From: Ignavibacteriales bacterium
GTDB taxonomy: Bacteria > Bacteroidota > Ignavibacteria > Ignavibacteriales > Ignavibacteriaceae
Reading direction: 5' to 3'
DNA length: 64,000 nucleotides
NCBI GenBank assembly: GCA_015709675.1
Contig: CP054182.1
Location: forward strand, 2,831,448-2,895,447
In this document: positions 1-64,000 of the stretch, one piece after another
Numbering within the stretch: the first letter of the stretch is position 1
How the letters are laid out: each line of letters starts with the position of its first letter
Position numbers and translations under genes: made by a program
Notes under the pieces: model-generated
Told to the model about the DNA's origin: nothing
The model's database searches: none
Seen by the model: the letters and a program-made list of their open reading frames with translations, nothing else

Positions 1-1091
1 GCGACTGTTTTCTGCGGCCACACTGCATAAATTGTTCCGTTACGCGATCCACCCGTGCGGTCAACTCCCATTACAGGAAAAGAAGAAACACGGATATTGC
101 CTTTATTGGCAAGATTACCTCTGATACCAAAATTGGCAGCAGAGTAAATTCTTTTTGGCTGCGCCCATGTAGCACCGCCATCTGTGGATTTATTAAAACC
201 AATAGCATCTTCCCCGTAGACACCAGCAGCCCAGTTATCGTAGACTGCCCAGAGTGCATACACTTCACCATTGGGTCCGGTTGAAAGATTAATGCCCTGA
301 TCATGAGAACCGGCATTAATCGGACCACTAACATTGGATGAATTACTCCAGGTCTGGCCATTATTGGATGAGTAACGAACCTCAATATCATTATTATTAG
401 GGCTGGTTGAAACAAAAGCTGTCCAGGCAGCATAAACACGATTTTCGTAAGGACTGCCGGCTTTTTTATCAACAACTAAGTGGTTTTTGTCAAGGAGATC
501 AGATGCGCCAGGAGGTCTTGGACCGACAACATATCTGCTCCATGAATTGCCGTTGTTAGAGGTAACAGCCACACCCTGACCGCCGTCATTTGTTCCGGCG
601 TCAATAAATCCTGTGTAAATTAATCCGTTTGTACCAATACTTACGGCCGGATCACCTGAGGTGGCGCCATATGGGGGCTGATCAAATCCAGTCCAGCTTG
701 TACCGCCGTTTGAAGTAAAATAGCCGCCGGTACCGTAAAGCGTGGTTACGGGCCAGTTGGTAGTATTAGGGGATACAAAAACGATATTTTCGTTTGTAGG
801 ATGAACATCCACACTCACTTCAGATTGTGTGGTGTTGCTCATAGGGAAAGGTCTGTAATTCGCTGAAACGGTTCCGGCTGATTTACCAAAATCATAAAAC
901 CGGGGACCGTAGAAGGTCGGGATGTAAATGTAATTTGCATCTCCTGGTACAGTCTGTGGAATATCGGATTTCGATATTTTAGACCATTTTTTATCCAATT
1001 CTCCTTCTCTCACAGGGGAATTACTCTGAGCGATGAGAGAGGCTGAAAACAGGAATAAATACGCGATTACAAAAAGTCGCATTTTTTTCAT
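1..1091 (-). CDS. Secreted Asp-box (BNR/sialidase-like) propeller protein, C-terminus outside window
   Basis: The frame is open from the ATG at 1091 to the left edge (363 codons, no stop), so only the N-terminal part is present. Residues 1-22 form a signal peptide (MKKMR, hydrophobic stretch, cleavage near IAQ). Four Asp-box-like turns follow at about residues 127-133 (SNGGTSW), 178-184 (SNNGNSW), 242-248 (SNNGQTW) and 302-309 (STDGGATW). Their 50-65 residue spacing is what sialidase/BNR beta-propellers show. No catalytic sialidase residues can be assigned, so an enzymatic role is not claimed. In this lineage such proteins usually end in a T9SS sorting domain; that part lies outside the window. 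The 233 bp between this start and the divergent gene at 1325 show no clear promoter. Confidence 0.8.
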   Translation of the reverse strand, partial: MKKMRLFVIAYLFLFSASLIAQSNSPVREGELDKKWSKISKSDIPQTVPGDANYIYIPTFYGPRFYDFGKSAGTVSANYRPFPMSNTTQSEVSVDVHPTNENIVFVSPNTTNWPVTTLYGTGGYFTSNGGTSWTGFDQPPYGATSGDPAVSIGTNGLIYTGFIDAGTNDGGQGVAVTSNNGNSWSRYVVGPRPPGASDLLDKNHLVVDKKAGSPYENRVYAAWTAFVSTSPNNNDIEVRYSSNNGQTWSNSSNVSGPINAGSHDQGINLSTGPNGEVYALWAVYDNWAAGVYGEDAIGFNKSTDGGATWAQPKRIYSAANFGIRGNLANKGNIRVSSFPVMGVDRTGGSRNGTIYAVWPQKTV

Positions 1092-1324
1092 TAGTTTTCC
1101 TAACTTATGTTGATGATGATTTTGATTTCGGATTCAATGACGCAGTGTCTTTTCGAAGTACGAGTGAGCGAGATTTCTTTTTTCCTGAAATTTAGGAGCT
1201 AATATTTCAATATCCTTAATAATAAACAAATGATTTTTTCACTCTCTTTACTTCGTGTGATGTCAGCATCTTTCGGTAAAGTTGCCGGCTCTCGCGTGTT
1301 ACCATCCGGCTCCGGTTATTCATT

Positions 1325-2422
1325 ATGAATTCATTTTTGGATTGGTTTATTCTCTATGTATTTGCGGGCTGTATTTTATTCAATCTGGGACTGATTCTTA
1401 TTCTCTGGAGAGTATTCCGGTCTGCAAAAAAGAGTGCTCCAACGCAATCCGGAATCTGTACCGGACTCAGTGTAATAATTGCCGCCAAAAATGAGGCCGG
1501 AAGGCTCCCCTTCCTGCTGTCAGCATTGGAAAACCAAAAACCCGTTTCAGTACCATTTGAAGTAATTATCGTTAACGATGCTTCAGAGGATTCTACTCCC
1601 GTTCTGCTTCATAAGGCATCACTTAAATATCCCTGGCTCAAAGTAATTGACCTTCCGCAGAGTTCAGGAAAAAGAAGGGCATTAACCCGGGGTGTCGAAG
1701 AAAGTCAATATAACTCAATAGCGATTACTGATGCGGACTGCCTTCCCCAAGATGGCTGGTTCCGGGCACTGGTGAATAACTTCAATCAGGATTATGATGT
1801 GATTTTCGGAGTGGCCTATTCTGAAATTAACGATAACTATGTCTCGAGAATAGGCTCCTATGAGAATTTCAGGGGAACTCTCCTCCTGCTTGCGGCAGCA
1901 TATCTGAAAATCCCCTATTCGGCACGGGCAGCAAATTTTGGATTTAAGAAGGCATCCTTTCATGCTCTGGGCGGCTATCATTCAACAAATGATTCCATCA
2001 GCGGAGACGATGATCTTCTTATCAGGGAAGCATTTAAGGCAAAAATGAAGATTCATTATTTTACTGATGAATCTTCATTTGTGAAGTACTTTCAGAAAAC
2101 ATCGGTTTTTGACTATCTCAGACAAAAGGCCCGCCATACCGGCTCCTCACACCATTATCTCTTTTTGCATCAGTTTATCCTGACTTACTGGCATGCAATG
2201 AATATCTTCGGCCAGTGGGCAATCATTTTCGCTCCTTTCTCAGTCTGGTTTTTATGGCTGACGGTTCTTAAAACACTGTTTGATGCAGTAATTACCTCTC
2301 TTTTTGAAAGAAAATGCGGGTATAAATTCCCGTTAATTGATAAATTCGTGATTCCTTTTATTTATGAATTTTTTATTGAAGTCAATTTTTTTTACTCCTT
2401 TTTCAGAAAATCCAAATGGTAA
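1325..2422 (+). CDS. Membrane-anchored family 2 glycosyltransferase
   Basis: A 365-residue GT-A fold glycosyltransferase that should transfer a sugar from a nucleotide sugar on the cytoplasmic face of the membrane. Residues 5-30 are a membrane segment. The GT2 core starts with SVIIAAKNEAGR; NDASEDS (about residue 83) and the metal-binding TDADC (about 134) follow. GDDD (about 226) holds the likely catalytic acids, and QKARH (about 260) resembles the QxxRW acceptor motif of processive enzymes. Two hydrophobic segments close the protein at about 285-325. Donor and acceptor cannot be told. It overlaps the next gene by 7 nt, so it heads the nucleoside salvage operon although its function looks unrelated. 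An overlapping frame from 1282 is rejected because it lacks GT2 motifs. Confidence 0.88.
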   Translation: MNSFLDWFILYVFAGCILFNLGLILILWRVFRSAKKSAPTQSGICTGLSVIIAAKNEAGRLPFLLSALENQKPVSVPFEVIIVNDASEDSTPVLLHKASLKYPWLKVIDLPQSSGKRRALTRGVEESQYNSIAITDADCLPQDGWFRALVNNFNQDYDVIFGVAYSEINDNYVSRIGSYENFRGTLLLLAAAYLKIPYSARAANFGFKKASFHALGGYHSTNDSISGDDDLLIREAFKAKMKIHYFTDESSFVKYFQKTSVFDYLRQKARHTGSSHHYLFLHQFILTYWHAMNIFGQWAIIFAPFSVWFLWLTVLKTLFDAVITSLFERKCGYKFPLIDKFVIPFIYEFFIEVNFFYSFFRKSKW

Positions 2423-2838
2423 GAGTATCAGAAGCAAAAGCTAAAGAGTTAGCGCTGATTGCCCGTGAAACCAGAAAAAACGCCCATGCCCCCTACTCAG
2501 GATTTCACGTTGGATCTGCCCTGCTCACATCAGATGATAAAATATACACTGGCTGTAACGTTGAAAACAGCAGTTATTCACTTACAAATTGCGCGGAGCG
2601 AACAGCAATATTTAAAGCAATTTCAGAGGGGGAAAGCAAATTTAAGGCTATCGCAGTCGCTTCAGACAGTCCTGATTTCCTTCCGCCCTGCGGTGCTTGC
2701 CGCCAGGTTATTGCTGATATCTGCGGAAATATAGATGTGGTCATGATCGATGAAGAAGATTCCCTTAAAATACTCTCGATTTCTGAACTTCTTCCCCTGG
2801 CTTTCAGCGGGGACCAGATCAAACCGGAGGGTAAATGA
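2416..2838 (+). CDS. cdd: Cytidine deaminase
   Basis: Hydrolyses cytidine and deoxycytidine to uridine and deoxyuridine in pyrimidine salvage. At 140 residues it has the length of the homotetrameric bacterial enzyme. The substrate loop GCNVENSS sits near residue 46. The zinc site is CAE (about 60, cysteine ligand plus catalytic glutamate) with PPCGAC (about 90-95, two cysteine ligands), the Cys-Cys-Cys arrangement of the tetrameric class. It overlaps the glycosyltransferase by 7 nt and thymidine kinase by an ATGA, suggesting coupled translation with the rest of the salvage operon. Confidence 0.95.
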   Translation: MVRVSEAKAKELALIARETRKNAHAPYSGFHVGSALLTSDDKIYTGCNVENSSYSLTNCAERTAIFKAISEGESKFKAIAVASDSPDFLPPCGACRQVIADICGNIDVVMIDEEDSLKILSISELLPLAFSGDQIKPEGK

Positions 2839-3413
2839 TGGAATCCTCTATCCCTCACCTCCTGCCAAAGGATACCGGCTGGATTGAAGTAATAACAGGC
2901 TGCATGTTCAGCGGAAAAACGGAAGAACTTATCCGGCGGCTCAGGAGAGCTCAAATAGCAAAGCAGAAAGTGCTTATTATTAAACCCGCAATTGACAATA
3001 GATACTCAGAAAACAATATAGTCTCACATAATACCCAAAGTCTGCCCTCGGTAGTTCTGGATAACAGTTCTGCCATCCGGGATCTGGCAAAAGACGCTCA
3101 GGTTATCGGAATAGATGAGGTCCAGTTTTTTGACGGAGATATCCTTTCGATCTGTAAAGAACTTGCATCTGACGGCAAACGAGTGATAGTAGCCGGACTT
3201 GATCAGGATTACACCGGCAAGCCATTTGAACCGCTTCCCCAGTTTCTTTGTGAAGCAGAATATATAACAAAGACACTTGCTATCTGCGTTGTCTGCGGCA
3301 ATCCGGCAGACCGGACTCAGCGGACAACCGTAAGCAAAGAGAAAGTGTTAGTTGGTGCTGCTGATTATTATGAAGCACGCTGCAGAAAATGTCATTATAT
3401 ACCCGGAGAATAA
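2835..3413 (+). CDS. tdk: Thymidine kinase (type II)
   Basis: Phosphorylates thymidine and deoxyuridine to their monophosphates with ATP. The 192-residue protein has the Walker A motif GCMFSGKT (about 22-29), the DEVQFF Walker B-like motif (about 93-98), GLDQDYTGKPF in the lasso region, and a structural zinc site from CVVC (about 152) and CRKC (about 183). These are the marks of the tetrameric TK1-like family. The start overlaps the cdd stop (ATGA); a second ATG one codon later is equally possible. Product of the upstream deaminase (deoxyuridine) is a substrate for this enzyme. Confidence 0.95.
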   Translation: MMESSIPHLLPKDTGWIEVITGCMFSGKTEELIRRLRRAQIAKQKVLIIKPAIDNRYSENNIVSHNTQSLPSVVLDNSSAIRDLAKDAQVIGIDEVQFFDGDILSICKELASDGKRVIVAGLDQDYTGKPFEPLPQFLCEAEYITKTLAICVVCGNPADRTQRTTVSKEKVLVGAADYYEARCRKCHYIPGE

Positions 3414-3416
3414 CCA

Positions 3417-4769
3417 ATGTTTATCGAGAATTTGTTCAGAGGGATTCTGGGGATAATCCTTATACTTGGAATCGCCTATCTTTTATCGAATAATAGAAAA
3501 AAACTTAACCTCAGGCTCATTGGCGGCGGTCTCACTCTGCAGATAGTATTTGCAATACTGGTCATAAAGGGAGAAGAACTGCGTCAGTTCTTTTTTATTT
3601 TTGGCTGGCCGCAGGATGCATTTAAGGCAATCAGTTCCGGATTTGTAGCGATAATGAATTTTTCCTCTGAAGGTGCGAAGTTTATCTTTGGCAATCTTGG
3701 CATCGCACCTGGTTTTGAAGGAAGTATGGGGTTCTTCTTTGCTTTTCAGGTTCTCCCGACAATCATTTTCTTTGCATCATTAATGTCCGTGCTCTATTAC
3801 CTGGGTATTATGCAAAAAATTGTTCAGGGAATGGCATGGATAATGGCCCGTGTAATGGGCACTTCAGGTGCCGAATCATTGAGCTGCACTGCAAATATCT
3901 TTGTCGGTCAGACAGAAGCTCCGCTTATGATACGGCCATTTCTTAAAGATCTTACCAAAAGTGAAATGCTGACTATTATGGTCGGCGGTATGGCGACTAT
4001 TGCCGGCGGCGTGATGGCTGCATATATACAAATCCTTGCATCTTCACTTGCTGCAGCAAAGGGCATTCCTATTCAGCAGGCACAAATTGAGTTTGCCACT
4101 CATCTGCTCGGCGCCAGCGTTATGGCGGCACCAGCTGCTCTTCTTATATCAAAAATTATATATCCTGAGACTGAAGACCCGGTTACCCAGGGGACAGTAA
4201 AAGTAAAAGTTGAAAAGAATGCAGGCAATGTCCTTGAAGCCGCTTCCGCAGGTGCTGCAGATGGTCTTGGCCTCGCACTGAACGTCGGTGCAATGCTTAT
4301 AGCTTTCATTGCATTGATTGCCCTTCTCAATGCAATTATTATGTATATCGGTGATGTCACGGGACTGAACGGAGTGGTTAAAGCTGCTTATAACACAAAT
4401 TTTAACTTTCAGTTTATTCTCGGATGGATACTGCAGTGGCTTGCGTATGGAATTGGCGTACCCTCAGCTGATGCATTAAGTTTTGGCGGACTGGTAGGTA
4501 CAAAACTGGTGCTTAATGAGTTTGTTGCATATATGGATTTTGGCACACTTATTCAAAACAAAGTTATTCTTTCTGAAAAAGCTATTATTATGGCAACCTA
4601 CGCACTTTGCGGATTTGCCAATTTTAGTTCAATAGCCATTCAATTGGGCGGTATTGGTGCTTTAGCTCCTGAGAGAAAAAGTGATCTTGCCTCTCTTGGC
4701 ATCAAAGCAGTGATAGGCGGCACACTTGCCACTCTTATGACCGCAACTCTTGCAGGAATTCTTTACTGA
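3417..4769 (+). CDS. nupC: Concentrative nucleoside transporter (CNT/NupC family)
   Basis: A polytopic inner-membrane protein of 450 residues that should import nucleosides using a sodium or proton gradient. Family marks are GQTEAPLMI, which contains the glutamine/glutamate nucleoside-binding pair, and the later PSADALSFGG and CGFANFSSIA segments of the second half. Three nt separate it from tdk and it overlaps the phosphorylase gene by 1 nt. The position between salvage enzymes supports nucleoside uptake as its job. The coupling ion and base preference cannot be read from sequence alone, so the gene symbol is by family only. Confidence 0.92.
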   Translation: MFIENLFRGILGIILILGIAYLLSNNRKKLNLRLIGGGLTLQIVFAILVIKGEELRQFFFIFGWPQDAFKAISSGFVAIMNFSSEGAKFIFGNLGIAPGFEGSMGFFFAFQVLPTIIFFASLMSVLYYLGIMQKIVQGMAWIMARVMGTSGAESLSCTANIFVGQTEAPLMIRPFLKDLTKSEMLTIMVGGMATIAGGVMAAYIQILASSLAAAKGIPIQQAQIEFATHLLGASVMAAPAALLISKIIYPETEDPVTQGTVKVKVEKNAGNVLEAASAGAADGLGLALNVGAMLIAFIALIALLNAIIMYIGDVTGLNGVVKAAYNTNFNFQFILGWILQWLAYGIGVPSADALSFGGLVGTKLVLNEFVAYMDFGTLIQNKVILSEKAIIMATYALCGFANFSSIAIQLGGIGALAPERKSDLASLGIKAVIGGTLATLMTATLAGILY

Positions 4770-5593
4770 TGATCCAGATCTCTGAAATATATCCGGAAAC
4801 GGTTAAATACTTTACTTCCCTAATTGGAACTCACAGACCTGATTCGGCGATCATTCTGGGAAGCGGACTGGGAGAAATGCTTGACGGAAATGACATACTG
4901 TTCGAAGTTGATACAGGTGATATTCCGGGCTATCCGGTTTCTACTGTCTCCGGTCATAAAGGAAAGATTCAATTAGTTAACGTTGGCGAAAAGCTCATCC
5001 TTGCATTCAGCGGGAGAATTCATCCCTACGAAGGATATAAACTCTCCCAGTGCCTGCTTCCTGTTCATCTGAGTTATACAGCAGGAGTTCAAAATATAAT
5101 TATTACTAATGCAGCGGGAGGTGTAAATCCTGATTTCAGCCCGGGTGATTTAATGCTGATCACCGGTATTAATCCCGGCGCACTTAAAATGAAAATCAGT
5201 GAGTTTTTCGGTACCCCACTCTCAGAGACTACTTCCCTGCTCAGAAGGTTCCCAGATCCTCTGCTCTATAATAATCTGATTGAACTCGGTCTCTCAGAAA
5301 ATATCTATTTGCAGAAAGGGGTATACTGGTATATGAGCGGTCCGAATTATGAGACCCCGGCGGAAATACGTATGATTAAAAATTCAGGCGGAGATGCAGT
5401 CGGAATGTCAAGTGTTCATGAAGTACTATATGCAAATGCACTCGGCATCAGAACAATTGGAATTTCCTGTATTACAAATATGGGGGCAGGTATTTCCCCG
5501 GTGAAGCTAAGCCACTCTGAAGTGAAAGAAACCGCTGAAAGAGTCAAGGATAAGTTCAGCAGATATTTAAAAAGAGTTTTAGTTACTCTATAA
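4769..5593 (+). CDS. punA: Purine nucleoside phosphorylase (trimeric class)
   Basis: Cleaves purine (deoxy)nucleosides with phosphate to free base and (deoxy)ribose 1-phosphate. The 274-residue protein shows the phosphate loop GSGLGE (about 31), GRIHPYEGY (about 83), TNAAGG (about 113), the purine-site glutamate in GPNYETPAE (about 190) and GMSSVHE (about 212), all of the PNP/MTAP family. The methionine in GMSSVHE and the guanine/inosine-type context favour PNP over MTA phosphorylase. It closes the salvage operon; its last 11 nt overlap the convergent SPOR lipoprotein gene, leaving no room for a separate terminator. Confidence 0.93.
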   Translation: MIQISEIYPETVKYFTSLIGTHRPDSAIILGSGLGEMLDGNDILFEVDTGDIPGYPVSTVSGHKGKIQLVNVGEKLILAFSGRIHPYEGYKLSQCLLPVHLSYTAGVQNIIITNAAGGVNPDFSPGDLMLITGINPGALKMKISEFFGTPLSETTSLLRRFPDPLLYNNLIELGLSENIYLQKGVYWYMSGPNYETPAEIRMIKNSGGDAVGMSSVHEVLYANALGIRTIGISCITNMGAGISPVKLSHSEVKETAERVKDKFSRYLKRVLVTL

Positions 5594-6065
5594 CTTTTAC
5601 AACAAAAGCGTCTTTAAATTCTTTTTTCTTCCGGATACTGCGTTTTATCTTATGTGCCTCATCTGATTTTGCAACCGGCATCAGTTGCACTACCCAGAAT
5701 TTCACTTCTGTTGAGTAAAACGTTCTGAGTTTTTTCCCCAATAGTTTCTCAGAAGTTTCAATATGCTTTTTTGCATTTGCTTCTGAAGAAAACGCACCAA
5801 CCTGAACCGCATATACCGTTTTGGCATTAACTGAAGTATCTCTGACGTAAGTAATGAGTGAATCATTTTTTTCCTCAGGATCAGGCGTCTCTTTTTCTTC
5901 CCTGGTTACTTCTTCTTCCTGAACATCAAACACATATACAGAGTCAACGGGTTGTTTGTTTTCTTCCTCGCGTGTAGTGGAATCCATACCGCTGCACCCG
6001 GTTAAAAGCGCTGAGAAAATAAAAACTGCCAGTGGAAACAGAAATAAATAAGTTTTTGATTTCAT
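5583..6065 (-). CDS. SPOR-domain lipoprotein
   Basis: A 160-residue lipoprotein. The N-terminus has a type II signal peptide ending in the lipobox LTGC (Cys about 24), followed by a charged, Glu-rich linker. The C-terminal 80 residues (YAVQVGAFSSEANAKKHI onward) match the SPOR fold, which binds glycan strands stripped of stem peptides at division sites. It is likely an outer-membrane-anchored peptidoglycan-binding protein. It lies after a terminator that follows the SGNH esterase gene, so it probably has its own promoter or relies on readthrough. Its end overlaps punA tail to tail. Confidence 0.85.
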   Translation of the reverse strand: MKSKTYLFLFPLAVFIFSALLTGCSGMDSTTREEENKQPVDSVYVFDVQEEEVTREEKETPDPEEKNDSLITYVRDTSVNAKTVYAVQVGAFSSEANAKKHIETSEKLLGKKLRTFYSTEVKFWVVQLMPVAKSDEAHKIKRSIRKKKEFKDAFVVKVIE

Positions 6066-6086
6066 TATGTATTGAATATAAAAAAC

Positions 6087-6113
6087 AAGGGGACAGCCTT
6101 AAACTGTCCCCTT
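6087..6113 (-). terminator. Rho-independent terminator after the SGNH esterase gene
   Basis: A perfect 10-bp stem (AAGGGGACAG with CTGTCCCCTT) and 7-nt loop, followed on the minus strand by GTTTTTTATA. It stops transcription of the FadL/SGNH operon just before the SPOR lipoprotein gene. Confidence 0.88.
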
Positions 6114-6126
6114 TATGGAATTCTAT

Positions 6127-7449
6127 TTAGAAATAGAGATTATCAAGAGTACCGGCCGGTATGACTGGTAATCCTAACGCGTTATATTCTATCTTTTTGC
6201 CAAATCCGAGACCACCAGGTACGGTAGCTACGTTGATGCGCGGAATAGCAGCACCAAATTTTGTATTAATAACTTTAATGAACTCGTTAGCAATGATAGC
6301 AGCACCCTGATTTGAAGGATGTACGCCATCAAGACTGAAGAGACCGCCGGTTACAAATACATTAGTAAATCTGATTCCGTCAACTACCTGACCATTTGAA
6401 ACGCCCGGGAAGTAAACATATGATTTAAATGCTGTATTCATGTCAACAAAACCGAAGTTCTTTGTTGTTGCAAGATTCTGAATAACTCCATTAAACTGCG
6501 CAACAGCAGTCTGAGCAACAACAACTTCACCAGAATCAAGAACTGCACTGTTAGGGAACGGTGTAGCCTTTGAGAAACCAGTCGGAGGAGTTGTATTTGC
6601 TCTGAGGGTAATAAAGTTCGGAGCACCATTTGCTGTCGGGAGGAGGCTTACATAAGCAGTATCACCTGTTGAAGTGACAGCCCAAACCTTTGTGACACCA
6701 TTGAGAACGAACTGACCGCCAACGGTGGTGAAGAATGGAATGTCTGTTACATTCGGGATATTTGCAACTACAACACCGGCACCAAGAGATGCAATGGAAT
6801 CTGCAAGCTGCGTATATAAAGCGGTAAATGTTGCTAACGGAGTCGGTGCTGCAGGAGCAGTTCCGCCCGAAGTAGCATAACCGAGCACATCGTTATTGCC
6901 GATCCAGAGAGTTAAGAATGTCGGGCTGAGTGCTTTAGCCTGTCTGAACTGTGAACCGAGATTTAATGCTGAGTTTCTTAATACCAGATCAAAAAACGGA
7001 TTTGGTGACCCTGCCAGACCGGAAGCTGAATTGCTGGCGGTAGTTGCATTCATCACATCATAAAGTAATGCACCCGGAACACCGAGGTTATTATATGGTG
7101 CGCCATAGGTTGTGTTTGTTGGTGTACCTGTTGCAGCATTAGTTACAAGTGTGAACGGGCTAAGTGAACGGATTTCAAGTCTTCCGCCTGAACCCGGATC
7201 AGAATAGGTAGGCTGAGCAAATGAAGTACCAACCTGACCTGCAAGCTGAGCAGCCCATCCGTATTTCTGTGCACTTTCATAAAGAGCACCAGACTGATAT
7301 CCGGCAGTAAGACTGTTACCAATAGCGGCGTATCTGGTAAAGTTAGCAGTACCGGTATTTACTGCAGGCGGAGCAGTAAGTTCACTTCTGTCTTCACATC
7401 CGGAAAAAACAAGCAGTCCTGCTGCTAATAAAAGCAATAATCTTTTCAT
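6127..7449 (-). CDS. SGNH/GDSL-family esterase lipoprotein
   Basis: A 440-residue lipoprotein hydrolase. The lipobox is FSGC (Cys about 18). SGNH blocks are present in order: GNSLTAG (about 43, nucleophile Ser, block I with N replacing the usual D), GNND (about 187, block III Asn) and DGVHP (about 372, block V Asp/His). The catalytic set is therefore complete. The long Ala/Thr/Gly-rich stretch between blocks I and III is larger than in minimal GDSL enzymes. It sits 13 nt after an OmpP1/FadL porin gene, a pairing that suggests handling of lipids or other hydrophobic compounds at the outer membrane. Substrate unknown. Confidence 0.88.
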   Translation of the reverse strand: MKRLLLLLAAGLLVFSGCEDRSELTAPPAVNTGTANFTRYAAIGNSLTAGYQSGALYESAQKYGWAAQLAGQVGTSFAQPTYSDPGSGGRLEIRSLSPFTLVTNAATGTPTNTTYGAPYNNLGVPGALLYDVMNATTASNSASGLAGSPNPFFDLVLRNSALNLGSQFRQAKALSPTFLTLWIGNNDVLGYATSGGTAPAAPTPLATFTALYTQLADSIASLGAGVVVANIPNVTDIPFFTTVGGQFVLNGVTKVWAVTSTGDTAYVSLLPTANGAPNFITLRANTTPPTGFSKATPFPNSAVLDSGEVVVAQTAVAQFNGVIQNLATTKNFGFVDMNTAFKSYVYFPGVSNGQVVDGIRFTNVFVTGGLFSLDGVHPSNQGAAIIANEFIKVINTKFGAAIPRINVATVPGGLGFGKKIEYNALGLPVIPAGTLDNLYF

Positions 7450-7462
7450 TGATTTCTCCTTC

Positions 7463-8710
7463 TTAGAAGCTGTAATTAAATGTTACTGAAAAGAGATTAC
7501 CTGTTGAGTTATATGTTCCGTTAAGCGGAGCAAAACCGCTTGAAGCATAGTTCACATCACTGTTCGTGATTGTTCTCTCAGCAAATCTCAGATATAAATA
7601 GGAAGCATCCAGCGAAAGGGTATTGGTTAACTGATAACCGAATCCAAAGCTGAAACCGAGTCTGTCTGAATCAGGAAGACTTGGGTCAACCATTTCATCC
7701 GGAACCGGGTTATTGTCAATAAGGAATCCGCACCGCAGATCAAGTGTCTGGTTATAAGCATACTCAGCACCGAAGCGAAGAATATAAGTATCTTCATAAA
7801 GTCTTGCACTTGCAAGATCAGTATATGCAGCATTCTTAAAGTCAACCTTTAAGGAGTCATAACTTGACCAGCCGACAAACTGATAATCTGCAGTGATCAG
7901 AAGGTCTTTGGTAACCTGATAACCAAGACCAAAAACAAACTGCTGGGGAGAAACAAAGGTAGCTTCAATATCACCTTCAGGAACTCTTCCTGTTAAAGCA
8001 GCAGGTACTCCTGTGGTTGTTGCTGTTCCTTCAAAAGCATATTCCACTTCACTCTTATAAGAAAGTCCGAGTGAAAGAGCTGAGAATGGCTGATAAGCAA
8101 CGCCAAGATGGTATCCGAATGCACCGCTTTCACTGCCCTCGAGGAGGATTGTACCCTCACCCTGGAAAGGAGCGAAACCAATAGCACGGTCAAGTTTTAC
8201 ATGTGCAAGATTATAAAGAAGACCAACACCTACTGAAAGGTTATCCATTACTTTGTATGCAATAGAAGGCTGGAAGCTAAAGGTCTGTAAATCAGCTTCG
8301 ATGCTGGAAAATCTGCCAACCCAGTCTTCTGACCATCTGGTACCTAATCCAAAAGGATTATTGACGCTTAAACCGGCTACCAAACCATCACTGATTTCAT
8401 AGGTGAGGTAAAGGTGACTTGGCGGAAAAAGCTGTTTTTCCATTTCGGTTTCAGCAATTGAAGGGCTTGGACCTCTGAAAGATGCTGCAGGTGCAATAAG
8501 AGTGGTACCAACGGTGGCATTCCATCCTCTTAAACCGGCCATACCAGCAACGTTAAAATACAGCGAGGACGGGTCATTTACCATTGCGGTAAACGCACCA
8601 CCCATGGCCATTGCTCTGGCTCCGTGCTCGTTAATCTGAAATCCACCCGCGAAGGTGTTTCCAAACATCATGAGAACGAAAAGTGTACAAAGTAAAGATA
8701 TTTTCTTCAC
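7463..8710 (-). CDS. OmpP1/FadL-family outer membrane transporter
   Basis: A 415-residue outer-membrane beta-barrel. After a signal peptide ending at TFAGGF comes the FadL N-terminal plug region: GFQINEHGARAMAMGGAF, then NDPSSLYFNVAGMAGL, the conserved 'NPA' style segment. The remainder alternates short amphipathic strands and ends in Phe (FNYSF), as expected for BAM-dependent barrel insertion. Family members import long-chain fatty acids or aromatic hydrocarbons. The SGNH esterase downstream could release such compounds from esters. It starts 35 nt after the biotin-carrier gene, so it may be co-transcribed with the upstream genes. Confidence 0.92.
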   Translation of the reverse strand: MKKISLLCTLFVLMMFGNTFAGGFQINEHGARAMAMGGAFTAMVNDPSSLYFNVAGMAGLRGWNATVGTTLIAPAASFRGPSPSIAETEMEKQLFPPSHLYLTYEISDGLVAGLSVNNPFGLGTRWSEDWVGRFSSIEADLQTFSFQPSIAYKVMDNLSVGVGLLYNLAHVKLDRAIGFAPFQGEGTILLEGSESGAFGYHLGVAYQPFSALSLGLSYKSEVEYAFEGTATTTGVPAALTGRVPEGDIEATFVSPQQFVFGLGYQVTKDLLITADYQFVGWSSYDSLKVDFKNAAYTDLASARLYEDTYILRFGAEYAYNQTLDLRCGFLIDNNPVPDEMVDPSLPDSDRLGFSFGFGYQLTNTLSLDASYLYLRFAERTITNSDVNYASSGFAPLNGTYNSTGNLFSVTFNYSF

Positions 8711-8745
8711 ACTGACTCCTCTAGTGATTGTTTTGTGTTTATTTG

Positions 8746-9240
8746 TTACTTGACAGCGAAAAGGGGTGCACCCTTCTCAATGTTTTTATTCTCTTCGACA
8801 TAAATTTCTTCTATGACGCCTGAATAAAAACACTTGATGGCGTTTTCCATTTTCATAGCCTCAAGAAATAATATGGTATCACCAGCCTGAACATTCTCCC
8901 CTTTTTGCCTGACAATTTTGGTGACCAGCCCCGGCATCGGAGAAACAACGTGGTGCTCTCTGCCGCTCTTTTTCTCCGCTTCGGCTATCTTTTCAAGATA
9001 TTCGGTAATTTTATTTTTTATGCGTAGCCGAAAATAAACCCCCTGAGTGTAAATATCAAATACACTTTTTTCATTATTAAGATAAACTTTGTAGGGTTTC
9101 TGATCAATTTTGACGATTGCATAAGAATTTTCAACAGTCAGCACAGAAAAGGAAAATTCCCTGCCATTTACCCTCAGTTTATCTTCACTTGCCTCAATCT
9201 CAATAACTGAGGTACCGTCGTGGTATTTTTTAGTCTTCAT
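8746..9240 (-). CDS. Biotin carboxyl carrier protein (biotin/lipoyl-attachment domain)
   Basis: Carries biotin between a biotin carboxylase and a carboxyltransferase. I place the start at the ATG at 9240 (164 residues), preceded by GGAG and overlapping the biotin carboxylase stop by 11 nt; a longer frame to 9318 would overlap it by 89 nt. The C-terminal 75 residues form the biotinyl domain, with biotin-accepting lysine in EAMKMEN (about 129) and the swinging hairpin MPGLVTKI before it. The N-terminal 85 residues resemble the linker of acyl-CoA carboxylase/decarboxylase carriers rather than AccB. No carboxyltransferase gene is nearby. Confidence 0.9.
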   Translation of the reverse strand: MKTKKYHDGTSVIEIEASEDKLRVNGREFSFSVLTVENSYAIVKIDQKPYKVYLNNEKSVFDIYTQGVYFRLRIKNKITEYLEKIAEAEKKSGREHHVVSPMPGLVTKIVRQKGENVQAGDTILFLEAMKMENAIKCFYSGVIEEIYVEENKNIEKGAPLFAVK

Positions 9241-10723
9241 AGAGCTGCCTTCTCCAATTTGACGTTTCTGCCTCTGTGGCCTCCCTTTGTCCTGAATTAT
9301 TACGGACTGATGACTCAATAACCGCTAGTGCAGCCGCAAGAACCTCATCCGAAACTCCCTTTTCAGGGCGCAATGACTGTATTGCATCCATGGATTCCTC
9401 AATACTATTTATCGTATGGCTGCCCTTCACAAATTCAGGAAACTGGAGGAGTTTCTTCAGAAATTCAAGATTATTACCGCAACCTGCCAGAACCAGTTCA
9501 TTTAACGCCCTGATGCCCCTGCTGATCGCCTTAGGGCGGTCGGCTGCATGAACGGTCAGTTTAGCAATCATGGGATCAAATGCGGTCGTAATTACAGAGT
9601 TCTCAGTAACCCCCTCATCAATCCGGATTCCCGGGCCGGATGGAAATACCAGTGTTGTAAGTTTTCCTGTTGCAGGAAGGAATTCATTATCCGGGTCTTC
9701 AGCGTAAATTCTGCATTCAATTGCATGTCCTCTGAACGAAATTTCATCCTGCCTGAATGACAACTCTTTCCCCTCCTCAATAAGAATCTGTTCTCTTACA
9801 AGATCAATCCCGGTTATCATCTCCGTTACCGGATGCTCAACCTGAATTCTGGTATTCATCTCCAGGAAATAAAAACTTCCATGTTTATCCAGAAGCATTT
9901 CAATCGTACCAGCGCCAAAATATTTGACTGCTTTTGCCGCATTGACTGCAACCGTAGTCATCTTCTCTCTTAAGTCAGGTGTTATTGAGGGAGAAGGAGC
10001 CTCCTCAATTACCTTCTGATGCCTTCTTTGCAGGGAACATTCTCTTTCAAATAGATGGACGGTATTTCCCATCTTGTCAGCAAGTATCTGCACTTCAATA
10101 TGTTTTGGCTGCTCAATCAGCTTTTCAAGATATACGGCACCATTTCCAAAGAACTTTATTGCTTCCCGGGTTGCGGAGTTAAATGCATCCTCAAGTTCTT
10201 CAGGATTAAATACTTTTTTCATCCCCTTTCCGCCCCCTCCTGCTGTGGCTTTCAACAGAACCGGAAATCCGATCCGTGCTGCTTTTTCATACAGTTCCTC
10301 AACGGTTTTTATAACACCATCCGAACCAGGGACAACAGGGACACCTGCTTTTAATACAACTTCTCTGGCATTAGTCTTTTCTCCCATTGCTCTCACTGAC
10401 TCTGCAGATGGTCCGATAAATCCTAACCCTGACTTTCTGACTGCTTCAATAAAAGATGCATTCTCTGATAAAAATCCATATCCGGGATGAATAGCATCTG
10501 CTCCTGCCGCTTTCGCAATTTCAATTATACGCTGTATATTTAGATATGTAGAAGAAATATCACCTTCACCAAGAAAGTACGCTTCATCCGCGGCAATGGC
10601 ATGAAGAGAGGTTTCATCATTTTTATTATATATAGCCACAGCCGTTATGCCCATCTCACGGCATGTCCGGATAATTCGTAAAGCTATCTCACCTCTGTTT
10701 GCTATAAGGATTTTACGGATCAT
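9230..10723 (-). CDS. Biotin carboxylase subunit of an acyl-CoA or pyruvate carboxylase
   Basis: ATP-dependent carboxylation of carrier-bound biotin. The 497-residue protein has the biotin carboxylase N-terminal domain (KILIANRGEIALRI at residues 4-17), the ATP-grasp glycine loop GGGGKGMKK (about 161), ECSLQRRHQK, and the catalytic MNTRIQVEHPVTE (about 289), followed by the C-terminal domain (GHAIECRIYAEDP). About 50 extra residues at the C-terminus are typical of acyl-CoA carboxylase alpha subunits. It overlaps mutS2 by 4 nt and the carrier gene by 11 nt. It could serve acetyl-, propionyl- or methylcrotonyl-CoA; substrate choice lies in a transferase not in this window. Confidence 0.93.
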   Translation of the reverse strand: MIRKILIANRGEIALRIIRTCREMGITAVAIYNKNDETSLHAIAADEAYFLGEGDISSTYLNIQRIIEIAKAAGADAIHPGYGFLSENASFIEAVRKSGLGFIGPSAESVRAMGEKTNAREVVLKAGVPVVPGSDGVIKTVEELYEKAARIGFPVLLKATAGGGGKGMKKVFNPEELEDAFNSATREAIKFFGNGAVYLEKLIEQPKHIEVQILADKMGNTVHLFERECSLQRRHQKVIEEAPSPSITPDLREKMTTVAVNAAKAVKYFGAGTIEMLLDKHGSFYFLEMNTRIQVEHPVTEMITGIDLVREQILIEEGKELSFRQDEISFRGHAIECRIYAEDPDNEFLPATGKLTTLVFPSGPGIRIDEGVTENSVITTAFDPMIAKLTVHAADRPKAISRGIRALNELVLAGCGNNLEFLKKLLQFPEFVKGSHTINSIEESMDAIQSLRPEKGVSDEVLAAALAVIESSVRNNSGQREATEAETSNWRRQLYED

Positions 10724-13068
10724 GTGAACTCCACAATGGTAATGCCATCACCGCCGAAATCAGGCGATGCAAAATAGAACCGTGATACACCGGGATGACT
10801 GCTCAGGATTTCTTTTACAAGCGCTTTCAGAGCGCCGGTACCCTTTCCGTGCAGTATTTCAATCCGTTCCATACGGCCAGCATAAGAATTATCAATAAAC
10901 TTTGTCAGTTCAAGCCGTATTTCGTCAGGTCTTGCTCCCCGTATATCAATCCGATAACTGAGAGCTGACGCGTCATGATGAGCAGAAGAGGAAGAGACTG
11001 TTAACTCTTTTGCTGCCCCTTTCGAAATAACTTCAAGAGACGCAAAATCTGAATCCAGACGTAAACTTCCGGCCAGAACAGTTGCGCGCTTTTTTACCGG
11101 ATCAGCTTCAATAACTTTTCCTGTTGTATTGGTACCCCGTATTTTGACGAACTGTCCGACTGATATCTGAATTAATTCTGTTTCAGTTCTTTCAGATTTT
11201 TCATCTGAAAGTGTCTTAAGGATTTCCTCTCCTTTTGAAATGACCTTTTTAACTGCAGATTTTTCACCTTTAGATTCTTTCAATTCCTTAAGAACCTTAT
11301 TCATGTCCGATTTACTGGACTCAACTATTCTCTCTGCCTGTTTTCTGGCTTTGATTAGGATATCCTCTTTGCGCCTTTCGATATCATCAAGTTTCTGACG
11401 ATAGAGTTTTTCCAGTCCTGCGATTCTTGATTCCTGAAGTGAGAGTTTATTTTCGCTTTCTTTTAACTTCTCCTGAAGGATTCTCACCTGAATTAAAGCA
11501 TCTTCAGAAGTAATCGTTTCCTTACCGGCAAATAGTTTTGACTGTGCTATAAATTCATCATCAAAACCCAGTTTACCGGCAAGTTCAAAAGCATAACTCA
11601 GTCCTGGAAGACCCTGCTTAAGTATATAAGTAGGTTTAAGTGTATTTAAATCAAAATCAAACCCGGCGTTTTCAATTTCAGGATTAGAATCTGCAAGTGA
11701 TTTCAGCTTGGAGTGATGCGTGGTCGCCAGAGTAAACGCACCATTACTAAGAAGTCTCAGCAAGACTGCGGATGCAATTCCTGAACCGGCATTTGGCTCC
11801 GTGCCGTTTCCCAATTCATCCAGAAGCACTACCGCCCCTGTTCCAGCCTCTGAAACAATTCTGTTGAGATTAAGAAGATGGGATGAAAAAGTGCTGAGGT
11901 TCTCTTCAATTGACTGATTATCCCCTATTTCAATATAAAGACTGTCAAAACTGCCGACAACAGAATCCGGTGAAACTGGTATCTGAATGCCTGCCTTTAA
12001 CATAATTAACAGCAGACCCACAGTTTTCAGTGCAGCTGTTTTACCGCCGGCATTAGGACCGGAAATAATGATGGTTCTGCATTTCGAAAAATCAATGGAA
12101 ATAGGGATTGTACTGTTATACCCGATTGATTCAATCAGCAAGGGATTTCTCGCCTGAAGAAGCGAAAGGGTCTGATATTCCTTTAACACCGGAGTAATTC
12201 CATTAACTTTCAAAGCATATTGTGCTCTGGCAAGATAAGAATCAAGCTCCCCGAGTACAGACAGATTAGTCATGAGCTGAGCAGAGAACTCTCCGATTTT
12301 AGAAGTGAGTTCCATGAGAATCCTCTCAACTTCCCTTTTCTCTGCATAGGTCAGGGATACAATCTCATTATTAAGGGCGAGTGATTCTTCAGGTTCAATG
12401 TATACGGTCTGACCAGTTGCTGATTCGGAATGTATAAAACCCTTTATCTGCCTCTTATATTCAGCTTTGACAGGAAGAACAAATCTCCCCTCTCTCAGGG
12501 TTATATAGTCCTCCCTGATGATATCCTCCTCTGAATAAGTCCTTCTCAAACGGTCAAACAGAATACGCAAATCGCGGCTCCGCCTGCGTATATCCTCCCT
12601 GATATCTCTCAGTTCCCTGCTGGCTGAATCTTTCACCTCACCAGTTTCTGAAAGGATGGATTGTATATGATGTTCCAGAGTAGAACTTGAAGTTATTCCC
12701 ATGACAAGCAGCTTAAGATCCGGAACTTCTTTTTCAAGATTTTTTACGAATCCTGCCACGATACGGGAGTTTTGCAGAAGGCGAAGAACGGCCAGAATTT
12801 TTTCCGGCTTCATTATCATTCCTGAAACGCCTGAAGAAAGCAAATCTTCATTTAAATCGGGATGATACTCAACCGGGATGTTAATATTTCCGAGAAGAAG
12901 AGATTTTGCCTCTTCTATACGGGTGAAGACTTTAGATAGATACTCGAAGTTATAAACTGGTTCAAGTGACTCTATATAATTCTTTCCGGGATCGGTTACT
13001 GCAAATTTTCTGATTAAAGATAAAATTTTGCTGAACTCGAGTTTCCCGGCAACTGAACTGGGAATCAT
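10720..13068 (-). CDS. mutS2: MutS2 ATPase/endonuclease with Smr domain
   Basis: A 782-residue MutS2 protein, implicated in suppressing homologous recombination and in rescuing collided ribosomes in other bacteria. The core lacks the MutS mismatch-binding domain. The Walker A GPNAGGKT is at about 337 and the Walker B LLDELGNGTEP at about 413. A long charged coiled coil covers about 510-640. The Smr domain is at about 708-782, with IDIRG replacing the usual LDLRG and the HGKGTG motif intact. It starts 1 nt before the CvpA stop and overlaps the biotin carboxylase gene by 4 nt. Confidence 0.95.
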   Translation of the reverse strand: MIPSSVAGKLEFSKILSLIRKFAVTDPGKNYIESLEPVYNFEYLSKVFTRIEEAKSLLLGNINIPVEYHPDLNEDLLSSGVSGMIMKPEKILAVLRLLQNSRIVAGFVKNLEKEVPDLKLLVMGITSSSTLEHHIQSILSETGEVKDSASRELRDIREDIRRRSRDLRILFDRLRRTYSEEDIIREDYITLREGRFVLPVKAEYKRQIKGFIHSESATGQTVYIEPEESLALNNEIVSLTYAEKREVERILMELTSKIGEFSAQLMTNLSVLGELDSYLARAQYALKVNGITPVLKEYQTLSLLQARNPLLIESIGYNSTIPISIDFSKCRTIIISGPNAGGKTAALKTVGLLLIMLKAGIQIPVSPDSVVGSFDSLYIEIGDNQSIEENLSTFSSHLLNLNRIVSEAGTGAVVLLDELGNGTEPNAGSGIASAVLLRLLSNGAFTLATTHHSKLKSLADSNPEIENAGFDFDLNTLKPTYILKQGLPGLSYAFELAGKLGFDDEFIAQSKLFAGKETITSEDALIQVRILQEKLKESENKLSLQESRIAGLEKLYRQKLDDIERRKEDILIKARKQAERIVESSKSDMNKVLKELKESKGEKSAVKKVISKGEEILKTLSDEKSERTETELIQISVGQFVKIRGTNTTGKVIEADPVKKRATVLAGSLRLDSDFASLEVISKGAAKELTVSSSSAHHDASALSYRIDIRGARPDEIRLELTKFIDNSYAGRMERIEILHGKGTGALKALVKEILSSHPGVSRFYFASPDFGGDGITIVEFT

Positions 13069-13587
13069 TTAAAGAGAGTCCTTTTCAATGAGAAATTCTT
13101 TGATTGATTTTTTTGTATCAGGATTCAGGTTTTCTATCTGATCAATGACGCCCGGCAGGAATGATGCGAGCGGTGAATAGAGAAATGATTCATTCCGGGT
13201 ATCCTGCGAGGGAATCCGGAAGACGTTAAGCAGATAAAGTGCTGCACTGATAAAGAACAATATCTGAATCATACCCGTTATGCCTCCCAGAATCCGGTTC
13301 ACCATGTTATTAATTTTATCGAACGGATGAACGACTCTTTTGATAACAGAAGTCAGAACAATCACAATTACAAATACGAAAAAACCCGCGAGAATTTCCG
13401 AAAAATAGGGTTCAATTCCGGTAATGGAATGCAAAACACCGCCGGCACTTTTAGCTAAAATCACCCCGAGAAAAATTGCAATGAAGAAACCGGCTGTCCC
13501 GATAATTTTTCTGATGATGCCATCCTTGAATCCAAGAATAAACGCAACCACCAGTACTATTAAAAGGATGATATCCAGATAATTCAA
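13069..13587 (-). CDS. CvpA-family membrane protein
   Basis: A 172-residue inner-membrane protein with four hydrophobic segments (about residues 4-20, 28-48, 62-84, 100-122) and the CvpA start pattern (MNYLDIILLIVLV, then a GFKDGIIRKI turn). In E. coli CvpA is needed for colicin V export and envelope homeostasis; its molecular function is unknown. It directly abuts yqeY and mutS2 (0-1 nt gaps). CvpA next to MutS2 is a common bacterial arrangement, which supports the call. Confidence 0.88.
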   Translation of the reverse strand: MNYLDIILLIVLVVAFILGFKDGIIRKIIGTAGFFIAIFLGVILAKSAGGVLHSITGIEPYFSEILAGFFVFVIVIVLTSVIKRVVHPFDKINNMVNRILGGITGMIQILFFISAALYLLNVFRIPSQDTRNESFLYSPLASFLPGVIDQIENLNPDTKKSIKEFLIEKDSL

Positions 13588-14037
13588 TTATGAACCAAGA
13601 AATTCTTCAACGAGGGTTCTAACGATCTTACCGTCGGCTTTTCCTTTAAGCTCTTTTGCTGCAGCCGGCATTAGTTTTGAAAAATCAGCCTTGGATACGG
13701 CACCAACAGCAGAGGCCAGAGATTTAATCACATTACGAATTTCATCCTCGGTGAGTTGTTTCGGAAGGTATTCCTGAATGATTAGCATCTCTGATTTCTC
13801 TTTCTCAGCAATATCATTCCTTCCTGCAGCCAGATATTGTTCAATGGAGTCTTTCCGTTTCTTCACTTCCGATGAAAGCAGTTTAATTTCATCATCCGGA
13901 CTCATATCACGGCCAATACCGCTTTTTTCAAATTCCAGGATTTTGGCTCTGATTGCCCGGACTGATTCAAGACGGAGTTTATCACCCGACTTCATGGCGG
14001 CTTTTAAATCTTCGTTTATTTTTTCCTTTAATGTCAT
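13588..14037 (-). CDS. yqeY: GatB/YqeY domain protein
   Basis: A 149-residue protein of the YqeY family, related to the tail domain of the GatB amidotransferase subunit and proposed to act on tRNA-linked substrates. Features are MTLKEKINEDLKAAMKSGDK at the start and RLESVRAIRAKI; the tail has QLTEDEIRNVIKS and a Lys-rich region ending EEFLGS. I take the ATG at 14037 (GAGG 8 nt upstream). A longer frame to 14082 would run into the upstream terminator stem. Function in this organism is not known; it abuts cvpA. Confidence 0.9.
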   Translation of the reverse strand: MTLKEKINEDLKAAMKSGDKLRLESVRAIRAKILEFEKSGIGRDMSPDDEIKLLSSEVKKRKDSIEQYLAAGRNDIAEKEKSEMLIIQEYLPKQLTEDEIRNVIKSLASAVGAVSKADFSKLMPAAAKELKGKADGKIVRTLVEEFLGS

Positions 14038-14060
14038 ATATACCTCAACTATAAAAAGAA

Positions 14061-14091
14061 AAGGCAGGCCTGCAATCTGCAAACCTGCCTT
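14061..14091 (-). terminator. Rho-independent terminator after the exbB-exbD-exbD operon
   Basis: An 8-bp stem (AAGGCAGG with CCTGCCTT) with a second small stem (TGCA/TGCA) in its loop, followed on the minus strand by TTCTTTTTATAG. It sits between the last ExbD gene and yqeY. Confidence 0.82.
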
Positions 14092-14111
14092 AAAGTACTA
14101 TTTTTTACTGG

Positions 14112-14525
14112 TCAGATTTTAACACTTGCAGAATAGTTAATTCTGAGGCAGTAAGCCTTTCTGAGTTCCTGCTGAATATCGGTAACCATGCCCATATCAA
14201 CGTTTTTATCTATTCTCAGTGATACAATCACATTGGGAAGAATCTGACGTTTTCCGTACATGATGCTCTGAACTTCTTCGATTTTCACAACTGCATCATT
14301 TAACTGAATACGCTTGTCATTTCCAACCCAAAGATAAGATATCAAACGTTTATTCTCTACTTTTTCCACGGCTTTGGCTTCAGGAAGTGAGTATTTTACA
14401 AATACTTCCTGTTCCCTGAGCGTAGTAGTAACCATGAAGAAAAGAAGAAGAATGAATACGATATCCGACATAGAAGCGGTCGGGATATTGGCTTTTGACT
14501 GTGCGCGTTTTTTCTGAAATTTCAT
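14112..14525 (-). CDS. ExbD/TolR-family protein (second of pair)
   Basis: A 137-residue biopolymer transport protein: short cytoplasmic N-terminus, one membrane segment (about 20-40) with the proton-carrying aspartate in SMSDIVFILLLFF, and a periplasmic domain. With ExbB it forms a proton-driven motor that energises an outer-membrane or peptidoglycan-linked partner. It follows another ExbD gene by 14 nt and ends at a terminator. Unlike the right-end cluster, no TonB gene accompanies this motor. The paired ExbDs differ in length and periplasmic sequence, so they are not a recent duplication. Confidence 0.9.
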   Translation of the reverse strand: MKFQKKRAQSKANIPTASMSDIVFILLLFFMVTTTLREQEVFVKYSLPEAKAVEKVENKRLISYLWVGNDKRIQLNDAVVKIEEVQSIMYGKRQILPNVIVSLRIDKNVDMGMVTDIQQELRKAYCLRINYSASVKI

Positions 14526-14539
14526 AATCTACTGCTCCT

Positions 14540-15079
14540 TTAGGATCCTATCTTTTCGGGCTCAGCGATCGAGATAATAATCGGCACTTTTTCTCTTACA
14601 ACGCCCTGATCGTCAACGTTCAGTTCATTGTATTTTTTGCCGTATTTACCGAGTGAATATTCATCTCTTACTTCAAAGTATGAAAGTTTCACCTGATCGA
14701 GCGTCTGAAGATATTTATTATAAACTGTCTTCCTGTCAGTTTTAACAGAAACGATAAGCTTCTTGTTTGATGGAAGTTCAATTTTACTCTGAATCCGCGG
14801 TTTTAGATTATTTTTAATCTGTGGAATCGCGATGATCGCGCCATCCAGAAGCACATCACCGTTTTCATTAATAAGCAGAGCTGCCATTCTTTCTTTTGAA
14901 ATTTCAACTAATTGCTGCTCTTCCGGCGGAATATACTCCGGCAGAGTGAGACCGATACCTGTATCAATATCAATAGTCGTCGTAACTAGAAAGAACAGCA
15001 GAAGCAGAAAAGAAATATCCGACATGGAGGCGGTCGGAATTTCCGGTTCAGTTCTGGGTTTTCTATTTAAAATTGGCAT
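14540..15079 (-). CDS. ExbD/TolR-family protein (first of pair)
   Basis: A 179-residue ExbD. The membrane helix (about 17-37) carries the same TASMSDISFLLLLFFLV motif with its essential aspartate. The periplasmic part is about 40 residues longer than in the neighbouring ExbD and ends in a segment (NELNVDDQGVVREKVPIIISIAEP) not seen in classic ExbD. It lies 25 nt after exbB. Two unlike ExbD subunits with one ExbB suggests a heteromeric motor or two alternative assemblies. Confidence 0.9.
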   Translation of the reverse strand: MPILNRKPRTEPEIPTASMSDISFLLLLFFLVTTTIDIDTGIGLTLPEYIPPEEQQLVEISKERMAALLINENGDVLLDGAIIAIPQIKNNLKPRIQSKIELPSNKKLIVSVKTDRKTVYNKYLQTLDQVKLSYFEVRDEYSLGKYGKKYNELNVDDQGVVREKVPIIISIAEPEKIGS

Positions 15080-15104
15080 TTTTTAACTCTTAAGGAATAG
15101 TGCC

Positions 15105-15785
15105 TTATTTAGACTTAATTTCGTAGAGAGCATCAATCAGTTCGATTGAGCTTTCTTCCATATCAGCCACTAAACGGTCAATTCTTGAAACAAAATAGTT
15201 ATAAATTGTCTGAAGAATCATAGCTACAACCAGACCGAAAAGGGTGGTCAGCAATGCAACTGCGATACCGGTAGCAACGATGCTCGGAGAAATCTGGTTT
15301 GCTGCTGCAATAGCGTCAAATGATTCGATCATACCCTGTACCGTTCCGGTGAATCCAAGCATCGGTGCAATGGTGATACAGGTGTTAATCCAGATGAGTC
15401 CTCTTTCAAGGAAGCCCATTTCGATTGCACCATAAGCCATAACTGCTTTTTCAACAGATTCCAGGCCTTCATCAGCTCTGAGGAGACCGGCATAAAATAC
15501 TGAAGCAACAGGACCACGGGTGTTCATGCAAAGTTCTTTTGCCTGTTCAACTCCGCCAGCTTTAAGAGCTTCTTTGACTTTTACGATAAAGTTTTTTGTA
15601 TTGATAGAGGATCTGGTGAGAGTCCAGAATCTTTCAATTGAGAATGCTAATCCGATGATAAGACAGGCGAGAATAGGGTGCATAAAAATACCGCCTGCGA
15701 CATATTTTTCTGTGAGCCAGTTCATCGCACCACCCTGCTGGGCAATGAGATTGACTGAATTTACAAGGATTTCTCCAAACAACAT
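15105..15785 (-). CDS. MotA/TolQ/ExbB proton channel protein
   Basis: A 226-residue inner-membrane channel subunit. It has three membrane segments: about 30-52 (FMHPILACLIIGLAFSIERF), 125-150 and 170-195. The MotA/ExbB signature covers the last two (APMLGFTGTVQGMI, then SPSIVATGIAVALLTTLFGL). AGGAGG 9 nt before the ATG fixes the start. It is the first gene of a three-gene unit with two ExbDs that ends at a strong terminator. The 114 nt upstream hold its promoter but I cannot define one. Confidence 0.92.
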   Translation of the reverse strand: MLFGEILVNSVNLIAQQGGAMNWLTEKYVAGGIFMHPILACLIIGLAFSIERFWTLTRSSINTKNFIVKVKEALKAGGVEQAKELCMNTRGPVASVFYAGLLRADEGLESVEKAVMAYGAIEMGFLERGLIWINTCITIAPMLGFTGTVQGMIESFDAIAAANQISPSIVATGIAVALLTTLFGLVVAMILQTIYNYFVSRIDRLVADMEESSIELIDALYEIKSK

Positions 15786-15899
15786 ATAGATAAACCTCCT
15801 GATTAGGAAATAATTAGATTATGTAATAGCTCTGCTTAATTTTGAACTAATATAGCGAAATTAGAAAATTACGCATTCAAATAAAAGCAAAATTTCAGG

Positions 15900-16601
15900 T
15901 TATTCCCCTGCTTTATGAAAATTTAACAGTTGCAATCTCTCTCCCAATTCGATGATATTGCCCGAGAGTATATGGGAAAACCTGAATATCTGATGAACCA
16001 ATTCTCCAACCTCCTCAGGTTTTTGCATTGTTCCCCATCTTTCCTCAGGCATCCATTCCCGATTAGCAGGAGTATCAATCAGATATGGCGCAATTCCGCA
16101 GACACTTAAATTGATTTCTTTGCCTTCAAGAGCAGCAGATTTAATCAGATGATTCAGGGCCGCCTTCGATGAGGCATATGCCGCCCGGTTAATATCAGGA
16201 TGCCCTCCGGACCAGGCTGAAACAAAAATGACCGAACCGCCTGCAGACTCTTTTACAAGCCGCGTGAATGCTGCCAAAAGATTATAGGAGGTTACAAAAT
16301 TTTTGTTCATCATCTCAAGGGCTGAATCGGTGCCGGTCTCCCAGATTGCCTTTCCGCCTGAGAAACCCCCGATCGCGCTAAATAAGAAAAAATGAGTATC
16401 AGAGGAAGATTTAATCCCGGCAAACAGTCGACTCACAACTTCACCATCAGCAAGGTCAGGCCGTTCTCTCCTGACAGAATTTTTAGCTGAATTACGTGAG
16501 GATAGGAGAATGATCTCATCATAATCCTTGCCAGATAAGACGGTGTGAATTCCCCTGCCCAAAGCACCTTCATGCCCTGCGAAAATCAGAATTTTTCTCA
16601 T
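15900..16601 (-). CDS. Short-chain dehydrogenase/reductase
   Basis: A 233-residue Rossmann-fold oxidoreductase. The nucleotide loop is GHEGALGRG (about 9-17), a variant of the SDR TGxxxGxG. The catalytic set is Ser in FVSAWSGG (about 127) and YxxxK in AYASSKAAL (about 141-145). A usual NNAG motif is replaced by FSAIGGFSGGK. Substrate is unknown. It overlaps the endonuclease-fold gene by an ATGA and is the last gene of the transporter operon, a context that gives no clue to its role. Confidence 0.88.
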   Translation of the reverse strand: MRKILIFAGHEGALGRGIHTVLSGKDYDEIILLSSRNSAKNSVRRERPDLADGEVVSRLFAGIKSSSDTHFFLFSAIGGFSGGKAIWETGTDSALEMMNKNFVTSYNLLAAFTRLVKESAGGSVIFVSAWSGGHPDINRAAYASSKAALNHLIKSAALEGKEINLSVCGIAPYLIDTPANREWMPEERWGTMQKPEEVGELVHQIFRFSHILSGNIIELGERLQLLNFHKAGE

Positions 16602-17647
16602 CTGATCTTTGAAGTTATTTTCAACATTACCGGGAAATGGTCACTATATCCTCCGAGGTAGTTCCTGCCTCCAAATGTCGGGAGCGCTGTACCGGCATAT
16701 CTGCCGTCTTTCTGAACTAAAAAATAAGGTTTCACCACCTCAAATGAACCGCAGACATACTGGAAGTTTTCTCCCAATACCAGTCCGCGGGAAATAATTA
16801 TCTGATCCAGCATATTCCAGTCATCACGGTATTTATAACTGCCTTCCCCCCGGCTTTTAGGCTCATAGGAAAAGTTAAGAAGTTCTGTTTTTGCTGCTTC
16901 AGTTGTTAATGCTGGCAGCGAATCGCATGTTACAGGTTTTGCTCCCAGGGTGCTTATAATGGAGGTGTTCAAAGGTTCATCATTGAAGTCGCCCATAATG
17001 ATAAACTGGGTGGCCATGCCGTTTTCCTTCATTTTCGCAATTGCAAGCGAGGCGGTGGCCGCGGCGGTTACCCGGTTGATCTCAGACTCTGCCTGCCCTT
17101 GTCTTCTGGATGGCCAGTGATTTACCAGTATCGCAATTTTTTCAGTGGGATTTTTTTTAACTTCCAGAATTACCATCAGGATATCCCTGGTCTTGTATCC
17201 ATCAGGCAGTAAAACAGGAAATGTCTCCTTATCAAGAACCTTGAATTTCGAACCGCGGAATAATAGTGCTACATCAATTCCCCTTTCATCCGGAGAATCA
17301 AAGTGTACGAACTGATACTGAAGATCAGCCAGTTTTTCATCAGAAAGTTTTCTTAGGACATACGCATTTTCCACTTCACAAACCCCGAGCAAATCAGGTC
17401 CCCTGCCGAAATTCATTGACCTTATAACCGCAGACTGGTTTAAAAGTTTTTTATTGAATTTATCATTATCCCATTTCCTTTCAGATTCCGGAAGAAATTC
17501 CTGATCATTTATTTTGGGATCATCTTTTGTGTCAAAAAGATTTTCCAGATTCCAAAAAGCTATGGAAAGAGTATCTTGTTTTGTGGACTGTGCCCCCGCT
17601 GTAAAGAAAATACCGCATAACAGGAGGAGCAATATTGTTTTTTTCAT
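16598..17647 (-). CDS. Secreted endonuclease/exonuclease/phosphatase-fold protein
   Basis: A 349-residue EEP-superfamily hydrolase with a signal peptide (residues 1-19, cleaved near GAQ). Active-site motifs are AFWNLENLFD (about 30, metal-binding Asn), CEVEN (about 94, metal Glu), NHWPSRRQG (about 170, catalytic His), GDFND (about 213, Asp/Asn pair) and SDHFPV (about 338, Asp-His). A complete set suggests an active, exported phosphodiesterase or nuclease. The single-nt gap to kup and ATGA overlap with the SDR place it in the transport operon. Confidence 0.9.
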   Translation of the reverse strand: MKKTILLLLLCGIFFTAGAQSTKQDTLSIAFWNLENLFDTKDDPKINDQEFLPESERKWDNDKFNKKLLNQSAVIRSMNFGRGPDLLGVCEVENAYVLRKLSDEKLADLQYQFVHFDSPDERGIDVALLFRGSKFKVLDKETFPVLLPDGYKTRDILMVILEVKKNPTEKIAILVNHWPSRRQGQAESEINRVTAAATASLAIAKMKENGMATQFIIMGDFNDEPLNTSIISTLGAKPVTCDSLPALTTEAAKTELLNFSYEPKSRGEGSYKYRDDWNMLDQIIISRGLVLGENFQYVCGSFEVVKPYFLVQKDGRYAGTALPTFGGRNYLGGYSDHFPVMLKITSKIR

Positions 17648-17648
17648 A

Positions 17649-19460
17649 TTACACCTTTAATCTGGTTACAACACCGTGAATTTTGCTGCTCGGCAGATCA
17701 TAGAACTGCACGAAGTTGGGAGAGAATTTTTTAAATATCGCGTAAAGTTTGAGTATGATATTACTGGTCTGTATATCTTCAACTCCATAGAAAATTACCC
17801 GCTCATTCACCTTTTCCCTTTTAAGAATAGCAGGCAGATCTATAATTTCCATATATCCAGCCGTAATGGTAATGCCTGATAATCCTTCCGAGAAATCGGG
17901 ATGAATTTCGACATGCTGTCCGTGAGGATCTTCCGTTCTTTTGATTGCAACCAGTATATTTTTTTCATACAGAATACTCGAACTGATAATACAATGGACC
18001 ATATATGCGGGAATAGAATCTACACTCCGCGTAAAAAAGATTGCATTCCCTTTAATTTTACTCAACTGTCCATAAAGCTGTTCAAAACTTACCTTAAAGG
18101 TTTCAAGATCAAGCGACCGGTATTTTTTATAGGCTGCTTTTTGACCGTATATCCATAAGAGCGTTGTAAAGAACGGGATTGTCGCTAGGACAAGTGACCA
18201 GTAACCGCCGAGAGGGAGTTTACTAAACATTGCTCCCAGATAAGCGAGTATTGAAACAAAAAAGATACTGGCCAGTACCAGTTTCAGGTGATCCTTTCTG
18301 TTCTTGAAGATAAGAATCATAAAATAACCGGTTATTGACATAGTCATAGTCACCGCCAGACCGTATGCCGCGGCAATGTTCGCTGACTGCCGGAAGAAAA
18401 GCATCATGAGAACTACCGCAACAAATAGTCCCCAGTTCACTGAACCAATATAAATCTGTGATTTAAGTTCCGTGGAAGTGTACTTAATCCTAAGTAGTGG
18501 AAAAATTCTTGTATTAATACCCTGGAATACCAATGAAAAAACAGCACTGATCATTGCCTGCGATGCAACGATTGATGACATGATAGTTAAAATCAGGAAG
18601 GGCACATAGAGAAACTCTGCGTGAAATTTGACCATCTCAAACAGGAACAATCCTGGTTTACCTGATTCAAGTATATATACCCCCTGTCCAAAATAATTCA
18701 CCACCAGCGCAACAAAAACAAATAACCAGGCGGAACGTATCGGTTTGTCACCGAGATGTCCCATGTCAGCATAAAGCGCCTCCCCTCCTGTGGCACAAAG
18801 AAATACTTCTGACAAGATAAAATAACCTATTAAACCGTTATTAGCCAAAAAATCATAAGCATAATAGGGGTTAATTGCGGACAGAATAGAAGGCATTCTG
18901 AGTATGCTGAGCAATCCGAAAATGAAAAGCGAAGAAAACCAGACAACCATAACAGGCCCGAAGTACGTTGATACTTTGTCAGTACCGCGTGACTGAAACG
19001 CAAACAAAATCAGAGCAAGAGTAATAGCAGAAGACAGCACTACCCAGTATGGAGTATTTTCAAAACCTGGTATCAGGGGAATTCCTTCTACAGCAGATAA
19101 TAAAGTTATAGCGGGAGTTATCACACCATCCCCCATAAGCAGTGAGAGTCCTATATAACTCATAAACGCAACCCGGTTATACTTTTTTCCCTTTTTAAGA
19201 TATCCGGACAATAATTCTTTCAGAACTATTATTCCCCCTTCCCCCTTATGGTTCAATGACATAGCCAGGAACCAGTAACCGAGTGTTACTATAATAACAA
19301 GAGTCCAGAAAATCAGAGAAACCACTCCCAGTATATGATCCAGTGTAGGAGCAGTTAGCGTGAAGATGATTACCAAAGTATATATTGGGCTGGTACCGAT
19401 ATCACCGAATACCAGCCCCATTGCTTTAATTACATCTTTAGGCGGAGCCAGTTTAGCCAT
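17649..19460 (-). CDS. kup: Kup/KUP/HAK potassium uptake protein
   Basis: A 603-residue K+:H+ symporter. The KUP signature MGLVFGDIGTSPIYTL is at about residues 14-29, and GEGGIIVLKEL at about 72. About 12 membrane helices reach residue 435. A hydrophilic C-terminal domain follows (about 440-603), somewhat shorter than in E. coli Kup. It overlaps the upstream SNF transporter by 8 nt. Its membership of an operon with sodium-coupled symporters suggests joint control of ion homeostasis and solute uptake. Confidence 0.95.
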   Translation of the reverse strand: MAKLAPPKDVIKAMGLVFGDIGTSPIYTLVIIFTLTAPTLDHILGVVSLIFWTLVIIVTLGYWFLAMSLNHKGEGGIIVLKELLSGYLKKGKKYNRVAFMSYIGLSLLMGDGVITPAITLLSAVEGIPLIPGFENTPYWVVLSSAITLALILFAFQSRGTDKVSTYFGPVMVVWFSSLFIFGLLSILRMPSILSAINPYYAYDFLANNGLIGYFILSEVFLCATGGEALYADMGHLGDKPIRSAWLFVFVALVVNYFGQGVYILESGKPGLFLFEMVKFHAEFLYVPFLILTIMSSIVASQAMISAVFSLVFQGINTRIFPLLRIKYTSTELKSQIYIGSVNWGLFVAVVLMMLFFRQSANIAAAYGLAVTMTMSITGYFMILIFKNRKDHLKLVLASIFFVSILAYLGAMFSKLPLGGYWSLVLATIPFFTTLLWIYGQKAAYKKYRSLDLETFKVSFEQLYGQLSKIKGNAIFFTRSVDSIPAYMVHCIISSSILYEKNILVAIKRTEDPHGQHVEIHPDFSEGLSGITITAGYMEIIDLPAILKREKVNERVIFYGVEDIQTSNIILKLYAIFKKFSPNFVQFYDLPSSKIHGVVTRLKV

Positions 19461-21021
19461 TATTATGTTTTAAGTTAGCTTCCTTTTTATCCCACGCAAG
19501 TTTTACCAGGAACAGAATCAGCGCGCTGATTGCAAGCATGAGCAGCCGTGCGCCCCAGATATATGGCTGATTCTCCTCCGGTACTCCTTTAAGCAGAAGG
19601 ATCGGGATTGCCTGATCAACTGCCCACCAGACCATGATAACAAACAAAATAACAGGTGTCACATATTTCATAATATAGAGGAATATCACTGGAATTTTGA
19701 TATCACCCCCCATATTCATCTCTTCCCATGCTTTCTTACTGTCAAATACCCACATGAAAATCACAGTTTCCATGAATGCAAAAACTACCAGACCGAATGT
19801 ACCTGCCCAATAGTCCATTTCGTCAAGGAATCCATATTTCAGGAAAAATACAACGAACTGGACGCAGACAAATACTATCAACGCCAGAAGCATTGTTGCT
19901 TTTTTTCTGTCCATTCCAAGTTCATCCTCGAGAAAGGCTATAACCGGCTGTCCCATCGCGACTGAACTTGTAATACCTGCGAAGAAAAGGAGGAGGAACC
20001 AGATGAATCCAAAAAACTCACCAAATGGGATTTTTGTAAAGATAATCGGCATCGAAACAAAACCCAGATTAAAAGACCCCCCCATAGCTATCTGGGTGGT
20101 CATTGTTACACCAAAAAAGGCTACTGCAGCAGGGATCGCAATTGAACCACCGAGTACTACTTCCGCAAACTCGTTCGTGGAAGCAGTCGTAAGGCCAGAC
20201 AGCGCAATATCATCTTTTGGTTTTAAGTAACTTGCATAAGCATGAATCGTACCCATCCCGACTGACAGAGTAAAGAAAATCTGCCCCGCGGCAGCCAGCC
20301 ACACACTCGGGTTGCTCAATAACTCAAAATTCGGATTCCAGATAAAGCCAAAGCCATTCCATACAGAATTCTCCGGCTGTGCAGGATCAGGTGTTCCGAG
20401 AGTAATTACTCGGATCGCAAGAATGATTGCAAATATAAAAAGCATCGGCATAGCTATTTTGGCAAGTTTTTCAATGCCTCTGGAGATTCCGCGGTATAAA
20501 ATCCAAAAGTTGAGTGCAAAAGTTGCTACCAGAAAACCATATGCCGGCCATACATTGCTAAAATGGTCACTTTGGGAAACCCCCTGATAACTCTTCAGGA
20601 ATGAAGTCATTCCTTCGAAGGTGGTCTGGTCAAAATAAAGCTTTGTCAAAGAAAAGAAACTGAATGCCAGAGTCCAGGATTCAATAAAAGTGTAGTAAAT
20701 CATAATGACCAGAGAAATAACCAGTCCTAATGCTCCGAGATATTTAGCAACCGGGTGTTTCCAGAGAACCTGAAACATACCAGGAGCGCTGCCATGACGG
20801 TATTTTCCTCCATGCCTGCCTATTCCCCATTCTATCCACATCAGGGGAATACCAAGCAGAAGGAAGAACAGGAAATAAGGAATCATAAAAGCACCGCCGC
20901 CATTTTGGGCTGCCTGGACAGGAAAACGAAGGAAATTACCTAGGCCGACTGCATTACCAGCAACAGCAAGGATAAGACCTATTTTACTGCCCCATTCTTC
21001 TCTCTGATTGAGTTCTGACAT
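19453..21021 (-). CDS. Sodium:neurotransmitter symporter (SNF/NSS, LeuT-fold) transporter
   Basis: A 522-residue LeuT-fold Na+-coupled symporter, probably for amino acids. The unwound TM1 motif GNAVGLGNFLRFP at about 20-32 holds the Na+/substrate site, followed by GGGAFMIPYFLFFLLLGIP and IEWGIGRHGG. Twelve helices are predicted, with the TM6 site around FFTLSVGMGTIHAYASY. It starts at a TAATG overlap with the dicarboxylate symporter. The loop between TM3 and TM4 is long. Substrate is undetermined. Confidence 0.93.
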   Translation of the reverse strand: MSELNQREEWGSKIGLILAVAGNAVGLGNFLRFPVQAAQNGGGAFMIPYFLFFLLLGIPLMWIEWGIGRHGGKYRHGSAPGMFQVLWKHPVAKYLGALGLVISLVIMIYYTFIESWTLAFSFFSLTKLYFDQTTFEGMTSFLKSYQGVSQSDHFSNVWPAYGFLVATFALNFWILYRGISRGIEKLAKIAMPMLFIFAIILAIRVITLGTPDPAQPENSVWNGFGFIWNPNFELLSNPSVWLAAAGQIFFTLSVGMGTIHAYASYLKPKDDIALSGLTTASTNEFAEVVLGGSIAIPAAVAFFGVTMTTQIAMGGSFNLGFVSMPIIFTKIPFGEFFGFIWFLLLFFAGITSSVAMGQPVIAFLEDELGMDRKKATMLLALIVFVCVQFVVFFLKYGFLDEMDYWAGTFGLVVFAFMETVIFMWVFDSKKAWEEMNMGGDIKIPVIFLYIMKYVTPVILFVIMVWWAVDQAIPILLLKGVPEENQPYIWGARLLMLAISALILFLVKLAWDKKEANLKHNNG

Positions 21022-22550
21022 TAAACCTCCTTTTTATTAGGATTTTCTGATTCAGGGATAATAATTTCATTCTGATAAGTAGCAACTATTGTAGCCACTG
21101 CCAGGTCTCCGGTTACATTGGTAGTCGTTCTGCACATATCCAGAATCCGGTCAATGCCAAGAATAAGTGCAATGCCGATTTCCGGAATATGAACTGATTT
21201 CAGGATTACGACAAGCATTAGAATCCCGACTCCCGGCACCGGTGCGGTTCCTATTGAAGCAAGAGTAGCCATGAGCACAATACTTAACTGCTGAGTGAGA
21301 GTAAGATCCATACCAAATACCTGCGCGATAAAGACAGCCGCAACACCCTGATAAAGCGCGGTTCCATCCATATTAATAGTCGCCCCGAGAGGCAGTACAA
21401 AACCGGTTACACTTTTAGAAATACCAAGATTTTCTTCAGCACACTGCATCGAAACGGGCAGTGTCGCCGCACTTGATGAGGTTGTAAAGGCAATGGTTTG
21501 TGCCTCCCGGATGCCCCTGAAAAATCGCACAATTCCGGTTTTCGAAAATGTTTTTAGTAACACACCATATACAACAAAAGTATGAATCCCCAGTCCGATC
21601 AACACAGTTGCCGCGTACCAGAATAGAATAACAAGTATCTGGTAACCAAGATCGGCTACGGTATACATGATAAGTGCAAAAACCGCAAGCGGCGCAATCT
21701 TCATAACAAGGTCAACCATAACGATCATAACATCGCTTAGTCCGTCAAAAAATCTGATAACAGTCTCCCCTTTTTCTCTGCTGACTATATTTAGTACAAT
21801 ACCGACAAAAACAGCAAAAAATACAATCTGCAGCATATCACCGCTGGTGAGTGCAGAGAATATATTACGGGGAATAAGCGGGATGAGAAAGTCATTTATG
21901 AAATTAGTGCTTGGCTGTACAGTTACTTTTTCAGCAGCATCAGCAGAATACTCAGCAATAAGCTGATCTCGCACTGAACTGTTGAGTTGTTCCCCTGGTT
22001 TGATGATATTCGCGAGCGCCAGTCCGATGGTTATGGCAACCGCGGTAGTTGAGAGGTAGAAAATCATCGTCCGACCCCCCACTTTAGTAAACTTCTTTAT
22101 ATCTCCAAGACTTGAGACTCCGACAATCAGAGTTGAGATAACCAGCGGTATAGCAATCATATTCAGGAGTCTGATAAAAATATCGCCAATCCACTTAACA
22201 GAATGAGCAAATGTTTCAGGTTTGGCCAGATTCAGAGGCCCCTCATATTCACTGATCTGTCCGTCCTTGTTGTTTACTCTCACAAGAATGACGGTTCCGG
22301 ATTTAACAAACTGTTTGCTTTTTTGAATAAGGGAGTGAGTGTTTCCTGCAGAAAACCTGGCGGAATCCCCCGAATTTGTAAGTAATGCAACAGTACTCCA
22401 GTCCTCAACCCTTTCCGGTTCCCTCCCATCTGAAAAGTTGATGGTAAATACCTCTTCCGGCTCTTTTACCAAAACACCGGCAAGAACTCCTAAAATGAGG
22501 GCTATTAGTATTTGTGTATGAAGTTTTGGGAATTTCAGGTAATTGCTCAA
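21021..22550 (-). CDS. Dicarboxylate/amino acid:cation symporter (DAACS) with an N-terminal insertion
   Basis: A 509-residue Na+- or H+-coupled symporter for C4-dicarboxylates or glutamate/aspartate (GltPh fold). The hairpin motif TTSSSAATLPVSMQ is at about 355, and the NMDGTALYQG segment with the conserved NMDGT sodium site is at about 400. Family members usually have 400-450 residues. The excess is a hydrophilic segment of about 80 residues between TM1 (about 10-28) and TM2 (about 115), which topology puts on the periplasmic side. A Bacteroidota-type promoter precedes it, so it heads the five-gene transport operon. Confidence 0.93.
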   Translation of the reverse strand: MSNYLKFPKLHTQILIALILGVLAGVLVKEPEEVFTINFSDGREPERVEDWSTVALLTNSGDSARFSAGNTHSLIQKSKQFVKSGTVILVRVNNKDGQISEYEGPLNLAKPETFAHSVKWIGDIFIRLLNMIAIPLVISTLIVGVSSLGDIKKFTKVGGRTMIFYLSTTAVAITIGLALANIIKPGEQLNSSVRDQLIAEYSADAAEKVTVQPSTNFINDFLIPLIPRNIFSALTSGDMLQIVFFAVFVGIVLNIVSREKGETVIRFFDGLSDVMIVMVDLVMKIAPLAVFALIMYTVADLGYQILVILFWYAATVLIGLGIHTFVVYGVLLKTFSKTGIVRFFRGIREAQTIAFTTSSSAATLPVSMQCAEENLGISKSVTGFVLPLGATINMDGTALYQGVAAVFIAQVFGMDLTLTQQLSIVLMATLASIGTAPVPGVGILMLVVILKSVHIPEIGIALILGIDRILDMCRTTTNVTGDLAVATIVATYQNEIIIPESENPNKKEV

Positions 22551-22567
22551 TAACTAATATTAAAGCC

Positions 22568-22597
22568 CAAAGTTAAGAGGAAAGCGTAAATTCTCAA
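22568..22597 (-). promoter_or_regulatory. Bacteroidota-type promoter of the DAACS-SNF-kup operon
   Basis: On the minus strand TTG (22597-22595) is followed after 19 nt by TAACTTTG (22575-22568). This is an exact match to the -33/-7 consensus TTG-N19/20-TAnnTTTG of Bacteroidota primary sigma factors. The element ends 17 nt before the start codon, implying a short leader. Confidence 0.72.
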
Positions 22598-22731
22598 AAA
22601 AAAATGCATATTTTTAAGAAGAATCCCCTCATTTTATAATGAAATTGATATTTTAAGCGTTTGTTCGAAAAAACTTCGCAAAACACACTTCTTTTTGCAA
22701 AAATGATTTATAAACTAAGCTGAAAGCCAAA

Positions 22732-24156
22732 ATGAAGGAAGAACAGGCCAAAAAAGAATTAATCCGAGGACTCGGCGTAACCGCTGCCACAATGATTGTT
22801 GCCGGATCAATGATCGGATCAGGAATTTACCGTAAACCAGCAACAATGGCAGGGCAGCTCCTTTCACCGGAGTTATTAATCGGGATATGGATACTGGCAG
22901 GTCTGATTACATTTATCGGGGCTCTGGTAAATGCCGAAATAGCCGGACTTTTTAAATCCACCGGCGGACAGTATATCTATTTCCGTGAGATGTATGGGGA
23001 TTTTACGGCTTACCTATACGGCTGGTCAGTTCTTGCTGTTATACAGACCGGGAGTCAGGCGGCAATTGCCTATGTTTTTGCTGAGTATCTCAGTTACTTT
23101 TTTCAGTTCCCTGAGGCGCCTCAGTTCATGAAAGAGATAACTGTTTATATGCCCTTTGTGGGAGATATAAGACCATTCGCGGAATTCGGAACTAAACTGG
23201 TAGCAATTGCATGCCTCCTTTTCCTGACGGGTGTTAATTATGTTGGGGTTGTCTTTGGTGGTATTGTGCAGACAATAGTGACGTTCATAAAAATCGGTTC
23301 AATCATACTTCTCTCATTTATCATTATTTTCTTTGCTGATGGGAGTTTTTCTAACGTGTATACCGGTTTTGAACTGGCTCCCGAACTCACCAATAACTTC
23401 CTTCCTATGATCGGCCTTGCTCTTGCAGGTGCATTCTGGGCTTATGACGGATGGAATAATGTAACATATGTGGCCGGTGAAGTAAAAGACGCGCAAAGAA
23501 ATGTGCCCCGTGCACTCTTACTCGGAACCCTGATAACCATGGGGGTATATATCCTGATAAATCTTGCGTATTTATATGTGCTTCCTATTGATGAGATGAA
23601 GGACTCCCCTCTTGTTGCTGCTTCGGCGGCTGATAAAATTTTCGGAGCAACTGGCGCTTCGATCATTGCCATAAGTGTAATCGTTTCAACTTTTGGCGCA
23701 CTTAACGGAAGCATTCTGGCAACAGCGCGCGTACAGTTTGCAATGGCCCGTACCAACCTCTTTTTTGAAAGTCTTGGCAGAATTCATCCGAAATTTGCAA
23801 CTCCGCACATCTCGCTTCTTGTACAGGGTCTCTGGTCAGCGGTTCTTGTTCTTTCAGGGTCGTTTGATACCATTTCTGATTATGTAATTTTTGCTGCCTG
23901 GCTGTTTTATATGCTCGGAGCTTATGGTGTAATCATACTCAGAAAAAAGATGCCTGATGCCCCCAGAAGATATAAGGTATGGGGTTACCCTTACACACCT
24001 CTCTTGTTTGTTGCTTTCTCATTTTTCTTTTTACTGAATTCATTAGTTTCTGATACGGAAAATGCAGCCATGGGACTTATGCTAATCCTTATGGGCCTTC
24101 CAATCTACTTCTACAGAAAGTATAAGACAAAACAGGAAGAAAACAATGTCCGGTAA
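22732..24156 (+). CDS. APC-family amino acid permease
   Basis: A 474-residue inner-membrane transporter of the amino acid/polyamine/organocation superfamily. The unwound TM1 substrate motif GSMIGSGIYRKPA begins at about 25, and about 12 helices follow (for example GAFWAYDGWNNVTYVAGE for TM6). The motif GWNNV and length resemble the LAT/exchanger-like group. It overlaps polA by 11 nt. The 181-nt divergent region upstream is AT-rich and contains the promoter for the opposite operon; I could not define one for this gene. Confidence 0.9.
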   Translation: MKEEQAKKELIRGLGVTAATMIVAGSMIGSGIYRKPATMAGQLLSPELLIGIWILAGLITFIGALVNAEIAGLFKSTGGQYIYFREMYGDFTAYLYGWSVLAVIQTGSQAAIAYVFAEYLSYFFQFPEAPQFMKEITVYMPFVGDIRPFAEFGTKLVAIACLLFLTGVNYVGVVFGGIVQTIVTFIKIGSIILLSFIIIFFADGSFSNVYTGFELAPELTNNFLPMIGLALAGAFWAYDGWNNVTYVAGEVKDAQRNVPRALLLGTLITMGVYILINLAYLYVLPIDEMKDSPLVAASAADKIFGATGASIIAISVIVSTFGALNGSILATARVQFAMARTNLFFESLGRIHPKFATPHISLLVQGLWSAVLVLSGSFDTISDYVIFAAWLFYMLGAYGVIILRKKMPDAPRRYKVWGYPYTPLLFVAFSFFFLLNSLVSDTENAAMGLMLILMGLPIYFYRKYKTKQEENNVR

Positions 24157-26902
24157 AAAATTTGTAATTATTGATGCAATGGCTCTTGCCTATAAGGCAT
24201 ACTTTGCATTCAAGACAAGACCTCTTTACACAAAAAATGGAGAGCCAACCTCGGCTGTATTCGGATTTCTGAATCAGATAATTAAAATTTATGAAGATCT
24301 GAAGCCCGATTATGCTGCTGTTGCATTTGATTCAAAAGAAAAAACGTTCAGACATGAAATGTACGCTGAGTACAAAGGTACCCGGGACGAAATGCCGGAC
24401 GATATGATTCCGCAAATCGGAAGGATAAAGGAGGTTGTTGAAGCACTCGGGATTCCTCTGCTGATTCTTCCTGGCTATGAAGCGGATGATATCATCGGTG
24501 CCGCAAGCAGTAAGGCTGAACAATCAGGGCTGTTTACCTATATGATCAGCCCTGACAAAGATTACGTCCAATTGGTCACAGACAGAGTTTATCTTGTTAA
24601 GCCCGGGCGTTCAGGTGAAGATTATACTATTCTCAGTCCCGAAAAGGTCCTGGAAACGTATGAATTCAGCCCCAATCAGATGATTGATTATTTATCTCTG
24701 CTGGGTGACCAAAGCGATAATATCCCTGGTGCAAAAGGCATTGGAGAAAAGGGAGCCCTTAAGCTTATCAAGGAATTTGGAACGATAGATAGTATCTATG
24801 AAAGAATCAATGAGGTTACACCTGAAGGAACAAAGAAAAAGTTATTAGCCGCCGCGGAGGATGTCAGGATTTCAAAAGATCTGATTACAATCAGAAAAGA
24901 CATCCCTCTTGATTTAAATCTCTCCGAGATGGCTGTTAAAAAACCTGATTACCCGGTTGTAAGAAAACTTTTTACTGAACTGGAGTTCTCGCGCTCTCTT
25001 AACCGTATCATTGAAATATTTAAACTCACTGATACTGATCTTGAAGGGCCTCATGAAACCACCTTGTTTGATAACAGTACAATTTCCACCCAGAGCAAGA
25101 ATTACACTCTCATTCGTTCAGTGAAGGAAATGAAAACTCTTGCGGAAAAGCTCAGCAAACAGGAACTTTTTGTATTTGATACTGAGACTGACTCACTTGA
25201 CAGGTTCAGGATGAATATGGTTGGGGCAGCCTTTTCTTTTAATGCACACGAAGCATACTATATTCCGTTCCGTTATGCACAGTCGGATGCCAGCTGGCCT
25301 GAGGAATGCACGACGGATGCTTTTGCCGAAATATTCAAACCGGTATTTGAAAATGCTTCCGTTAAAAAGATTTGTCAGAACGGTAAGTTTGACATATCAG
25401 TACTGAAAAATTATGGCATCACCGTTAACGGTTTCTACTTTGATACCATGGTTGCATCTTATATTCTTGATCCCGATCAGAAGCACAATATGGATGATCT
25501 TTCAAGAAAATATCTTGATTACGATCCCATTCCCCTCTCTTCACTTATAGGGGAGAAAAAAGATCCTTCCAGAATATATTCGGTACCCGTAAAGAATATA
25601 TCTGACTATTCCTGTGAAGATGCCGATGTTACCTATCAGCTTTTTACCATACTCAATAAAAAAGTTCAGGAAACAGGTCAGGATAAACTTGCTCATGAAA
25701 TAGAATTCCCGTTAGTCGAAGTGCTTGCTGATATGGAAAGAGCAGGCATCAGAGTTGATGTACATGCTCTGAAACAGCAAAGTAAGGAACTTCAGAAGCT
25801 TATTGAAAGTGAAACCACCGTCATACATGAGATGGCCGGACAGATATTTAATGTCGGCTCCCCTGCCCAGCTGCAAAAAATCCTGTTTGAAAACTTAAAG
25901 CTCCCTCCGACTAAAAAAATTAAATCGGGCTACTCAACCGATGCACAATCTCTCGAATCAATCCGTAATGAACATGAGATTGTTGAGCATATTTTAAATT
26001 ACCGTACAGTTTCAAAACTGAAATCAACATATACAGATTCCCTTCCGGAGATGATTCATCCTCTTACCGGCAGAATTCATAGTTCCTTTAATCAGGTTGT
26101 AGCAGCTACCGGACGGCTTTCAAGTGTTGATCCTAATTTGCAGAATATTCCTATCCGGACAGAGCTTGGCAAGGATATACGAAAAGCGTTTATTCCCGCC
26201 GATAATGACCATATACTCCTGAGCGCGGATTACAGCCAGATTGAATTGCGAATTATGGCTCACCTCTCAGGCGATGAATATCTGGTGAATGCATTTAAAA
26301 ATGGCGAGGATATACACCGCAGCACAGCGGCGCTGGTCTTTGGTATCAGTAAAGATGAAGTTACATCCGATATGCGCCGCAAAGCGAAGGAAGTGAACTT
26401 TGGTATTTTATACGGGATCGGGGTATTCGGACTTAAAACACGGCTCGGTATCTCTCAGCAGCAGGCAAAAGAAATTATTGACGGTTATTTTACCACTTTT
26501 AAGTCAGTTAAATCTTTCATGGATGAAAGTATCAATAAAGCAAGAGAACGGGGCTTTTCAGAGACCATAACCGGCCGCAGGAGATATCTTAAAAATATAA
26601 ACAGCAGCAATTTTACAGTTAGGCAGTTCGAAGAGCGTGTAGCGATTAATATGCCAATACAGGGAGCAGCAGCAGATATCATAAAACTTGCAATGGTACG
26701 CCTGCATCATTATTTCAGGGAACAGAAATTTAAGTCACGTATGGTGCTTCAGGTGCATGATGAACTAGTCTTTGATGTTTATAAACCGGAACTCGAAAAA
26801 GTTAAAAGTGCAGTGATTGATATTATGCAGAACGCTTTGCCCCTTTCTGTGCCTATGCTGGTAGAAGCGGGAACCGGTGTTAACTGGCTTGATGCTCATT
26901 AA
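24146..26902 (+). CDS. polA: DNA polymerase I
   Basis: A 918-residue family A polymerase with all three domains, for Okazaki fragment maturation and repair. The 5'-3' exonuclease occupies about 1-290 (aspartates in GYEADDIIG and LGDQSDNIPG). The 3'-5' proofreading domain is about 325-500 and appears active: DTETD (about 345), QNGKFD and YSCEDAD. The polymerase domain has motif A SADYSQIEL (about 693), motif B RRKAKEVNFGILYG (about 745) and motif C QVHDE (about 869). It overlaps the permease by 11 nt, an unrelated partner, so translation may be coupled. Confidence 0.97.
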   Translation: MSGKKFVIIDAMALAYKAYFAFKTRPLYTKNGEPTSAVFGFLNQIIKIYEDLKPDYAAVAFDSKEKTFRHEMYAEYKGTRDEMPDDMIPQIGRIKEVVEALGIPLLILPGYEADDIIGAASSKAEQSGLFTYMISPDKDYVQLVTDRVYLVKPGRSGEDYTILSPEKVLETYEFSPNQMIDYLSLLGDQSDNIPGAKGIGEKGALKLIKEFGTIDSIYERINEVTPEGTKKKLLAAAEDVRISKDLITIRKDIPLDLNLSEMAVKKPDYPVVRKLFTELEFSRSLNRIIEIFKLTDTDLEGPHETTLFDNSTISTQSKNYTLIRSVKEMKTLAEKLSKQELFVFDTETDSLDRFRMNMVGAAFSFNAHEAYYIPFRYAQSDASWPEECTTDAFAEIFKPVFENASVKKICQNGKFDISVLKNYGITVNGFYFDTMVASYILDPDQKHNMDDLSRKYLDYDPIPLSSLIGEKKDPSRIYSVPVKNISDYSCEDADVTYQLFTILNKKVQETGQDKLAHEIEFPLVEVLADMERAGIRVDVHALKQQSKELQKLIESETTVIHEMAGQIFNVGSPAQLQKILFENLKLPPTKKIKSGYSTDAQSLESIRNEHEIVEHILNYRTVSKLKSTYTDSLPEMIHPLTGRIHSSFNQVVAATGRLSSVDPNLQNIPIRTELGKDIRKAFIPADNDHILLSADYSQIELRIMAHLSGDEYLVNAFKNGEDIHRSTAALVFGISKDEVTSDMRRKAKEVNFGILYGIGVFGLKTRLGISQQQAKEIIDGYFTTFKSVKSFMDESINKARERGFSETITGRRRYLKNINSSNFTVRQFEERVAINMPIQGAAADIIKLAMVRLHHYFREQKFKSRMVLQVHDELVFDVYKPELEKVKSAVIDIMQNALPLSVPMLVEAGTGVNWLDAH

Positions 26903-26921
26903 AGGTATTTAGAACATTAGA

Positions 26922-26948
26922 GACCGCTTCGTTCGGAACGAAGTGGTC
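26922..26948 (+). terminator. Terminator hairpin between convergent polA and hpnE
   Basis: A 12-bp stem (GACCGCTTCGTT with AACGAAGTGGTC, one G-U pair) closed by a CGG loop. On the plus strand it is followed by a moderately T-rich tail (TATTTTGTTTCTTTC), so it should mainly stop polA transcripts. The minus-strand side has no T run. Confidence 0.72.
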
Positions 26949-26973
26949 AGGCTATTTTGTTTCTTTCGAGATA

Positions 26974-28257
26974 TTAATGACCAGGACTAAAAACAGCCTC
27001 AGCCGCAAGCCGTCCGCTTAGCGCAGCACCTTCTATGGTTGCCGGAAGTCCGGTATCGGTCCAGTCTCCGGCAAGATATATCCCCTTCTGATTAGTCCTC
27101 GCAGGTAATCGTAGTTTTGAAGAATTTATATCAGGGACAAATGTTGCCCGTTTTTCTTTTATAATTCTGTAAGCAGTGAGTTTTTCCGAGCCCAGAATGT
27201 TATGCCTAAGCAGTTCCGGGATTATTATCGAGAGGATTTCCTGATCACTTAGATCCTTATACTCATCCGCATCACTTATTACAACCGACAAAAAATCTTC
27301 ATTGTGAAAAACCCAGTGCACTGGCGAGTTATGAAGTCCGATAAATGATTCTCTGAGAAGAATTTCATCTGACTTAATGTGTACTGACAGAATGTTTGAA
27401 TAAGTGAGGTCACTCTGCTGATCAATTACGAGATCCTCAGGTAATGCAATTTTATTAAGAGCGTGCCGCGGAACAGCAAGAATAACTGCCTCCGCGGAAA
27501 TTTCTTCTCCGTTCTTTAAGAGTACAGAAAAACCATTATCTTTTTTGTTAATTCTAACTGCCTGCGAGGAGTAGTTTATTACTCCCCCTTCAGAAGTAAT
27601 CTTTGCCTCAAGAGTTTGCACCAGTGAAGATTGCAGGTCGCTTTTGGGAAGAATAATGGTTGAGGATAATTTTCCGCGAAAGAAAATTTCCTTAACTATT
27701 TTACAGAAAATTCCCGCATCAGCTTTTTCAACCGAAGTATTCATTGCCCCGATTATCAGCGGAGTCCATAAGTACTTAATCAGATTATCATTCTGCCCAT
27801 TTTCTTTTAACCAGACCACTACATTTTTTCCGGATGGACGACTGGAAATATTGGCCAGAACGCGCATCATCAAAAACAATGCTGCCAGGGATTCATTAAA
27901 TGACAAAGGTTTATATCTAAACAGGGCAATTGCCAGATTAAGAGGATAGAAATACCTGGGTGCCTTTAGGGTATATCGCTCACCGTCTGAATAATCAATA
28001 TGGAGTGATTCGTTCAGTATGAAATTCGATTTGATTTCCACCTGAGAAAATAAGGAAAGAGTCTCCTTATAACAGCCCATGAGGATATGCTGTCCGTTAT
28101 CAAGGTATGAATTGAAATTGGGATCAAAAAATGAGGTAGTTCTTCCGCCGGCTTTTTTTGTGGATTCAAGAAGAAGTGGTTGTATACCTTTGCGGAGAAG
28201 ATGCACTGCTGCAGAAAGCCCTGCAATGCCTCCCCCGATAATAACGACTTTTTTCAT
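26974..28257 (-). CDS. hpnE: Hydroxysqualene dehydroxylase (FAD amine oxidase-type)
   Basis: Third enzyme of the HpnCDE route, reducing hydroxysqualene to squalene. I take the ATG at 28257 (427 residues), which overlaps the hpnD stop as ATGA; a GTG-like extension to 28284 is less likely. The FAD Rossmann motif IIGGGIAGLSAAVHL begins at about 5, then AGGRTTSF and the family pattern NGQHILMGCY (about 58). The C-terminal FAD segment is IYLAGDWTDTGLPATIEGAALSG. The adjacent hpnD and hpnC separate this call from generic phytoene desaturase-like proteins. Confidence 0.92.
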   Translation of the reverse strand: MKKVVIIGGGIAGLSAAVHLLRKGIQPLLLESTKKAGGRTTSFFDPNFNSYLDNGQHILMGCYKETLSLFSQVEIKSNFILNESLHIDYSDGERYTLKAPRYFYPLNLAIALFRYKPLSFNESLAALFLMMRVLANISSRPSGKNVVVWLKENGQNDNLIKYLWTPLIIGAMNTSVEKADAGIFCKIVKEIFFRGKLSSTIILPKSDLQSSLVQTLEAKITSEGGVINYSSQAVRINKKDNGFSVLLKNGEEISAEAVILAVPRHALNKIALPEDLVIDQQSDLTYSNILSVHIKSDEILLRESFIGLHNSPVHWVFHNEDFLSVVISDADEYKDLSDQEILSIIIPELLRHNILGSEKLTAYRIIKEKRATFVPDINSSKLRLPARTNQKGIYLAGDWTDTGLPATIEGAALSGRLAAEAVFSPGH

Positions 28258-29102
28258 CGGTAAACAAGCTGATATTTCGCCCACACTCCGAGCGAGATAC
28301 CAACTTTTTCAAAGGTATTCAGTTTAATTTTTTTGTTAAAAACATCAAATTCCGCCTGGACAATTCGCTGAAGCACGCGGAAATAAATATGCTGCATTGC
28401 TCTTGCAGCAAACATACTTGGCTTATCTTCCAGTGTCAGGGCTTCAGTAGCCTTGCGGAAATATTCTTTGGCTCTTTCTGACTGAAACTGCATCAGGTTG
28501 ATATATGCTCTGTTTATGGTATTGGAAAGAAGCTCTTTTTCTGAATATCCAAAACGCTCAAGTTCATCCATTGGAAGGTAAATTCTTCCTTTTGCGGCAT
28601 CCTCCCCCACATCTCGGATGATGTTTGTCAGCTGAAGGGCTATTCCAAGATTCTCGGCAAACTCTTTTGCGGATTCATTTTTGTATCCGAATATCTCAAT
28701 ACACATCAGCCCTACAGTGGAGGCAACTCGGTAACAATAGAGGCGCAGTTCTTCAAAATTTTCATACCGGTTTTTGACCAGATCCATTTCCATCCCCTTA
28801 ATGAGCTCAAAAAGGAGTTCCGGCTGAATTCTGAACTGAGTTATGATATTGGCAGTTTTATTCAGGAGCGGAAATTCAGATTTATTAACAGCGGCTAACT
28901 CCAGTTCTGAACGCCACCTGACAAGATTATTGTATTTAATCTCGTTTTTCAGAGATTCCTCATCCACAATGTCATCAGTTTTCCGGCAGAAGGCATAGAT
29001 GATATTCATCGCTTCCCTTTTAGCGGCGGGGAGAAGATTAAAAGCGTAGTAAAAACTGCTTTTGCTTTCCTTTGAGATTAACTGAGCTTCAGACAACTGC
29101 AT
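28254..29102 (-). CDS. hpnD: Presqualene diphosphate synthase
   Basis: Condenses two farnesyl diphosphates to presqualene diphosphate. The 282-residue trans-isoprenyl diphosphate synthase-fold protein has both Asp-rich motifs: DDIVDE (about 43-48) and RDVGEDAAKGRIYLP (about 165). The second is the squalene/phytoene synthase signature. It overlaps hpnC by 14 nt and hpnE by 4 nt. HpnD is told from HpnC here by gene order and by closer likeness of the second motif to phytoene synthases; the two could be confused from sequence alone. Confidence 0.9.
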   Translation of the reverse strand: MQLSEAQLISKESKSSFYYAFNLLPAAKREAMNIIYAFCRKTDDIVDEESLKNEIKYNNLVRWRSELELAAVNKSEFPLLNKTANIITQFRIQPELLFELIKGMEMDLVKNRYENFEELRLYCYRVASTVGLMCIEIFGYKNESAKEFAENLGIALQLTNIIRDVGEDAAKGRIYLPMDELERFGYSEKELLSNTINRAYINLMQFQSERAKEYFRKATEALTLEDKPSMFAARAMQHIYFRVLQRIVQAEFDVFNKKIKLNTFEKVGISLGVWAKYQLVYR

Positions 29103-29955
29103 GAATGAGTGATTTTATTCCAATTTGTAAATAATCTGATTTTTTCAGGACTGGTCGAATAGTGGAAACCTGATACCGAATATTGCGGATTTTTCTGATA
29201 ATTTCCAAGCCACCATTTATGGTAGCTGCAATTTCGAATCTCAGACGGAAGGGTAAAAACGGGAGCAGATGCCTCCCTTCCAGCAGCATCCTTTCAGACT
29301 CTCCTGCTAATTCTTCCATCATTTTTCCAAAATTCAATTTTTGCTCATCCAGGAGAAAATCTGATTCTGAAAGATAATATCTTTTAAGAGTGTCCAAAGG
29401 CAGGTAAATTCTCCCCTTTTTAATATCCACCGAGACATCCTGGTAAAAATTGATCAGCTGGAGTGCAGTACAAATTTTATCAGAGTAAAAATTTGCCTGT
29501 TCATTCCGGATATTAAACAATTCAAGCAAAAGCCGTCCTACTGGATTAGCTGAACGGCGGCAGTAGTCGGAAAGTTCTTCGTGGTTCAGATATCGTTTTT
29601 TTTTCGTATCCTGACGAAAAGCTGAAATCAAATCTTCAAAATTGATTATCGAAAGATTAAAAGCAGAAATTGTATATGCCAGCGCCTGCCATTTATAATC
29701 CTTTAACTCCCCCCGGATTGCAGATCTGAATGAATCAAGAAAAGAATCTAATTCACTCTGTCTTTCGGATATACTTTTCTCCCCTTCATCCGCTATATCG
29801 TCAGCAGTTCTTGCAAACCAATAGATAACAGCAATGTGTTTCCTGTAATTTTCGGGAAGTAAAATTGAAGCAACGGGAAAATTTTCATAATGGGCGGCGG
29901 CCAGTTCAATTGCTTCTGCGTAACCTAATGCTGCAGGAATCGGAACAGAATTCAA
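29089..29955 (-). CDS. hpnC: Squalene synthase-like HpnC (hydroxysqualene synthase)
   Basis: Converts presqualene diphosphate to hydroxysqualene. The 288-residue protein has DDIADEGE (about 50) and QDVSVDIKKGRIYLP (about 173), the HpnC form of the second Asp-rich motif. There is no ATG near the family start. An in-frame stop lies 6 codons upstream, and the best start is a TTG at 29955, so translation may be weak. It leads the hpnCDE operon; no squalene-hopene cyclase gene is in the window. Confidence 0.9.
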   Translation of the reverse strand: MNSVPIPAALGYAEAIELAAAHYENFPVASILLPENYRKHIAVIYWFARTADDIADEGEKSISERQSELDSFLDSFRSAIRGELKDYKWQALAYTISAFNLSIINFEDLISAFRQDTKKKRYLNHEELSDYCRRSANPVGRLLLELFNIRNEQANFYSDKICTALQLINFYQDVSVDIKKGRIYLPLDTLKRYYLSESDFLLDEQKLNFGKMMEELAGESERMLLEGRHLLPFLPFRLRFEIAATINGGLEIIRKIRNIRYQVSTIRPVLKKSDYLQIGIKSLIHAVV

Positions 29956-30108
29956 CTTGCAAATACCAATTCAAAATCAGGAAAAAATGAAACACACTGA
30001 GTAAAATTACATTATTTCCCCTGATTGAGGATAATAATTTCTTTGATGATCAAACGGAAATGAAGTTCAAAAGGAGGTAAAGGAAATGGAAATCGCTGAG
30101 AATTAAGA

Positions 30109-30142
30109 AAAAAAATGCCCAAAATCATAAAGATTCTGGGCA
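30109..30142 (-). terminator. Rho-independent terminator after tRNA-Leu
   Basis: Stem TGCCCA/TGGGCA extended by five more base positions with one mismatch, loop ATAAA, followed on the minus strand by TTTTTTTTCTTAATT. It lies 30 nt past the tRNA 3' end. Confidence 0.85.
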
Positions 30143-30171
30143 ATTACTTAAAACACATCGGTAAACCGTTG

Positions 30172-30255
30172 TGCCCGAAGGGGGACTCGAACCCCCATGC
30201 CGAAACCGGCACTAGCTCCTGAAACTAGCGTGTCTACCAATTCCACCATCCGGGC
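30172..30255 (-). tRNA. tRNA-Leu (anticodon CAG)
   Basis: 84 nt with a 7-bp acceptor stem (GCCCGGA with TTCGGGC), a D arm containing GGAATTGGTAGAC as in leucine tRNAs, anticodon loop TTCAGGA (anticodon CAG), a long class II variable arm (TGCCGGTTTCGGCA) and T arm GGGGGTTCGAGTCCCCC. Discriminator is A. The following bases are CAA, so CCA is not encoded and must be added. It has its own promoter and terminator. Confidence 0.97.
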
Positions 30256-30268
30256 AGATTTTAGCCTA

Positions 30269-30299
30269 CAAATTTAGTAAAATTTTAGATAATTACCAA
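30269..30299 (-). promoter_or_regulatory. Bacteroidota-type promoter of tRNA-Leu
   Basis: On the minus strand TTG (30299-30297), 20-nt spacer, TAAATTTG (30276-30269), an exact match to TTG-N20-TAnnTTTG. It ends 13 nt before the tRNA 5' end and overlaps the stop codon region of the PBP1A gene. Confidence 0.75.
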
Positions 30300-32536
30300 C
30301 CAGACCCCCCCGAAGTATTTTTGTTTTGTGTATCAGCCTGTCCCCCTGGTCTTCTTGGGGGTCCCGGATGAAAAATACACTGCTCAGGCGGATTCTCAGT
30401 ATCAATAATGTCTGAAATTACCTCCGGACAGGTCTCATTGGCCAGAGCTGGTACTCCCTGACTGACAGCATATTTGCAAAATTCCGCATATGCTACACCG
30501 GATGGAATATCAAAATATTTAAGCGGAAGATTAAGTGTTTTATAAGTTTCCGCCATGAATTTAGCCCAGATCGGCATAGCCGCTTTGGCTCCCTGACCGT
30601 ACCAGCCGCTAAATTTTACCCTGTGATCATCAAAACCGACCCATACTACACCTAGCAGCTGAGGAGTAAATCCTCCGAACCAGGCATCAGAATACGCCTG
30701 CGTGGTCCCTGTCTTACCGGCAGCCGGTCTGTGGAAATATCTTCTGGCTCCAGCGCCTGTTCCCCAGTTGACAACATCCTGCATCATATCCACAACTATT
30801 GCAGCGGTTCTTGGTGAGAGAACGTTTTTCTTTTGAGGTCTGGTCTCATAAATCACAATACCATTTCTGTCTTCAACCCGTAAAATTGAGAAGGGTTTCA
30901 TATAGATGCCGCCGTTGGCAATAGTTCCGTATGCGCCAGCAAGTTCAAGCGGAGTGATTTCAGAAGTTCCAAGGGCTATTGATGGAAAAGCACGCAGTTC
31001 GGAATTGATCCCCATATCCTTAGCAAGCTGTACCACCTGTTCTGGAGGGGCATAATCAGATGTGGTTAGCCTTCCTGCAATAACGTTAACTGAGCGGGCT
31101 AAGGCTTCCCTCAGAGTCATAAAATCACCATATTCTCCGTCGCTGTTTCTCGGTGACCACCCTTCATATTCAAAGATCTGATTCTCAAACAACTGTTCCG
31201 GAGAACAGCCATTATCAACTGCAACAGCATAAACAATGGGTTTAAAGGATGAGCCTGGCTGCCTTCTGATCTGAGTAACATGATTCAGTCCGTAAAGAAA
31301 ATCCTGGTTCTCACCCCCCACCATTGCGCGTATCTCACCGCTTGACTGATCTGTAACAACAAACCCAACCTGCACCGTGGCTTCTGCAATTTTTACTGAA
31401 TCTACGAATTCAGGATCATTCTTGAGGAGATTTAATACTCTTTTCTTTTCTGATTCGGTTTCCGCAGAACGGTAAAGATTACTGTTCCTGGCAGCCCGTT
31501 CAACTAATGACTTCAGAAGTGCGTTATTTTTCTCCCATTTCCAGTTTTTATTAAACAACGCCTGATACTCAGCGAGATGTTCTTTCGAAACTTTATTCGC
31601 TATAATCTGCATCTGATAATCCAGAGTTGTATAGATTGTCAGTCCGTCCCGATAGAGATCAGCAGAAATTCTTTTATCAGCTATCAGCTGCTGCATTTCC
31701 TGACGGATATATTCCAGAAAATGCGGTGCAACTGTTTTTATATTTACTTTCTGCCCCCTTGCAAGAACGATCGGTTCCCTTTTGAACTTTTCATATTCCG
31801 ATGAAGACAAAACTTCCTGCTGTACCATATTGTACATGACAATATTTCTTCTTTGTTTTGCCCTTTCCGGTCTTTTTTCTGGATCATAAAATACAGATGA
31901 TTTTAAAAGCGCAATGAGCAAAGCAGATTCGGGTACCGTCAGCTCATCAGCTTTTTTATTAAAATATATCTGTGCAGCGGTTTCTACTCCGTAAGCTCCC
32001 TTACCAAAATAGGATATATTGAGATACAGCTCCAGAATTTCCTTTTTTGTAAAAGTACGTTCAATCTGAATAGCAGTGAACCACTCCCGCAGTTTTCTGA
32101 CGCCCGTATCAAAAAGATTTTCTTTCGCTCCTTTAAGCTGATAAAGATTCTTTGCAAGCTGCTGCGTTATGGTGCTTGCCCCCTCCCTTGAAAAAGTAAA
32201 GATATTTTTCACCATTGCTTTAACAAAGCGGTCAAGATCAACACCCCAGTGATCATAAAATTTCCTGTCCTCCGTTGCAATGAGAGCTTCTATCAGATGT
32301 TTCGGAAGACTGTCAATGTCTGTTTCGATTCTGTTCTCAATATAAAACTGCCCGACAAGTTCACCATCAACGGAATAGACCTTTGTCGCAAAGTGTGGAT
32401 CCGGATTTTCCAGTTCTTCAAGCCCGGGCAATCCGCTTACAACATACCACAGAAATAACAGAAAGAGGACAACAATACCTGAAAATATATATAACTTTTT
32501 ATGGCCTGGATTTTTCTTTTTAACTGTTTTATTCAT
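30293..32536 (-). CDS. mrcA: Bifunctional penicillin-binding protein 1A
   Basis: A class A PBP that polymerises and cross-links peptidoglycan. The 747-residue protein has one membrane anchor (about 17-37). A GT51 transglycosylase domain follows, with catalytic Glu in ATEDRKFYDHWG (about 87) and GASTITQQLAKN (about 120). The transpeptidase has SSFK (about 433, nucleophile Ser), SVN (about 481) and KTGTT (about 607). The C-terminus (about 720-747) is Gly/Asn-rich. It ends a five-gene operon that begins at the aldehyde dehydrogenase; its partner 13 nt upstream, lpxH, also builds the envelope. Confidence 0.95.
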   Translation of the reverse strand: MNKTVKKKNPGHKKLYIFSGIVVLFLLFLWYVVSGLPGLEELENPDPHFATKVYSVDGELVGQFYIENRIETDIDSLPKHLIEALIATEDRKFYDHWGVDLDRFVKAMVKNIFTFSREGASTITQQLAKNLYQLKGAKENLFDTGVRKLREWFTAIQIERTFTKKEILELYLNISYFGKGAYGVETAAQIYFNKKADELTVPESALLIALLKSSVFYDPEKRPERAKQRRNIVMYNMVQQEVLSSSEYEKFKREPIVLARGQKVNIKTVAPHFLEYIRQEMQQLIADKRISADLYRDGLTIYTTLDYQMQIIANKVSKEHLAEYQALFNKNWKWEKNNALLKSLVERAARNSNLYRSAETESEKKRVLNLLKNDPEFVDSVKIAEATVQVGFVVTDQSSGEIRAMVGGENQDFLYGLNHVTQIRRQPGSSFKPIVYAVAVDNGCSPEQLFENQIFEYEGWSPRNSDGEYGDFMTLREALARSVNVIAGRLTTSDYAPPEQVVQLAKDMGINSELRAFPSIALGTSEITPLELAGAYGTIANGGIYMKPFSILRVEDRNGIVIYETRPQKKNVLSPRTAAIVVDMMQDVVNWGTGAGARRYFHRPAAGKTGTTQAYSDAWFGGFTPQLLGVVWVGFDDHRVKFSGWYGQGAKAAMPIWAKFMAETYKTLNLPLKYFDIPSGVAYAEFCKYAVSQGVPALANETCPEVISDIIDTENPPEQCIFHPGPPRRPGGQADTQNKNTSGGSGW

Positions 32537-32548
32537 GCTATGCGGATT

Positions 32549-33283
32549 TTAACTCAAATCATTAATCGTAAATATATCGTTTTCAAATTTTCCGTAACAG
32601 GGCTTTTCCAGCCAGGTACCGAGATTAACATACCATCCACCACCGATATTTTGCATGACTCTCCGGTGTGTATGACCGAAAAGAACATAATCGAAACCGG
32701 TACTCAGGATTTCCGAGGCTTTATCCTTCAGACCATCTGTTTCCAATCCCGTCCGGGAAGAAGTATGCTGACGGCTGGTCTTGCTTGAGTGGCCTGCCAG
32801 ACTAATGCCCAAATCAGGATGAATAAGAGAATAGAGCCACTGAATCTTTTTATTACGCAGTACCATTTTAAGCATCTTATAACCATAATCTCCTTTTAAC
32901 AAGCCATCCCCATGGGAGATATAAAATCTTTTGCCATTCAGTTCTGCAGTAAAATCATCCTCGATCATCACGGCACCGATTTCAGATGAAAAAAAATCCC
33001 TATGCATGAAATCATGGTTACCAATAACATAAACAATCTCAGTACCCCTGGCCCGCAGATTATATAATGAATTCAGCAGACGGAAAAAACCCTTCTGATA
33101 CACTCTGCGGTATTCAAACCAATAGTCATAAAGATCGCCTGCAATGAATAATACCTCGGCGTTTTTTATACTATCAAGAAAGCTGACAAGAACTGATTCT
33201 TTGTTTCTTTCAGTTTGCGGATCAGATAATCCAAGATGGATATCTGATATAAAATAAAATGGTCCTTTACTGTAAGACTTCAA
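32549..33283 (-). CDS. lpxH: UDP-2,3-diacylglucosamine diphosphatase (LpxH-type)
   Basis: Hydrolyses UDP-2,3-diacylglucosamine to lipid X in lipid A synthesis, at the inner-membrane surface. The 244-residue calcineurin-like metallophosphoesterase carries the metal motifs SDIHLG (about 12), GDLYD (about 50), GNHDF (about 92), SHGD (about 124) and GHTHR (about 203). The YDYWFEYR segment and length fit LpxH rather than general phosphatases. Other calcineurin-like enzymes cannot be excluded by sequence alone. It is 12 nt from the PBP gene and 13 nt from the M1 peptidase gene. Confidence 0.87.
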   Translation of the reverse strand: MKSYSKGPFYFISDIHLGLSDPQTERNKESVLVSFLDSIKNAEVLFIAGDLYDYWFEYRRVYQKGFFRLLNSLYNLRARGTEIVYVIGNHDFMHRDFFSSEIGAVMIEDDFTAELNGKRFYISHGDGLLKGDYGYKMLKMVLRNKKIQWLYSLIHPDLGISLAGHSSKTSRQHTSSRTGLETDGLKDKASEILSTGFDYVLFGHTHRRVMQNIGGGWYVNLGTWLEKPCYGKFENDIFTINDLS

Positions 33284-33296
33284 TGGCTTATAAAAT

Positions 33297-34973
33297 TTAC
33301 TTTGCGGGGACGATCAATCCGATGAAATTTCCGTTTTTATCCGGCAGAATTTTTTTTGGCAGAAACCGGGTCTTAAAAACTTTCGTTTCAGACCAGTCAG
33401 TCAGGAGAATTCTCTCATCAGAAGTTTGATCTTCACCACTCAGGGTAATATCAAATTTAACCTGATATGGTTCAGTTACATTTTTTTGTTCAAATACTAT
33501 GGTGGTCTGATACACCGCCCCCTGCTTCTCAACGGAATAGTGGTATCTGATCACCGGAATTTCGTTACCGTAATAGACGTACTGATTAAAAAAACGTCTC
33601 AAATCAGTACCGGAAACCATCTCACAAATATACTGAAAGTCCTGCGTTGAAGCATTTGAATACTTATACGTCTCGTAATAGGTTTTCAAAACCCGGGAAA
33701 ACAGACTATCTCCTATTTCATATCTCAGAGCATGAAGTACCCATGCTCCTTTGTCGTAGACCGCCCTGTTAAAAATCTCATCATGGCCCGGATTATACAT
33801 TTTATCTGGGTATTCTATCCTTCGTAATCCGGCCATATATTCAGAAATATCCCTAATTTGACCGGTGTAAATGAGATAAAGTCCTTCAAAATAGCTTGCA
33901 AAACCCTCATTCAGCCAGATATCCCTCCACGTTTTTGGACCAACCGAATTCCCAAACCAGTGATGTGCGAGTTCATGAAGATATGTTGTCTCCATAGCCG
34001 AAGATTCGTCAATGAGTGAATGCCCGACTCCTGTGATTGTCTGGTTCTCCATGGCTCCGCCCTGCCAGTTGAATCCTGCCACACCATATTTTTCTCTTTT
34101 GAAGGGGTATTCTCCGATTGTAAGTTCCATAAATTCAAACATATCTGCATGTCTGGCAAAAGCGGTTTCAGCCGCTTTACGTTTCGAAGGAACTACATAA
34201 TACTCAATTGGAATGGTATCTCCCGAGGCAGAAATGTATTTATCCTCAAATCGCTCATACTGACCTGAATACAGGGCTATCAAATAGGTCGATACGGGAT
34301 AACTGCTCCTCCAGTGATACGTTTTTTGATCCCCTTCCGTTATTACCGCAATCAGGGAGCCATTTGAGACCGATGTAAATGAGGTGTCATTAGTTATACG
34401 AATATCCAGGAGCGCCTTATCATCTGGTCTGTCATTACAAATGAACCAGGAAGGATTAAGATTTGGTTCTCCGAGAGTACTGATTACCCTGGCTCCGTTA
34501 AATCCCTGCCAGGTAAAAGACCCGTCTCCCTGATTAAGTGGTTTGCCCGAATAACTAATTTTTACCTCGAGTGTATCACCCGGAACTGAGGATGAAAGAA
34601 CCGAGAGTACCATTCCGCTTCGTTTATACTGAACTTCTTTGCCATTCAGCAGCAGTTCACCAATCTTTAGACTGCTGCCAAAATTCAGATCGACCGTGTT
34701 TATGTTCTCTGTTACAACAAGAGTAATGATACTTTCAGCCTGAATATTCTTTGCAGAATAGTCAAGTCTGATTGAAAAATCATAATGAAGGACATCAATT
34801 TTATACTGTTCAGGCGTGTTATATAAGTCCTGCCAGTTCGGGAATTTTGAATAAGAGGAAGAATCGGAGGTAAATTGACCCAATTCGGCCCGCATACCGC
34901 CAGAACCGTAATACTCCTGGAACAGTGAAAGGAATAATCCGGCAAGAGATAAAAAGAGAAATATCCTTGGCAT
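33297..34973 (-). CDS. Secreted M1-family metallopeptidase (aminopeptidase)
   Basis: A zinc aminopeptidase of about 558 residues. I prefer the ATG at 34973 to the in-frame GTG at 34991; it puts a hydrophobic signal peptide (residues 1-18) at the N-terminus. The substrate-binding GGAMEN motif is at about 303, the zinc site HELAHH-x17-NEGF at about 329-353. The C-terminal part is shorter than in long M1 enzymes such as PepN, without an obvious T9SS tail. The product is probably periplasmic or surface-linked and frees amino acids from peptides. It lies 16 nt after the E1 dehydrogenase gene. Confidence 0.9.
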   Translation of the reverse strand: MPRIFLFLSLAGLFLSLFQEYYGSGGMRAELGQFTSDSSSYSKFPNWQDLYNTPEQYKIDVLHYDFSIRLDYSAKNIQAESIITLVVTENINTVDLNFGSSLKIGELLLNGKEVQYKRSGMVLSVLSSSVPGDTLEVKISYSGKPLNQGDGSFTWQGFNGARVISTLGEPNLNPSWFICNDRPDDKALLDIRITNDTSFTSVSNGSLIAVITEGDQKTYHWRSSYPVSTYLIALYSGQYERFEDKYISASGDTIPIEYYVVPSKRKAAETAFARHADMFEFMELTIGEYPFKREKYGVAGFNWQGGAMENQTITGVGHSLIDESSAMETTYLHELAHHWFGNSVGPKTWRDIWLNEGFASYFEGLYLIYTGQIRDISEYMAGLRRIEYPDKMYNPGHDEIFNRAVYDKGAWVLHALRYEIGDSLFSRVLKTYYETYKYSNASTQDFQYICEMVSGTDLRRFFNQYVYYGNEIPVIRYHYSVEKQGAVYQTTIVFEQKNVTEPYQVKFDITLSGEDQTSDERILLTDWSETKVFKTRFLPKKILPDKNGNFIGLIVPAK

Positions 34974-35007
34974 AATTCCTATTTTCTCCACCGGAGCATC
35001 CTCTTTA

Positions 35008-37035
35008 TCAATAAGCCAGCAGCTCCTTCAGTTCTTTCTCCAGTCTGCCTGAAGGAAGAAAATTATTCTCAAGTTTTACTGAGAAAGGAACAGGTGTATC
35101 AAGCGAAGCAGACCGGTAAACGGGAGCATCAAGATATTCAAAACATTCTCTGGAAATTCTGGCAGATATCTCTGCTCCGATTCCGCCCGTAAGCGTATCT
35201 TCGTGAAGAATAAGAACCTTTCCTGTTTTCTTTACACTCGAGAAAATTAGTTCATAATCAATCGGGACAAGAGTACGTAAGTCAATGATTTCCAATGTGT
35301 TCGAAAGAAATTTCTCAAGCATATTCTTTGCCCAGATGGTGCCATAACCATAAGTAATTATGGTAACAGAGTTACCTTCCGAAAGTTTGGCAGCCCTGCC
35401 GAACTCTAAAGAGTAATACTGTTCCGGTACAAATCCGGATAATGATCTGTAAAGGCCTTTATGCTCAAAGAAAAGAACGGGAGCAGGATCTTCGATAGCT
35501 CTGGCTAATAACCCCTTTGCATCATAGGGATTCGAAGGATACGCAATCTTAAGACCTGGTGTATGGAAGAACCATGCTTCATTGGTCTGGGAGTGAAACG
35601 GTCCTGCTCCCACACCTCCTCCGCATGGTAGGCGGACAACTACATTTGCAGGAGCTTCCCAGCGATAATTAATCTTTGCCAGATTGTTTACAATCTGATT
35701 AAAACCGCAGGAAACAAAATCTGCAAACTGCATTTCAACTACAGCTTTGCCCCCTTTAATGGCATATCCAAGCGCTGTGCCAATGATAGCCGACTCACAA
35801 AGCGGCGTGTTCCGGATTCTCTCTTTCCCGAATTCCGAAATAAAACCATCCGTAATTTTGAATACTCCCCCATAATCGGCAACATCCTGCCCCATGACGA
35901 TCAACTCAGGGTTATTCTGAAGTGACTGTTTCAGTCCTTCAGACACCGCATCAATAAAGCGAATCTCTCTCTTTGTTTCTTCAGGAGCGGGTGCAGCAGA
36001 TTTGGTAAATCGCGGATACATATCATTGAGTTCAAAGATGGTATCTGGGGTTACTTCCGGCTCCTTTTCGCTCCGTTCCCACTCCTCATTAATTTCCTCC
36101 TTGATCCGCTCTCTTATAGCAGCTGTCTGATTTTCAGTCAGTACTCCTTCATCAATCAGATAATACTCGTAATTGGAAACCGGATCTTTTTTACCCCACT
36201 GCTCAAACAACTCTTTCGGCACATACTTGGTACCAGAAGCTTCCTCATGTCCCCTCATTCTGAATGTTAATGCTTCGATAAGGAATGGACGAGGGTTTTC
36301 CTGCTGCTTCTTATAGAGGGATGAAATCGTGTCATACACCTCAAGCACATTATTACCGTCAATTCTGATTGATTCAATTCCGTACCCTATTCCCTTATCA
36401 GCAATTGTCGCACACTTATATTGCTGGGAGGTTGGTGTTGAAAGTCCGTATCCATTATTCTCAACAATAAAGAAAACAGGCAAATCCCAAACAGCCGCAA
36501 CATTAAGTGCCTCATGAAAATCCCCCTGACTTGTTCCTCCGTCTCCGGAGAATGCAACAGAACACTTTCCAGTTCCTTTAAGTTTTTCCCAGAGTGCTGC
36601 ACCATCAGCAAGAGCTAATTGTGGTCCGAGATGGGATATCATTCCGCATATATGATGCTCCAGACTGCCAAAGTGAAATGACCGGTCTCTTCCTTTGGTA
36701 AAGCCGTTGAACTTTCCCTGAAACTGCGAGAAGAGCCGTGCAAGCGGAATTCCCCTTCCGGTAAAAATTCCGAGATTGCGGATTAAGGGCATGATCATCA
36801 CATCTTGAGGCAGAGCGGTAACAGTACCTACCGAAATAGCTTCCTGCCCGATACCTGAAAACCATTTGCTTATTTTACCCTGTCTGAGAAGATTCAGCAT
36901 TTTCTCTTCAATAAGACGAGGTGTTATTAACTTGTAATATATATCGGTTAACGTCTGATTTGAAAGTCCGCCTCGTTCATAGGTGATAGCTGATTTAGTC
37001 TTAAGTTCTTTTATTTCCGTCTCTGTAGATGCCAT
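35008..37035 (-). CDS. Fused alpha-beta E1 subunit of a 2-oxoacid dehydrogenase
   Basis: A 675-residue thiamine diphosphate enzyme that decarboxylates a 2-oxo acid and passes the acyl group to a lipoylated E2. The alpha half (about 20-340) holds the TPP/Mg motif GDGGTSQGDFHEALN (about 160) with the trailing ENNGYG. The beta half (about 364-675) begins REIRFIDAVSEGL and contains GQDVADYGGVF and the PCGGGVGAGPFHSQ segment. In most bacteria these are two genes. The branched-chain or pyruvate form cannot be told apart. No E2 or E3 gene is in the window. Confidence 0.92.
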   Translation of the reverse strand: MASTETEIKELKTKSAITYERGGLSNQTLTDIYYKLITPRLIEEKMLNLLRQGKISKWFSGIGQEAISVGTVTALPQDVMIMPLIRNLGIFTGRGIPLARLFSQFQGKFNGFTKGRDRSFHFGSLEHHICGMISHLGPQLALADGAALWEKLKGTGKCSVAFSGDGGTSQGDFHEALNVAAVWDLPVFFIVENNGYGLSTPTSQQYKCATIADKGIGYGIESIRIDGNNVLEVYDTISSLYKKQQENPRPFLIEALTFRMRGHEEASGTKYVPKELFEQWGKKDPVSNYEYYLIDEGVLTENQTAAIRERIKEEINEEWERSEKEPEVTPDTIFELNDMYPRFTKSAAPAPEETKREIRFIDAVSEGLKQSLQNNPELIVMGQDVADYGGVFKITDGFISEFGKERIRNTPLCESAIIGTALGYAIKGGKAVVEMQFADFVSCGFNQIVNNLAKINYRWEAPANVVVRLPCGGGVGAGPFHSQTNEAWFFHTPGLKIAYPSNPYDAKGLLARAIEDPAPVLFFEHKGLYRSLSGFVPEQYYSLEFGRAAKLSEGNSVTIITYGYGTIWAKNMLEKFLSNTLEIIDLRTLVPIDYELIFSSVKKTGKVLILHEDTLTGGIGAEISARISRECFEYLDAPVYRSASLDTPVPFSVKLENNFLPSGRLEKELKELLAY

Positions 37036-37051
37036 GAAGTAATTAATATCT

Positions 37052-38422
37052 TTATTTTATGTAAACAGTTTTGATGTTGGTAAATTCTCTTATTCCGAAC
37101 GGGGCTAATTCCCTGCCGTATCCGGATTCATTAATTCCCCCGAAAGGAAGACGCGGGTCTGAGCGCACAAAATCATTGACAAACACAGAACCGGCTTCGA
37201 TATACTCCTTTGCTGCTATTTCTCCGAAATGCCTGTCGGAAGTAAAAACAGCGCCTCCCAGGCCGAACGGTGAATCATTCGCAAGTCTGAATGCATCTTC
37301 TGCGTCTTTTGCTTCGATGATTACCGCAACAGGACCAAAAGTTTCTTCCCGAAAAAGGGACATTTCACTGGTTACACCGGTGTATATCCTTGGTGTGAAA
37401 TAAAATCCTTCGCTGAAGGCTGCTTCTTCCCTGTATATAAGCCGGGCACCCATTTTCTCTGATGATTCACAGATCAGTGCTATCTCTTCAACAAATTCTT
37501 TTTTTGCGAGCGGACCAACTGAATACTGCTGATCCATCGGATTACCTGTCCGGTAGGTTTTGAATTCTGACACTAGAAGTTCAGTAAACTCCTTAACAAC
37601 ATCCTTCACCACGATAAACCGTTTGGCAGCAATACAGCTTTGACCTCCGTTGATTAATCTCCCTTTTGCACAGGCAGCCACAGCTAAAGGAAGATCAGCA
37701 TCCTTTAAAACAACATACGGATCACTTCCGCCAAGTTCCAGAACACATTTTTTTAGATACTTTCCGGCTATTGAGGCAACACTTTTACCTGCCAGAGTGC
37801 TCCCGGTAATGCTGACCGTTTTAACTGCAGGATGACTGATAATATCTTCCATTGATGCTGCAGGATATATGATACTTCTGAAAACATTTTTTGGGAAACC
37901 GGCATCTTCAAAAAGCCGCTCAATGACTAATGAAGATCCGCTGACATTGGAGGCGTGTTTCAGCAGCGCGGTATTCCCTGCCATGACAGAGGGAACCGCG
38001 AACCGGAAGACCTGCCAGAATGGAAAATTCCAGGGCATGATACCAAGCGTTACTCCGAGCGGCCTGAAGGAAACTAAACTCTTAAAGGCATCAGTAGCAA
38101 TCTCGGTATCCTGAAGAAATAACTCGCCGTTTTCAGCATAATAATCACAAACCCAGGCGCACTTCTCTACCTCAGCTTTTGCCTGAGCCAAAGGTTTACC
38201 CATTTCTGAAGTTATCAGTTCGGCAAGAGCAGTGGTCTCAGACCTGAGTTCCTGAGAGAGATTTTTAAGTAAAAGAGCTCTCTCTTTGAAAGAGGTTTTC
38301 CGGAATTCCTTTTGCTGATGACTAAGGGAAGCTATAATTTCTTCAGCTTCCTGGCGTGAATGGAGTTTATACTCGTGGAGAGTTTTCTCGGTAGCGGGAT
38401 TTACTGTTGCTATAGTTTTCAT
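37052..38422 (-). CDS. NAD(P)-dependent aldehyde dehydrogenase (succinate-semialdehyde type)
   Basis: A 456-residue aldehyde dehydrogenase. The cofactor-site segment MPWNFPFWQ is at about 130, LELGGSDP with general-base Glu at about 226, the nucleophile Cys in [10 protein letters not shown] at about 263, and [10 protein letters not shown] at about 356. The short form and [10 protein letters not shown] pattern are typical of succinate-semialdehyde dehydrogenases of this group. It starts 17 nt below a Bacteroidota-type promoter, AGGAG just before its ATG, and leads the five-gene operon running to PBP1A. Confidence 0.9.
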
Positions 38423-38435
38423 GAATGCTCCTGCT

Positions 38436-38466
38436 CAAAATTAGCTGAAAATGCCACCTTTACCAA
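38436..38466 (-). promoter_or_regulatory. Bacteroidota-type promoter of the ALDH-E1-M1-lpxH-PBP1A operon
   Basis: On the minus strand TTG (38466-38464), 20-nt spacer, TAATTTTG (38443-38436), an exact match to TTG-N20-TAnnTTTG. It ends 13 nt before the start codon at 38422, leaving a leader of roughly 10 nt that includes the tail of the ribosome site. Confidence 0.73.
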
Positions 38467-38502
38467 GAAAAACCGTTATTCCCTGATGGTAAATAAGGGT
38501 CT

Positions 38503-39735
38503 TTATCCCCTTTTTTTGATAATCACCAGGGTTTTATCGTCATTATACTGTCCGTTTTTTGAGAACTTAATTACATCCTCAATAATTTTTAATGCAATCT
38601 CACGGGCACTTTTATTACTGTTCCGTATCAGCATGTTCTTTAACCGGCTTTCTTCATAAAATTCGCCGTCTGCATTCTGAGATTCAACAACTCCGTCTGA
38701 GTAGATCAGAAGAATATCCCCCGGGTTAAAATTCACATTTTCAACGGTATAGGACGCTTTTGGGGAGGGTCCGAGTACGGGACCGGTCGGATTCAGGAGG
38801 ATAACATCTTTAGCCCCTTTTTTCAGGAAAAACGGAGGATTATGCCCGGCGCTGGCAAAAAGAAATAATCCCGTTTTGTCATTTGAAAGCTCACCGTAAA
38901 ACAGACTGGTAAACTTATCATCCGAGAAAATCTGATTTACCAGGGCATTCATTCTTTTCATTAATGGAGCGATCTTAATCTCGAATGTGCTTGCCATTCT
39001 GAGGGCCCCTGAAATATACATGGCTTCGGCCGCAGCACTGACCCCTTTGCTGGCCGCATCTCCCAATATTATGCCTATTCTGTCCTTTTCTCCCTTTGAC
39101 TCCAGGTAATCAAAAAAATCACCCCCGACCATCTCTGCCGGAACCGTGAGTCCATAAATATCATAATCAAAGAAGACGTACTCATGCTGGGGAAGAATTG
39201 ACCTCTGCAGTTGTCTTGCTTTATCAAGGTCTTCCATTAATGTTTTGGCCGATTTTGAAGAACGGCGCAGGCGGATTTTTGAAGTAAGCACTGATGCCAT
39301 AATGTTGAGCAGATACTTAAATTCTTCATTAAGTACCGACCGGTTATAAGCAACCAGATACTCGTAATAATATTTTCCGCTGATTTTTATTCTGTCACCG
39401 ACTCCGGATGCTGCAAACTTAAATATCCCCTTTTTCATCAGTTCGTGATTGGTCTCATGACCAAAAATGGTTCTCTCATTCACAAAAAGATCCATGAATG
39501 AGTAGTCAGAAACTTTGATTTCAAAATTCTTCTTAATCAGCCCCATCTTACCCGTCTGATATACTATTCTGTAGCACCCTTCATCAGGAAAAAGTTTCCA
39601 GAGACGCCCTCCGATAATTTCCTGAATCTTGTCATGAACGAATTCATCAATGACTGAGGTAATCATTTTTTCTTCGGATTCAAAAGCTTTTGAGGTAACA
39701 TCCTCAATTGTCTTATGGAGTTTTTTATAGATCAT
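38503..39735 (-). CDS. RsbU/SpoIIE-type PP2C phosphatase
   Basis: A 410-residue protein phosphatase of the PPM class, which in other bacteria dephosphorylates anti-anti-sigma factors. The C-terminal SpoIIE domain (about 165-410) begins with the linker LQRSILPQ and has the metal motifs GGDFFD (about 202), GDAASKG (about 226), YSDGVVE (about 345) and YNDDKT near the end. The N-terminal 150 residues lack a clear sensor motif; they may form a GAF-like domain. No partner anti-sigma factor or STAS protein is nearby, so the target is unknown. Confidence 0.88.
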   Translation of the reverse strand: MIYKKLHKTIEDVTSKAFESEEKMITSVIDEFVHDKIQEIIGGRLWKLFPDEGCYRIVYQTGKMGLIKKNFEIKVSDYSFMDLFVNERTIFGHETNHELMKKGIFKFAASGVGDRIKISGKYYYEYLVAYNRSVLNEEFKYLLNIMASVLTSKIRLRRSSKSAKTLMEDLDKARQLQRSILPQHEYVFFDYDIYGLTVPAEMVGGDFFDYLESKGEKDRIGIILGDAASKGVSAAAEAMYISGALRMASTFEIKIAPLMKRMNALVNQIFSDDKFTSLFYGELSNDKTGLFLFASAGHNPPFFLKKGAKDVILLNPTGPVLGPSPKASYTVENVNFNPGDILLIYSDGVVESQNADGEFYEESRLKNMLIRNSNKSAREIALKIIEDVIKFSKNGQYNDDKTLVIIKKRG

Positions 39736-39817
39736 ATCTCACACAGTTTTATCCACAATTCACATGCGCAGTCATGAGTCCTCAGATACAGATCCGGTTG
39801 AAATTGCATAATACAAT

Positions 39818-41089
39818 TCATCTTGAATAAAAATCAATCATATCTGAGAGGGCTTTTGAACAAACAGGGCAAAAATTATCAACAGATATTGATTTCATTG
39901 TACAGTCCTGTCTGGGACGATAGATCCCTTTTGCTGCATATCCTCCCCCTTCAAAAGCTCCGAGTTTGTTTTCATACTCAACAGTTGCAGGAGTCGGGAC
40001 TGGTGTCCCTTCAGCAATCATATGTTTCCATTTTTTATCAAAATCAACCAGCGTTGTTACGTTTGCCTCAAGAGGTTCAATATCAACCGGGTAAAACTCA
40101 TTATATGCAACCTCACTGGTGTAGTATTCATCAGCAAGCGAGGCAAATCCGTGACCAAACTCATGGACAAAGATATACTCCTCAGACTGATTATTATTAA
40201 CACAAACTGAATAATGATTGTATATGGCCCCGCCGCCATATTTACCGCTATTAACCAGAATGAATATCTGATCGTACGGAACATTGGAGGCTGCATCTCT
40301 GACCGCAAAGAAAGATTCGGTCATCAGATAGCGTTCGACATCGAATGTATAGAAAGAACTTCCCAATGCAGTATTCCTGTAAACACCTGGTTTAGGGATA
40401 TCTGTACCCGCTTCTTTGGAATGGACCTTTACACCCCAGATATTAAAATCATCTTTCCGCTCTTTGTATGGAGACGAGTTGAATAAGTAATCTGTAAACT
40501 TCCGGCAGTCCGTTTCAAACTTACCCATATCATCAGCGGTGTATCCTTCAGCCAGAATTACTATATCCAGTTTCTTATGATGATCACCTGTGTAATGAAT
40601 CCGCATGGTATCAAACGGCATCCTCTGATCCTTCAGAATGAAATAGTTTGCAGGATCAATCTCAACAGCATACTTTTCATGCAGAGCATTTCTTCTGTCT
40701 CTGGTATAGAATTTTACGATTACCGGCTTTTTTGGAAAAGGGGTAAGCATACTCTCCTCAAAAGCCTTGGTTATTTTTTTTGCCTCGTCGGTTGTCTGCC
40801 ATTCACTAAAAAGTGTTGCATAATGTCTTGAATAAATCAGCTTACCGCTTACCTTGTCAATCAGTTCAATTTTATATTTGCCCAGATTAAACGTATCAAT
40901 CAGATTTACCAGTGATCCTCCCCAGTATGGCTCTTCACGTAGTTCTTTAAGAAAATAGGAATCTTCTGTTGCATTTCCGGCATGGATATAATCAATACGG
41001 AGAGACTTATCCTCGAAATAACTTTCAAATTTTATTTGAGAATAAGAAACGTTTGCGGAGATAATAAATATGAGAATTAACAATCTCAT
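39818..41089 (-). CDS. Secreted M64-family metallopeptidase
   Basis: A 423-residue zinc peptidase related to IgA peptidase M64. After a signal peptide (residues 1-18, cleavage at SYSQ) comes an N-terminal beta-rich region. The zinc motif HEFGHGFASLADEYY (about 306-320) gives two His ligands and the catalytic Glu, and the family's DEYY sequence follows. A Cys pair near the C-terminus (QDCTMKS, FCPVCSKAL) is conserved in the family. It overlaps mscS by an ATGA. The target protein is not known; in this genome the enzyme is more likely a general secreted peptidase than an immunoglobulin cutter. Confidence 0.88.
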   Translation of the reverse strand: MRLLILIFIISANVSYSQIKFESYFEDKSLRIDYIHAGNATEDSYFLKELREEPYWGGSLVNLIDTFNLGKYKIELIDKVSGKLIYSRHYATLFSEWQTTDEAKKITKAFEESMLTPFPKKPVIVKFYTRDRRNALHEKYAVEIDPANYFILKDQRMPFDTMRIHYTGDHHKKLDIVILAEGYTADDMGKFETDCRKFTDYLFNSSPYKERKDDFNIWGVKVHSKEAGTDIPKPGVYRNTALGSSFYTFDVERYLMTESFFAVRDAASNVPYDQIFILVNSGKYGGGAIYNHYSVCVNNNQSEEYIFVHEFGHGFASLADEYYTSEVAYNEFYPVDIEPLEANVTTLVDFDKKWKHMIAEGTPVPTPATVEYENKLGAFEGGGYAAKGIYRPRQDCTMKSISVDNFCPVCSKALSDMIDFYSR

Positions 41090-42216
41090 TCATTTTCCTT
41101 TTTTATGTATACGGTTCTTGTCGGGAATGCAAAACTGAATCCCTTAGCATTTAATTCATTATAAATTTTTTCGCGGAGCCTGCATCCAAGGTCGAATGCA
41201 TTGCGGTAATCAGGCGTTTTTACATCGAGACGCATGAGCAGGGAGGATTCTTCAAATCTGAGAAATATAAAATCCGGCTTTGGAGTTTCAGCGATGAGCG
41301 GTTCATCCTTAATAAGGTCCATTACCGCCGCCCTGAGTTTATCTATATCCGTCCCATAAACCACACCAAACTCAACCAGCACTCTTGTCAGTTCATCGGG
41401 ATACGTAAAATTAATAATTCTTGATTTTACAATATCATTATTTGGCACGATCATAAGGTTCTTATCAAAATCCAGGATTTTGGTGCTTCTGATGCCAATT
41501 TCTACCACATCTCCGTTAATGTCGTTGCCTATTTTTATTCTGTCCCCTATTCTGAAAGGCCGGTCAGCCATGATGATAAATCCCGATATCATGTTGGAAA
41601 GAGTTTCCTGGGCTGCAAGAGCTACGGCAAGTGAGCCGACACCAAGGGATACCACAAATGCTGATATATCAATGCCAAGTTTTGCAAGGATTATTACCAG
41701 TGCCAGAGCGGCAAAAAGCAATTTGCTTAATTTCTGAAGGAGAGGGAAAATACTGCCATAGAGATTCGTATTTTCCTTTGCCTTAATTGAATCTGCATAC
41801 CACTCAAATACCAGCGTGATTATCTGGAACACCGTTATCAGAATAGTGATGACCAGAATCACATAGAGAGCTATTTCGAAATAGTCAGCTATCTGATACA
41901 AATAAGGATGTTCTTCAATCAGTTTCCGCTTTGAGTAGTTGGAAACCAATCCGAAACCCTGACGGAACATCGCTAGAGCAAAATAAATACCTCCTACGAA
42001 AAGCAGTCTCGAAGAACCTTTTCTGATGACTTCAACAATTTTGTCATCATACTCAGTCTCGGTTTTGCTCACAATAGGTTTGAGGATAACCTTTATTACA
42101 TAACTGATTAACCTTGCGAGGGCATAAGAAACAATGATAATGCTGAGCGAAATAATAATCTGATAAAGCAGATCATCGCCGACGAATGAACGGAGGTTTT
42201 TTAATAAATCTTTCAT
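41086..42216 (-). CDS. Small-conductance mechanosensitive channel (MscS family)
   Basis: A 376-residue inner-membrane channel that opens under membrane tension to release solutes. I take the ATG at 42216 because it overlaps the pyrE stop as ATGA; the longer frame to 42276 would overlap it by 63 nt. It has about five hydrophobic segments. The pore helix is the Gly/Ala-rich stretch FVVSLGVGSLAVALAAQETLSNMISGF (abbreviated VGSLAVALAAQ, about 190), then the beta domain (FRIGDRIKIGND) and an alpha/beta C-terminal domain. It is longer than E. coli MscS owing to extra N-terminal membrane helices. Confidence 0.93.
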   Translation of the reverse strand: MKDLLKNLRSFVGDDLLYQIIISLSIIIVSYALARLISYVIKVILKPIVSKTETEYDDKIVEVIRKGSSRLLFVGGIYFALAMFRQGFGLVSNYSKRKLIEEHPYLYQIADYFEIALYVILVITILITVFQIITLVFEWYADSIKAKENTNLYGSIFPLLQKLSKLLFAALALVIILAKLGIDISAFVVSLGVGSLAVALAAQETLSNMISGFIIMADRPFRIGDRIKIGNDINGDVVEIGIRSTKILDFDKNLMIVPNNDIVKSRIINFTYPDELTRVLVEFGVVYGTDIDKLRAAVMDLIKDEPLIAETPKPDFIFLRFEESSLLMRLDVKTPDYRNAFDLGCRLREKIYNELNAKGFSFAFPTRTVYIKKENE

Positions 42217-42797
42217 GATGTGAACTTGCGTGAACCAGGTTTTACTAATGGAATGCCCTGCCTGCACAACGGACAATCTGCACTTTCATATGCAGTGACT
42301 TCAATAGAGACTGCACCTACCTGCGGAAATCCAAACTGCACTCTGCCATTACTTCTGTCAACCAAAAATCCAACACCCGCAACCAGACCTCCTGCAGACT
42401 GAACAATATCTATCACTTCTTTAACCGAACCCCCCGTTGTTACCACATCTTCGCAGACAAGGAACTTTTCACCCGGTTTAATTTCGAATCCCCTCCGCAA
42501 GGTGAAAACTTTATCTTCCCGCTCAGTGAATATGAATTTTTTATCAAGCTGACGGGCTACTTCATAGCCTACGATAATACCCCCCATGGCGGGCGCAATT
42601 ACACCGTCAATTTCCGTATTACGGAAAAACTCCGCGATATTGGAAGAGATGATTCTTGTATAATCAGGATACTGCAACACTTTAGCGCACTGAAAATAAG
42701 AGGCACTATGCTTACCTGAGGTAAGAAGAAAATGACCGCTCAGAAGCGCTTCTGCTTTCCTGAAAAAATCTAAGGCCTGATCCTGGGTTACTGCCAT
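42213..42797 (-). CDS. pyrE: Orotate phosphoribosyltransferase
   Basis: Joins orotate to PRPP to make OMP in de novo pyrimidine synthesis. The 194-residue type I phosphoribosyltransferase has the PRPP loop VCEDVVTTGGSVKE (about 118-131) and the preceding GVIAPAMGGIIVGYEVA segment. Other pyr genes are absent here, so the pathway is scattered. It starts 2 nt after the pterin dehydratase gene and overlaps mscS by 4 nt. The C-terminal tail contains a Cys pair (ADCPLCRQG) beyond the catalytic core. Confidence 0.92.
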   Translation of the reverse strand: MAVTQDQALDFFRKAEALLSGHFLLTSGKHSASYFQCAKVLQYPDYTRIISSNIAEFFRNTEIDGVIAPAMGGIIVGYEVARQLDKKFIFTEREDKVFTLRRGFEIKPGEKFLVCEDVVTTGGSVKEVIDIVQSAGGLVAGVGFLVDRSNGRVQFGFPQVGAVSIEVTAYESADCPLCRQGIPLVKPGSRKFTS

Positions 42798-42799
42798 GA

Positions 42800-43084
42800 C
42801 TACTTTCCTGAGAGTTGTTCGATTATTCCCGCGAGCTTCAGATCTGCGGAAGTGACTGCATTTGCTGAATGAGTATATAGCACAATCCTTACTTTATTCC
42901 AGCTGTACAGTGAAAAGTCAGGATGATGGTCCATTTTTTCAGCTTCTACGGAAACCTTGTAAAGAAATGCAAATGCAGACACAAAATCCGGGAACTGGTA
43001 TTCTCTGGTAAGGCGTCCTGCATCATCAAGCTTCCAGGTTGTATTTTCACCAAGCCATGTATTCAGATCATTATTTACCGTCAC
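42800..43084 (-). CDS. phhB: Pterin-4a-carbinolamine dehydratase
   Basis: Removes water from 4a-hydroxytetrahydropterin to regenerate the cofactor of aromatic amino acid hydroxylases, and may also work on other pterins. The 94-residue protein matches the PCD/DCoH fold with the active-site histidines in EKMDHHPDF (about 57) and the later THSANAV. No phenylalanine hydroxylase is in the window. It is the first gene of a unit continuing to pyrE, mscS and the M64 peptidase. Confidence 0.9.
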   Translation of the reverse strand: MTVNNDLNTWLGENTTWKLDDAGRLTREYQFPDFVSAFAFLYKVSVEAEKMDHHPDFSLYSWNKVRIVLYTHSANAVTSADLKLAGIIEQLSGK

Positions 43085-43109
43085 AATATTCTCCTTAATC
43101 TATAAAACA

Positions 43110-43144
43110 AAAAGGCGTATTCACTGAAGATAAATACGCCTTTT
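43110..43144 (-). terminator. Rho-independent terminator after clpC
   Basis: A 12-bp perfect stem (AAAAGGCGTATT with AATACGCCTTTT) with an 11-nt loop, followed on the minus strand by TGTTTTATAG. It lies 45 nt past the clpC stop and before the pterin dehydratase gene. Confidence 0.88.
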
Positions 43145-43188
43145 GATATCGTTCTTCACACTATGATTGCTGCATCAGTCCTGTTATA

Positions 43189-45687
43189 TCAGGATTTTTC
43201 CTCAGTCTCAGCAGGTCTTTCTTCAACGGTATCCGAGCCGACGAATACAAGACGGTCACTGCCTTCCATATATTTGGCAATGATACTGCTGCCTTCCTTA
43301 AAGTTGGAAAGCAATATCTCCTCAGCCAGCGGATCTTCTATATACTGCTGAATTGCCCTTCTGAGAGGTCTTGCACCAAACTTCGGATCATATCCCTTGG
43401 ATGCAACAAATTCTTTTGCGGAATCCTCGAGAGAGAGTTTCATCTTATTCTCTTTGATATTGTTCATCAGGTCTTTTACCTCAATATCAATTATCTTAAG
43501 TATATCTTCTTTCTCAAGACTTCTAAATACTATTGTCTCATCAAGCCGGTTCAGGAATTCCGGACTGAAGAGCCTGCGCATTGCATCTTCAACGGTATTT
43601 TTCATGCTCGTATACTGGTCATCAGTACCGGACTGGTTAAAACCAAATGAGCTGATCGTCTTGATATCTCTTGCGCCCACATTTGAGGTCATTATGATAA
43701 TCGTATTCTTGAAGTCAACCTTCCGGCCAAGACTATCCGTAAGAATACCTTCATCAAGAACCTGCAGCAGAATTCCGAATATATCTGGATGCGCTTTTTC
43801 AATTTCGTCGAAAAGCACAACTGAATAAGGTTTTCTTCTCACTTTTTCAGTAAGCTGTCCTCCTTCTTCATACCCGACATAACCCGGAGGCGCTCCAACC
43901 AGTCTGCTGACGGCAAACTTTTCCATATATTCACTCATATCTATTTTGATCAGAGCATTCTCTGAATCAAAGAGATATTTAGCCAGTACTTTACACAGTT
44001 CCGTTTTACCAACTCCAGTTGGTCCTAAGAAAAGGAAGCTGCCTATCGGACGGTTCGGTGATTTAAGACCGGCTCTAGCCCGGCGGATTGAGCGGGTCAG
44101 TTTTGAGACTGCCTCATCCTGACCGATAATCTGTCCTTTAAGAGCATCTTCCATTTTGATGATTTTATCAGTTTCAGTCTGAGCAACCCGGTTGACCGGT
44201 ATTCCCGTCATCATTGCAACTACAGTAGCGATATCATCTTCAGTAACATCATATACAATGTCCTTTGATTTGATATCCCATTCTTTCTTGGCAATTTCAA
44301 GGTCGAATTGCAATTTACGCTCTTTATCTCTGAGTTTCGCTGCTTCTTCGTAATCCTGGCGTTTAACTACGCTGGCTTTTTCCTGACGTACTGCATCAAT
44401 CTCATTTTCCAGAACAATGATATCTTCAGGAACCTTGAAGTTACCCATGTGAACGCGCGACCCTGCTTCATCAAGCACGTCAATCGCCTTATCCGGCAGA
44501 TGGCGGTCTGTTATATACCTGTTGCTGAGCTTTACTGCTGCTTCAATGGCATCATCAAGATATTTTACATGGTGATGCTCTTCATATTTAAATTTAATGT
44601 TATTAAGAATCTGAATCGTCTCTTCATAACTTGGAGGATCAACCATTACCTTCTGGAATCTCCTGTCGAGCGCGCCGTCGGTCTCTATATACTTCCGGTA
44701 TTCATCAAGCGTGGTCGCACCGATGCACTGTATATCACCTCTTGCAAGAGCAGGTTTAAACATATTTGATGCATCAAGCGATCCGGAAGCACCGCCGGCA
44801 CCAACTATGGTATGCAGTTCATCAATAAAGAGGATAATATCCTTCGCCTTTTCAAGTTCATTCATGAGAGCTTTCATCCGCTCTTCGAACTGTCCGCGGT
44901 ATTTTGTTCCTGCAACCAGACCGGCGAGGTCAAGAGTAACAACTCTTTTATCCTGCAGGATTCTGGGCACCTTTTTCTGGATGATACGAATCGCAAGACC
45001 TTCAGCAATCGCGGTTTTTCCGACACCCGGCTCACCAATCAGCACAGGATTATTCTTTTTTCTGCGGCTGAGAATCTGAGCAACACGCTCAATTTCCTTT
45101 TCACGGCCAACTACCGGGTCAAGTTTATCATCTATTGCGAGTTTTGTCAGGTCGCGTCCAAAATTATCCAGAACCGGGGTTTTGGTTTTGTCCTGTTTCT
45201 TTTCCGGAGGATTTGGCGGGGTTGCTCCTCTGGAAGGATCTTTCGCCTCCCTTCCGGAGAGCATATTGCTGAGTTCGTTCCGGGCAGCATCGTAATTAAT
45301 GCTGAACTGAACGAGAATCTGGGTTGCCAGATTATCCTCATCCCTGAGGAGTGAGAGCAGCAGGTGTTCTGTACCGATTACGTCAGCCTTGTAGATTTTG
45401 GCTTCAATCTGGGTAATTTTCAGAACTTTTTCAGCCTGTTTTGTTAAGGGGATATTTCCCAAAGTAAGGGTACCGCCGCTGGTTCTGACGGATTCTTCAA
45501 TTGCTTTTTTTAATCTGAGAAGATCACAATCAAGGTTCTTCAGGATTCTGATAGCCACACCCTGCCCTTCCCTGATAAGTCCGAGAAGGAGATGTTCAGT
45601 ACCAATATAATCGTGTCCGAGCCGTAGCGCCTCTTCCCTGCTGAGCCGGATTACATCCTGTAATCTGTCAGAGAAATTGCCTTCCAT
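43189..45687 (-). CDS. clpC: ClpC-type AAA+ chaperone, Clp protease ATPase subunit
   Basis: An 832-residue hexameric unfoldase that feeds substrates to ClpP. It has two Clp-N repeats (about 1-145), D1 ATPase with Walker A GEPGVGKT (about 217-224) and a UVR-like middle segment (EAAKLRDKERKLQF, about 430). D2 follows with Walker A GPTGVGKT (about 550) and the pore motif GYVGYEEGG. The short middle domain with a UVR segment separates ClpC from ClpB. No clpP is beside it. The divergent floA gene and the repeat-rich region between suggest shared regulation. Confidence 0.95.
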   Translation of the reverse strand: MEGNFSDRLQDVIRLSREEALRLGHDYIGTEHLLLGLIREGQGVAIRILKNLDCDLLRLKKAIEESVRTSGGTLTLGNIPLTKQAEKVLKITQIEAKIYKADVIGTEHLLLSLLRDEDNLATQILVQFSINYDAARNELSNMLSGREAKDPSRGATPPNPPEKKQDKTKTPVLDNFGRDLTKLAIDDKLDPVVGREKEIERVAQILSRRKKNNPVLIGEPGVGKTAIAEGLAIRIIQKKVPRILQDKRVVTLDLAGLVAGTKYRGQFEERMKALMNELEKAKDIILFIDELHTIVGAGGASGSLDASNMFKPALARGDIQCIGATTLDEYRKYIETDGALDRRFQKVMVDPPSYEETIQILNNIKFKYEEHHHVKYLDDAIEAAVKLSNRYITDRHLPDKAIDVLDEAGSRVHMGNFKVPEDIIVLENEIDAVRQEKASVVKRQDYEEAAKLRDKERKLQFDLEIAKKEWDIKSKDIVYDVTEDDIATVVAMMTGIPVNRVAQTETDKIIKMEDALKGQIIGQDEAVSKLTRSIRRARAGLKSPNRPIGSFLFLGPTGVGKTELCKVLAKYLFDSENALIKIDMSEYMEKFAVSRLVGAPPGYVGYEEGGQLTEKVRRKPYSVVLFDEIEKAHPDIFGILLQVLDEGILTDSLGRKVDFKNTIIIMTSNVGARDIKTISSFGFNQSGTDDQYTSMKNTVEDAMRRLFSPEFLNRLDETIVFRSLEKEDILKIIDIEVKDLMNNIKENKMKLSLEDSAKEFVASKGYDPKFGARPLRRAIQQYIEDPLAEEILLSNFKEGSSIIAKYMEGSDRLVFVGSDTVEERPAETEEKS

Positions 45688-45702
45688 GTATTCTTATTCC
45701 TG

Positions 45703-45749
45703 TTCTAAAGTAAAATCTGCTAATATAAAATCTTGATTCTAAAGTAAAA
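45703..45749. repeat. 13-bp direct repeat upstream of clpC
   Basis: TTCTAAAGTAAAA occurs at 45703-45715 and again at 45737-45749 (34-bp period, about three helical turns), just upstream of clpC. A regulatory protein could bind both copies on one DNA face. It does not resemble the CtsR or CIRCE operators. Confidence 0.6.
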
Positions 45750-45785
45750 ATATATCAAAAAGCCTTGCCAATCAAGGGTGTAAAA

Positions 45786-45806
45786 TCAAATCTCCAAAAG
45801 ATTTGA
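45786..45806. promoter_or_regulatory. Candidate operator in the clpC-floA divergent region
   Basis: A perfect inverted repeat, TCAAATCT - CCAAA - AGATTTGA, with 8-bp arms. A second smaller dyad (CCTTG - CCAAT - CAAGG, 45763-45777) lies beside it. The position between the divergent clpC and floA starts suggests a regulator site, but no known family of operator matches. Confidence 0.45.
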
Positions 45807-45850
45807 CGAATTGCACTCATATTCTATTAGTAAAACCACTTGTGATTCAC

Positions 45851-45858
45851 TAAATTTG
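45851..45858 (+). promoter_or_regulatory. -7-like element upstream of floA
   Basis: TAAATTTG is an exact TAnnTTTG match, 24 nt before the floA start codon. No TTG is found at the expected 19-20 nt upstream, so this is a partial promoter match only. Confidence 0.4.
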
Positions 45859-45882
45859 CGCAATTCACAAATGGAGTTGTTT

Positions 45883-46878
45883 ATGGATATCACTGAATTT
45901 GCAGCCGAATTTTCGCTTGTTGCGATAGTCCTGCTTGTATTCTTAATCATTTTATTTTTCTATTTTGTTCCCGTCGGGCTGTATATCACCGCTTTTTTCT
46001 CCGGTGTCCGGGTAAAAATTGCCCGTGACCTGATCGGAATGAGATTCAGAAAAGTACCGCCTCACGTTATCGTCAGAGCCAAAATTACCGCTACTAAAGC
46101 AGGTATTGACCTTGACGTCGGAAAACTGGAAGCCCACTATATGGCTGGCGGAAATGTGGACAAGGTAGTAAATGCCCTGATTTCAGCCGACAAAGCAAAT
46201 ATCGCGCTTTCATTTGAACGTGCCACCGCGATTGATCTGGCCGGAAGAGATGTTCTTGAGGCAGTCAAAATGTCCGTACTCCCAAGAGTGGTCGAAACCC
46301 CGCTGGTTGCCGCTATGGCAAAAGACGGTATTCAGCTGAAAGCCGTTGCCAGAATCACCCTGAGAGCCAATATCGAGCGTCTTGTGGGTGGTGCCGGCGA
46401 AGCTACTATTCTTGCCCGTGTGGGTGAGGGTATTGTTTCTACCATAGGTTCGAGCGACAGCCACAAACATGTACTTGAAAACCCTGATTCCATCTCAAAA
46501 GTGGTGCTCGGTAAAGGATTAGACGCAGGAACAGCGTTTGAGATTCTTTCTATTGACATCGCGGATGTTGATGTGGGAGAAAACATCGGTGCAAAACTGC
46601 AGACTGATCAGGCGGAAGCCGACCTGAAAATTGCCCGTGCCCGTGCAGAAGAAAGAAGAGCAGCAGCGGTAGCTCTGGAACAGGAAATGATTGCTGAGGT
46701 TTCCAAACAGCGCGCTAAAGTTATTGAGGCAGAAGCCGAAATTCCGAGAGCAATTGCAGAAGCATTCAAATCAGGTAATCTGGGTATAATGGATTACTAT
46801 AACCTGCGAAATGTACAGGCCGACACCCAGATGAGAGAAGCAATCGCAAAGCCGGAAGAGAAAAAAGGTAAAGAATAA
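45883..46878 (+). CDS. floA: Flotillin-like protein FloA
   Basis: A 331-residue membrane-scaffold protein of the YqfA/FloA group, which in Bacillus organises lipid microdomains and affects membrane fluidity. I take the ATG at 45883 (GGAG 7 nt upstream) rather than 45811. Residues 8-35 form a membrane hairpin, followed by a band-7-like domain (about 50-200). A coiled coil rich in Ala and Glu ([18 protein letters not shown]) runs to about 310. It shares a TAATG overlap with the next gene. FloA together with a helicase is unusual. Confidence 0.93.
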
Positions 46879-47462
46879 TGGATGACATTATTCAATATCT
46901 GATCTACGGACTTCTTTTTTATTACTTCTTCCTCGGAGGTAAGAAAAAGAAACCGGTTGAGAAGCGTCCGGAAGAACAGGGACTTCCCCGTCAGCAGACC
47001 TCCAGCCAGGATGAAGAGATTGAATATTCAACCGAACCGGTCTCAACTCAACAGACCGGTTCGGATGATCTGCTTAAAGAAGTAGAAAAAATTCTCGGAC
47101 TTCCTCCGCGGCCTGAGACCACAACACGGGCTGAAATTCCTGAGGTAAGAAGGAGAATTCCTGATCCTGAAGTTCAGCCAGCCCCAAAGATTTACAGACA
47201 GGAAGATTTCAGCATCCGTAAGCAAAAAATCACCGATCCCGTTAAAGCTTCGAGCCATGCTGAATTTTACGGCAATTCAGAATTTCATCGAAAGATTATT
47301 GCGTTTGATTATGATAAAATTCCCAACCGCTCGGAAACCGGAGTTCATCATGATTTCGCGAAGGATCTGAGAGATAATCTCAAAAAGAAAAAAAATCTTC
47401 AGGAAATGTTTATTTTTTCAGAAATCATTAACCGTCCCGGAAGACACCGAAGATTTCGTTGA
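46878..47462 (+). CDS. Small N-terminally anchored protein of unknown function
   Basis: I do not recognise the family. The 194-residue product has one membrane segment (about 5-21: IIQYLIYGLLFYYFFLG), then a basic KKKKP stretch, a Pro/Glu/Gln-rich disordered middle, and a conserved-looking C-terminal end (LQEMFIFSEIINRPGRHR). Similar ExxNRP tails occur in hypothetical proteins of related bacteria as I recall, so this end may be a binding motif. It sits between floA (TAATG overlap) and the helicase gene (TTGA overlap), so all three are translationally coupled. Confidence 0.75.
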   Translation: MDDIIQYLIYGLLFYYFFLGGKKKKPVEKRPEEQGLPRQQTSSQDEEIEYSTEPVSTQQTGSDDLLKEVEKILGLPPRPETTTRAEIPEVRRRIPDPEVQPAPKIYRQEDFSIRKQKITDPVKASSHAEFYGNSEFHRKIIAFDYDKIPNRSETGVHHDFAKDLRDNLKKKKNLQEMFIFSEIINRPGRHRRFR

Positions 47463-49465
47463 AAAAATATACCCTTAAAAGGATCTCCGGTCAGACGGGC
47501 TCCATCAGCCAGCAGCTTGATGAAGCCCGTTTTACTATAAACTATAAGAACCTTCTTAACCCGGCACAATTTGAAGCAGCATCCGCCATTGAGGGTCCAT
47601 ATCTGATTATTGCGGGAGCCGGAACCGGGAAAACAAGAACACTGGTTTACCGTTTAGCAAGGCTGATTGAATCTGGTTATGACCCTAAAAGCATACTGCT
47701 CCTCACTTTTACGCGAAAAGCCGCCAGGGAAATGCTCACCCGTGCAACACAGCTGCTGGATCACCGTTGCTCTCATGTAAATGGCGGTACCTTCCATTCA
47801 TTTGCTAACCTTCTGATGAGAAAATATGCAGGTGCAATGGGAATTCAGAGCAATTTTACGATACTTGACCAGGGGGATAGCGAAGATGTAATAAATCTTC
47901 TCAGAACTCAGGCAGGGGTTGTCTCAAAAGATAAACGCTTTCCCAACAAATCAACCATTTTTAGAATTTTAAGTCTCAGCTTAAATACCTATAAAAGTGT
48001 TGATCAGATTATTATTGAGGAGTTTCCTCATTTTATCAATGAGCTTGATAAGATAATAACCATAGGGGAAAAGTATATCGAGTACAAGAGAAAGAACAAT
48101 CTCTTTGATTATGATGATCTTTTAATTTTCGCCAGAGATTTTCTTCTCTCCGGCTCCCCTGCTTCAATCTCATTTCTTAACACGATCAACTTTGTCATGA
48201 TAGATGAGTATCAGGATACTAATAAGCTGCAGGCGGAATTAGTGCGGGGGCTGACCTCACTGAAGAAAAATATTATGGTGGTCGGAGATGATGCACAGTC
48301 AATATATTCCTTCCGCGGCGCTAATTTTCAGAATATTATGGAATTCCCCGAACAGTACCCCGGGACAAAGGTCATCTTACTTGAAGAAAACTACCGCAGC
48401 ACACAAAATATCCTGAATTTCGCAAACCGTATCTACGAAGGGGCATCAGAGAAATTTGATAAAGAGCTTTTCACCAGCAGAACCGGAGGAAGCTCCCCTC
48501 TTATTGTAGCAGCAATTAATGACAAAATGCAGTCTCATTTTATCGTTGATCAGATACTCGAACTGAGGGAACAAGGTATTCCCCTTACCGATATAGCAGT
48601 GCTCTTCCGGTCATCGTTTTTTTCATTTGACCTTGAACTTGAGCTTACCAAAGCAAATATCCCCTATGTAAAATTCGGCGGAATGAAATTTGTGGAAACT
48701 GCGCATATTAAGGATGTTCTAGCCTTCATGAGAATAAGCGTTAACCCTACGGATTATGTAAGCTGGTACCGCATTTTACTTTTGCACGAAGGTGTTGGTC
48801 CCCGTTCCGCTGAAAAAATTATTGCAGAATTAAACAGCGGAACACTGAGTATAGAACGGGAGCCGGAGCGACAGCAGATGCGGCACGGTGATACAATCTA
48901 TAACCTGATGCTGATGTTCTTTAAACTTATCAGGACACAGGAGACACCGGAGCAAAAGGTTGATCATATACTGCAATACTATTATCCGTTATTCAAAGCA
49001 AAATATGATGATTACAACAAGCGGCTAAAAGACCTTGAGTTCCTTACTAATATGGCTTCGCAGTATCAGTCGCCCGAATCTTTTCTCAGTGACCTTGCAA
49101 TAGAACCGCCGGTTGACAGCGTGACCGATATGGGAGACGAAGACAAGAATGATGAGTATCTAACCCTATCTACAATTCATTCAGCAAAAGGATTAGAATG
49201 GAATTCAGTTTTTGTAATTCATGTACTTGACGGGCACTTCCCCTCCTCGCGAAACGGAGAAAAACTTGAAGCCCTTGATGAGGAGCGCCGGTTGATGTAT
49301 GTAGCAGTGACCAGAGCAAAAAACAATCTCTACCTCACCTACCCCATGAATATCTACGACCGGGAGTCAGGCACAACACTTTCAAAACCCTCACGTTTCC
49401 TTGATGCAATTACACCCGACCTTGCAGAAGGATATCTCATTGACGGGACTGCTCTGCTGGAATAA
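47459..49465 (+). CDS. UvrD/Rep/PcrA-type SF1 DNA helicase
   Basis: A 668-residue 3'-5' helicase. The start is a TTG overlapping the previous stop (TTGA). Motifs in order: Walker A AGAGTGKTRT (about 51-60), Ia TFTRKAAREML, II MIDEYQDT (about 256), III GDDAQSIYSFRGAN, IV ENYRSTQNIL, V HSAKGLEWNSVFV, VI EERRLMYVAVTRAK. It lacks the longer C-terminal region of E. coli UvrD, so UvrD, Rep and PcrA cannot be separated. Why such an enzyme is coupled with FloA is unclear. Confidence 0.93.
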   Translation: MKKYTLKRISGQTGSISQQLDEARFTINYKNLLNPAQFEAASAIEGPYLIIAGAGTGKTRTLVYRLARLIESGYDPKSILLLTFTRKAAREMLTRATQLLDHRCSHVNGGTFHSFANLLMRKYAGAMGIQSNFTILDQGDSEDVINLLRTQAGVVSKDKRFPNKSTIFRILSLSLNTYKSVDQIIIEEFPHFINELDKIITIGEKYIEYKRKNNLFDYDDLLIFARDFLLSGSPASISFLNTINFVMIDEYQDTNKLQAELVRGLTSLKKNIMVVGDDAQSIYSFRGANFQNIMEFPEQYPGTKVILLEENYRSTQNILNFANRIYEGASEKFDKELFTSRTGGSSPLIVAAINDKMQSHFIVDQILELREQGIPLTDIAVLFRSSFFSFDLELELTKANIPYVKFGGMKFVETAHIKDVLAFMRISVNPTDYVSWYRILLLHEGVGPRSAEKIIAELNSGTLSIEREPERQQMRHGDTIYNLMLMFFKLIRTQETPEQKVDHILQYYYPLFKAKYDDYNKRLKDLEFLTNMASQYQSPESFLSDLAIEPPVDSVTDMGDEDKNDEYLTLSTIHSAKGLEWNSVFVIHVLDGHFPSSRNGEKLEALDEERRLMYVAVTRAKNNLYLTYPMNIYDRESGTTLSKPSRFLDAITPDLAEGYLIDGTALLE

Positions 49466-49512
49466 AGCACTTAAGCATTTTCAGATTCCAAGAAATTTCT
49501 TAATACAATAAA

Positions 49513-49546
49513 AAAAAGGCCGCTTCATTTCTGGAGCGGCCTTTTT
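49513..49546. terminator. Bidirectional terminator between the helicase and the giant T9SS gene
   Basis: A 12-bp perfect stem (AAAAAGGCCGCT with AGCGGCCTTTTT) and 10-nt loop, T-rich on both sides. It lies between two convergent genes and serves both strands. Confidence 0.92.
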
Positions 49547-49566
49547 CGTTTTAAGTATTCAGATGA

Positions 49567-52500
49567 TTACTTCAGGAACATCATCTTCTTAGTTGCAGAG
49601 AACTCACCTGCTTCGAGTTTATAGATATACAGACCGGTTGAAAGTTTTGTAGCATCAAAATTAACTACGTGGTTTCCTGCTTTAAGGGAACCGCTAATGA
49701 TGGTAGCAACTTTTTCACCGAGTACGCTATAAACGCTCAGCGTAACATTTGCATCTTTTGGAAGAGCAAACTTAATGGTGGTTGAAGGGTTGAACGGATT
49801 CGGATAGTTCTGAGCAAGCTCAAATACTCCCGGAATCTCAACGTTAACTTCAACTTCTGCTGAATAACTGAATGTTCCGTCAAAATCAATCTGTTTCAGA
49901 CGGTAGGTATATACACCAGGGGTTACATTTTTGTCAGTATAGGTATATCTGCTTAATTCAGCAGTATTGCCTTTACCTTCAACGAATGAAACTGAAGTGA
50001 ATGACTCACCTGCTGCTTTTCTTTCAATGCTGAAGCCGCTGTTATTTACTTCCGATGCGGTTGACCAGTTCAGAACAACATCGCTGCCTGAAATAGCTGC
50101 CGCAAATGAAGTAAGTTCAACAGGAACTTCCGCAGTTGTATGATACAGACCGAAGCCGTTATTTGTACCAAGTACAAATACATCAACGGTACCGTCAGGA
50201 TTGCGTCTTACTTCAAGGTCGCCGGTTCCGCCTGCATTGGAATTATTGCCCATAGTCGGGGTAATACCATATGTAAATGCATTGGCGAAATCACCTGCCG
50301 GAACTCCGACAACGCGGCCATTTTCATTGCCAGCACCATACTGATAGGTAGCAAAGTATTCTACACCTGCTTTTGAACCAACATAACGGATTGCGTTAGT
50401 ACCGGTAGCTACTACCGTTCCTGGCACTGTTCCGAGCAAGGTTCCATCTGCAGCATATCTCTTGGCACTGTTTCCGCCGGAATTCCAGTAGAAACCGCCG
50501 CCAGGGATCGGGCCGACTGCGGCTGAACCGCCTGCTGCACCATCAGAAAGGGTAATTGAATCAGGTAATGCATTAAATGCTCCGCCGGTCATTTTCCAGA
50601 TATATACTTTGCCAACACCTGCGGTTGCACTTGCAGCCCAGATTTCAGCGGTATTAGCTGAAAAATCACCAACAACGGTAATCTTGTCGCCAAGTCTTAC
50701 CAACTGTGCCGGTGCGTAATCAACAACTTTTACCGGAGCTGTAGCTTCATCATTCCACATATATACGCGGAAAGTATCCAGAACGGTTGTCCTCAGGTTA
50801 GCTGCAATTATTTTGCCGTCCATGGTAACACCTGCATCGTTCAGAGCAAAAGTACCACCAGCAATACCTGTAACATCAAGAATACCTGCGTCGTTACCGG
50901 TGATTGCATTGACTACCCGTACATTGAGGCCGGCGTTACGGCTAACAACATAGAGGCGCTGATTTCCGCCAACAACACCGTAACCAAATCCGCGTTCGGT
51001 ATTGCCGCTTGGTGAGAACCATGACGGAAGATTGTTTTTGTATTTGGATTTTTCCCATGAGGTTGTAAGCGCAGGAAGCTGCCATGCAACACCAACTGAG
51101 CGGATGAACCATGCTCTTTCGGTTGTAACAACAAGCGGGCTCCAGGTTTTACCAGTGTCAGCAGAAATATAGCTTCTGCCGGGAGTGGTCAGTGGTGAGT
51201 TATGAGCACCTAACGGGAACTGAATTTCTGAGTTGAATGTCAGAGATATCCAGTAATCTGTTCCTGCCTGGAATCCGGGGGCATCATCACCCAGCGGAAG
51301 TGTAACATAAGCACCGCCTGAGCTGAGATAATTTACGCCGCCGAATTTCTTCATATAAAGAAGCGGACCAGGAGCTGAAGTTGTTGCACCAGGACCCCAG
51401 ATACCAACCATGACGGAGTCAGAGCTGGCTTCGGTTCTGTAGTATGCATCAACGTTCGTGAGTTTCACATTTGCCTGCGCAGTGAATCTTACTGCACCCC
51501 AAAGTGAAATGTTATTTGTGCTGAATCCAATAAAAGTATTCGGCAGATTCTGACCATTGTCATATCTGTTTCTGATTGTTGAATCAGGATAAACCAGAGT
51601 TTTATGATTAGCACCCGTATTATTAAATGAATTAATCGTATCACCTTCAGCGGTAACAGTTACAACTGTTGATACGGTACCGCGGGTCAGAACGGTGGTT
51701 CCGATATTGACTGTATCAACAGATCCAGGTGCAACACCAGGACGATTTATCGGAGTACCATTAACCCCGGCAATGCTGCTGTTGAATACATAAGGAACAT
51801 TGGTTAAACCAGCATTCGCTATATATGCATCTAATGATACAGGAACATTTGCCTGAACGTTAAACGGAGTCGGACCCTGTCCTACAACCTGCAGTCCATT
51901 ATCTGTATAGGTATTGTTACCATAGATAATGTTTGTGCTGTTTTCCAGACCGGAGCGTTCTCCCGCAGGAAGCAGTGATGGATTTATAGCCAGCACTTCT
52001 TCACCCTTAACAAGTCCGTTTACTCCTTCTGACGGGAATACCGGAATTGCGTTAAGCTGTTTAACTTCGGCAACTGCATAGTCAACCGGTGGTACCTCAA
52101 CGATGGCAACATCATCAAGGAACAAATACCACTGATCAGCAAGGCTGTATGCCTGGAATCCTATATAATAATTACCATTTACAGGTACCTGGAAAGTACC
52201 AACACCCAACTCGTAGGTGGCATTAACAACATTCGGATGATCTGCAAGTACCGTATATAAACTATCCGGCACAGGAGCAGAACCGATTGCTACTTTTAGT
52301 TTTTCAGGATAGGTAGCACTCTGAGCTTTATAGTAATAAATCACTCTGTAAGTCTTTCCTGCCTGAAGTGTTGTTGCAGGAGCAATCAGCCAGTCGTTGC
52401 CGGGAAGAGTTCCGCTATAGTTGTAACGGGCACTGTTAGCACCTGAATTTGGTGAGCTGTTGCTCTTGATCCAGGTTGTGCCGCCGTTAACATCAACAAG

Positions 52501-55434
52501 CGTCCATCCGGTTGGCGGGAAGACACCTTCAAAACCTTCACTGTAAGGAAGTGAACTAACGGTAAATGGAGTAACAGTCAGAACACCTGAAACATTAGTT
52601 GTTCCGTCCCAGAAACCGCCGCCATTGGTGCTGTAACCGCCGTAGGTATACGGACCGTTCTGCAGCTGCCATCTGGAAGCATAGTAATAAGTGCCAGGAG
52701 CAAGATTTGCACCGATATCAGCCATATATTCGTCATTATTGCCCTGCTGGGTATTATATACTGCAGGCACCCAGGTTGTCCAGGTGTTCGGATTTGTGTT
52801 TGCGTTTGAAACACCAATCCAGACGGAAATGGTTGAATCAGGACCCGGGTTTGGAGTAACATTATTTTCCCAGCCCTGGGTATATACTGTAACCGTGTTT
52901 CCGGCAACAATATTAGCTGTCGCAGGCCACTGTAGGTTGTGCCAGTCCATGGTTATCTGCGGAACTTCTTCGATCACGATATCATCAAGACCGGTACCGT
53001 AAGCGCTGAAGCTTGCATTCGTCTGATCACGCCAGCGGAGAAGTCTTCCGTTGCCGGCATATGCAGCTAAATCAAATACTGCTTCTTCGTAAGCTGACTG
53101 AACAGCAGGCGCTGAAAGGAATCCAAGAGTTGTCCATGTAGCACCCATATCAGTACTTATTTCAAAGTAGGTTGTGTCCTGACCGACGATAAAAGGAGCT
53201 TCGTACATATATACGTTACCTTCATCATCAATCTTTTCAACCGGAGCAGGACGTCCTGCTGTAATATCATCATCTTTCCACCAGAAGGTGATTTTTGCAT
53301 TGGCAGGAAGATTTACTAAAGGTGTCTGAAGAATTGCACCATTTGTACCTGCTAAGTGATTATATGCAACCCTGGCAGCATAAGGAAGTGATTTTGCTTC
53401 AGTGCCTCTTCCCCAGAAATTACCGGGGTTATACCAGCCTGGAGGTGGGACAACACCACCGGTACTGTCAAAATTCTGTACATAAGGGAATGTAGTAATA
53501 GTGAAATCAACGCCTGAACCGCTAAGTTCGAGTGTATCAACAGTTCCGGCTGCATTATGCCCGACAATTACCACTGCGGATTTTGCACCGGTATCAGCGG
53601 GTGAAAATGCTACGGTGAAAGTAATACTCTGACCTGCAGTTACTGTGGCAGGATAAGTATTATTATCCACTTTTGTAAATGAACTTGCGTTTGAACCGGT
53701 AAGTGTTGCTCCGCTTACGACCAGGTCACCTGCGCCATTATTTGTAATGGTAAAGGTCTGAGCTGCAGATGTTGTTCCAGTCTGCAAAACTCCAAAGTCC
53801 TTAAATTCAGGAACAACTGAATAGACAGGATTAAGCGGTACTTCACCAATTTTAAAGTCGTCAATAAAAAGATCATTATCTGCATTCGACACAGTTGATG
53901 CAGCATAGAATCCGATTTTAATCTGACCAGTATATCCGGCAAGTGAGACTTTTTCTGTCTGACCGGTGTTCGAAATGACATTTGCTGAAGTATATACCTT
54001 TATCGTGTTAGCAGGCAGCCAGCTAACACCATTATCGGTAGAGACAACTACCGCAAGCGTATCATCAGGACCTAATGTTGCTGCCAATGAACCATTGTAA
54101 TTTGTAAGAGCCAGGTTAAATTCCACCTGTTTAACCGGGCTGTTAGAACCCAGGTCAATCGTCGGAGACGCTAACAAATGTCTTAGGGATGTACCAAAAA
54201 TGTTCACTCTGGCAGAACGATCAACCGGAGAGGTAACATTTCCAAAATCATCAGGACCCCACGTGGTATTGACAATTGCCATCGGATTGCCGTTTAGAAA
54301 TCCTGTATATCTTGCCCATCCGCCCGGTACCCACGCATCTTCAAAATCCTGAGTTGAGGCCATGTTAAAGTTTACAGATGCAGCGGCAGGATCAAAGGTG
54401 TAGGCTCCCACACCATTATTGGTAGCAAATGCAAAAATAGTAAATGTACCATTGCCGTTATCTCTGACAGCTACATCACCAGATGCGTTGGTGTTTGTAT
54501 TAGTGCCAAGACGAGAGGTTTGCGCAACCGGAACAGCAACAGAATCATTGATCACCTCAAGAATTCTGACTCTTTCATAAAATGATGTTGCTGTACCAAC
54601 GGTGGTAGTAACGCCGTTTTGAAAAATAGCAAGAAACTTACGTGCACCTGATTCAAAATAGCGGATTGCGTTTCCGTTTGTCGGAGCAAAGTCCGCATGA
54701 ACAACAGAATACAAAGTATTGTCTGCTTTGATTCTGCGCAAATTAGAGCCTCCGCCTTTTACCCAATAGCCATTAACACCATTATTGATCGGAGCTAATG
54801 AAGCAGCAGTACCGGATGATAAACCGGTTGCGGTTATAACTTCTCTGTTGAAGGTCGCACCGTTATCGGTGGTGGTAAATTTCACAATTTTATTATTGGA
54901 AGCAGCAACCGCATAAATTATAATTGAGTTATCTGCAGTTGAACCAACAACAGTAAATTTATCACCTAAGCGGAAAGCTCCTGAGTCCATCTGAGCCACA
55001 ACAACGGGGTCTGCGGCCTCATTCGCCCATTTGTATATTTTAAACGGGGTAGCGACAGCTGATGAGGTTACAAGATTAGCACCGAAGATTACTCCATCTG
55101 AAGAAACTTCTATATCGGTGAGTGTGAGAGTTCCGCCGGTTATTCCGTTTCCGGAAAGTACTCCGACAGAATCACCGGTTAGTGCATTTAGAATTACAGC
55201 TTTTGCGCCTCCTGTAACCGTTGCCACATAAAGGCGTGGGTTACTGTTTACAACACCATACCCTATACCGCGCTCATTATTAGCGGTTCCGATATAGGAT
55301 GGAAGTGAAGAGGTTAGCTGGGATTTTTCCCACAAGGGTGTCACCTGAGCGTTAACATTAATTGACAGAAAGCCTATCAATAATGTGAATATCAGGTACC
55401 ATCCTCCTGAGAAGCGACTCGTATATGAGTGCAT
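49567..55434 (-). CDS. 1,955-residue secreted protein with duplicated propeller-like region and T9SS type A sorting domain
   Basis: A large surface or secreted protein. The start at 55434 has GGAGG upstream; residues 1-29 are a signal peptide (cleavage at NVNAQ). A propeller-like region (about 33-345, opening WEKSQLTSSLPSY) recurs at about 1455-1775 (WEKSKYKNNLPSW); both halves share RLGDK(I/F)TVVG. Between lie three choice-of-anchor J-like segments (QDFEDAWVPGGW about 360; FDSTGGVVPPPGW about 652; FEGVFPPTGW about 965) and a choice-of-anchor D-like Ig region (about 540-650). A fibronectin-like module precedes the sorting domain at about 1875-1955 (NYPNPFNPSTTI). Function unknown, probably adhesion or binding of a surface ligand. 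Confidence 0.9.
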   Translation of the reverse strand: MHSYTSRFSGGWYLIFTLLIGFLSINVNAQVTPLWEKSQLTSSLPSYIGTANNERGIGYGVVNSNPRLYVATVTGGAKAVILNALTGDSVGVLSGNGITGGTLTLTDIEVSSDGVIFGANLVTSSAVATPFKIYKWANEAADPVVVAQMDSGAFRLGDKFTVVGSTADNSIIIYAVAASNNKIVKFTTTDNGATFNREVITATGLSSGTAASLAPINNGVNGYWVKGGGSNLRRIKADNTLYSVVHADFAPTNGNAIRYFESGARKFLAIFQNGVTTTVGTATSFYERVRILEVINDSVAVPVAQTSRLGTNTNTNASGDVAVRDNGNGTFTIFAFATNNGVGAYTFDPAAASVNFNMASTQDFEDAWVPGGWARYTGFLNGNPMAIVNTTWGPDDFGNVTSPVDRSARVNIFGTSLRHLLASPTIDLGSNSPVKQVEFNLALTNYNGSLAATLGPDDTLAVVVSTDNGVSWLPANTIKVYTSANVISNTGQTEKVSLAGYTGQIKIGFYAASTVSNADNDLFIDDFKIGEVPLNPVYSVVPEFKDFGVLQTGTTSAAQTFTITNNGAGDLVVSGATLTGSNASSFTKVDNNTYPATVTAGQSITFTVAFSPADTGAKSAVVIVGHNAAGTVDTLELSGSGVDFTITTFPYVQNFDSTGGVVPPPGWYNPGNFWGRGTEAKSLPYAARVAYNHLAGTNGAILQTPLVNLPANAKITFWWKDDDITAGRPAPVEKIDDEGNVYMYEAPFIVGQDTTYFEISTDMGATWTTLGFLSAPAVQSAYEEAVFDLAAYAGNGRLLRWRDQTNASFSAYGTGLDDIVIEEVPQITMDWHNLQWPATANIVAGNTVTVYTQGWENNVTPNPGPDSTISVWIGVSNANTNPNTWTTWVPAVYNTQQGNNDEYMADIGANLAPGTYYYASRWQLQNGPYTYGGYSTNGGGFWDGTTNVSGVLTVTPFTVSSLPYSEGFEGVFPPTGWTLVDVNGGTTWIKSNSSPNSGANSARYNYSGTLPGNDWLIAPATTLQAGKTYRVIYYYKAQSATYPEKLKVAIGSAPVPDSLYTVLADHPNVVNATYELGVGTFQVPVNGNYYIGFQAYSLADQWYLFLDDVAIVEVPPVDYAVAEVKQLNAIPVFPSEGVNGLVKGEEVLAINPSLLPAGERSGLENSTNIIYGNNTYTDNGLQVVGQGPTPFNVQANVPVSLDAYIANAGLTNVPYVFNSSIAGVNGTPINRPGVAPGSVDTVNIGTTVLTRGTVSTVVTVTAEGDTINSFNNTGANHKTLVYPDSTIRNRYDNGQNLPNTFIGFSTNNISLWGAVRFTAQANVKLTNVDAYYRTEASSDSVMVGIWGPGATTSAPGPLLYMKKFGGVNYLSSGGAYVTLPLGDDAPGFQAGTDYWISLTFNSEIQFPLGAHNSPLTTPGRSYISADTGKTWSPLVVTTERAWFIRSVGVAWQLPALTTSWEKSKYKNNLPSWFSPSGNTERGFGYGVVGGNQRLYVVSRNAGLNVRVVNAITGNDAGILDVTGIAGGTFALNDAGVTMDGKIIAANLRTTVLDTFRVYMWNDEATAPVKVVDYAPAQLVRLGDKITVVGDFSANTAEIWAASATAGVGKVYIWKMTGGAFNALPDSITLSDGAAGGSAAVGPIPGGGFYWNSGGNSAKRYAADGTLLGTVPGTVVATGTNAIRYVGSKAGVEYFATYQYGAGNENGRVVGVPAGDFANAFTYGITPTMGNNSNAGGTGDLEVRRNPDGTVDVFVLGTNNGFGLYHTTAEVPVELTSFAAAISGSDVVLNWSTASEVNNSGFSIERKAAGESFTSVSFVEGKGNTAELSRYTYTDKNVTPGVYTYRLKQIDFDGTFSYSAEVEVNVEIPGVFELAQNYPNPFNPSTTIKFALPKDANVTLSVYSVLGEKVATIISGSLKAGNHVVNFDATKLSTGLYIYKLEAGEFSATKKMMFLK

Positions 55435-55650
55435 TTTTCCTCCGAGATTTAGTTGAATAGGATTGAAATATTAAGTTATTACTTTAAGTTAAAATTTGCA
55501 AGGATTTCCGGCATTTTTATGTCAAAATTGTTTTTGAGGCACAATATTATGCGTTTATCTACTCAGATTCCGTAGAAATTAGTTTACGATTTGTGATACG
55601 AAAATCTGCCAAAAGTCAAATTTAAGGTTTCTTTTTTTTAGAAATTTTGG

Positions 55651-55658
55651 TAAATTTG
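55651..55658 (+). promoter_or_regulatory. -7-like element upstream of tRNA-Gln
   Basis: TAAATTTG, an exact TAnnTTTG match, ends 17 nt before the tRNA, the same spacing class as the tRNA-Leu promoter. The -33 element is degenerate (TTT). The remainder of the 241-nt gap from 55435 shows nothing else I can name. Confidence 0.5.
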
Positions 55659-55675
55659 TTATTCTAATAAGAAAT

Positions 55676-55748
55676 TGTCCTGTGGTGTAACTGGCAACAC
55701 GTCTGACTCTGGATCAGAAGAGTCTAGGTTCGACCCCTAGCAGGACAG
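55676..55748 (+). tRNA. tRNA-Gln (anticodon CTG)
   Basis: 73 nt with a 7-bp acceptor stem (TGTCCTG with CAGGACA), anticodon stem TCTGA/TCAGA and loop CTCTGGA (anticodon CTG), and T arm CTAGG-TTCGACC-CCTAG. Discriminator is G. The next bases are CTC, so CCA is not encoded. Confidence 0.97.
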
Positions 55749-55755
55749 CTCACTG

Positions 55756-55772
55756 CCCCGGTTTTACCGGGG
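55756..55772 (+). terminator. Rho-independent terminator after tRNA-Gln
   Basis: A 7-bp stem (CCCCGGT with ACCGGGG), loop TTT, followed by TATTTTATTTTAAAT. It lies 7 nt after the tRNA. Confidence 0.9.
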
Positions 55773-55833
55773 TATTTTATTTTAAATCATTCATTTCTTC
55801 CCCTGCTGTCTGTTTTACCGGGCAAATCTTGGC

Positions 55834-55841
55834 TATTTTTG
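55834..55841 (+). promoter_or_regulatory. -7-like element upstream of the secreted propeller gene
   Basis: TATTTTTG matches TAnnTTTG and ends 9 nt before the ATG at 55851. A TTG at -33 is missing, so this is a weak candidate; if real, the transcript would be nearly leaderless. Confidence 0.3.
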
Positions 55842-55850
55842 TGTTTTCAA

Positions 55851-56717
55851 ATGTGCAGGTTTCAGATTTTTAGATTTTTTTCACTTTTCTTCTTGCTGCT
55901 TCCACTCTTTCAGGTGAATGGGCAGGATTCTGTTGATTCCGTGAGCAGGACAAATCTTGATTTCACTCCCCTGCTTGTTACCCGGAATCCGTCAGGATCG
56001 TTTTATCTGATTGATAAAAATACGCTTGAGGTTGTGTTATGTGATGCGGCCGGAAAAGAACTAAAAAGGGCTGGAGGAAGCGGTACCGGCTCATCGGGGT
56101 TTATTGACCCTGCCGAAATTATCTGGAGGGGTATGATGCTTTATGTACTGGACCGGGGTGCAAAATCGGTAAAACTATTTGACCGGTTTCTTAATTTTAT
56201 CGGAGAGAAAAAGCTTGACGGCATATTCGTGACCTCAAAAATCGCCGATCCTTCATCCCTGACCGTGAATGATTTTGGAGAGATTTTTATCTCCGACCGT
56301 CTTAACCACACAATCCTGGCAGCAGATCAGGCATTTAATGAGAGAAACGATATCTATTACATAGAAAATATCCCTGGAAAAAAGATGCAGTTTCCGGTAA
56401 GAATTATTTCGGATGGTGATTATGTGGCGGTAAAAGATTCCGCCGGTCTGTATCTTTTTGACAGATTTCTCAATTACATTAACTATACCCCGCTTCATAA
56501 GGAAGAACAGTTTGCGGGAATTCCTAAGGGCAGCTTATTACTAATTGAAAATAACACAATTAGGGTCAGCAAACTATCAGCTCCAGAGGGGATTCCGCGT
56601 TTATATGTGCTTCCGGATGAAAGAATTATCAGTCCGGTTGTTATACTTAACCGTCTCTATTATATTTCGGGCAACACAATTGCTTCAGTAAATCTGGATA
56701 CTCTTCTTTATGAATAA
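55851..56717 (+). CDS. Secreted NHL-like six-bladed propeller protein, function unknown
   Basis: A 288-residue exported protein from the ATG at 55851; an upstream TTG at 55839 is possible. Signal peptide at about 1-25 (cleavage at VNGQ). Short repeats of the type FDRFLNFIG, DRGAKSVKLFD and DFGEIFISDRLNHTI mark NHL-like blades of a beta-propeller. No catalytic motif is visible. It overlaps the next gene by 8 nt, and the three genes here are stacked as one unit, so it may form an envelope complex with the two membrane proteins. Confidence 0.72.
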   Translation: MCRFQIFRFFSLFFLLLPLFQVNGQDSVDSVSRTNLDFTPLLVTRNPSGSFYLIDKNTLEVVLCDAAGKELKRAGGSGTGSSGFIDPAEIIWRGMMLYVLDRGAKSVKLFDRFLNFIGEKKLDGIFVTSKIADPSSLTVNDFGEIFISDRLNHTILAADQAFNERNDIYYIENIPGKKMQFPVRIISDGDYVAVKDSAGLYLFDRFLNYINYTPLHKEEQFAGIPKGSLLLIENNTIRVSKLSAPEGIPRLYVLPDERIISPVVILNRLYYISGNTIASVNLDTLLYE

Positions 56718-57219
56718 TATAATTCACAAATTTTTTACTCCGGCTCTTGTGGTCGGGTTCGGACTCGCGGCCCTGCTGAGCGTTTCTATCATGCAGATGT
56801 TTTTCATTCTGGTTGTCCCGGCGGCCGGTTTTCTGGCTTCCAGATTTGAATTCCGCCTTCATCCTGAAAAAGGAGAGCGCCCGTTTCTATCCTCAATCCG
56901 GACCGGTATCGCCGCAGGCATCTATGCTGCTTTTTTTATGACCATTATTGAAGTGATTGTTACCATGATCTTCAAAACGAATAATTTTGTTGCACTTATG
57001 CCCGAAGCTATGAAAATAATTAAAGAACTTGGTCTGCCCGAAGCAGATCAGTCGGTCTCTCTCTTGAATAGTCTGATAGATGATATACAAAGGGACGGTT
57101 TTTCAGGTCTTTATACATTCATTTATTTTATAAGCAACTCGTTTAGCAATGCTATTTTCTGCCTGATCGGCAGTGTTCTTTTTGCATTTTCATATAAAAG
57201 AAATTCCGGAAACGTATGA
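56710..57219 (+). CDS. Polytopic membrane protein of unknown function
   Basis: A 169-residue protein with four hydrophobic segments (about 10-30, 32-46, 65-92 and 135-162) and a hydrophilic, Glu/Asp-rich loop (about 95-130: MPEAMKIIKELGLPEADQS). It overlaps the propeller gene by 8 nt and the following gene by an ATGA. I do not recognise the family; a resemblance to DUF4199-like Bacteroidota membrane proteins is possible but not supported by a motif. Confidence 0.75.
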   Translation: MNNIIHKFFTPALVVGFGLAALLSVSIMQMFFILVVPAAGFLASRFEFRLHPEKGERPFLSSIRTGIAAGIYAAFFMTIIEVIVTMIFKTNNFVALMPEAMKIIKELGLPEADQSVSLLNSLIDDIQRDGFSGLYTFIYFISNSFSNAIFCLIGSVLFAFSYKRNSGNV

Positions 57220-57521
57220 TAACCGCTTTTATATTCTTTGCCCATTTATTGTTTATCCTGATAATCTTTACAAAAAAATGGCAGGATGAAAACCTGACAA
57301 CCGCTTTTCTGAATGCAGGTCTTATTGCTATTTTATTCACGGTGGGGTGGTCAATTGCGGGGATACCAACCAAATATCTGATTGATCCTGAGGGATTCGG
57401 AATTTATTATGACAGAGATGCCATAACACTCACTTTGCTTACAATCGGGGAATATTTCTTTTACCGGATGTATTATCCGGAGTATTTTAGAAAACCTACT
57501 GAACCCGGTACGGGAACGTAA
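57216..57521 (+). CDS. Small membrane protein of unknown function
   Basis: A 101-residue protein with about three hydrophobic segments (1-18, 33-51 and 73-85). The ATGA overlap with the gene before it and the convergent 26-nt overlap with tonB are both visible. No known family is recognised. Its place in a three-gene unit suggests that it works with the propeller and the other membrane protein. Confidence 0.7.
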   Translation: MITAFIFFAHLLFILIIFTKKWQDENLTTAFLNAGLIAILFTVGWSIAGIPTKYLIDPEGFGIYYDRDAITLTLLTIGEYFFYRMYYPEYFRKPTEPGTGT

Positions 57522-58140
57522 TTACTGCTGTCTGAATAACTTGATTCTGCCTCGCGGGGAGCGGTTCAAAGCGCCACTGACGCAGTGATGTAATAGCCGC
57601 ATTTTCAAGACGGGTATCTGCCTTGGCAAGCAGAAAAATACTTCCTACGGTACCGTCAGGAAGGATGGTAAACCGTATCCGAATATCAATATTTTTGCTG
57701 ACTCCTTCCGGATATGCCGGCAGGATAAAACTGTAGATTTTCCTCTGCCCCATTCCTCCCCAGTCTATATCATAACCTGAAGAACCGCCGGAGTTCTGGC
57801 TGTTGCTGTTCTGGTTATTATTGGTATTTTTGTTCTCTTCCGGCTTCTTTTCATCCACTTTTTTTATGGATGGATCTTCAGGATTCTCCCCTGCTTTAGG
57901 CAGATTTACATCATCATTTTTTTCTTCAACCTGATCGGAAGATTTTTGTTCTTCTTCATTATTCAAACCGGGCACTCCGCTGAACATGGTGGAACCATCA
58001 CCGCCAAAACCGATTTCAATAAACTCCTGTACCTCTGTTTCTGCTTCTATGCGGTAAAAGAACAGGAAGAGAAAAAGCAAAAAATGAAAAAAGAGAGAAA
58101 TCGCAACCGAGCGCTGCCGCTCCTCAGCCCTTGTAGCCAT
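57496..58140 (-). CDS. TonB-family energy transducer
   Basis: A 214-residue protein spanning the envelope. It has an N-terminal membrane anchor (about 11-30), a Glu/Asn/Ser-rich linker (about 40-130) in place of the Pro-rich one of E. coli, and the TonB C-terminal domain (about 140-214: RIRFTILPDGTVGSIFLL, LENAAITSLRQWRFEP). It follows exbD by 3 nt as the last gene of the operon. It should link the ExbBD motor to an outer-membrane partner. Confidence 0.9.
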   Translation of the reverse strand: MATRAEERQRSVAISLFFHFLLFLFLFFYRIEAETEVQEFIEIGFGGDGSTMFSGVPGLNNEEEQKSSDQVEEKNDDVNLPKAGENPEDPSIKKVDEKKPEENKNTNNNQNSNSQNSGGSSGYDIDWGGMGQRKIYSFILPAYPEGVSKNIDIRIRFTILPDGTVGSIFLLAKADTRLENAAITSLRQWRFEPLPARQNQVIQTAVITFPYRVQ

Positions 58141-58143
58141 GGA

Positions 58144-58551
58144 TTAGTTCAGCCGGTCTTTTTCAGTTTCAATAATAAATTTATCTATTCCCGCGGAACG
58201 AGCTGCATCAATAACTTTTATTACCATCTCTATCGGAACTGTTTTATCTGCCCGGATAATCAGGTTATTATCTTTGTCAGCTGCTTTAATCATCGAAAAT
58301 TTCATCGGCAGTTCGCTTAATGCCGTCACCTCGGTCCCGATATATACAGTGCCATCATTGGTGATGGTAACCGAAAGATTGGAAGTGGTAAGCGGCTCAT
58401 TGCTTTTTGAACCGGGCAGTTTCACTTTTACTCCGGTCTGCATCACAAACTGCGAGGAAAGCAAGAAGAAAATCAGCAGAAGCATCACAATATCCGTCAG
58501 TGACGAAAAATTGAATGATGACAGCGGTTTGTTTTCAGTGCTGAACCTCAT
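58144..58551 (-). CDS. ExbD/TolR-family protein
   Basis: A 135-residue motor subunit: one membrane segment (about 16-38) with aspartate in SLTDIVMLLLIFFLL, then a periplasmic domain with the LPGSKSNEPLTTSNLSVTI region. It is 2 nt from exbB and 3 nt from tonB. It is one of three ExbD proteins in the window. Confidence 0.92.
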   Translation of the reverse strand: MRFSTENKPLSSFNFSSLTDIVMLLLIFFLLSSQFVMQTGVKVKLPGSKSNEPLTTSNLSVTITNDGTVYIGTEVTALSELPMKFSMIKAADKDNNLIIRADKTVPIEMVIKVIDAARSAGIDKFIIETEKDRLN

Positions 58552-58553
58552 GA

Positions 58554-59216
58554 TTATAATTCCATCTCAAGCTCGTCCTGGTCGGGAGGCAGTTCTTTTC
58601 CGGTGAGCGCTTCTTCAAGACTGTCAAGAACATCGGTGGAAATTACTTCCATATCATTTACCAGTTTGGTAATCTTTGCCAGAAAATAATTGTACATAAT
58701 CAGAGCGATAATACCGACACCAAGACCGAAAGCTGTTGTAAGAAGGGCTTCCCAAATGCCTGCGGCAAGATCACTCGGGCTGGCAGAACCCTGCAGATCC
58801 TGAATTTTCATAAAAGCGCCTATCATTCCAGTAACGGTTCCGAGAAACCCCAACAGCGGTGCAACACCTGAGATAGTTGCCAGAACGCTGAGGCCTTTTT
58901 CCAGTTTGGTAATTTCCTGTTTACCTGCTGTTTCAATTGCCTCTTTAACACGGTTGTGGCCAAACCGGACTTTACGAAGCCCCTTTCGAATCATGTTTGA
59001 GGCCGGAGTTTTTTCAGCCATACAAAACTGAATAGCACCGTCTATATCCTTCTTCTTAACCATTGAACGGATGGCGGCCAGAAATTTTGGTGCGTTTAAT
59101 CTCGCTTTTCTGATCACGAGATAACGGTCAATGGAAATTGCGACTCCTACAACTGAGGCGATAAGAATCGGCCACATGAGGAATCCGCCCTGGAAGAACA
59201 TGTCGAGTAAACTCAT
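58554..59216 (-). CDS. MotA/TolQ/ExbB proton channel protein
   Basis: A 220-residue inner-membrane channel subunit with membrane segments at about 10-32, 115-140 and 155-178. The MotA/ExbB signature is APLLGFLGTVTGMIGAF with the later AAGIWEALLTTAFGLGVG. It is 20 nt after the SPOR gene. Together with ExbD and TonB it makes the second proton-driven motor of the window. Confidence 0.93.
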   Translation of the reverse strand: MSLLDMFFQGGFLMWPILIASVVGVAISIDRYLVIRKARLNAPKFLAAIRSMVKKKDIDGAIQFCMAEKTPASNMIRKGLRKVRFGHNRVKEAIETAGKQEITKLEKGLSVLATISGVAPLLGFLGTVTGMIGAFMKIQDLQGSASPSDLAAGIWEALLTTAFGLGVGIIALIMYNYFLAKITKLVNDMEVISTDVLDSLEEALTGKELPPDQDELEMEL

Positions 59217-59236
59217 CGTATTCCTTTTTTATTTGC

Positions 59237-61093
59237 TCACTTTAATTTATTTGAATAATCTTCAGCTTCCTGAAGTGTCTTAAACTCTCCGACACGTACC
59301 CGGTACCATCTGCCTCTGCCAGGAATGCTGGCAGACTGCACATAAGCCGGATGGCCGAGTCTTTCTAAACGTGCTGCCTCCTTATCCGCAACAGCTTTAT
59401 CCCGCCAGCTAGAAACCTGAACCGTGTAATTATCACCTTCCCGGAAGATATTTCCTTTTACCAGCACCGAACCCGAAGCCGGTGTCTCTGGCTTTTGACT
59501 TATCACGGGAGCTTTCTGTTCCGTTGATGCCGGAGGCTTTTGTTCGGTAACTACAGGTTTTTCTGCAGGGGTAACCACCTGGTTTTCTTCCCGTTTTATG
59601 GTTACAACCGAATCAGGCTTTACACTCTGTGTGTTTTGTATCGGCACCGGCGGTACCGCAATTGAGTCAATGCCAAGCATCGGTATATCTGCAGGACTCA
59701 GCGCTTTTTTATAAGGATAGGTAATGGGAATAACATAGTCCCTTTCAATAACGGTAGCCACAATTGGCGGCAGTTCAAATCCGGTTGATTTAGGGAGATA
59801 TTCAGCGATAAAATCTGGAACTCCAAAGCGGTGTATATAAAGCGTGATGCCAACCGCTGCGACGAAAATCACTGAAAGCAGGGTCCAGATAATCGGCTTC
59901 TTCTGCTTTGCCAGTTTAGGAAGCTGTGTTTTTATCAGACTGCGCGGGTCAAATCCGGAATATTCATCTTCCTTGTTGAACTTTGGTTTCAGATTAATTA
60001 CGTCAGCAAGTTCGCCCGATTCCTCATCGTTTTCCCCCTCTGATTCCAGCCGCTTTCTTAAACTGTATTCATTTTCAAGATATGCTTTTTCTTCCGCCTC
60101 CCTGGCTGCTTCTCTAGCTTTTCTCCGCTCCTCCTCCTTTTTTTCGATCGGGTCAGGTATAGCGAAAAGAAAATTTTCGGCTATGGATTTCTTAAAGAGA
60201 GAATCAAGATCATTCTGCGGAGTAAAAGATGTAGGGTCAGGAGGAAGAAATATATCCTTCTGATTTAAGGTTTCCTCAGCCTCTAATTCGGATAAATCAA
60301 TTTGCAGTTCGCGGGTTCTGGATGAAACTGGTACAAATTCTTTTTCATCCTGTGTTATATCAAGGTTTGTGCGCGCAAGGTCATCAAAACTAATATCAGG
60401 CCCTGATTCAGCAGGTGCTTCTTCACCGCCGAAGTTCCACTCAGTAAGATCTGCCTCACTAAGTATATCCTCACTCTCCACCTCTTTTTTCCATTCAGCG
60501 CCGAATTCCCAGTCCATGGAATCAGCAGGTTCTCCAGAATCAGGATCAGATTCTTCAATGGCTCTCCATATATCCTTTTCAGAATCCTTCTGGTTTAAAA
60601 TTTCTTTGAGATCTGACACCGACAGATATGCTTCAATGGAATTGATGTCAATAATGGTGCCTGAGGTAAAAAGTTCTTCAGCTTTTTGCTCTAGAAATTC
60701 CCTGCTCTGATTACCGTTAAGCAGCAGAAATGCCTCTGTATCCCCCGCTGATTCAAGCGGTATAACCGGTTTATCGAAGCTCAGATTCATGAGATTATCC
60801 GCCTTTGATTCAACCGCAGCTTCTGCAGAAGGGAGATCAAAAAGATGTCTCGATGCTGTGAATGGTTCTTTTCCCTCAAAGAGTATGGCTTCAACGTAAT
60901 TGCTGACTGAGAGCTTCCCTGATATATTAACATGAACAGGCCGGAATTCGCCCAACTCATCAATAAAAAGTGATTTACCCCCCTCAATATGCTCCCGTAT
61001 ATACTCAAGGAAAAGCTCCATAAAGTCAACAGCCTGATAAACAGGGATGCCGATTTTTGAAGCAATATTTCTAATGAGTTCTGACTTGGTCAT
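59237..61093 (-). CDS. HU-like / transmembrane / SPOR fusion protein
   Basis: A 618-residue fusion from the ATG at 61093. The frame to 61183 would overlap the barrel gene by 77 nt. Residues 1-75 look like an HU/IHF-type domain (MTKSELIRNIASKIGIP, then GKSLFIDELGEFRP). An acidic, low-complexity region (about 90-390) follows, then one membrane segment (about 400-425), a Pro/Thr/Val-rich linker (about 460-545) and a SPOR domain (about 548-618: YTVQVSSWRDKAVADKEAARL). The predicted topology puts the HU-like head in the cytoplasm and SPOR in the periplasm on peptidoglycan. HU-like (CCDC81-like) heads on SPOR proteins are known in Bacteroidota. It may tie the cell wall to a cytoplasmic partner. Confidence 0.85.
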   Translation of the reverse strand: MTKSELIRNIASKIGIPVYQAVDFMELFLEYIREHIEGGKSLFIDELGEFRPVHVNISGKLSVSNYVEAILFEGKEPFTASRHLFDLPSAEAAVESKADNLMNLSFDKPVIPLESAGDTEAFLLLNGNQSREFLEQKAEELFTSGTIIDINSIEAYLSVSDLKEILNQKDSEKDIWRAIEESDPDSGEPADSMDWEFGAEWKKEVESEDILSEADLTEWNFGGEEAPAESGPDISFDDLARTNLDITQDEKEFVPVSSRTRELQIDLSELEAEETLNQKDIFLPPDPTSFTPQNDLDSLFKKSIAENFLFAIPDPIEKKEEERRKAREAAREAEEKAYLENEYSLRKRLESEGENDEESGELADVINLKPKFNKEDEYSGFDPRSLIKTQLPKLAKQKKPIIWTLLSVIFVAAVGITLYIHRFGVPDFIAEYLPKSTGFELPPIVATVIERDYVIPITYPYKKALSPADIPMLGIDSIAVPPVPIQNTQSVKPDSVVTIKREENQVVTPAEKPVVTEQKPPASTEQKAPVISQKPETPASGSVLVKGNIFREGDNYTVQVSSWRDKAVADKEAARLERLGHPAYVQSASIPGRGRWYRVRVGEFKTLQEAEDYSNKLK

Positions 61094-61106
61094 TTTGGAA
61101 AATACA

Positions 61107-62696
61107 TCAGAATTGTAATTCAAAACCCAGCCGGATATCGGCAGGTCTTCCGGGATATCCCTCCCAGTAACTGTTATCTGCACTCAGCAGATTATTAGCT
61201 CTCAGGGTAAGAAAACTCCCCTGACCTAAGAAACTAAGATAATAGCGCAGAGTCAGATTAAGATCAAAAAAGGAATCAGCCTTGTTCAGATTTGCTCTGT
61301 CAGTATATGGAGCGCTGTGGTATTCAGCACCGGTAATAAAATCAAAGGAGGAGTTAATCTTTCTGCCATAAAAAAGGCTGCCGCTTATGGATGAAACATA
61401 TGGCAGAAATTTATCAGTATCATCTTTAACTGAGGAAAGATTTACATGACCGTAGAGGAATCCCATCGGCCCTTCATGAAACTTTACATCAGCCCCAATA
61501 CTCATTACCGAGGCATCGGCAAATCCTGCTCTGAATACCCCGTCAGAAGTGTCTCTTAGAAAATAGTTCACTTGCTCTGTTTTACCACTATTAATGAAAA
61601 CTGATGCCTCAAAATAGTGTTTAAATCTGTATTTTGTTTCAAAACGGATATGGTTTATATGGTTTTCATACCTACTGAATGATGTATCCGGCACAAAAAA
61701 CTGTATCTCAGCCAGATTTTGCATCAGATCAACCCTTTGCCAACCCTGCTTATAAGTCAGCCCAAAACTCAGGGCCTCTGACAAATTAAAGCTCCCTTTT
61801 CCGTCAATAAAAATACCGTTATTCTCCCCTGCTTTCACCGCTCCGCCTGAGACACGAAGACTGAATTTACCAGGAGTTACAATCGCAAAGGAAGGTCCAA
61901 TTCTGTAATCTCCCTGGCTGAGATCGTTAATGGAAACGGACCCCAGCTCAGCATCGGCGCCAATAACCACTTTGGAGAAAGAAATAAACCCGCCGAGATT
62001 TAACTTTGTGACAGCACTCTCGGCATTAAACTCTTTTACTGCTGCAGAGGCAACCTCAGCTGAAAGAGAGAATCCTGAACCTCCGGAAAACATCTTTCTG
62101 GCACCGGCGGATACGGAATAAAGATTCAGATTCCGGTTCTTAAAAGATGTATCATCCGTATAAAGTTTTCTGCTGTGAGAAAAGAAGCCGGCGTCTGCAT
62201 CAACTATCAAGCCACTAAAAATTCCGGATTCAGCTCCGGTTGTGTAAGATGAACTGAGATCGAAGCTGTATATATTTTTCCCGTTATTAGGTTCATACTC
62301 ACGGATATTCTTAAGTGAGAGTGAAGGTGATAACGTAAATCTTCCCATCTGTAAAGTATAGCTCCCCGTCATCTCCGGAATGGTGAGATTTCCGAATGAA
62401 ATAGAAAAAATACCAGGATAGACGGCAACTGAATCCTTCTTGAAAGTCACGATTGTTTCCGGTGTGCTGATCTCACCTGCCGAAAACTCTTCTGCTTTAT
62501 ATGGAGGATTAATGAATTCCTCTGATAGCGCGGAGATAACATCAGGTTTCATTTTTTTCGCCGGAGGAAATGTAATCTGATCTTTACCGGTAATTACAAA
62601 GTCAGGAAGTTCCACGTTGGATTTTGGTTCATCCTGTGCAAAAAGAATTCCAGTTAAAAGAAAACCAAGCAGAAAAATGCTTAAAGATGATTTCAT
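61107..62696 (-). CDS. Outer-membrane beta-barrel protein (TonB-receptor-like barrel without visible plug)
   Basis: A 529-residue outer-membrane protein. After a signal peptide (about 1-20) comes a short segment, VELPDFVITGKDQITFPP, that resembles a TonB-box-like start. The rest alternates amphipathic strands and ends with Phe (RLGFELQF), as barrels do. The barrel resembles TonB-dependent receptors without a full plug domain, but this is a reading of pattern, not a domain hit. It overlaps the TPR gene by 4 nt and is 13 nt from the HU/SPOR gene, so it is likely the outer-membrane partner of the downstream ExbB/ExbD/TonB motor. Confidence 0.75.
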   Translation of the reverse strand: MKSSLSIFLLGFLLTGILFAQDEPKSNVELPDFVITGKDQITFPPAKKMKPDVISALSEEFINPPYKAEEFSAGEISTPETIVTFKKDSVAVYPGIFSISFGNLTIPEMTGSYTLQMGRFTLSPSLSLKNIREYEPNNGKNIYSFDLSSSYTTGAESGIFSGLIVDADAGFFSHSRKLYTDDTSFKNRNLNLYSVSAGARKMFSGGSGFSLSAEVASAAVKEFNAESAVTKLNLGGFISFSKVVIGADAELGSVSINDLSQGDYRIGPSFAIVTPGKFSLRVSGGAVKAGENNGIFIDGKGSFNLSEALSFGLTYKQGWQRVDLMQNLAEIQFFVPDTSFSRYENHINHIRFETKYRFKHYFEASVFINSGKTEQVNYFLRDTSDGVFRAGFADASVMSIGADVKFHEGPMGFLYGHVNLSSVKDDTDKFLPYVSSISGSLFYGRKINSSFDFITGAEYHSAPYTDRANLNKADSFFDLNLTLRYYLSFLGQGSFLTLRANNLLSADNSYWEGYPGRPADIRLGFELQF

Positions 62697-64000
62697 TTCA
62701 GTTTCCTCAGTTTTGCCTGTGCTTCTTTACCATACTCATCATCCGGATGCTTGGCAAGTACATTTTTATACATTTCTCTTGCCTTATTTTTATCTCCGGA
62801 TTTTTCATATAACTCTCCCAGCCGGAGGTAACTCTTGGTAACCCATTCATCATATAATGAAAAGATATTTGTAACCCTTACAAACGCGGTAACTGCCTCA
62901 CTGCTTCTCCCTTCTGCGGTATAGACAAGCCCCAGAATATACTGTGCTTCAGCTGCAAGGTCATCCGTTCTTTTCGAAGTAACTTTCAGCAGAACTTCAG
63001 CAGCTTTTTTATAACGTTTATTCATCATTTCAAGACGGCCAAGTTCAATCTTTGACTTATCACCAAACAGATTATCTGCATAAAATACTGAGGTTTCATC
63101 AAAAAGGTCATAGGCACCTCCTATATCATTCATCACAAGCAAAAGCTTAGCCTTTGTGTAAAGCAGTTCAGGATATCTGGCACTTTTGGTAAAATTACTC
63201 ATGACGGAGTTAATCACTTTTAGTGCTTCTCCGTTATTATTATCTGCCTGATAAAGAGATACAAGCTCCACCACAGCAGAAACGGTCACTTCTGCCGAAG
63301 GGTAACGGTCAACCAGAGCCCTGAATGTCTGCTTTGCTTCCAGTACCATTCCGGTATTGCGGTAACTTTTTGCAATCCAGAAGAATGCATCCGCGGTGAG
63401 CGGAGAACCGCTGAACAAATCAATAAATTCGTTGTAATACGTTATTGCACTCTGATAATCAGCATTTGTATAATAAATCTCTCCTTTTTTAAGGAATAAT
63501 TCATCTGCAAAATCTCTTGCCTTATACTGTCTGGCATAACGGTCAATAATCTGCGCGGCGCCTGCTAAATCACCTTTTGCTATATAACAATACTGTATAC
63601 CATTTATTGCGTCAAATAAATAGGAACTTCCTGCATGAGAGGTTATGATTCGGCTGTAATAAGCGATGGATGAATCGTAACTTCCCAGGTTAAAGTAGGA
63701 GTCACCGATGGAATAAAGCACCATAGGAATAAGCCGTGAGCGAGGCATGGTATTCAGCATAAGAAGATATTTGTCTATGGCGGCGCTATAGTTACCCTGT
63801 TGAAAATGAATCCAGCCGGCAAGATAGACAGCATTTTCACCATACTCACTTCGGGAATAAAGCGCGGAGACTGAATTAAGTTCGGTAAGTGATTCTTTAA
63901 TTTTACCCGCCCGGTAATAAGCAAGAGCAAGCTGATAACTCACATAATCCGCCCGGACGGATTTACTTTTTCTCACAAGAATATCCCGGTAAGTTCTTAC
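62693..64000 (-). CDS. Tetratricopeptide repeat protein, N-terminus outside window
   Basis: The frame is open from the stop at 62693 to the right edge (435 codons visible), so this is the C-terminal part. It is made of TPR units about 34-38 residues apart, such as GENAVYLAGWIHFQQGNY, SYFNLGSYDSSIAYYSRI and LRLGELYEKSGDKNKAREMYKN. The arrangement resembles YbgF/CpoB-like or BamD-like periplasmic scaffolds. It is the leftmost known gene of the operon on the minus strand in the window. A GTG start inside the frame at 63976 is not the true start because the frame extends beyond it. Confidence 0.88.
   Translation of the reverse strand, partial: VRTYRDILVRKSKSVRADYVSYQLALAYYRAGKIKESLTELNSVSALYSRSEYGENAVYLAGWIHFQQGNYSAAIDKYLLMLNTMPRSRLIPMVLYSIGDSYFNLGSYDSSIAYYSRIITSHAGSSYLFDAINGIQYCYIAKGDLAGAAQIIDRYARQYKARDFADELFLKKGEIYYTNADYQSAITYYNEFIDLFSGSPLTADAFFWIAKSYRNTGMVLEAKQTFRALVDRYPSAEVTVSAVVELVSLYQADNNNGEALKVINSVMSNFTKSARYPELLYTKAKLLLVMNDIGGAYDLFDETSVFYADNLFGDKSKIELGRLEMMNKRYKKAAEVLLKVTSKRTDDLAAEAQYILGLVYTAEGRSSEAVTAFVRVTNIFSLYDEWVTKSYLRLGELYEKSGDKNKAREMYKNVLAKHPDDEYGKEAQAKLRKLK

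Follow-up and report, generated by a model that had tools for sequence, protein, structure and literature searches.

An ExbB-ExbD-TonB operon with a plugless receptor-like barrel and an HU/SPOR protein as a candidate Tol-Pal counterpart in Bacteroidota

The described systems closest to the locus reported here are Tol-Pal, the Ton system with its outer-membrane receptors, and several envelope proteins of Bacteroidota, a large phylum whose members live in the gut, the sea and soil and for the most part lack a recognisable Tol-Pal system. A 2025 survey (PMC12204202) reports that no pal was detected in Bacteroidetes, expects further tethering systems and proposes PorE as one such tether. The window analysed here, a stretch of 64,000 nucleotides from an Ignavibacteriales genome, carries six open reading frames on the minus strand at 57496-64000, in the order TPR, barrel, HU/SPOR, ExbB, ExbD and TonB (Table 1). 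Neighbouring frames overlap or sit 2-20 bases apart, in agreement with a preliminary description of six closely packed genes. That description had also called the operon complete-looking; the six genes are real, but the TPR gene is truncated by the window end. One more TPR gene, coding for 253 aa, is located upstream. The most likely start of the HU/SPOR gene is the ATG at 61093, rather than the GTG at 61183.

Table 1. Position, strand and basis of assignment of the operon features (window coordinates).
Feature	Position	Strand	Basis or remark
Giant periplasmic TPR protein, window part	62693..64000	-	989 aa in genome, L004:6693-9662
Plugless TonB-dependent-receptor-like outer-membrane barrel, 529 aa (predicted)	61107..62696	-	AlphaFold2 and VIA-align
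Ton-box-like motif VELPDFVITG, barrel residues 28-37, right behind signal peptide	62586..62615	-	Conservation
HU/SPOR single-pass protein, 618 aa, start ATG 61093	59237..61093	-	Sequence, Pfam; L057 orthologue also 618 aa
HU-like cytoplasmic domain, HU/SPOR residues 1-101	60791..61093	-	PF00216 27.4 bits; AlphaFold2; fold matches weak
Lone transmembrane helix of HU/SPOR protein, residues 400-419	59837..59896	-	Read from sequence
SPOR domain, HU/SPOR C-terminus (peptidoglycan-binding family)	59240..59437	-	PF05036 54.2 bits, cut-off 21
ExbB/TolQ-family proton channel, 220 aa	58554..59216	-	PF01618 (MotA_ExbB) 118 bits
ExbD/TolR-family stator subunit, 135 aa	58144..58551	-	PF02472 (ExbD) 97 bits
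TonB/TolA-family force transducer, 214 aa, Ser15-x3-His19 in TM helix	57496..58140	-	PF03544 (TonB_C)

The synteny check that the preliminary description had proposed came out in favour of a conserved gene order. All six genes were found in order in 50 of the 80 named loci; 19 others run out at a contig edge, seven are without exbB-exbD only, three are without a recognised exbD and one (L077) is broken. Within the class, 125 genomes have a barrel match; 111 of these are represented by 112 barrel-bearing loci, 34 of which had all six in order, and core pieces of the operon recur across the phylum in the 20 loci examined, which were drawn from the stronger barrel matches. Since class and phylum loci were chosen for having a barrel match, these percentages apply to barrel-bearing genomes; the counts take recognised genes only, and the picking of open reading frames can overlook overlapped genes, as with exbD in L105. 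The query for HU/SPOR homologues started five codons upstream of the ATG. The arrangement is not due to chance and the system is not special to Ignavibacteria. Its parts are separable, because the HU/SPOR module is also found without TPR, barrel or motor (families f7 and f14) and TPR-barrel-TonB without SPOR (f5, f19 and f23); the TPR and barrel genes alone were present in 4 of the 20 phylum loci. More than 250 bases, mostly holding a small open reading frame, separate TPR from barrel in 18 of 109 loci (f9, f17 and L282), and in f12 a small HU gene precedes HU/SPOR. No description of the six-gene operon was found in the open-licence literature searched.

The barrel protein gave no match in Pfam, plug families included, and none in NCBIfam; homologues elsewhere in the phylum show weak sub-threshold receptor matches in both. 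The AlphaFold2 model (mean pLDDT 84.6) has 22 strands from residue 95, and VIA-align superposed residues 91-529 of this model on FhuA 158-714 (Z 23.4, rmsd 2.7 over 410) and on BtuB 134-594 (Z 22.8, rmsd 3.3 over 381). The outer-membrane barrel of the preliminary description is thus predicted to be a 22-strand TonB-dependent-receptor barrel. The plug domain is absent from the model, the fold alignment and the Pfam matches, and ahead of the barrel stand only ~ 70 residues, predicted to be disordered. The Ton-box-like ELPDFVITG sits in this tail, and its L30, P31, F33 and G37 are invariant across 63 sequences.

A class-wide test revealed that the box is lost or degraded in loci missing the operon's TonB and kept where TonB is kept. 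On the tree this amounts to three independent events, with 3/3 pairs in the same direction, and because there are only three the co-loss is without statistical significance (sign test, p 0.25). Box states were assigned by eye, and f17 and G148 were scored as TonB-present, the protein being located elsewhere in most of those genomes. Three loci whose contig stops shortly past the barrel (L252, L257 and L260) were left out, and all three keep the box; in G092 no TonB match was found, yet the box is retained. The signal is not clean by automatic PSSM: 9 of 72 TonB-bearing test loci fail to beat their own shuffles at 0.01, while four degenerate f11 boxes do beat theirs. Taken together, conservation and co-loss suggest that the tail motif is a Ton box, to which TonB would bind.

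A receptor-type barrel with a Ton box would also suit dedicated TonB-dependent transport or export, in which one substrate or polymer would pass through the barrel as an energised pore, guided in the periplasm by the TPR protein, and the SPOR protein would only position the assembly. Pairs of TPR protein and barrel export polysaccharides in other bacteria, the TPR part acting as a periplasmic guide in the AlgK/AlgE and BcsC systems. The barrel is without a plug, however, and in the listed loci the operon showed no conserved gene for an enzyme, a permease or a SusD-like protein. The SPOR partner, broad conservation across the phylum and an upstream gene held in common with the tol-pal operon of another family (see below) also speak against transport, which we consider unlikely.

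The ExbB/ExbD/TonB set was recovered with Pfam (Table 1), TonB_C scoring 32 bits against a cut-off of 24.6. ExbB reached 101.8 bits with the TolQ model (cut-off 221) versus 75.8 with the ExbB model, also below cut-off, and ExbD reached 56.6 bits with the TolR model (cut-off 127.3) versus 51.1 and 50 with the ExbD models, all below cut-off; both therefore score nearest TolQ and TolR, though under threshold. S15 and H19 of TonB are nearly invariant in 15 sequences, and a role has been described for Ser16 and His20 of E. coli TonB (PMC12215075). Wherever exbB-exbD lie alongside (48 of 48 loci), the motor-contact histidine is present, and 43 of these loci have the complete Ser-x3-His. The histidine is also kept in 18 of 42 loci without the adjacent motor, which blurs the link; pairs on the tree gave 3.1 in the same direction, 3.9 with no difference and 0 opposite.

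Since exbB-exbD-tonB is the usual Ton set and Ton genes serve many receptors (26 plug matches in this genome), the operon could hold the cell's housekeeping Ton motor, next to which the barrel, TPR and SPOR genes would be functionally unrelated neighbours. The genome has, however, four other TonB_C places, apparently three proteins, scoring 60-77 bits versus 33.9 for the divergent operon TonB, and two other ExbB loci (three in all), and a plain Ton locus was set aside on these grounds. Moreover, G009 and G010, in which this TonB was not found, show loss or degradation of the barrel box even though they keep other TonB_C proteins. We regard the housekeeping Ton motor as improbable; the other TonB_C places and the plug matches point to the operon TonB being a dedicated transducer.

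The TPR protein matched many TPR families (TPR_6, 115.9 bits for the window part; Pfam) and exceeded the cut-off of the NCBIfam YbgF/CpoB model tol_pal_ybgF (TIGR02795; 287.8 bits, cut-off 90.1) as nine stretches of the repeat protein. The TPR protein of L006, in the same genome, likewise exceeds this cut-off. A surface-motility or secretion motor, like the Agl-Glt gliding machine of Myxococcus with its motor, TonB-like arms, TPR proteins and outer-membrane barrels, or a type IX secretion accessory, would draw on the same kinds of part and on sub-threshold TPR matches to PorW/SprE (147 of 250 bits) and GltE (25 of 225), but is the least probable of the alternatives, as Pfam and NCBIfam identified no type IX gene among those of the operon and the phylum-wide conservation with SPOR points to a housekeeping role.

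The HU-like head was matched by Bac_DNA_binding (PF00216; cut-off 22.4) over residues 6-60, the match stopping at profile position 55 of 90, and the HU domain of L055 (family f17) matches positions 1-90. Its AlphaFold2 model (pLDDT 73) has helices and strands in HU-like order with a short hairpin (48-56/66-74), and the long DNA-binding beta-arm of HU/IHF is absent from both the Pfam match extent and the model. The 50 Foldseek matches listed were all of HU/IHF type, none under E 1e-3, and the VIA Z values did not exceed 4.0, an unrelated methyltransferase sharing the top score. Of the SPOR protein with an HU-like cytoplasmic head proposed earlier, both domain assignments stood at the profile level, while the head is mostly without its arm and only weakly matched in fold. 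For these two reasons DNA binding by the head appears doubtful, and a normal nucleoid protein was set aside. In the window, one shortened domain makes up the HU part (CCDC81 13.5 bits, cut-off 35). The protein after the barrel in L341 has PF18174, PF18175 and PF05036, all over cut-off, and that of L346 has the same HU-CCDC81/SPOR make with SPOR slightly below cut-off; the HU-CCDC81 profile had been trained on 4 of the 20 phylum loci later scored with it. The idea of HU-CCDC81/SPOR proteins reportedly comes from a 2017 paper on the HU superfamily, and nothing linking them to this operon was found in the open-licence literature searched.

The preliminary description had named a complete tolQRAB-pal operon as a possible competitor for the same job. 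Pal (TIGR02802) was over cut-off neither in the window's own genome nor in any of 149 class genomes (2 of 14 controls were over cut-off), and the three ExbB loci all lack an OmpA-domain gene in their vicinity. Most class genomes (137 of 149) do have OmpA-domain matches below threshold; those of the own genome belong to frames 382-822 aa long, and no ExbB adjoins any of them. No TolB match was obtained among the operon proteins. Across the phylum, Pal was over cut-off in 62 of 296 genomes, all of one family (f32), in which barrel matches are weak or absent and L360 has TolQ and TolR over cut-off. The gene upstream of the f32 tol-pal operon also precedes the TPR gene in f2 (14/14), f12 (6/6) and f13 (2/2); it is absent beside the window's own operon and in four of five other f1 loci. 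The operon and Tol-Pal do not together cover the phylum, because three families (f27, f45 and f49) have no barrel and no Pal above cut-off. Complementarity of barrel and Pal is seen only at the phylum level and not inside the class, since f7 and f14 lack a strong barrel and a Pal over cut-off, and also any TPR match at 1e-30. The echo of Tol-Pal turned out stronger than first described, given the TolQ/TolR-nearest motor, the YbgF/CpoB-matching TPR protein and the upstream gene common with tol-pal in other families.

We therefore favour, with a probability of roughly 0.55, a counterpart of Tol-Pal through which proton force would be coupled both to peptidoglycan and to a barrel in the outer membrane, its job being tethering of the outer membrane and constriction during division. 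ExbB and ExbD, judged by family, would form the inner-membrane motor, to which the TonB-like protein may couple through its Ser-x3-His motif. Its binding site on the plugless barrel would be the Ton box of the flexible periplasmic tail, and pulling there would bring the outer membrane inwards. In the periplasm, the giant TPR protein may scaffold the TonB-barrel link. The HU/SPOR protein would anchor the assembly on peptidoglycan, with the septum as the probable site, because septal glycan in its denuded form is bound by the SPOR domains of characterised proteins. The HU head, lacking its arm, is more likely to make a protein or nucleoid contact than to be a classical DNA-bending head. Where exbB-exbD and the histidine are lost, the remaining parts would be a passive tether.

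A wider proposal, to which we give slightly less than an even chance, is that Bacteroidota swapped Tol-Pal, partly at the same chromosomal place, for a different machine, in which a former receptor barrel without its plug became a force handle, on whose Ton box a dedicated motor pulls and which HU/SPOR fastens to the septal wall, and that motor and histidine were later lost in several lineages, leaving an unpowered tether between inner and outer membrane. If true, a very common transporter fold of the outer membrane would have gained a new use, the plug-stripped receptor barrel serving as a mechanical anchor. The conserved operon makes the question testable, with six candidate genes and a predicted contact between the TonB C-terminus and the ELPDFVITG tail.

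Compared with Tol-Pal (TolQ-TolR-TolA-TolB-Pal-CpoB/YbgF), the operon has in common a proton-motive-force motor nearest TolQ/TolR, an SHLS-type transducer, a YbgF-like TPR protein, a peptidoglycan-binding partner and, in other families, the f32 tol-pal upstream gene; it differs in having no TolB or Pal but a Ton-boxed, plugless barrel predicted to resemble TonB-dependent receptors, an HU/SPOR inner-membrane protein and a TPR protein of ~ 1000 aa. With the Ton system of FhuA and BtuB it shares ExbB-ExbD-TonB, the predicted 22-strand barrel fold and the Ton-box-like N-terminal motif, whereas its barrel is plugless and stands in one operon with TPR and SPOR proteins, and its TonB is divergent. 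The HU-CCDC81/SPOR proteins of Bacteroidota (PF18174 and PF18175 with PF05036) follow the barrel in L341 and L346, while the HU part in the window is one shortened domain below the CCDC81 cut-off. PorE, the proposed Bacteroidetes outer-membrane tether, answers the same gap, the missing tol-pal, but is a single lipoprotein with TPR, TolB-like and OmpA-like parts, for which section 10 of the survey describes no barrel or SPOR (PMC12204202). The vWA force transducers with TolQ and paired TolR, presented in section 8 (PMC12204202), likewise belong with a proton-motive-force motor and a TPR gene, but end in a vWA fold and resemble L006 of this genome rather than the operon.

The six genes that the preliminary description had grouped as a trans-envelope operon were confirmed as six minus-strand ORFs, with the Pfam names TonB_C, ExbD, MotA_ExbB, SPOR, HU and TPRs. 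The HU match of the HU/SPOR protein scored 27.4 bits (cut-off 22.4), and the barrel gave zero matches in Pfam and NCBIfam. The TPR gene encodes 989 aa and extends beyond the window; HU/SPOR likely starts at ATG 61093, giving 618 aa, the length also of its L057 orthologue. A convergent block facing the operon is kept there in most complete Ignavibacteriales loci.

Coordinates of the operon and of other features discussed
Feature	Location	Strand	Content
Six-ORF operon	window 57496-64000	minus	neighbours overlapping or 2-20 bases apart
Convergent block	window 55839-57521		292-aa protein (sub-threshold NHL match), DUF4199-like 169 aa, 101-aa membrane protein
Secreted protein	window 49567-55434		1955 aa; C-terminal tail presumably resembles a type IX secretion sorting signal
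Third motor locus (L005)	window 14112-15785		ExbB, then two ExbD genes
Second motor locus	L006:2171-8522 (G000:C1:2380618-2386969)		TPR 1048 aa, TM protein 476 aa, ExbB, two ExbD
HU + HU/SPOR pair, f7/f14 examples	L234:7109-9519, L237:7255-9422		
TIGR00297-like gene	L053:15839-17329, L360:3656-5239		upstream of operon or tol-pal by family

A class-wide HU/SPOR search gave matches in 90/149 Ignavibacteria genomes, most listed matches falling within the SPOR part, and 20 loci were then fetched, 18 from Ignavibacteriales. All 18 carried TPR, barrel, HU/SPOR and TonB in that order, and 16 carried exbB and exbD (L037 lacks both, L043 exbD); a separately fetched genome of this order, G009, has lost motor and TonB. 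A named-genome scan with the TPR alignment (record titles Ignavibacteria, Melioribacter, Chlorobiota, Bacteroidetes and similar) yielded 80 loci, 50 of them with the complete six in order. Seven others lacked only exbB-exbD, three lacked a recognised exbD, 19 lay at a contig end, and L077 alone was broken after the barrel.

Across the 149 class genomes, matches were found for the barrel in 125 (at 1e-3), for the TPR protein in 121 (at 1e-30, a few perhaps being other TPR proteins) and for TonB in 108 (at 1e-6). A set of 112 class loci from 111 genomes and 20 families was fetched. In 109 of them TPR was the recognised gene closest upstream of the barrel, separated by 250 bases or less in 91 of these; the larger gaps, mostly in f9 and f17, usually hold a small ORF. 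TonB was recognised in 90 loci, exbB and exbD lay downstream of the barrel in 47, and the complete six in order occurred in 34, spanning 7 families. Genome G044 has two TPR-barrel copies, one with TonB (L241 and L201 being the two loci) and the other without TonB and box, the Ton-box-like motif in the disordered N-terminal barrel tail; G003 and G024 likewise have two TPR places each.

In the phylum Bacteroidota, the class barrel alignment matched 250/296 genomes at 1e-10. Among 20 loci picked from the stronger matches, TPR lay upstream of the barrel in 18 (with one intervening ORF in L339 and L347), a SPOR or HU-CCDC81 protein downstream in 16, exbB and exbD in 13 and a recognised TonB in nine. 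By Pfam, L341 combines HU-CCDC81_bac_1/2 with SPOR; the pair of HU-CCDC81 domains in L346 reaches or exceeds cut-off, and SPOR there falls slightly short. The operon that the preliminary description put forward as a candidate undescribed machine is confirmed, and it is therefore one member of a type distributed widely in the phylum.

The AlphaFold2 model of the barrel (63 sequences; mean pLDDT 84.6, pTM 0.74) has 22 strands starting at residue 95, with a low-confidence stretch ahead. The 50 Foldseek matches listed against the PDB were TonB-dependent receptors (BtuB 1nqg, E 4e-16). Because model residues 91-529 aligned by VIA-align with FhuA 158-714 (Z 23.4, rmsd 2.7, 410 residues) and BtuB 134-594 (Z 22.8, rmsd 3.3, 381 residues), the predicted fold is that of a receptor barrel minus its plug.

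The box, VELPDFVITG, occupies residues 28-37 in the tail following the signal peptide. The same position holds PEITIVGK in f19 and f23 and EEVVVTRD in part of f5, both of which we take to resemble classical Ton boxes. A PSSM trained on the 18 Ignavibacteriales loci and applied to 94 others gave a median of 37.4 with an adjacent TonB (n=72) versus 22.7 without (n=22), although it was less clean than inspection by eye: 9/72 TonB loci failed against their own shuffles at 0.01, and four f11 loci without adjacent TonB beat theirs. Box and adjacent TonB were missing together (the box lost or degenerate) in nine f11 loci, two f13 loci, G009 and the second G044 copy. Five f17 loci and G148 kept the box without an adjacent TonB; these genomes carry TonB elsewhere except G092, where the class TonB search found none yet the box is kept. 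Three of the 22 loci, box kept, lie near a contig edge. On a TPR tree, three changes were counted for TonB and three for the box, and they coincided (3/3 pairs concordant, p 0.25). Since G009 and G010 retain other TonB_C proteins, the partner of the box is apparently the TonB of the operon itself, which would bind it and so could pull on the barrel.

In E. coli TonB, according to a passage of PMC12215075, Ser16 and His20 contact ExbB and the His is required for activity. The corresponding TM-helix His (Ser15/His19 in the operon TonB) was present in 48/48 loci with adjacent exbB and exbD versus 18/42 without, and the complete Ser-x3-His in 43/48 versus 6/42. Tree pairs numbered 3.1 in the same direction, 0 in the opposite one and 3.9 with no difference. 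Families f8, f15, f16 and f20 lack adjacent motor genes and the His; they keep TonB and, except f16, a box above chance, a gene neighbourhood that suggests a passive tether. Two further motor loci occur in this genome. No TonB or Pal was seen beside the third. The 476-aa TM protein of the second, with zero NCBIfam matches, is presumably DUF4159-like; this locus resembles the vWA force-transducer loci described in PMC12204202.

The SPOR assignment of HU/SPOR is clear. Its HU match ends at profile position 55 of 90, and the modelled head has HU-like order (pLDDT 73) with weak fold matches; L055 (f17) has a full-length HU match, and f12, f13 and f17 have an extra small HU gene inside the operon. 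In 6/8 fetched f7 and f14 loci a small HU gene adjoins a long SPOR gene and neither TPR-barrel nor motor is present; the unit may work alone there. Families f5, f19 and f23 have TPR-barrel-TonB without SPOR. HU/SPOR and TPR-barrel-TonB are thus two modules.

The best-supported reading is that the operon encodes a proton-driven machine that would tether and constrict the outer membrane at the septum, in place of Tol-Pal. It draws on gene order, predicted barrel fold, motif and His patterns, Pal distribution and a common upstream neighbour. No description of the operon was found in the open-access literature, the range searched, and the main text of PMC12204202 contains neither 'SPOR' nor 'Ignavibacter'. 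Pal exceeded its cut-off in 0/149 class and 62/296 phylum genomes, all f32 among the matches listed; the best f32 barrel match reached only 5.0e-16. Families f27, f45 and f49 had neither barrel (1e-10) nor Pal (cut-off). Among the eight Pal loci fetched from f32, six hold a tol-pal operon and two are lone Pal copies; at L360 TolQ, TolR, TolB, Pal and YbgF exceed NCBIfam cut-offs, with TolA just under. Identification of f32 as Chlorobiota would fit, for which PMC12204202 documents tol-pal; the same source reports pal as not detected in Bacteroidetes and proposes PorE.

In all six f32 tol-pal loci, the gene immediately upstream of tolQ encodes ~530 aa and is TIGR00297-like in its C-terminal part; it shares 35% identity with the L042 homologue (486 columns) and 34% with that of L271 (487 columns). 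The homologue, partly in a shorter ~270-aa form, precedes TPR in 14/14 f2, 6/6 f12, 2/2 f13 and 1/5 f1 loci; it is absent at the window's own locus and from all 20 phylum loci. Among the operon components, ExbB and ExbD score nearest TolQ and TolR, respectively, in NCBIfam, both below cut-off. The TPR protein matches YbgF over cut-off, and the closest models for TonB are TolA, at 31.6 and below cut-off, and tonB_Cterm, which at 29.7 passes its cut-off.
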